Shown here: positions 1 through 26,034 of the stretch, piece by piece | Position numbering within the stretch: position 1 is the stretch's first letter | How the letters are laid out: each line of letters begins with the position of its first letter | IMG/VR virus record: IMGVR_UViG_3300025132_000252 | Coordinates: 1 to 26,034 of that record | DNA: 26,034 nt | DNA from: a virus | Strand: one strand, 5' to 3' | Translations under genes and position numbers: made by a program | Notes under the pieces: model-generated | The model's input: only the letters and a program-made list of their open reading frames with translations | The model's database searches: none | What the model was told of the DNA's origin: nothing

Positions 1-3000
1 GCGCTTGAGCTATTTCACCATGTTGAACATCTGTTTTTAATCCTCCTCTTCTATCTTGTAAATATTGAGAATTCATTATCATCGCAAAATCTTTAGAAAA
101 CTGCTCTACATTAGACAGCGCTTTAAACGCTTGTATAGGATTGTTATCTTTATAGTTAATATAGTTAACAATAGAGATCAATTGCGTAATGGTAGTTCTC
201 GAATTAAAGAACATTATAGTAGCAACAGTACCCTGTAGCCACCTATACGCTGCGCTTGTTTCTTCATCTATATTATTTCTATTAGTACTTTTACCTTTTT
301 CCATAGAAAAAAGTATATCTTCTAAAGCATCTCTATAATTTTTTCCGTATATAACTTGTAGTTTGTTTAAGTTGTCTTCATTAAATATTTCTTTTTTATT
401 GTCAATCCAGTCTTTAAAGAATATAGCTCTATTTAACTTTTCTGTAACTTCATAAACATCTCCAACTATAGTTCCTCCTGTCCAATTTTCTGAAGGTGTT
501 ACATACCCACCATCTACATTAAGTATAGCTTGTAAGTTTTCTGCAAAACCTAACAACATTCTATCGGTTTTAACTCTATCTACTAAGTTTTTTTGCTGTT
601 CTACTGTTAAACCTGGAACAGACTCACCCATTTTATCAAAAAGATATACCCTAATAGCCATATCATGTGTAAAATTCGTGCTAGGTAACTTAGCATTTAG
701 CTTTTTAGTAACCTCTTTCCATCTTAACTTAAGTTTATCAAAGTCCGCTAGTATTTTCATCCTAGCAGTATTTAAATTTATGTTAGCTTGAGTAAAAGGT
801 CTTATTAATGTTTCTCGGAAAAACTCATAGTCTTGATCTCCTTTTTTACCTTTACCTAACATAGGATACAATAAGCCTACAAAGTCTTCAGCACCAGGTG
901 GTAGATAGAAAGGAGTTAACTTTATTATTGCTTTTTTAGCTACTTGAGCATCAGCTCTACTAAATATTTTATCAGCAGGTGTTTTTGCAGTACGCTCTAA
1001 CATTTCGTTTAAACGCTCGCTCATACCTCTACTGAACTTAGCATTTTCTACTCTAGGCCCAACTGTTTGTTCAGCATCTTTTAAAGTTTGATCTGCTGCG
1101 TTAATTTTTACACTTACAGTGTTTTCACCTTGTATTTCGTATTTAGCATTTTTTAATGTAAATTGATTTGATGCCTCATCTATCCTTCTATACTCTCCAT
1201 CTTCTAATTTACCAAATTGCGGTTGACCGAAGATTGTAGCAGTTTTAAACTCTAGAGTTGTTTCTACATCAGCATCAACACTACCGCCAAGCATTTCCCA
1301 CCTTGGACTACCTGTTATTACTTGATCAATATCATAGGTAAAAGTTAATTTAACTTCTTTACCTCCATTAGCAAACTTTTTGTTATAATCAACATTTTGT
1401 TTAATTATGTTAGCGGCTTCATCTACAGGTGTATAAAATACATTTCTACCAGGTATCATATCAGATATTGCGCCTGCTAATATATTTTTAATAGAAACAG
1501 GTTTTAAATTACCTTCTAAAACTCTTTGTATATTTATTAAAACACCGTTTTTATCGTAATTTTTTACAACTGTTATTTTTGTACCTCTAATTTCAACTAA
1601 ACCACCACCTAATTTTGATGGTAAAACTTCTGTGTGAATAGATAGTTCATTAGTTATATAATCGGTAGTTACTTCATTAATGTCAGTTGATTTAACTTTT
1701 TTACCTTTTTTATATATAGTGTTTTGTTTTGTAAAATATGGAGATCCTTCAAACTGCTCTTCGTTTAAAAATAATCCGTCAATCTCGCCTTCTTTATTTT
1801 TAAAACTTCTAGCAACTACTTTTCTAGATAAGCCTTCTTGTTTTATATATTCTCCACTTTTTTTATCTTTACCACCTTTTTCATAAAATGCTGTAGTATT
1901 ATATGAATCTTGTTTTACAAGATTTTCTGACTCATCTTGATCTTTTTGGAAATCATTATAGTTAAAACTATATACTTTTCTAAAACCATCTTTATCAACT
2001 TTAGTATCTTTGTATGTTATTATACTATGCTCTTCATCCTTTATATCATAATACTTTCCTTCATTTCCGCTTCTAAAATACTTAAGTTTACCATCTATAA
2101 ATACAGCTTTAAAACCTAAATCACCTGTATAATCTTGCCAATGTCTAAAAGCTATGTCTAAGCTTTTATCATCACCAAGCCTAGCACACAGACACCAGTT
2201 ATTGAAGTTTTCACCAAAATGTGAATCTACTAGCTTTCTAAGATCCATTTGAGCTTTTTTAGTATCTGCAACATCGTATATTACTACTCTACCATCAGCA
2301 AACTCTTGTCTATTGCTAAATGTAGGTAGTGTTTCTGGATCAAGAAGAGTTTTATCAGCAGTTAGTTTTTTAAACTGATTAATTAAATCTTCTGGGTTTT
2401 TATAAGAAAAAGGATCTACTTTATTTTTTTGAGCAAGATCGGCAGCTTCAGTAACTTTATAACCATCTTCTGGCAATACAATATCACCATTTATAAGATA
2501 ATGAAAAGCTAACTTTTGCATTTTACTTCTGTTGTACACACTTTCATCTAAGCTATCAACATACTTAAATACTTGATCTATTTGATCATCATAATATGCG
2601 TCAACCTCATCAGGTCTTCTAGCTCTAAGCCTTGAGTTAAACTCTCTTCTAAGCTTTTTAGAAAACTTAATATGCACAAATGGAGATAAATCACCACCAT
2701 CTATAGCGTTATCAATGTCACGACCTGCAGATTTAGAAAATTTATGGTCGATGCTTTTATTAATAGCTCTAGTTATCTCAAGTGCTTGTGCTTCATCAAA
2801 CACTTCTTTAGTAACATCTGTTCTACCTTGTATAACTCTAGTATCTTTCAACGATTCAGGTATAGCGTCTTCAGCCATATTCTTAGCTAAATAACCAGAT
2901 AAGGCATCACGTCTTGTACCTCTAAGTCCTGATCTAACTGTCTTATTAGGATCTTTTTTACTACGAACAAATGTTGGTGGATTATAAAATCTAGCTACTT

Positions 3001-6000
3001 CTTTTTTAAAGTTTTCAATATCAACTTCTGTTTCAGGTTGGATTTTAACTCTTAAATCTACACCGGCATCAGAAAAATCTACAGCTTCTGGTGGTAGTAA
3101 ATCTAAGTCAATAGCTTTTTGAATATCAGCTTTTCTAGTTAACCTACCTATGTATTTTGTAAATATTCTCTCGTCAGCAGGTGTTTTTTTCTCAATAGCT
3201 ACTAACTCTTTAGTTTTAAGCTCTTGCAAAATAAGCAAAGCGTTATCATAAGTATTTTGCCTGTAGTTGCCTACTTGTATAAAGTTTTGAACATCTCTTC
3301 TTAGCTTTTCATAAACTTTATTTTCTATACTTTTAATAAAAGCTCTATTTTGACCTGTGTTACCAGGCTTTAATTCCTCGTTTGCAACTACATCAACTAC
3401 AATATCTCTAAATTTTTGAACTAAAGCTTCAGGTAAACCTTCGTTTTTTTCATTTTTTAATGTAGTTCTTAATATTGATCCTTTTGCCTTACCTCTTAAC
3501 TCTTCTTCTTTTTTAAATACTCTGTTTATTTCTTCTTGCAACAATGGAGCGTCTTCAAAACTTACTTGATCCTGCTCTTCAGATATAGCTTCTTGAACTT
3601 GGCTAGCAACAGCTTCGTCAGATAAACTGTCTTCAAACTTTTGTTTTGTAGCTAAGCCATCTCTAAGAACTTTGTTTAGTTTCCACTTAACGTTTTGACC
3701 TATCCAACCAGCTAAACCAAACTTACCTTGTGTTGTTTGTTTTTTATCAATATCAAAACCTTCAAAAGCTTTTTTAAGCTCAATTGCTGTTTGACTTATA
3801 AAATCTGCTTCAGAAAAACCAGGTAATTCTTTTAAACTTGATGACATCTGCTCTTTAACCATATCTTCTATGTAGCCTTTACTCCACATATCCCAATATA
3901 CTTCTTCAGCTTTACCATCAATCCACTCTTGTCTAGTATATTTCTCACCAAGCTCGTTCATCTCATCATCTCTCTGCTTAGGAGTATACTGTACAGACTT
4001 TTTAACTCTAGGTTTAGAAACAATATCTTTTTTGCCTTTAGCTTCTAGACCTTTAGCCTTAGCTCTAGAAACTGCTTTAGCCTTAAGTTTACCAAAAAGA
4101 CTATCATCTGTTATATTTTTACTATAAGTTTTTATGAAATTAAATACACTTTCTGGATTTTGAAAGTCTATATTTTTAAAACCAAGACCATACATTAAAG
4201 CATTCCAGCTACTTACGAGTTTGCTAGCATCTTTGTCACCTGGTTTTAATTTTTCTTTGTTGACTACATCGCTAAGCATCGTAAAATACTCTTCGTATCT
4301 ATCTTGATTATTTTCTGCAAATTGAACTATTCCATTTTCATCAACAAGAATTTGTCCGTTTTGAGTAAAAGCATCGTACTTAGCAGCTAATCTTTTATTT
4401 ATATCATTTACAACTTCTTTATAGCCATTATCTATTAGATACTTTCCTAAAGATTTAACAGAAGATATTAAGTTTTCTTTACCTATACCTTTTTTAAAGT
4501 TGAAAGATATTATACCATGAAGATTTTCGTGACCTATAACATTAGTGCTTTCTGTTACAGCAGAATTTATTTCGTCTATATATATATCAAACTTACCATC
4601 TTTAGCTTCATTGATAAATACTCCTTCTACATTATAAACATCGTTACCATCTTTATCTTTACTAAAAAATACATCTTTTAATTCTGGTGATTTTTCAACA
4701 AGTTTTTTAGCTTTAGCTTCATTCATGTACACTAGTCTACTATTTCTATTACTAGTGCCAATAGCTCCTTTTTGTTTTCTAATTGATTCTAAAGCCTTTA
4801 GTGCAATAGACAGATCAGTTTGACGTTTACTGTTATACTCTAAAGTTGAATTTGAAAAAAACTGTTCTGCTTTTTTGTTTATTACTTGAAGTTCTTTATA
4901 AGCTTTATCTTGTTGCTCTTTAGTATAATTGTCATTATTTATAATGTCTAAAGCTTGTTCTGCTTTATCATAGTTTTTAGCATAAGCTAATAATGTTTCG
5001 CTGTCTAAGTTATCAAAAAAGTCGTATAAATCTTCTTTATGCTTTTTCTTTTGACCTAATATTTCTTTTATTTTATTTTCAAAATCTAACTTTTCACTGT
5101 CAGTAGTCGCTTTAGCATAGGATTTTTGAGCTTCAATTAACTCATTTTCTAATTTTAAGTTAGTTTGTTTCCAATCTCTAGTTCCAAACCACTCTTGTCT
5201 TCTTCTTGTATTTAAAATGTCTTTAGCTGATATTGCTGCAGACTTTCCACCTAAAACACCACCTATTATACCGTCTTTTATAAAAGTTCTACCTAAGTTT
5301 GAAAAAGTTTTTATATCACCATAAGTCAAAGCATCAGCTGCCTCTTGCACAACTCCTGTAGCACCTTCTGTTAAACCTTCCCAACCAAAACCTTTAGCTA
5401 TAGCTTTAAAAAAAGTTCCAGTACTATTAACTAAAATATCTTTAGCTTGTTCCATTGGAATATCTTTGCCTATCTTATTTAAAATACGACCACCAAAAAA
5501 TTCCATAAAAAAATCAGAAGCACCATGTATTACAGAGTTAGTAACGACATCTCCTCTACTAATTTTATCACCAATATTCTTGTACGATAAATCTGCGCTT
5601 TCTTTTACTTCTTCGCCTAACCTTTCATATAGCTCGCGCTCAAAGTTTTCCATATAAGCGCTAGCTCCTAATAAAGCAGGTCCTACACCATAAGGTATTC
5701 TACTTATTATAACAGATGGTGCGGCGCTAAAAACATCTTGAACTAAAGCATCAGATCCTCCATCTATATCACCTTTACCATAAAGATCCATGAAGTCTAA
5801 TGGATTACCATTTTCATCTAGCTCAACATCGTATTGATATTTATCAAACCACTCTAGTACACCTTCTAGTTTAATTCTATTTGTTGGATCTAGCTTTTGC
5901 GCTTCTTCAAGTGTCAAACCTTTTTTAGCAGAATCAATTAAGTGAGCTTCGTACATAGCCCTACGTTCTTTTGGAGTAGTAAGATCATACCATCCAAATC

Positions 6001-6451
6001 TTTCAGGAACATAGTGGCCTTCTTTTCTAAGAGCAGCAGCTAAATAACCTAACGAAGCTTCCATAGGACCTTCAGTAATAAAATCTCCTATAAAAATATA
6101 CTCACCTGTTTCATAACCTTTGATTAAATTATCAGCTATAGATACAGTTCCTTCAGCAAATCTTGATATTTTATCCAATGTACCCTGTGCTAAACCTGTA
6201 ATAGGTGACTCTTTAACTTGCTCTAATTCAGCAATACCGCCCCAGCTTTTTATTCTAGGCTCTGCTTCAGCTTCAGGAGCAACTATAAACTGAGAGTTTA
6301 ACTCAATATCGTCCATAGTAGCGTTACGCTTAAAAACTTGCGCATTAAGTTGAGATATTAAAGTTTCAAAATCTACGTTTTGAGCTTTTGCAGCATATTC
6401 TAATTCTGCCTTAGTATGCTCAATACCGTTTACTATGTACTTTTCAAACAT
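1..6451 (-). CDS. Giant multi-domain phage protein with zincin-like motif, probable virion cargo (3' end outside window)
   Basis: The frame opens at ATG 6451-6449, four bases after the upstream stop, and stays open to the window edge: at least 2150 codons with no stop reached. Visible parts in order: residues 1-230 soluble; about 237-405 hydrophobic and glycine-rich (GIIGGVLGG near 395), which could contact membrane; HENLH at 641-645 with an EE pair at 720-721, the layout of a zincin metallopeptidase; about 840-1000 charged helical, with an FDI...GWIGQ segment around W916; a Trp-Cys module with W1419-C1420; and 1809-2150, a helical tail with NSRTTITQL near 2080 that resembles a family I recall from uncultured marine phages. 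Multi-domain giants beside tail genes are often injected virion proteins or polyvalent proteins; that role is inference. No DxDGD polymerase motif was noticed in the visible part. Confidence 0.9.
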   Translation of the reverse strand, partial: MFEKYIVNGIEHTKAELEYAAKAQNVDFETLISQLNAQVFKRNATMDDIELNSQFIVAPEAEAEPRIKSWGGIAELEQVKESPITGLAQGTLDKISRFAEGTVSIADNLIKGYETGEYIFIGDFITEGPMEASLGYLAAALRKEGHYVPERFGWYDLTTPKERRAMYEAHLIDSAKKGLTLEEAQKLDPTNRIKLEGVLEWFDKYQYDVELDENGNPLDFMDLYGKGDIDGGSDALVQDVFSAAPSVIISRIPYGVGPALLGASAYMENFERELYERLGEEVKESADLSYKNIGDKISRGDVVTNSVIHGASDFFMEFFGGRILNKIGKDIPMEQAKDILVNSTGTFFKAIAKGFGWEGLTEGATGVVQEAADALTYGDIKTFSNLGRTFIKDGIIGGVLGGKSAAISAKDILNTRRRQEWFGTRDWKQTNLKLENELIEAQKSYAKATTDSEKLDFENKIKEILGQKKKHKEDLYDFFDNLDSETLLAYAKNYDKAEQALDIINNDNYTKEQQDKAYKELQVINKKAEQFFSNSTLEYNSKRQTDLSIALKALESIRKQKGAIGTSNRNSRLVYMNEAKAKKLVEKSPELKDVFFSKDKDGNDVYNVEGVFINEAKDGKFDIYIDEINSAVTESTNVIGHENLHGIISFNFKKGIGKENLISSVKSLGKYLIDNGYKEVVNDINKRLAAKYDAFTQNGQILVDENGIVQFAENNQDRYEEYFTMLSDVVNKEKLKPGDKDASKLVSSWNALMYGLGFKNIDFQNPESVFNFIKTYSKNITDDSLFGKLKAKAVSRAKAKGLEAKGKKDIVSKPRVKKSVQYTPKQRDDEMNELGEKYTRQEWIDGKAEEVYWDMWSKGYIEDMVKEQMSSSLKELPGFSEADFISQTAIELKKAFEGFDIDKKQTTQGKFGLAGWIGQNVKWKLNKVLRDGLATKQKFEDSLSDEAVASQVQEAISEEQDQVSFEDAPLLQEEINRVFKKEEELRGKAKGSILRTTLKNEKNEGLPEALVQKFRDIVVDVVANEELKPGNTGQNRAFIKSIENKVYEKLRRDVQNFIQVGNYRQNTYDNALLILQELKTKELVAIEKKTPADERIFTKYIGRLTRKADIQKAIDLDLLPPEAVDFSDAGVDLRVKIQPETEVDIENFKKEVARFYNPPTFVRSKKDPNKTVRSGLRGTRRDALSGYLAKNMAEDAIPESLKDTRVIQGRTDVTKEVFDEAQALEITRAINKSIDHKFSKSAGRDIDNAIDGGDLSPFVHIKFSKKLRREFNSRLRARRPDEVDAYYDDQIDQVFKYVDSLDESVYNRSKMQKLAFHYLINGDIVLPEDGYKVTEAADLAQKNKVDPFSYKNPEDLINQFKKLTADKTLLDPETLPTFSNRQEFADGRVVIYDVADTKKAQMDLRKLVDSHFGENFNNWCLCARLGDDKSLDIAFRHWQDYTGDLGFKAVFIDGKLKYFRSGNEGKYYDIKDEEHSIITYKDTKVDKDGFRKVYSFNYNDFQKDQDESENLVKQDSYNTTAFYEKGGKDKKSGEYIKQEGLSRKVVARSFKNKEGEIDGLFLNEEQFEGSPYFTKQNTIYKKGKKVKSTDINEVTTDYITNELSIHTEVLPSKLGGGLVEIRGTKITVVKNYDKNGVLINIQRVLEGNLKPVSIKNILAGAISDMIPGRNVFYTPVDEAANIIKQNVDYNKKFANGGKEVKLTFTYDIDQVITGSPRWEMLGGSVDADVETTLEFKTATIFGQPQFGKLEDGEYRRIDEASNQFTLKNAKYEIQGENTVSVKINAADQTLKDAEQTVGPRVENAKFSRGMSERLNEMLERTAKTPADKIFSRADAQVAKKAIIKLTPFYLPPGAEDFVGLLYPMLGKGKKGDQDYEFFRETLIRPFTQANINLNTARMKILADFDKLKLRWKEVTKKLNAKLPSTNFTHDMAIRVYLFDKMGESVPGLTVEQQKNLVDRVKTDRMLLGFAENLQAILNVDGGYVTPSENWTGGTIVGDVYEVTEKLNRAIFFKDWIDNKKEIFNEDNLNKLQVIYGKNYRDALEDILFSMEKGKSTNRNNIDEETSAAYRWLQGTVATIMFFNSRTTITQLISIVNYINYKDNNPIQAFKALSNVEQFSKDFAMIMNSQYLQDRRGGLKTDVQHGEIAQA
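2012..2335 (-). other. Trp-Cys (NWC) module inside the giant protein
   Basis: Around residues 1373-1480 of the giant protein lies a compact alpha/beta-looking segment with FNNWCLCAR (W1419, C1420, C1422), followed by FRHWQDYT, GFKAVFIDGKL and YFRSGNEGKYYDI. The order WC, then short strands, then a D-G turn recalls the WC-containing module found in PcfJ-like and other large phage or conjugative-element polyvalent proteins. That resemblance is from memory and its biochemical activity is not established here. Confidence 0.4.
4262..4654 (-). other. Zincin-like metallopeptidase region inside the giant protein
   Basis: Around residues 600-730 of the giant protein the sequence reads VIGHENLHGI (HENLH at 641-645), an exact HExxH zinc-binding motif with hydrophobic residues before it. 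About 75 residues later comes DRYEEYFTMLSD (E720, E721), a plausible third zinc ligand of the kind seen in phage zincin peptidases. The motifs are seen directly. Peptidase activity is inferred, and the target could be other virion proteins or host proteins. HExxH alone occurs by chance, so the paired glutamates and the preceding beta-strand-like stretch carry much of the weight. Confidence 0.55.
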
Positions 6452-6455
6452 ACGT

Positions 6456-7808
6456 TTATTTTATTTTCAAGTTTTGATCAAAAGCAGGTTCAGTTGATCC
6501 TTCTAAATCTAATATACTAACATCGAAACTATATAATCTAGCTAAATCAGTTGGTATTAAATTATGAAAAGCTGTATTTGCAGCAGGCTCTCCGTTTTGT
6601 CTACCTATGTAGTATGTTCCTGCTTTACCTGTTGGACCATCTTTTTCGTTTAAGAAAATGTATTGATATTGAGCATCAGGTCTATTAGTAATTAATCTAG
6701 CTGGCGTAGCTTTACCATATTTAATAGAGTCTGCAAAAGCTTTAGGGTCTATAAATTCATCTTTTTTATCTGTATTTTTGCTTGCTAGATAACTATTGTA
6801 ACCTTCGCTATTAGACTGATCAATCATACTTTTTAATATAAACTGCTGTATGTAGTTTGTAGGAGGATTTTGTGCTAATTCTAATATTTTTAAGTTATAA
6901 GAATCACCAGCTGCTATAGCTTTACCGTTTTCAACCTCTATACCCTCGTAACCAGGCATACCTAAAGATATTTGCTCTGCTATATAATAATCAACTATTT
7001 TACTATTACCGCTATAGTCTCCAATTATACCACCTAAGAATAGATCTTTAGCAAAATTTTGATTTTGAAGAAGCGCAGCAACACCGTTTTGTATTTCAAG
7101 AGCGCTAGCTCCTATTGCGTTACCGTTTTCATCTATTTTTAAATCTAAACCTTGCATGCCAAGTTTTTTTGAGGCACTATTTAATTTTACTAAAGCTCCA
7201 TGAAGCTCGTTACTTCTACTTTTAACATCTACAAGGTCATTAACGTTATAATCTTGACCTTTTAAATCTCTATAATAAACACCATCGTTTCTAAACTGTA
7301 TTCTTTTGTAGCCTTCTTTCCCAACGAATTCTAACAAAGCATTTACTTGAGCTGGGTCTTGACCATAGGCTAAACCTTGCTTTATAGTATTTATACCTTT
7401 ATCTCTATATTTAGCTAACGAAGTTAAACTATTATTAGCTATAGTAAATGAATTTTTAAGAACATTAAATTCTTTTTCTAAAGCTATATACTCAGCGCTT
7501 GTTTTTTTATGACCTAGCTTACCTAACTGCTTAGACAGATTTCTCATTTGCTGTTTTTGACCCATCATCCAATCTGCTAACATAGGTCTAGCTTCTTCAG
7601 GAACTATTTCTGCTGAAAAGTCATCAGGCATACTTGATAAAAAGCTCGCAGCTGTAAGCTCAGCGTTAGCCATTCTATCTGTAAAATAATCAATTAAAGG
7701 CGTAAGAGCAGCACTACCGTAGTCTATAGAAGCGTTAGCAAGCTTTGCTGTAGTTAAAGCAGCCATACCACTAGAAAAGTCTATTTTTTTATTTTCTGTT
7801 TTAGCCAT
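6456..7808 (-). CDS. Putative internal virion (cargo) protein
   Basis: A 450-residue soluble protein that I do not recognise by family. It has no signal peptide and no clear membrane segment. The N-terminal half is mostly helical, with Ala/Leu/Lys-rich stretches (residues 10-160). The middle and C-terminal parts are mixed, with a GTYYIGRQNGEP segment near the end. The start follows the previous gene's TAA by two bases and the stop lies four bases before the giant gene, so the three genes appear translationally coupled. Its place between an Ala/Gln-rich ejection-type protein and a giant protein, after all tail genes, suggests a cargo protein packaged in the head, like internal virion proteins of short-tailed phages. 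That role rests on context alone. Confidence 0.8.
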   Translation of the reverse strand: MAKTENKKIDFSSGMAALTTAKLANASIDYGSAALTPLIDYFTDRMANAELTAASFLSSMPDDFSAEIVPEEARPMLADWMMGQKQQMRNLSKQLGKLGHKKTSAEYIALEKEFNVLKNSFTIANNSLTSLAKYRDKGINTIKQGLAYGQDPAQVNALLEFVGKEGYKRIQFRNDGVYYRDLKGQDYNVNDLVDVKSRSNELHGALVKLNSASKKLGMQGLDLKIDENGNAIGASALEIQNGVAALLQNQNFAKDLFLGGIIGDYSGNSKIVDYYIAEQISLGMPGYEGIEVENGKAIAAGDSYNLKILELAQNPPTNYIQQFILKSMIDQSNSEGYNSYLASKNTDKKDEFIDPKAFADSIKYGKATPARLITNRPDAQYQYIFLNEKDGPTGKAGTYYIGRQNGEPAANTAFHNLIPTDLARLYSFDVSILDLEGSTEPAFDQNLKIK

Positions 7809-7810
7809 TA

Positions 7811-8641
7811 TTAAAATTGTTGTATTTCGTATTGTGGTGGATTATTTTGCTGTGGAACACTGTATTGAGGAAAATCATTGTATAACGGGCCACCAAAAAA
7901 GTTTTGACTAGTGTCTAATTGAATTTCGTTATTAGGATTTTCACCTAGCGCTTCTTGTGCTGTAGGTGTTGTTGGATTAGTAGGTAGATTATACCTAAAC
8001 AGATCTACTCCTTGTTCCACATTCTTGTCTACTAACTCGTCAACCGCTCCAGCAGCTTTAATTCCAGTAGTTACAGCTCCTTTAAAACTATCTGATGCTG
8101 CTTGTCCGTATTGTGCAGCTTGAGCATACTCACCAGCTGCTCTATACAGTTGCATATTCATTAACGCTGCGTCTCTATTAAACTCTTGTTGCTTTACGCC
8201 TCTATCAATAGCGAGTTGAGCACCAGCTGCTCTTTGCTGTAATTGAAACTCTTGTTGTTCCATCTTACCTTGTAGCTTAGCCGCGGATGCAGATCCTTGC
8301 TTAGCGATAGAAGTTGCTAATGAAGCCGTAGCACCTGCTCCAGCAATAGGTGCTAAGTTAGCTAATATATCAGCGGCTTGTTGAGTTTGTTGGTTAGCCG
8401 CTACTTCTTGAGCTTTTGTGGTTACATCTATATCTTCGTATGGATTTTGAACACGAAAGTCATAATCACGCATTGTGTTCATTTGTGCTTCAAGATCTTT
8501 ATCTAGCTCTCGAGCTCTACTTTCAGCTTTTCTTCTTTTAGAGTCTTGAGAAATACCACGTCCAACTTGAAACAAGGTTGCTCCAATCATTACAGCAGCT
8601 TGAACCCATTTGTTAGGAGAATCTTTTTTTAACTTATTCAT
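7811..8641 (-). CDS. Ala/Gln-rich helical protein, putative ejection/internal virion protein
   Basis: A 276-residue protein. Residues 12-35 form a weakly hydrophobic helix (AAVMIGATLFQVG). Residues 35-190 are Ala/Gln/Glu-rich and helical, with NPYEDIDV near 66-73 and a glycine-alanine stretch (APIAGAGATASLA) near 95-110. The tail after about 205 is Pro/Asn/Gln-rich and looks disordered. This layout matches gp14-like internal virion proteins of podoviruses, and the NPYxDI element with the following Gln/Ala helix resembles proteins I recall in the same position in marine phage genomes. It is expected to be packed in the head near the portal and to help form the DNA ejection path; this is inference. 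The leader (8642-8683) is AT-rich with AATATAAA just before ATG and no Shine-Dalgarno sequence. Confidence 0.75.
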   Translation of the reverse strand: MNKLKKDSPNKWVQAAVMIGATLFQVGRGISQDSKRRKAESRARELDKDLEAQMNTMRDYDFRVQNPYEDIDVTTKAQEVAANQQTQQAADILANLAPIAGAGATASLATSIAKQGSASAAKLQGKMEQQEFQLQQRAAGAQLAIDRGVKQQEFNRDAALMNMQLYRAAGEYAQAAQYGQAASDSFKGAVTTGIKAAGAVDELVDKNVEQGVDLFRYNLPTNPTTPTAQEALGENPNNEIQLDTSQNFFGGPLYNDFPQYSVPQQNNPPQYEIQQF

Positions 8642-8683
8642 TTTATATTAAAATATATGTTTAATAATTACACTTTTAATACT

Positions 8684-9046
8684 CTATTTACTACTTTCTT
8701 CTACTTGTAAACCAATACTAAACAATTCTGCTCGCTCGTTAGAATCGTTCACAAACTTAACCTCTGCATAATAACCTTTTAAAGAAGCTAAGTTTACAGC
8801 GTTATCTTTTGAAAAGAATATATAACTATTAATAGATGGTAAATTTATAGTATTAGTTACATTTACTTCTATATTGTAAGTTCCTGAAAAACCACTAACA
8901 ACTCCTAACTCAACAACGTTGTTTAAAGAGCTAGTAGTAGTAAATCCACCGAGAGTTGACGTAGAGTTAACTGTATAGACAGTATCACCAACTTGAACAC
9001 CTGTTAGTTGTGGATCTGTAGAGAAAGGTAGTAGTACAGTTGCCAT
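8684..9046 (-). CDS. Small conserved virion-type protein
   Basis: A 120-residue beta-rich protein with no signal peptide. Recognisable pieces are VGDTVYTV near residue 20, FFSKDNAVNL around 78-87, GYYAEVKFVNDS around 91-102, and the ending ELFSIGLQVEESSK. I recall the FSKDN...GYYAEV...SSK pattern as common in structural modules of uncultured marine phages, where it has no assigned function. It could be a minor capsid, decoration or tail-tip protein. It starts three bases after the nozzle gene's TAA, so it is probably coupled to that gene. An AGGA at 9056-9053 sits six bases before the ATG and is one of the few Shine-Dalgarno-like sequences in this window. Confidence 0.8.
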   Translation of the reverse strand: MATVLLPFSTDPQLTGVQVGDTVYTVNSTSTLGGFTTTSSLNNVVELGVVSGFSGTYNIEVNVTNTINLPSINSYIFFSKDNAVNLASLKGYYAEVKFVNDSNERAELFSIGLQVEESSK

Positions 9047-9049
9047 ATT

Positions 9050-12000
9050 TTATCCTATTACTAATGTTAATATAGAGAACACGTTTTGATTGCTACCGTG
9101 CGCTATTCTTAAGTTTAACTGAAACACGCTAGTACTTGGTAGTTGGCTTATTTGAATATTTAATATACCAGTTGCCGCACTAAGATTACAAGCTGCTTCA
9201 TCAGTAGAATTAAAGAAGCTTGGGAATGTTTGCGAAGGTTGATCAATTTGATACTGTTCACTAGCACTAATAAAATTAATAACACCATCAGCGCTCCCTG
9301 TTGGTCCATAAATCATAGGTATAGCCATAGTATAAACACTACCAGATGTTGTCCAAGCGCCAGCTGAAACAGAGGTTGTAAGCAATATGTTATTACAAAT
9401 TATTTGTCCAGTTGGCCCGGTAATAGCTGGTTGAGTATTGTCTATAACATTATTTTGTAAAATAGCTTGAGACAAAATACCGTCATCAAAATATACGTAT
9501 GGAGTTTCGCTAGGTTGCTCAAGTACAACGTAATCATTTGTTTCATCAGCTAAGCCAGGGGATGCTAAATGCGGTTGCTGAAGTTGTACGTCACTATGAA
9601 ATAAACTAAGACCTATATATCTTGACTGCAAGCTAAAGTTAGGCTCTAAAGTTGTAAGATTAATATTTTTGTACTCATATCCAAAACTTCCATAGCTTTG
9701 TAAGGCAATATTTGGTAAAGCTGTTCCTGTTGTTGAAAGCCAAGTAGCGTTAACAGAATTAGTAAAATTATTAGCGTCATTAGACGTATCAAAAAACGTT
9801 GCAAAAAGAGTAGGTGTAGATCCATTAGCTCGAATTTGCAGTAAGCTTGAAAAATTACCACCTAATCCTGTTAAGGTAAGAAATCCATTTGCATTAAACT
9901 GAGCTTGAGGCCTAGCTAACTGAGTAACAGTTATAGTGTCGTTAGGATTCACTGATTGTGTAGTACCACCTGGTCCAGTTGCGTTTCCAGGATATTGTGG
10001 ATTATGAGGATTAAATCCAGTAACATCGAAAGATCTATCAACAGGGAAAGTAGTTGTCCAACCACCACCACCAGGATTTAATGTAGCGTTATTTTCTTCT
10101 GCGTAAACTGTAACTTTATAATTAACTAAGTTAGAATATGAAGTTTGAAGTGGCTGTGGCTGAAGAGGATCAACGTAAGTAGGTATAAACTTTAAAAATT
10201 CAGGAGCTTGATAGTTCCAACCATTACTTCCACCAAGCTGAATAGTAGATTGTCCATTATTATTTACATCTTCGTTCCAAGGCTCATAGTCAAATTGACA
10301 CATTATATTATTGTGCTGTCCAATAGTTCCTTGAGTTCCATGATAACCAACATCGTTACTAGAAACAGAGTCATCACTTGGTATTTGTACAAAAAACTCT
10401 TTAATACCTTGAGTATGATCAAAAGTTATAGTAGCATTAGTAGGGATAGGATAATCATCAGCTGTAGCAGCATTAGATCCTTGCTCTCTAAAAACTAATG
10501 TATTAGTACCAGAGTTATAACTAGATGCTTGCTCTATTACAAATGGAGCATCACTTGGAGTAATGGTAAAATCTTCAGGATGAAAAACATTAAGATGAGC
10601 TGTTCTCAGAGCACCAGTAGCATTTGGATCAGCCACAAGAACTAAAATTGCAGTACCTGTACCTTGAGGGCTAGATAAAAATATGTTACACCAAGTTGGA
10701 GTTAATCCTGTGTCTGTATCGATAAGGCTAATTGAGCTTGTGGTAATAGAAATTGGAAATGTCTGAAACATAGCATTCCAGTTTAAACTAAGAAGAGCAT
10801 TTCCTGTCGTAATACCTATGTCAGGTATTTTGTATATTCCATTAAAGTCTGCAACCATGCCTGGCGAGTTTCCGTTTCCTTGATTAGTTGTATCGCCAAA
10901 CCAAGTAATTTGTGGGTTGCCAAAAGTATCATCCATTAGAATAGACCACTCACCTACTATTGATATTTGACCTCCAGCAGTAGAAGCGAGTTGAAGTATA
11001 GGTAATGTATCTGTTACAGTAGAAATATTATCTGAAGTTATTACTAAATCACATACCCTATCGCCGCCTGTGTTTTCAGCGAAAGAAACAGTTACAAAAC
11101 TACCACCAGTATTAGTTGGATCATGAGTAGTACTTATAACTTCAAAGTCAGTAGTTGGGCTAAAATTACTATTTGCTATAGAAGCTGTAAAAGGTCCGCA
11201 GTTGCTGTTTACAGAAATATCAATAGTTGAATTAGTAGGGCCAGTTTGTTGAGAATTGAAAGAAGTAAAAACACCATTGTTGTAAGTTGCAAAATCTAAT
11301 ACAGCTAGCTCAGTTTGTATGTCAACTAGTATTTCATTTTGATCATCAACTTGAGGCGCATTAGTTACTATTGAGTCGTAATCTATATCAACAGAGTTTA
11401 TAAGAGGACTAAAAAATGAGTTTACAAAACTATAATTACCACTTTCTCCTTGTGTTAAACTAACAATAGGACTAGCAATGCTAGCGTATGTTCCAGGAAT
11501 AATATCAAAACTTATCAATGTTCCAGAAAAAGTTTGTGGAATAGTAGCTGAAAACGTATAAACAAGCTCTGTATCTGTTTGAGAAGTTTGAGTAAATGAA
11601 GAGCCAACAACACCTAAATTACCAGGATCTACATTAAATGCTATTTGATGAGGAATAACGTTTGGAGAAAATATACCGTTATTAATAGCATCGTTGAATA
11701 CAAAGTTGCAAGTATACTGTATTGGTAGCAAAACACCTGTTACTGCACTAAGGTTTATAGTGTGTGTTAAATCACTACTTAAGCTTACGCTATTATAAAC
11801 AATACTAACTACTACATCGTTATTAGTATCGTAAGGGATTCCGCTATCAGCAAAAGTCATAGTGAGTATATCAGCAGGAAGAAGCGGTGCATTAGTGGTA
11901 AAATCAGCAGCGGCAATACCATATCCAGAAGCAGAACTTATGTTTACAGTAAGAGTGTTTAAGTTAGTAGCTAAATTAGAAGTTTGAGGAGCTTGTGATG

Positions 12001-15000
12001 TAACAGTGTTCCAACCAACAGATTGATCAAAGTTAACCAACTGTAAAGTATATAAAAATCCTAAAGTGTTAATTGTTCCAGAGCTAATAGTTGCATTTGC
12101 AGATAAATTTCCAATACCTTGAACTGAGAATTCATTAAAGTCAATATTACCTGCGGCGTTACCGTCAGTTGTATCTACTGCGTTCTCAAAAGTAGTATCT
12201 ATACCTTTAATATAATTATACCACTTACCTTCTTTTTCAATAAACTCATCAATGTCTCCCTCTTGCATGTCAGTCACTATAGATTCAACATGCCATCCAT
12301 TTCTAGCTATTTCATTATAGTACTCATTATCATTATATGTAACTCCATCAACTATTTCATCGGTAAATTTAACAACTTTAGATTGTGTACCCTCGTAGCT
12401 TAATGTTTTAAATAGCTTTACTGTAGAACTAGTTTCGCTAAATATATCTGTTATAGAAGAATTGAAATTTGATCCATAAAAATTACAATAAGTAAAACTT
12501 AAATTATCTGGATGATGTATATATTGTAATCCGTTTTTAAAAGTATAATAAGAGTTAGATATAGTTACAGCACTTTCATAAATGAAAGATTTAAAACTAG
12601 TCCAACCTTTAACATTTTCTTTATAACCTAAGTTGTAAACATTTTTAGAGTTATTAGGATCTATGATTTCATGTATTACTACATTGTACTCATTTTTCTT
12701 TCCGTCATAACTACCAACAATAGCTTGAGATTGCTTTAAGTGGTCATTAAAAAAGTCTTTCATACCAGCTTCTGAGATTGGCGTTATTCCATCTCTTGAA
12801 AGCCTACACACAGCTCCTCTTTTAGCATCAGCAAAATATATTCTATATTCTTCTGCAGCAAAAGACTCTGGGTTTGTTGATATACCATAATCACCTAAGT
12901 AAGGTATTGCTTGACCTAAAACGTTTTTAGAAGAAACAGTTTGTATATTACCATCGGCATTAAATAAAGCATCTTTACCACTAGATAAAACTTTTAATAC
13001 TTTGTTTTCACAAAAAACAACTACATCACCATCTCTAGTAAAAAGTTTTTGAATACTACCGTACTCATCATTTATTTTTTTAATAATATCTTCTTGTTGT
13101 ATAAACTCATTAAAACCACTACCAATAGACTTATTGTACAGCTCAGAAAATATTATTGAGTTAGGTTTTCTAACTTCTCTATAATCCGGGTTCTGCATAG
13201 ACTGCTCAAAACCGCTCAATTTTCCACTTGTAGTATACCTATAAATAGGGTCTCCATTAAAATCATCTTTAATAGTGTCAGACTCTACTCCGTTTCTAAA
13301 AGATATTACATTCCACCAATTAAGACCTATAGGTAGGCAAATATTTCCACCTAATATATTGTTTTGGTAATGAGTATGTTGTTTAACATATAGTAAATCA
13401 CCAACAACGTCTATAACTTTTGCAGACGTAAATCCTTTGATAGGATGTATAAAAGAAACAATAGATCCAGTTATTTGACCTGGAAGAACAGAAGGTGTAT
13501 CACTAAGTGTTATAACAACTAATCCATTAGAGTTTAATGCATGATTGTTTATGTTAGCTATTCCAGAAGTCTTAGCACCTCTAACATCTAGTACTGTTAA
13601 ATCAAGATCGTTGAAGTCTCCAATATCTGTGCCAGTATAATTATTAGCAGCGTTATATGTAATTGAAGGTAGTATTTTAACACGATCAGCAAAATTAATA
13701 TAGTGATAACACGTTTCGTCTGTTAGTCTAAGTGGATATGCTCTAGAAGCTTCGTGAAAAAGACCTAAGTCTATCGCTCTTTTTTTACGTAATTCAAAAA
13801 CTGCTCCATTAAATATTTCTTCACCAGGAGTTATAACATTACCAATCTGATCATCAAAGTCTGAATCAGCTTCAATTTTAACAAAGAACTTACCATTAAC
13901 ATCTTCAAAAGTAGCGTTTAATAAAGTAAATCCGTTTATAGAAAAACCATTACCTGTACCATCATCTGCAGCATTATCTACAATGTCTAATATCTTATAC
14001 TTAGCCGTGTCTGAATGCACTGGTACATTACTACCGTGTGCTTTTTTAAGAATTAACTCATCACCTATTTCAGGCTTACTAGCATCACTGCTATTAAAAC
14101 TTAACCAAGCGTTGCTAACAGCTCCAAAAGTAGTTATATCATCATTTAAATCAGCTGGATAAGCACTACACATAGTCATGTTGTAGTATTTTGGAGCTAT
14201 CTCTTTGATGTAAAGTTTAAAATAATCAGCCCAGACTGGTGGGTTGTTTTTTATTTCGGCTACCAATGTATTTATTCCATCACTAGCTGATTTTGGTATA
14301 CTAATAATATTTTTTTCATCAACTAAAACAGTACTTTCTCTACCGTAGTAGTCTCCATACACAACTCCTAGTTGATAAGATTGATCTGATTTTATAGATT
14401 TACCAGGAAAATTTTGTGGTAAAATTTCACCAGAAGAAACAGTTTCTAGACTAACGATGTTAAAACTAGCTGTACTTCCACTTATTGGGTTTACAGAAAC
14501 TCTTATTTCGTCAACTCTATTGCCACTCATGTTTCTAGACTTAACGCTAGTATTATATTTAATTTTTACATAAAATGAATCTCCGGCTTCAGCAGCTACA
14601 TTGTTAGAGTTTAAACTACGAACACCCATTTGGATGTTATATGTGTTTTTATTGTCGTTATCTGTTTTTTCTTGCTCAGTTGTGTCTAATATAACATTAC
14701 TTCCGTTTGCTTTTCTATGAACAAGTTCAGCTCTAAATCCAACTATACACTTATCAGCTTTTTCATCAGGCACTATTTCAAACTGAGGAGCAAGCTCGGC
14801 GTTTACATTAAAAAACTGAGTGCTACCACCAGGAACAATAGGAACTTCGTATTGATAAGAAACACTATTCCAGTTTGCTTGAGTGTGATTAAAGTTAACT
14901 CTAACATAGTTACCACTATCAACATTCGACATGATAGGCGTTGTAGCTTGAATATTTGCTAATATAGGACAAGTAGACTCTAAAAAATTAGTCTGTAGAA

Positions 15001-17209
15001 AATTACCGTTAGATGTAGTATTACCTAAATGTCTTTGGTAGGTTGTAAAAGGAGAGTTGTTTAAAGAACCACATCTTGGAAAAGAATTATTATTTATATT
15101 AACACTGTTAGCTCCAGCAGCAGTAACTATACCAACGGAATCAGCTACGCCACCTGGAATACTTTTATAAGAATTTTCATGATTAGGAACTATTTCGCCA
15201 CCAGCATAGTCTTTTAAATCATAATTCTCTACATAGTTTCCATATAGAACTCTTGAAGATGATATTTCTTGAGCCAAAGCTTTTCTAGGAACCGCGTCAA
15301 AAGGTCTTACTTGCTGTTTAGTTGGCAAAGTTGTTCCAAAAATAGAAGAGTCTACAGTTATTTTTCCACTGTTTTTACCACCTAGCGTACTGAAAAACTC
15401 AAGGTCATTTCTTTTAACACTTCTAAATATAACAGGATTTTCAGAAGCAGAAGTCTTATATATAAGATCTATAGATTCAACTTGATCAGGTGTTGATTGC
15501 TCTACAAAGTCGTAAACAGTTATTTCTTCTATAGAGCTAGCCATACCGTTATTTAAGCCAGTAGTATTATTATAAGAGTATGTTCTAGGTAAAAAAACAG
15601 CTTGAGAGTAGGGTGCTAAGTTTGATTTTTCACCGTTGTCGTAAACATATCTATAAGAAAAGAAAATAAAAGCATCTTCTTCTAAGATATTTTTACTCTT
15701 TAACTCTACAAACCAATTTTCAGCTGGAGGAGCATCAGTAACATTTATTTCAATTTGTTGATCACCACTAGAATCTAAAGGAAAATATCCAACATCAATA
15801 TCTGTTATATACAACGTCCAACTATCTACATTAATGTTTGGTAATACGTACGCAGAAGTACTACTAGGATAAACTTGCCCTACAGCTATAGTTCCAGTAC
15901 TTTGACCTGTTAATATTACTTCAGCGCCATTTTCCCATTGCATAAAAACAGAATCACCATTGTCATCTACTGTTTCAATCTCAATATAGTTTACTCCTCC
16001 TGTACCTACAGTAGATATAGTAACATTACCAGTAGTAGCAGGAGCTTGTGAATTAAAAGGATAATAAAGAGGAAAAGGAGAACCTCCATCTTGTAATGCA
16101 GTGCAAAAAGTATTAGTACCACCAGATCTTGTTTCTATAACTTTAGGAGCTAATCTTGGAGCTTTTCTTATTGTCGTGATGTGTTCTTCTTTAAATTGAA
16201 CTGCTGAATTATTAGATGTTGAAACTACTGAATGTTTTTGTATATCAGCATCAACAGTACCTGTAAAAATACTAGTTTTAGAATTAAAATATTCTAAATT
16301 TATTTTTTTAGGTTCGTTCCTATTGTCTGTATAGAAAAGTATATTATCTATATAGTTTATACCTGTTATTATATTGTTAAAAGGAGTTTTTGAAGAAGGA
16401 GTATTTTCAGTATTTAACTCTGTTTCTGTAGATCCATTTAAAAAGTTTAATATTCTTTTAGAAGTATATCTCCAAACAAAATTAAAGCTAGAGTGACTGT
16501 TTGCTGTCCAAGTTAAAGAGTTTACTGGTATTGTTGTAAAAAGTTTTACAAAAGCAGGATCAGGATCGTAATGTATGTCTGTTATTATAACTTCATCTCC
16601 AGCTGCATAAGCAGACATTCCGGTAACAGGATTGTAAATTTCAACTCTCATACCTTTTCTAATCCCTTTAGGACCATACACAGGTGTGCCAAGGAAATTA
16701 GTATAAATTTCTGTTTCAAAATTTCCAGCAGGAATTTCACCTACAGTTGGTTGGTCGCCTTTAGCTTGATGTCTAACTTCAAAAACATCTACAACTATAG
16801 GAGTTGTTATTCCAGACTCTCTATTTTTATCAATATCAAACTTAGTAATAACATCAGATCTAATACCTACATCAATAGCCGCGCCATAACCAACGTCACT
16901 TACTAGTTTTTCTTCAAAATCACTAGCTAAATGTATAAAATTAAAAATACAATCAATAGACTCTTCAGCATTAGATCCAACTGTTATTGCATTTTGTGAA
17001 AACGATTGATTCATAAATGCATTACCATTGTAATCTAAATCTGTAACTTTTACATTACCTTTAGCATTTTGTGCAGCACCTGTATTAGAATCTTCAGAAG
17101 TAGATATTTCTATATTTAAAGCATCTCGATATTCGCCATTAGGTACTAGACGTTCATCAAGATCTTTATTCATTCGACCTTTTAGAAAATTATGCTTTAA
17201 CTCTGGCAT
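9050..17209 (-). CDS. Tail nozzle/stabilisation protein with C-terminal BACON-like domain array
   Basis: A 2719-residue protein, the longest complete gene here. The N-terminus carries the signature KGRMNKDLDERLVPNGEYRD (residues 10-29) followed by ALNIE, a pattern I associate with tail stabilisation (muzzle/nozzle) proteins of crAss-like and uncultured marine phages. The core runs to about residue 1690 and ends in FIEKEGKWYNYIKG. This part should form the distal tail tube below the ring proteins. The remaining thousand residues are Thr/Ser/Asn/Gly-rich beta domains, several ending in a strand with a Gln-Pro/Ala motif as BACON domains do (Q2073, Q2227, Q2430, Q2565, Q2657). They probably face outward and may bind host glycans (inference). 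The start lies three bases after the upstream TAG. The core assignment is firm; the function of the C-terminal extension is not. Confidence 0.88.
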   Translation of the reverse strand: MPELKHNFLKGRMNKDLDERLVPNGEYRDALNIEISTSEDSNTGAAQNAKGNVKVTDLDYNGNAFMNQSFSQNAITVGSNAEESIDCIFNFIHLASDFEEKLVSDVGYGAAIDVGIRSDVITKFDIDKNRESGITTPIVVDVFEVRHQAKGDQPTVGEIPAGNFETEIYTNFLGTPVYGPKGIRKGMRVEIYNPVTGMSAYAAGDEVIITDIHYDPDPAFVKLFTTIPVNSLTWTANSHSSFNFVWRYTSKRILNFLNGSTETELNTENTPSSKTPFNNIITGINYIDNILFYTDNRNEPKKINLEYFNSKTSIFTGTVDADIQKHSVVSTSNNSAVQFKEEHITTIRKAPRLAPKVIETRSGGTNTFCTALQDGGSPFPLYYPFNSQAPATTGNVTISTVGTGGVNYIEIETVDDNGDSVFMQWENGAEVILTGQSTGTIAVGQVYPSSTSAYVLPNINVDSWTLYITDIDVGYFPLDSSGDQQIEINVTDAPPAENWFVELKSKNILEEDAFIFFSYRYVYDNGEKSNLAPYSQAVFLPRTYSYNNTTGLNNGMASSIEEITVYDFVEQSTPDQVESIDLIYKTSASENPVIFRSVKRNDLEFFSTLGGKNSGKITVDSSIFGTTLPTKQQVRPFDAVPRKALAQEISSSRVLYGNYVENYDLKDYAGGEIVPNHENSYKSIPGGVADSVGIVTAAGANSVNINNNSFPRCGSLNNSPFTTYQRHLGNTTSNGNFLQTNFLESTCPILANIQATTPIMSNVDSGNYVRVNFNHTQANWNSVSYQYEVPIVPGGSTQFFNVNAELAPQFEIVPDEKADKCIVGFRAELVHRKANGSNVILDTTEQEKTDNDNKNTYNIQMGVRSLNSNNVAAEAGDSFYVKIKYNTSVKSRNMSGNRVDEIRVSVNPISGSTASFNIVSLETVSSGEILPQNFPGKSIKSDQSYQLGVVYGDYYGRESTVLVDEKNIISIPKSASDGINTLVAEIKNNPPVWADYFKLYIKEIAPKYYNMTMCSAYPADLNDDITTFGAVSNAWLSFNSSDASKPEIGDELILKKAHGSNVPVHSDTAKYKILDIVDNAADDGTGNGFSINGFTLLNATFEDVNGKFFVKIEADSDFDDQIGNVITPGEEIFNGAVFELRKKRAIDLGLFHEASRAYPLRLTDETCYHYINFADRVKILPSITYNAANNYTGTDIGDFNDLDLTVLDVRGAKTSGIANINNHALNSNGLVVITLSDTPSVLPGQITGSIVSFIHPIKGFTSAKVIDVVGDLLYVKQHTHYQNNILGGNICLPIGLNWWNVISFRNGVESDTIKDDFNGDPIYRYTTSGKLSGFEQSMQNPDYREVRKPNSIIFSELYNKSIGSGFNEFIQQEDIIKKINDEYGSIQKLFTRDGDVVVFCENKVLKVLSSGKDALFNADGNIQTVSSKNVLGQAIPYLGDYGISTNPESFAAEEYRIYFADAKRGAVCRLSRDGITPISEAGMKDFFNDHLKQSQAIVGSYDGKKNEYNVVIHEIIDPNNSKNVYNLGYKENVKGWTSFKSFIYESAVTISNSYYTFKNGLQYIHHPDNLSFTYCNFYGSNFNSSITDIFSETSSTVKLFKTLSYEGTQSKVVKFTDEIVDGVTYNDNEYYNEIARNGWHVESIVTDMQEGDIDEFIEKEGKWYNYIKGIDTTFENAVDTTDGNAAGNIDFNEFSVQGIGNLSANATISSGTINTLGFLYTLQLVNFDQSVGWNTVTSQAPQTSNLATNLNTLTVNISSASGYGIAAADFTTNAPLLPADILTMTFADSGIPYDTNNDVVVSIVYNSVSLSSDLTHTINLSAVTGVLLPIQYTCNFVFNDAINNGIFSPNVIPHQIAFNVDPGNLGVVGSSFTQTSQTDTELVYTFSATIPQTFSGTLISFDIIPGTYASIASPIVSLTQGESGNYSFVNSFFSPLINSVDIDYDSIVTNAPQVDDQNEILVDIQTELAVLDFATYNNGVFTSFNSQQTGPTNSTIDISVNSNCGPFTASIANSNFSPTTDFEVISTTHDPTNTGGSFVTVSFAENTGGDRVCDLVITSDNISTVTDTLPILQLASTAGGQISIVGEWSILMDDTFGNPQITWFGDTTNQGNGNSPGMVADFNGIYKIPDIGITTGNALLSLNWNAMFQTFPISITTSSISLIDTDTGLTPTWCNIFLSSPQGTGTAILVLVADPNATGALRTAHLNVFHPEDFTITPSDAPFVIEQASSYNSGTNTLVFREQGSNAATADDYPIPTNATITFDHTQGIKEFFVQIPSDDSVSSNDVGYHGTQGTIGQHNNIMCQFDYEPWNEDVNNNGQSTIQLGGSNGWNYQAPEFLKFIPTYVDPLQPQPLQTSYSNLVNYKVTVYAEENNATLNPGGGGWTTTFPVDRSFDVTGFNPHNPQYPGNATGPGGTTQSVNPNDTITVTQLARPQAQFNANGFLTLTGLGGNFSSLLQIRANGSTPTLFATFFDTSNDANNFTNSVNATWLSTTGTALPNIALQSYGSFGYEYKNINLTTLEPNFSLQSRYIGLSLFHSDVQLQQPHLASPGLADETNDYVVLEQPSETPYVYFDDGILSQAILQNNVIDNTQPAITGPTGQIICNNILLTTSVSAGAWTTSGSVYTMAIPMIYGPTGSADGVINFISASEQYQIDQPSQTFPSFFNSTDEAACNLSAATGILNIQISQLPSTSVFQLNLRIAHGSNQNVFSILTLVIG
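9233..11242 (-). repeat. Array of divergent BACON/Ig-like domains at the C-terminus of the nozzle protein
   Basis: Four units share the BACON pattern of a Trp or loop, then N/D plus Arg, then a strand ending in Q followed by A, L or P. Unit A (about 1990-2075) has AENTGGDR (R2051) and PILQLAS. Unit B (2150-2229) has TPTWCN (W2173), DPNATGALR (R2202) and FVIEQAS. Unit C (2350-2432) has YAEENN, VDR (R2392) and ITVTQLA. Unit D (2480-2567) has ATWLSTTG (W2490), QSRYIGL (R2530) and VVLEQPS. A fifth, unit E (2580-2659), has GAWTTSG and YQIDQPS but no N..R element. The units are too diverged to be DNA repeats. Boundaries are estimates from the motifs. Confidence 0.6.
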
Positions 17210-17212
17210 ATG

Positions 17213-18094
17213 CTAATGTTTAATATGTTTAGAGCTTCCTCTAAGTATTTGTGTTATTTCTTCTAGCTTAATATTAGATAATCTAAGCTTTGCTTTTCTT
17301 GTTGCTGCTATTTTTTCTTTACGTAATCTTTGCACTACGTATTCTGGAAAGTTAAACTTGTTAGAGGTAATTGCGTAAGCTATATGCTTGTACATAGCTT
17401 CTTCAGCAAACTTGTGAACCTTCATCTCAGCATCAGTACCTAAGCTGTCGCTAATGTACTTTAATGTTAAAGTAGATCCATTTATATTAGAACTAAAGTG
17501 TATAAAACCTCTATTGTCATCAATATAAAAAGATCCATTAGTTTGAGCGTACTGAGGATCTAAACCAAATCTTGATCCATCTATATAATCCCAAGTGTCA
17601 TCATTATAAACACTTTGGTTTGTAGATGGTGTATGTGAGTCATAAGCATCTAAAGTATCAGAGTCTGTAGTTAACACTAACTCATCACCTGTAAATTCAT
17701 AAAATGGCGCATTACCTGGAGTTGTAGTTTGGGCTATGTTTGATGGATTACTAGTTATTCTAGCTGGATACAAAACTAATTCTACACCAGCTTGATCTAC
17801 TCTAGTTAACTTAACATAGTTTACATAATCTTGAGGTAGTGGCATTTTCAAAGTTGATGGCACTACTATTTCGTAAGCTTTTGTACATTTAAAAGTATCA
17901 AAGCTTAATTCCTGTAAAGCTCTTTGAGCGTGAAACGCAATATCAAGTCTACTAGCTTTTTCTATCAACTTACCTTCTCCAACGTATATAACTTGAAAAG
18001 CGTTGATAATATTTTCTAAAGAAGTAAACTGATAATTTCCTAAATCACTACTACCATAATATGATGCTCCAGTTGTTGCGTCTAATAAACCCAT
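17213..18094 (-). CDS. Head-tail connector / tail tubular protein A-like ring protein
   Basis: A 293-residue protein. The segment around residues 50-115 carries the clearest family pattern: AFHAQRALQELSFDT followed by VVPSTLKMPLPQDYVNYVKL and a VD..GVEL..YP element. I recall this pattern from connector/ring proteins of crAss-like and marine phages. The C-terminal 75 residues are helical and basic (YKHIAYAITSNKFNFPEYVVQRL, then a Lys/Arg-rich stretch), as in gp11/gp4-type adaptors that dock on the portal. It starts three bases after the previous TAG and ends three bases before the nozzle gene, so connector and nozzle proteins are probably translated in a coupled way. The connector class is well supported; its exact place in the ring stack is not visible from sequence. 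Confidence 0.82.
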   Translation of the reverse strand: MGLLDATTGASYYGSSDLGNYQFTSLENIINAFQVIYVGEGKLIEKASRLDIAFHAQRALQELSFDTFKCTKAYEIVVPSTLKMPLPQDYVNYVKLTRVDQAGVELVLYPARITSNPSNIAQTTTPGNAPFYEFTGDELVLTTDSDTLDAYDSHTPSTNQSVYNDDTWDYIDGSRFGLDPQYAQTNGSFYIDDNRGFIHFSSNINGSTLTLKYISDSLGTDAEMKVHKFAEEAMYKHIAYAITSNKFNFPEYVVQRLRKEKIAATRKAKLRLSNIKLEEITQILRGSSKHIKH

Positions 18095-18097
18095 TTA

Positions 18098-18811
18098 CTA
18101 TTGTTTTTCTTGTTGAATATCTTTAACTTCTTCATTGCTAGCTGACTTAAATAAGCCTAAATCTTTTAAAGCAATTCCAGCTAAAACTAATATTCTATTA
18201 ACTAAATTAACTTCCTCGCTGTCATGCATGTCAAAGTTAGTGCTTGTACTAGCGTTATACATAGCTTTACCAAGTATAACATTGTAACCCCAAGACACGT
18301 CTGTAGGTGTTTTTATATAATCAATTTTAGAAGAAGATCCACCTGTGATTTCTGCTGTTACGCCCGAGGCACCTACATATATTTTAAAACCGGTAGGTGT
18401 TTCTACGTAAACCGGATTGATTCTTGATGGCCTAAGAAGTGGTTGTGATTTTATTAAACCAAACTGTTTTAGCGATACTCTACTACAAACTTTTTCATCA
18501 TGTCTAACACTAGAAACTCTATAAAGATCAGTTGGGTAAGTCCACACGTTACTAGCATAAGCTGGTAGCGTGTAATCAAAAACTTCAAAAGAGCTTATTT
18601 TTTTATCAATTATATCTATAGGGTCAACGTGAGAGTCTTCGTGACCTCTACCTCTACTGAACTGATTTTTATCGTAAAAATACTGCTCAAATAGATCCAT
18701 CTGAGCTTGATTAGCGAGTATGTTAAACTCTTGCGGAGTAATATATCCTCTTTGTTCTTTGTTTGCTATTGATAAAACTCTTTGATATACTGTATTTATG
18801 TTTACCGCCAT
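18098..18811 (-). CDS. Head-tail adaptor / ring protein
   Basis: A 237-residue protein. The N-terminus NKEQRGYITPQEFNILANQA (residues 17-36) followed by a FEQYFYD element is a pattern I recall from ring or adaptor proteins beside the connector in crAss-like and uncultured marine phages. The middle is beta-rich, with TPTGFKIYVG around residues 147-156. The C-terminal helix HDSEEVNLVNRILVLAGIAL (about 197-216) resembles the C-terminal docking helices of portal adaptors. It stands between the unknown gene and the connector gene and stops (TAG) three bases before the next start. Its leader holds a GC-rich hairpin (18832-18862), then a short A-rich stretch ending at the ATG. It likely forms a ring between portal and nozzle. 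Confidence 0.78.
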   Translation of the reverse strand: MAVNINTVYQRVLSIANKEQRGYITPQEFNILANQAQMDLFEQYFYDKNQFSRGRGHEDSHVDPIDIIDKKISSFEVFDYTLPAYASNVWTYPTDLYRVSSVRHDEKVCSRVSLKQFGLIKSQPLLRPSRINPVYVETPTGFKIYVGASGVTAEITGGSSSKIDYIKTPTDVSWGYNVILGKAMYNASTSTNFDMHDSEEVNLVNRILVLAGIALKDLGLFKSASNEEVKDIQQEKQ

Positions 18812-18831
18812 TTAAATATTTTTTTATAGTT

Positions 18832-18862
18832 AAGCAACCACCCTACAATAGAGTGGCTGCTC
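18832..18862 (-). other. RNA hairpin in the leader of the ring protein gene
   Basis: Read on the minus strand, GCAGCCACTC (18860-18851) and GGGTGGTTGC (18843-18834) pair over ten bases around the seven-base loop TATTGTA, with one more A-U and one G-U pair outside. Two of the ten core pairs are G-U. On the plus strand those positions become mismatches, so the structure favours minus-strand RNA. No T-run follows; the next bases are A-rich up to the ATG. It could be a processing or stability element, a weak terminator, or a translation control structure. Confidence 0.6.
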
Positions 18863-18875
18863 TACCATAAGATAA

Positions 18876-19703
18876 TTACGCGTTAAATCGCTTTTCTATG
18901 TTGGAGAAAATCTCCATACCTTCATCTGTTTTAAACCAGTTTGCTAAAGCAGTGTAAGGGTGTTCTTCAAAAGGAACTGTCATTAATTTTCTACCAGTTG
19001 ATGCCCAAGAAAAAGTTCTTTGGTCATCTGATAAATCAATGATTCCTTGTTCTCTTGCTTTAATACCAAAGTTTCTAAGATGAACGTTTTCATCGTTAAC
19101 TAATTCTAAGAACAAAGCAGGATTTTTCTTAGCAAATATAAGTAAATCTCTTTTAAGTTCCTTAGAACTAACTTCTGTAACCCTAGAACCCATCTCTACA
19201 CGCATAACAGCCTCAGCTGTATCTATGTCTAGGTTTCTAGCCGCCATTAAAGCATCAACTTCTAACTCTAGTAAATCAACCTCTAAAGCAGCTTTGACTA
19301 CAGGTTTGTATTCTTCAAAAAGTTGATCTCTATGTGGGTGATATAAAGATAAAAGCTTTTGTAATACGGTTTTATTTTTTGGAACATGAAGAGATCCGTT
19401 TTTAAATATGATATGTTCTAATCTTTGATCACCTTTCATTTCATCAACAAACGGAGTTCTTTGATTAGACGTATATTTCAACTCTCTTTCGTGACCTTTT
19501 TCTTCATCAAACCAAAATATATTACTACCTCTAATTAAATAAGTTAGTGGAGTTTTACCGTTTTTTAGATAGTACATCCTATCTTTAACTTCCCACTCTG
19601 CTTTTTTTGGTTGTGGTTTTTCAATAACCACTTCTTTCATTTCGTTAGTAGACTTAACCTCAGGTTGTTCTACTTCAACTTTTGTTTCTTTTTTCTTTGC
19701 CAT
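18876..19703 (-). CDS. Conserved phage structural-module protein of unknown function
   Basis: A 275-residue soluble protein. The first 40 residues are a Lys/Glu-rich, probably disordered tail. Next comes a beta-rich part, with MYYLKNGKTPLTYLIRG, NIFWFDEEKGHERELKY and NQRTPFVDEMKG (about 43-91), then FKNGSLHVPKNKTVLQKLLS and YHPHRDQLFEEY. The C-terminal half is helical (about 130-275). I recall the RELxY..NQxTPFVDE pattern from proteins in this position in uncultured marine phages, but not a function. A capsid accessory or head-completion role fits its place directly after the major capsid gene. A terminator precedes it and a hairpin follows it, so its level may be set separately from both neighbours. 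The leader is pure A/T with no Shine-Dalgarno sequence. Confidence 0.8.
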   Translation of the reverse strand: MAKKKETKVEVEQPEVKSTNEMKEVVIEKPQPKKAEWEVKDRMYYLKNGKTPLTYLIRGSNIFWFDEEKGHERELKYTSNQRTPFVDEMKGDQRLEHIIFKNGSLHVPKNKTVLQKLLSLYHPHRDQLFEEYKPVVKAALEVDLLELEVDALMAARNLDIDTAEAVMRVEMGSRVTEVSSKELKRDLLIFAKKNPALFLELVNDENVHLRNFGIKAREQGIIDLSDDQRTFSWASTGRKLMTVPFEEHPYTALANWFKTDEGMEIFSNIEKRFNA

Positions 19704-19724
19704 AATATAATATAATAAAAAATT

Positions 19725-19757
19725 AAAAAAAAAGATCGAGGACCGAAGCCCTCGACC
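19725..19757 (-). terminator. Rho-independent terminator after the major capsid gene
   Basis: On the minus strand, 11 bases after the capsid TAA, the arms GGTCGAGGGC and GTCCTCGATC form a ten-pair stem (eight Watson-Crick, two G-U) closed by a cUUCGg tetraloop (19757-19734). Nine T residues follow at once (19733-19725). A stable GC stem, UUCG loop and U-tract make this a textbook intrinsic terminator in otherwise AT-rich DNA. It would stop or reduce read-through from the capsid gene into the downstream tail genes. Confidence 0.92.
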
Positions 19758-19768
19758 TTAATCAAATA

Positions 19769-21244
19769 TTAGTTCATCAACATGAAGTTGTTAGCTCCTT
19801 GTGTGATTAAACATCTTTCAGATAAGTAGTGAACTTGCATTACGTCATCTCCGATAGTTGCAGCACCAACAGAACCAGTGATCCAAGATTTCATCTTACG
19901 ATCATCAGTTTGTGAAGCACGGTAACGTACGTGTAAGAAAGGACGCTTAATGTTTCTACCTAACATTTCATCATAAACAGATGAAGTACCAGCAGGAATA
20001 ACAACTCCGCGGATGTTAGTAACAGTATCATTAAGAGCACCACGAGTTCCAGCATCGTTCAAATATTTGAAGTCAGACTTGTAGAAGTCATAAGAACCTC
20101 TACGGAATCCAGAGAATCCTAAGTTCAACGCCATATCTTCGTCGTTTTCAAATACTCCGTAAGAAGTACCACCAGCACCGTAAGAGTTCATAGACGCTAG
20201 CATATCATCCATAGCTAAGCTAGTTGAACGATTTACAAACATCATGTTTTCTTCGATAGCACCGTTTTGATCAAACACAGCTAAGATAGCATCAAATTCA
20301 GCTAAATCAGTAGCAGCGTTAACACCAGTAATACCAGTAGTTTGGTGACCTCTAGCTTCGATTGCAGCGAATAAACCTTCAGTACCAGCATCAATACCAG
20401 TAGTAGAAGCAGCTAATCCTAAACCAGTGTTCTCAACAACAGACGCAGCGGCAGCGAACTCAGACTCCATCATAGACATTTCAAGGTAGTCAGCAAAACG
20501 TGAACGAGTGTCACCTTCAGCTTTTAAATACCATAAATATCCGTTTTGTCCAGCTTCACCAGCAACTTCAATCCAACCAATTTGAGCAGTATCAGATCCA
20601 GCAACCTCGAAGAAGTCTTTTAGGATGATGTGCTTGTTTTGGTGAGAAACAAAGTTTGGAGAGTTAGCTGAAGTACGACCAGCAGAACCTTTAGCAAATT
20701 CAGAACCGTAAACTAAGATACGGTATGCTCCAGCACCTGCGCTATCAGAGAAACCTGCAGTATCAAAGTTAGCAGCACCATAAGGTAGAATCTCTAAGTT
20801 GTTGTCAGCAGCATTAACTTGGTTAACATAACCTCTCAATGTAAGAGAAGCGTTAGAAACTAAAACTGTGTCACCAACACGGATACCGTGAGTACCAGCA
20901 GCAATAGCGTTTCCATCTACGTCGTTAATAACTGTAAATCTGTTGTCAGAAGCATCGTCGTTACCACCTACAGCATCTTCACATGTTGCAGTGTATGCTA
21001 AGTGTAAACGTCCTTGCTCAGACCAAACAACTCTATCACTCATTGATGGTTCTTCTGCTCCAACTTGAGCTAAGAAACCTGAAATTGTTCTTTTACCGTA
21101 AACCTCAGCTTCTTTTTCCATAAGGTCTGGTAAGTACTGCTGTGCCCAACCTTCAGTTGCAGCAGTTGTAAAATCGATATAGTTTGTCGCTAGCGTCACT
21201 TGTCTTGGAGCCGCGTCTATACCATTTGCACTTGTAATTGCCAT
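19769..21244 (-). CDS. Major capsid protein (HK97-fold)
   Basis: A 491-residue acidic to neutral protein with no signal peptide. The N-terminal region (residues 25-75) has DFTTAATEGWAQQYLPDLME and then EEPSMSDRVVWSEQGRLHL. The C-terminal fifth reads FLHVRYRASQTDDRKMKSW and ends in LSERCLITQGANNF, a pattern I recall from capsid proteins of crAss-like and marine Bacteroidota phages. A beta-rich insertion (roughly 85-190) has GIRVGDTVLVSNASL, like an insertion domain exposed on the shell. Position after the scaffold gene supports the call. Arginine codons here are mostly CGT/CGC rather than AGA (about 14 of 23 by eye), consistent with high expression. The leader is AATTAATATAAAA directly before the ATG, with no Shine-Dalgarno sequence. 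A strong terminator follows the gene. Confidence 0.9.
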   Translation of the reverse strand: MAITSANGIDAAPRQVTLATNYIDFTTAATEGWAQQYLPDLMEKEAEVYGKRTISGFLAQVGAEEPSMSDRVVWSEQGRLHLAYTATCEDAVGGNDDASDNRFTVINDVDGNAIAAGTHGIRVGDTVLVSNASLTLRGYVNQVNAADNNLEILPYGAANFDTAGFSDSAGAGAYRILVYGSEFAKGSAGRTSANSPNFVSHQNKHIILKDFFEVAGSDTAQIGWIEVAGEAGQNGYLWYLKAEGDTRSRFADYLEMSMMESEFAAAASVVENTGLGLAASTTGIDAGTEGLFAAIEARGHQTTGITGVNAATDLAEFDAILAVFDQNGAIEENMMFVNRSTSLAMDDMLASMNSYGAGGTSYGVFENDEDMALNLGFSGFRRGSYDFYKSDFKYLNDAGTRGALNDTVTNIRGVVIPAGTSSVYDEMLGRNIKRPFLHVRYRASQTDDRKMKSWITGSVGAATIGDDVMQVHYLSERCLITQGANNFMLMN

Positions 21245-21273
21245 TTTTATATTAATTTAAATGGGTTAATAAT
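21245..21273 (-). promoter_or_regulatory. A/T-only leader of the capsid gene without a Shine-Dalgarno sequence
   Basis: The 29 bases between the scaffold stop and the capsid ATG contain no purine-rich GGAG-like element. The last bases before ATG are A/T only (TTAATATAAAA). Similar A/T leaders precede the scaffold gene (22480-22456), the gene at 19703 and the gene at 8641. Such leaders suit Bacteroidota ribosomes, which rarely use Shine-Dalgarno pairing. No convincing TAnnTTTG promoter was found here. Confidence 0.5.
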
Positions 21274-22455
21274 TTACTTTCGTTTTTTAAACTTAAAGTC
21301 TCTATTTTTTGTATCCCCTAAAACTTTAAACTTCAAACCATCTTTAGGTTCAAAAGCTCTATGTTCTTGTCTAGGATTCATATCTACGTTCTTAGCTTTT
21401 GCCACACTGTCTTTAACAGCATCAGCTTTACCTTGATCGTAAAAATGTTTAGCTATAGCATCAGCATTCATAGCCGTGTAAAGAGACTTGTGATAACCAG
21501 CAGCGTCTTCCATTGTACCTTGCTCATTCAAAAACTTTTTGATGAAGTTATTAATGTCGCCTTGCTTGTTTTTTACTTTATTAGCATCTTTAACGTTTAC
21601 TCTGTATTTTTTATTACCGACATTATATTCAAAACCTTTGAAATCGTCGTTAAAGACCTTGTTAGTCTTTTGCATAAATACATCAGTAGCTTTTCTGCTA
21701 CGCTTCTCATTTTCTTGAGACTTTTTGTTGTATCGATTAAAAAAGTCCATTGCCTTCTGTTGTTCAGAAGTTAACTTTGAACCAGCTTTAATCTCTTCAT
21801 AATATTTAGACTTTTGCCCGTCTAAGTAGGCTTTAGCCTCAGCAACTTGCTCTTTTAAGGCTATTTTCTTTTTTCTTATTTCTTTTTCATCGTCTATCTC
21901 TTCATCATAGTTAAAGCTTTCTTCCATTAAAAAAGCTCTTTCTTCAGCATCTAGATGAGGTTTTGTTATCTTATAATACTCTTGCAATACTGTTAAATTA
22001 TCCATATCAGAATAATCTTGATTCAATCGTACATAATCTTCTAAGTCTCCACCAGTTTCATTCATAAAGTCAACTAACTTTTGAATATTTTCTGGTAAAG
22101 GCTCGCCAGTTTCTTGAGCTTCAGCTATAGCTTCTTCAACTTCTTCTACAAGTTCTTCTACTTGCTCCTCTACTTCTTCTTCTGTAATTTCTTCAACTAC
22201 AGGTTGTTCTTGTGCTTCGACTTCCGGCTGTACTTTTTCTTGTTCTTGTGTGGATTCGGCACTTTCATCGCTTCCAGCCACTCCTGTGTCGTCAGCTGTG
22301 CTAGTCTCAGCTTCTGCTGTTGGCTCTTCTTCTGGCTTTTCATCTTCTATTGGTTTATTTAAGTCTACTTTGATTACTGAACTATCATCAGCTGTTTCAA
22401 ATTTAGTTTCTTCTGCTTGTTGAGTTTCTTCAACGTTTTCCATTTCTTGTTCCAT
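21274..22455 (-). CDS. Acidic putative capsid scaffolding protein
   Basis: A 393-residue, extremely hydrophilic protein. The first 140 residues are dominated by Glu, with Thr, Ala and Ser (for example EEVEEQVEELVEEVEEAI), and should be disordered or extended helix. Residues 150-265 are charged helix and likely coiled coil. About 270-320 hold a compact segment (FKGFEYNVGNKKYRVNV). The C-terminus ends in a basic patch (NRDFKFKKRK), as in scaffolds that bind the inner shell through a basic tail. It lies between the portal and the capsid gene, the usual scaffold site. No protease motif was seen. Function is inferred from composition and position; sequence families of scaffolds are poorly conserved. 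Confidence 0.7.
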   Translation of the reverse strand: MEQEMENVEETQQAEETKFETADDSSVIKVDLNKPIEDEKPEEEPTAEAETSTADDTGVAGSDESAESTQEQEKVQPEVEAQEQPVVEEITEEEVEEQVEELVEEVEEAIAEAQETGEPLPENIQKLVDFMNETGGDLEDYVRLNQDYSDMDNLTVLQEYYKITKPHLDAEERAFLMEESFNYDEEIDDEKEIRKKKIALKEQVAEAKAYLDGQKSKYYEEIKAGSKLTSEQQKAMDFFNRYNKKSQENEKRSRKATDVFMQKTNKVFNDDFKGFEYNVGNKKYRVNVKDANKVKNKQGDINNFIKKFLNEQGTMEDAAGYHKSLYTAMNADAIAKHFYDQGKADAVKDSVAKAKNVDMNPRQEHRAFEPKDGLKFKVLGDTKNRDFKFKKRK

Positions 22456-22480
22456 AATATAAAATATAAAAAATTAGTGT

Positions 22481-24916
22481 TTATCTAGGTTCAAATGCAC
22501 CTAAGTTAAATCCACCTCCAAGTATATCATTACCTGCGGATTCAAAGTTTTTAGGTGAACTACCTGTCTTTCTTTGTTCTATAAGCTCACTTTGTTGTGA
22601 AGCTTGTATTCTTGTTCTTTCGTCTTTACGATCTTCTTTTTGGTTTTCTTTGTTTTTTATGTTATCAGTTTCAGCTTTCCTAAGCATCATGTTGTATTGG
22701 AACTCTTTTTCCATTAACATCATTTTAGCTCTAACTTCTTCGCTTTGCTTTTGCATCTCATTTTGAAACTTAACCATTTCTAGTTGAGAATTTATGTTAA
22801 CTAAAGCTTGTTGTTTTTGAACTTCAGCTTGAGCAGCTACTTGCTGAGCTTGTGCGTTAGCATTAGCTTGAGCAGCAATATTCTGTTGTTGAATAGCTTG
22901 ATCTCTTTTTATCTTTTGTTCTCTACGAACTTTAAGCATCTTGTTAGCAAGCTTTGTATTTTTAATATCTCTAATATCTATAGCGTCTTCTAAATCTATA
23001 TTACCAGCTTGCAGCGACTGTTGTATATTATTTTCAAGCTTCATTTTTTCTTCTTCATCTGGAGATAAGTCGATAAATATACCAAAATCATACAAATGTA
23101 GCTCTGACATTTCATCAAGCACAGCTACATTGTGAGAACCAATAGCATGTATAAAAGCATCTGCTGTAGAAGAATACTCTAATATATCAGATATTCTAAG
23201 AGATAATGACTCAGCAACCTCTGTAGTTAAAAATAAACCAGCTTGTAATATATGTCTAGTTGCCGTGTTGCTATTAGCGGCCGCTAGCTTTTGTACTCCA
23301 ACTAAAGCATTTTTATCAGGCATACTACCATCACGAGCCTCGTTAAGCCCGGTGACGTCGCGTATCATCTGTAGGTAATAATTATAGTTTGCTATAAGAG
23401 CTTGAATTTTATTTCCATTAGCTGTACCCACTATTGGTTGAATAGGTACTTTACCTGGGTTAAGATCTCCATCTTGAGTAAACGATCTACCTATAACACT
23501 ACCAGTTTGAAAGTACATGTTTAACGCTTCTTGTGGATTATAATTAGTTCCATTACCAAGATCTATTTCAGCTAAACCATCAGCGTCTAAATAAACTCCG
23601 TCTGGAACCATCTTAGACATAACCTGCTGTAACTTCAAGTGAGTAAGCTGTATCATGTCGGCAAACCCAGTAACTCTACTAACAAGGCTTTCTATCTTAC
23701 CATTGTAAACTCTTGGAGCTACAATAGAGTAATTCATTTTAACTTTAGTATAATCACTTTTTGGTCTTAACATGTTTTTACATATTTCCCACTTAAGTAA
23801 TCTATCAGAACCTATGATAAACGCTCCATCATATAAAACTTCTATAGCTCTTTCTAATCTACCAAATTCTCCTTCCATACCTTGTGGAGGATTAAAAGTA
23901 TCATCTTTTTGTATAACTCTATCAGCGCCTGATGCAGTTTGTTTAATTTTGTAAACATCATTCATGTATGTCTTATAGTTAAAGTATAAAACTTGAACAA
24001 TGTTATTATCTTTATCGTCTTGTCTATTGTATGATTTATAGTAACTATTTGAAGATTTAGATATTTCTTCTAAATCAGTTTGCCCTAAGTGAGGAAACTC
24101 TTTCGCTAACTCATTTAAAGGAACGTGTTTAACTTCACCAACATAATAAACGTCTTCAAAATAAGGTGACTCACTATAAGAATAAACTAAGTTAGCTGGA
24201 TCAACATAATCTATGGTAACACCTTCAGAAGTGTTGTATCCTGTTTTAACAGCACCAATACCTAAAACAGTTAGATCATAAAAAAATCTTTTCTTTATAA
24301 GCTCATATCTGTTACCTTCCATTAAAACATTTATAGCCTGCTCTTCAGCAATCTCAACAGACTGCTTGAAGCTTAATTTCATGTGAAGATCTAATTCTTC
24401 TGAGTTTTGCGGAAGTGTATCAGGATTAGTATTAAATACGTTTATTCCAAAGTTCTCTTGAACAAACTCGTTAATATCCTTCTGCTCCATATCCATTATC
24501 AAATCCTCTAGGTATTGAGTTCTTTTCTCGACACCAAAAGGATCTTGTGCTGTAACAGATATATCGTAAGTTCTTTCAGCAATACCATTAACAACAATAT
24601 CTACAAACTTAGGTATAATAGGTACAGGCTTCCAGTCTAAATTTAAATAACTTAAATCACCATTAATTGAAAGCTCATCTTTATATTTTTGTATACCCTG
24701 TTCTCCTCTAGCATACAACCTTAGTCTATGAAAGTCTGCTTGGTTGCCTGAATATCTAGAACCAGTGCTGTAGTTTGTTCCTGAGTTAGTACCACCGTGA
24801 AACCACTCTTGTTGAATAGCTTTTGCTATTTTTAAACCGTAGTCATAGCTTATCTTTTCAAGATCACTAACAGCTTGACTTGGAAAATAATTACTAATTA
24901 TTCCTGCTGTATTCAT
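22481..24916 (-). CDS. Portal protein
   Basis: An 811-residue protein, long for a portal. It forms the twelve-subunit ring at one capsid vertex through which DNA is packaged and ejected. The N-terminal part has FHRLRLYARGEQGIQKYKD (residues 65-83) and a VPIIPKFVDIVVNGIAER element near 98-115, typical of phage portals of this group. A central element, GLNEARDGSMPDKNALVGVQ with a following ATRHIL (about 515-555), is the pattern I recall from crAss-like and marine phage portals. Residues 640-775 are Gln/Ala/Lys/Glu-rich and form a long predicted coiled coil, likely the barrel or crown end. The start overlaps the terminase stop by four bases (ATGA), so translation is coupled. The start choice is supported by this overlap. 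Confidence 0.88.
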   Translation of the reverse strand: MNTAGIISNYFPSQAVSDLEKISYDYGLKIAKAIQQEWFHGGTNSGTNYSTGSRYSGNQADFHRLRLYARGEQGIQKYKDELSINGDLSYLNLDWKPVPIIPKFVDIVVNGIAERTYDISVTAQDPFGVEKRTQYLEDLIMDMEQKDINEFVQENFGINVFNTNPDTLPQNSEELDLHMKLSFKQSVEIAEEQAINVLMEGNRYELIKKRFFYDLTVLGIGAVKTGYNTSEGVTIDYVDPANLVYSYSESPYFEDVYYVGEVKHVPLNELAKEFPHLGQTDLEEISKSSNSYYKSYNRQDDKDNNIVQVLYFNYKTYMNDVYKIKQTASGADRVIQKDDTFNPPQGMEGEFGRLERAIEVLYDGAFIIGSDRLLKWEICKNMLRPKSDYTKVKMNYSIVAPRVYNGKIESLVSRVTGFADMIQLTHLKLQQVMSKMVPDGVYLDADGLAEIDLGNGTNYNPQEALNMYFQTGSVIGRSFTQDGDLNPGKVPIQPIVGTANGNKIQALIANYNYYLQMIRDVTGLNEARDGSMPDKNALVGVQKLAAANSNTATRHILQAGLFLTTEVAESLSLRISDILEYSSTADAFIHAIGSHNVAVLDEMSELHLYDFGIFIDLSPDEEEKMKLENNIQQSLQAGNIDLEDAIDIRDIKNTKLANKMLKVRREQKIKRDQAIQQQNIAAQANANAQAQQVAAQAEVQKQQALVNINSQLEMVKFQNEMQKQSEEVRAKMMLMEKEFQYNMMLRKAETDNIKNKENQKEDRKDERTRIQASQQSELIEQRKTGSSPKNFESAGNDILGGGFNLGAFEPR

Positions 24917-26034
24917 TGTTTAATTAATTTTGAATTATTGCCGTTATTGCTATATCTAGCAACGTTTATATTTAATGCTTTTTTAATTCTTTCTGGGTGC
25001 GGTCTGTATAAGTTTTTATTGCAAGCCATAATAGCTAAACCAGAGCTAATAGCAGCATCAAACTTTGTACGTTTGTTTATATCAAACTTAGCCCAATCTA
25101 ACAAAGTTTCATTAAAATATATATTACCGTAGTTGCCTTCACCTTTGTGACCAACATGGTCATTTATATACATTTCAATAGCAGCAGCGTGAGCTTGCTT
25201 TATATCTTCACTGGAGTTTGGTATACCTCCTATCTCTTTTTCAGCTACTGATAATTTATTCCAAACTTTATCTGGCCTGTTCATACTAAAACCTCTATAA
25301 CCTCTACGTTTTAAATAATATAGTAATCTTGGTTTATTGTTCTCTGCAAGCAATGGCATACCATAAAATACTAATGCCATTAGTACATCTTCAAAAAAGA
25401 TGTCAGCAGTTTGAGGTCTAGCAACATATTCTAAAAAGAAGTGGTTTGGTGGGGCGTCTTCCATTGAAAACTTAGTTAATCCATGAAGAGATCCTTTGGA
25501 TCCTCTACCATCCACAGTGCCACTAATATCATAACTATCGCAGCCAAAAGCGCCAATATGTTCATTTCCTGGGTGTTTTACTCCGTTTTTAACAACTACT
25601 TTGTTCTGCATATTCATTGTTGGCACCCAGCTTACTTTAAACCTACCATTAGGATCTGGATAAAAGTTTACTGTTGTATCTTTAACACCATTAGCCCACT
25701 GAAAGTTTCCAACGTTTACAGCTGCAGAGCTTGTAGCTTCTTCGTTATAATCTATCTGCTCGTATATTTTAACAAGGTTAAATATACTATTTTTTGTTTC
25801 ATCTCTAAACGCGTGTTCAGTAGTTCTTGGAAACTGCCTGTAAAACTCGTTTAATGCATCTTGATCGTCTCTTAATCCGTCAGCTTCGTTTTCCCAATGA
25901 TCAATAACACCTACATCTATTAGTTCTCCGTCAGGTCCAAAACACTCTCGTCCTGGGGTACTAAATACGGGTCGTCCAAACTCATCAATAAATCCTTCAT
26001 AGTTCCATTCCATTGGGATAAACAGAGAATATAA
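24913..26034 (-). CDS. terL: Terminase large subunit, C-terminal nuclease part (5' end outside window)
   Basis: The frame stays open to the right edge: seven codons (LYSLFIP) precede the first ATG at 26013, and these belong to the protein, so the true start and the ATPase domain lie beyond the window. The visible part begins with the LFIPMEWNYEGFIDEFG strand-loop and leads to the RNase H-like nuclease domain. GAFGCDSYDISG supplies the first acidic residue (about 165 residues from the edge), and RTKFDAAISSGLA near the C-terminus supplies a late aspartate. The enzyme cuts and packages concatemeric DNA through the portal encoded next. RLLYYLKRRGYRGF in the middle is a common element of this terminase group. 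The stop codon TGA overlaps the portal start. Confidence 0.9.
   Translation of the reverse strand, partial: LYSLFIPMEWNYEGFIDEFGRPVFSTPGRECFGPDGELIDVGVIDHWENEADGLRDDQDALNEFYRQFPRTTEHAFRDETKNSIFNLVKIYEQIDYNEEATSSAAVNVGNFQWANGVKDTTVNFYPDPNGRFKVSWVPTMNMQNKVVVKNGVKHPGNEHIGAFGCDSYDISGTVDGRGSKGSLHGLTKFSMEDAPPNHFFLEYVARPQTADIFFEDVLMALVFYGMPLLAENNKPRLLYYLKRRGYRGFSMNRPDKVWNKLSVAEKEIGGIPNSSEDIKQAHAAAIEMYINDHVGHKGEGNYGNIYFNETLLDWAKFDINKRTKFDAAISSGLAIMACNKNLYRPHPERIKKALNINVARYSNNGNNSKLIKQ

Follow-up and report, generated by a model that had tools for sequence, protein, structure and literature searches.

Tandem BACON-type domains fused to the muzzle protein of a crAss-like phage, ahead of a separately encoded C-terminal domain

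The window analysed here is a 26-kb virus record in IMG/VR (IMGVR_UViG_3300025132_000252, 26,034 nucleotides in full). More than 8 kb of its minus strand is taken up by a single open reading frame (ORF), within which a first-pass annotation had described an array of BACON-like domains fused to a tail nozzle protein; the stretch then singled out, 9233-11242, corresponds to residues 1990-2659 of this 2719-residue product. The features of the locus, with the evidence used to delimit them, are as follows.

9050..17209, minus strand: muzzle (tail nozzle) ORF, 2719 aa, with a built-in array of domains at its C-terminal end (PHROG 14478, crAss_MUZ_C, synteny)
12191..17209, minus strand: muzzle core, residues 1-1673 (alignment with the muzzles of relatives)
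12107..12148, minus strand: junction motif NIDFNEFSVQGIG, residues 1688-1701 (extensions diverge between phages past here)
11456..12064, minus strand: leading all-beta, Ig-like-looking domains, about residues 1716-1918, ahead of the BACON units (model, alignment)
10982..11302, minus strand: BACON-type unit 1, about residues 1970-2076, with R2051 and Q2073 (leave-out HMM; L002 counterpart matches Pfam BACON)
10517..10975, minus strand: BACON-type unit 2, about residues 2079-2231, with W2173, R2202 and Q2227 (leave-out HMM; structure match)
9914..10510, minus strand: putative BACON-type unit 3, with a long insertion, about residues 2234-2432, with R2392 and Q2430 (alignment to relatives)
9503..9907, minus strand: putative BACON-type unit 4, about residues 2435-2569, with W2490, R2530 and Q2565 (L006 counterpart; model)
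9053..9502, minus strand: terminal beta domain, probable degenerate unit 5, residues 2570-2719 (L087 alignment; model)
8684..9046, minus strand: muzzle C-terminal domain, a separate 120-aa gene that starts 3 nt past the muzzle stop (homology to the ends of one-piece muzzles)

The long ORF was identified as the muzzle from its match to PHROG 14478 (E 1.4e-102) together with a weaker one, under the threshold, to crAss_MUZ_C, the Pfam profile for the C-terminal domain of crassvirus muzzles (21.1 bits, E 4e-4; cut-off 27). Its relatives pass that cut-off (Calle_1, 65.0 bits; elemoF, 65.9; L061, 41.8; L009, 38.0) or, in the case of L087, just reach it (27.0 bits), and the earlier call of a tail nozzle protein is upheld. 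Upstream are found a portal gene (22481-24916) and then, nearer the muzzle, a capsid-type gene (19769-21244), an order that matches Cellulophaga phage Calle_1, Flavobacterium phage elemoF and, in part, Cellulophaga phage phi18:3. Homology extends along the core, with 83% identity to L002 and 28% each to Calle_1, elemoF and phi18:3 over residues 1-1690, and this homology and the kept gene order together place the ORF among crassvirus muzzles. The muzzle profile was the only match when Pfam was run on the window protein alone, and phmmer found no match to it in the PDB. The relatives found in genome collections sit mostly in records of Flavobacteriales and other Bacteroidetes, including isolates of Flavobacterium, Myroides, Allomuricauda and Wenyingzhuangia, and the host of the window phage is therefore likely to be a member of the Bacteroidota. 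A further frame of at least 2150 aa (2-6451, minus strand), without a clear match in Pfam, runs off the end of the window.

The core ends near residue 1673, within the segment KEGKWYNYIKG in which its end had first been placed, and the thousand or so residues expected after it proved to be about 1030. Muzzles encoded in one piece and carrying no array are 1324-1539 aa long and end 118-149 residues past the same point. Just beyond it lies the junction motif, in which F, Q and G each recur in 90% or more of the 30 long extensions compared; short muzzles stop soon past it. A profile of the core gave one chance match in the PDB, and a deeper profile (33 rows) gave none.

The product of the small ORF at 8684-9046 aligns with the last 115 or so residues of the one-piece muzzles of Calle_1, elemoF, L061 and L075, with an invariant G-Y, an E and a final S, and it is 97% identical to its counterpart in L002 and 84% to that in L006. 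By this homology it is the muzzle's own C-terminal domain, and the array lies between the core and that domain. The first-pass annotation was right to place the array in the nozzle ORF itself; its picture was incomplete in that the array is inserted ahead of a C-terminal domain, at a junction where many other modules also occur.

A separate C-terminal domain is the rule among relatives. It was detectable at 67 loci (L086, a second copy of L006, was left out), and at 58 of these it is an ORF of its own, either 12-33 nt past a long extension (12 loci, the window included) or more than 1 kb downstream (46 loci), nearly always with one to four intervening ORFs; only at the remaining nine does it lie within the ORF of the core. 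Stop-codon readthrough joining the array to the C-terminal domain was considered and rejected, the in-frame layout of the window and L002 being absent from L006, L008 and L009. In those three loci the stop codon shares bases with the next start, as TAATG, and the frame is not that of the window, so that it is separate translation that is conserved. Profiles of the C-terminal domain and of the core did not find gp44, the muzzle of PhicrAss001, in the PhicrAss001 genome. By eye, the last 32 or so residues of gp44 (L122:4491-4880; RIRNTWAYIKLGMNTPNTYRTEFHDAIIHYFA) resemble the strands with which the split C-terminal domain ends, a tentative likeness that the profile did not pick up.

Evidence that the extension is built of BACON-type units comes largely from its homologues. 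The window sequence itself has no match to Pfam BACON (PF13004) at E-values up to 10, and we therefore call its units BACON-type rather than members of the family; the missing match reflects the limit of detection for a diverged sequence. Among homologous extensions, that of L087 matches PF13004 over four stretches (E 3.3e-12, 46.6 bits, over the cut-off of 25), and sub-threshold matches were obtained for L094 (4.4e-5, 23.8 bits), L019 (2.6e-4, 21.4 bits), the 42% identical extension of L006 (3.1e-4, 21.1 bits) and the 72% identical orthologue in L002 (1.4e-3, 19.0 bits), with weaker ones for L091 (6.8e-3) and L009 (8.2e-3). The Pfam search proposed with the first annotation thus failed on the window and succeeded on the homologous extensions of L087, L006 and L002. 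BACON_2 (PF19190) gave a single weak match, in L094 (3.2e-3). The best stretch of the L002 match is the counterpart of unit 1, and the counterparts of unit 2 in L006 and L087 also match Pfam BACON.

An HMM of the unit was built from L087, L009, L008, L094 and L098, leaving out the window, L002 and L006. It found the whole window ORF at E 7.7e-7, a search in which none of 1,995 shuffled frames reached even E 10. Scored singly, unit 2 obtained 23.6 bits, a score reached by 0 of 964 shuffles, unit 1 8.2 bits (1 of 964), unit 3 4.5 bits (5 of 964) and unit 4 3.6 bits (13 of 964), the L006 counterpart of unit 4 reaching 11.8 bits (0 of 964). From these scores units 1 and 2 are firmly BACON-type, and units 3 and 4, weak alone, are probably so by alignment to relatives, unit 3 aligning with clear units of L008 and L009. 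Unit 5 (2570-2719) aligns with the last L087 unit, a clear one that the HMM detects, and is probably a degenerate unit of the same type. Of the four segments and weaker fifth unit first proposed, then, two are secure, two lean on their relatives and the fifth is probable; all ten residues named as marking the pattern are correctly placed. The N-x-(S/T)-G..R element and the final strand ending in Q recur in tandem, clearly in units 1 and 2 and in degenerate form in units 3-5. The extension is 21-24% identical to those of L087, L008, L009, L094 and L098, with the Q-ending strands in register.

Alignments were needed to find these relatives, because a single-sequence scan of viral contigs with the extension gave no match; single-protein tblastn of the array against phages likewise found nothing for either the window or L087. 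A profile of the array matched only an Ig-like domain in the PDB (3d33, E 0.75). The leading domains (about 1716-1918), which are matched by more relatives than is the remainder of the array, are all beta in the model, at pLDDT 52-87.

The model of the extension as a whole is nearly all-beta and of low confidence (mean pLDDT 52). Within it, unit 2 (residues 408-557 of the model) matches the N-terminal BACON domain of Bacteroides ovatus GH5A (3zmr_A, residues 42-129) with a Z-score of 8.4 and an rmsd of 2.5 Å over 84 residues at 16% identity; this rmsd is the lowest among the 50 matches listed, and the Z-score is tied with those of other Ig-like sandwiches. In a library of viral models the first match and five more of the best 25 bear BACON names. 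A second model, of residues 2233-2719, has a beta sandwich for unit 4 (pLDDT mostly 55-82) and another at the terminus, where unit 5 is all-beta and its last 100 residues have pLDDT mostly 54-84. Units 3-5 matched generic Ig and cadherin folds only, showing no preference; BACON was absent from that listing, which excludes nothing. The extension did not model as one non-Ig fold, nor were the profile matches of its homologues confined to the nozzle family, the two outcomes that had been named in advance as telling against BACON.

A tree built from 84 muzzle cores groups every BACON-bearing locus in one clade of 15 rows (support 100/98). The array is fused to the muzzle in ten of these and encoded by a separate ORF in four (L007, L019, L096 and L097), which fall in three places within the clade; the fifteenth, L099, is cut by a contig end. 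The simplest reading is that the BACON module was probably gained once and its state of fusion then changed at least three times. Full-length array identity between the window and L002 is 72%, and between the window and L006 42%; the corresponding figures for the conserved region of the core are 90% and 67%. The array is thus the fastest-changing part of the protein, and the separated C-terminal domain is among the slowest.

The comparison with related phages proposed in the first-pass annotation showed the extension to be variable. Where it is part of the muzzle ORF its length is anything from 0 to 1,601 aa, and such extensions carry BACON, Big_9/cadherin, PKD, DUF285, He_PIG or Cys-rich CTDxxAxNYxPxAxxDDGSC repeats. 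Of the ORFs that intervene between core and C-terminal domain elsewhere, at least ten have Big_9 or cadherin-like domains and one has DUF285 (1.3e-242). Because so many unlike modules occur there, the junction of the core and the C-terminal domain is an insertion slot, filled either by fusion or by separate genes. For a large group of crAss-related Bacteroidota phages we lean, on balance, towards a general scheme in which the C-terminal domain is a clip-on subunit and the junction a docking slot at which unrelated adhesion modules are swapped, and repeatedly fused and split, so that the ejection gate bears a changeable host-contact part.

The muzzle of PhicrAss001 is a hexamer that acts as gatekeeper and is made up of ring-joining, propeller, two Ig-like and crass domains; its tip is formed by the crass-fold insertion, its C-terminus follows the propeller part of the chain, and its length variation has been placed in the crass and IG2 insertions (PMC10172136). 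By the profile of relatives and by gene order near the portal and capsid, PhicrAss001 gp44 (PF25729/PF25731) and the window muzzle belong to the same tail-end gatekeeper family. The protein from PhicrAss001, however, is about 1370 aa long, against 2719 in the window, and stops 38 residues past PF25729; its C-terminal end is unsplit, and no C-terminal array contributes to its length variation.

We think it probable that a crAss-like phage muzzle has here taken up a host-contact module, made of the leading beta domains and about five BACON-type domains, between its core and its C-terminal domain. Contact with the host surface is the best-supported function of the array, which evolves fast, resembles surface domains of Bacteroidota and is replaced by other modules in other phages; glycan binding is a candidate role, one that is disputed for the BACON family. 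The core would comprise the ring-joining, propeller and crass parts, followed by a rod of the leading and BACON-type domains and then the stop codon, and translation from the following start codon would yield the C-terminal domain as a small protein of its own, which presumably docks back on the core. A hexamer like that of PhicrAss001 could have six such rods around the tail end, next to the C-terminus. Given the layout of the PhicrAss001 muzzle, in which the crass-fold insertion makes the tip and the C-terminus comes after the propeller, the array may be attached at the flank of the muzzle, not at the end of the tube. Displayed outward, the rods might touch a polysaccharide, the S-layer or an outer-membrane protein of a Bacteroidota host, a contact that would concentrate or orient the particle before the muzzle gate opens.

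The array could instead be a passive spacer or shield, its domains binding nothing and serving to stiffen or lengthen the muzzle, bridge the capsule or protect the tail end. This we regard as unlikely but as deserving real weight, because the BACON domain of BoGH5A bound none of the substrates tested and has been seen as a membrane-bound spacer (PMC9853417, PMC11216935). That domain, which the model of unit 2 matches, is a single N-terminal spacer of a lipoprotein enzyme; in the window the polypeptide ends with the array, leaving no further binding head to be held out. The great differences in sequence and length (0-1601 aa) among the modules in the slot would suit a role in length, whereas two features are those expected of receptor-facing parts: from phage to phage the slot also holds cadherin-like, PKD, DUF285 or Cys-rich modules, and no part of the protein is less conserved than the array. 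We consider it very improbable that the extension is a generic Ig- or cadherin-like tail decoration resembling BACON by chance: the window alone lacks a BACON match, and units 3-5 fit Ig and cadherin folds indifferently, but homologous ORFs score far over the PF13004 cut-off, a unit model built without the window finds it, and unit 2 fits a solved BACON domain. An artefact of assembly or annotation, fusing a muzzle gene to a separate adhesin gene such as really follows the muzzle in L007, L019, L096 and L097, is ruled out by the intact fused ORF in the independent contigs L002, L006, L087, L008, L009, L091, L093, L094 and L098, with closely similar gene junctions wherever these were inspected.

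Tandem BACON ORFs near predicted tail genes are already known from crAss-like gut phages, for which binding to the Bacteroides surface was proposed (PMC6949934; de Jonge et al. 2019). The window resembles those systems in having tandem BACON-type units in a tail gene block; there, however, the units are ORFs near the tail genes of gut lineages, whereas here they are fused to the muzzle of a phage with flavophage relatives. The literature searched, mostly papers outside subscription, held no report of BACON domains fused to a muzzle, of a split muzzle C-terminal domain or of module swapping at the junction.

Cellulophaga phage phi18:3 (Pachyviridae) also has its muzzle in two pieces, gp114, which bears an extension, and gp115, which includes the C-terminal domain. 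Its split falls inside the last conserved part of the core, and the gp114 module is, by eye, cadherin/Big_9-like and not BACON. Both products are annotated as virion proteins by MS/MS, which supports the view that a split muzzle can be assembled. At this locus (L005, 8010-13574) gp114 and gp115 have an apparent short overlap of the core profile, and gp115 consists of the last part of the core and the C-terminal domain.

One protein here links the crassvirus gatekeeper with BACON arrays. Should the array touch the host, the signal and the gate would be on one chain, and the trigger of the gatekeeper could be tested in flavophages already in culture, phi18:3 among them. The split domain and the swapping of modules also offer a simple way to spot host-contact modules in uncultured crAss-like phages, namely by reading the sequence between the muzzle core and the C-terminal domain.

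Other loci of the set show further arrangements. In L007 (6838-15134) the break in the muzzle falls within the last conserved stretch of the core, and it is the second piece that carries the array; the first ORF stops at 11974-11976 and the next starts at 11976 in a different frame. The extensions of L014 (14056-17226) and L023 (14992-17022) consist of Cys-rich repeats of the form GCTDPxATNYxPxATxDDGSC, that of L014 having no Pfam match, and the extension of L055 (11080-12276) has a PKD-like stretch and DUF285 repeats (3.4e-26). In L020 (14713-18084) extension residues 986-1122 form a Hint/intein-type end (PT-HINT, 1.3e-9; Intein_splicing, 2.7e-6), which finishes two residues before the stop and may cleave or splice the tail of the muzzle.
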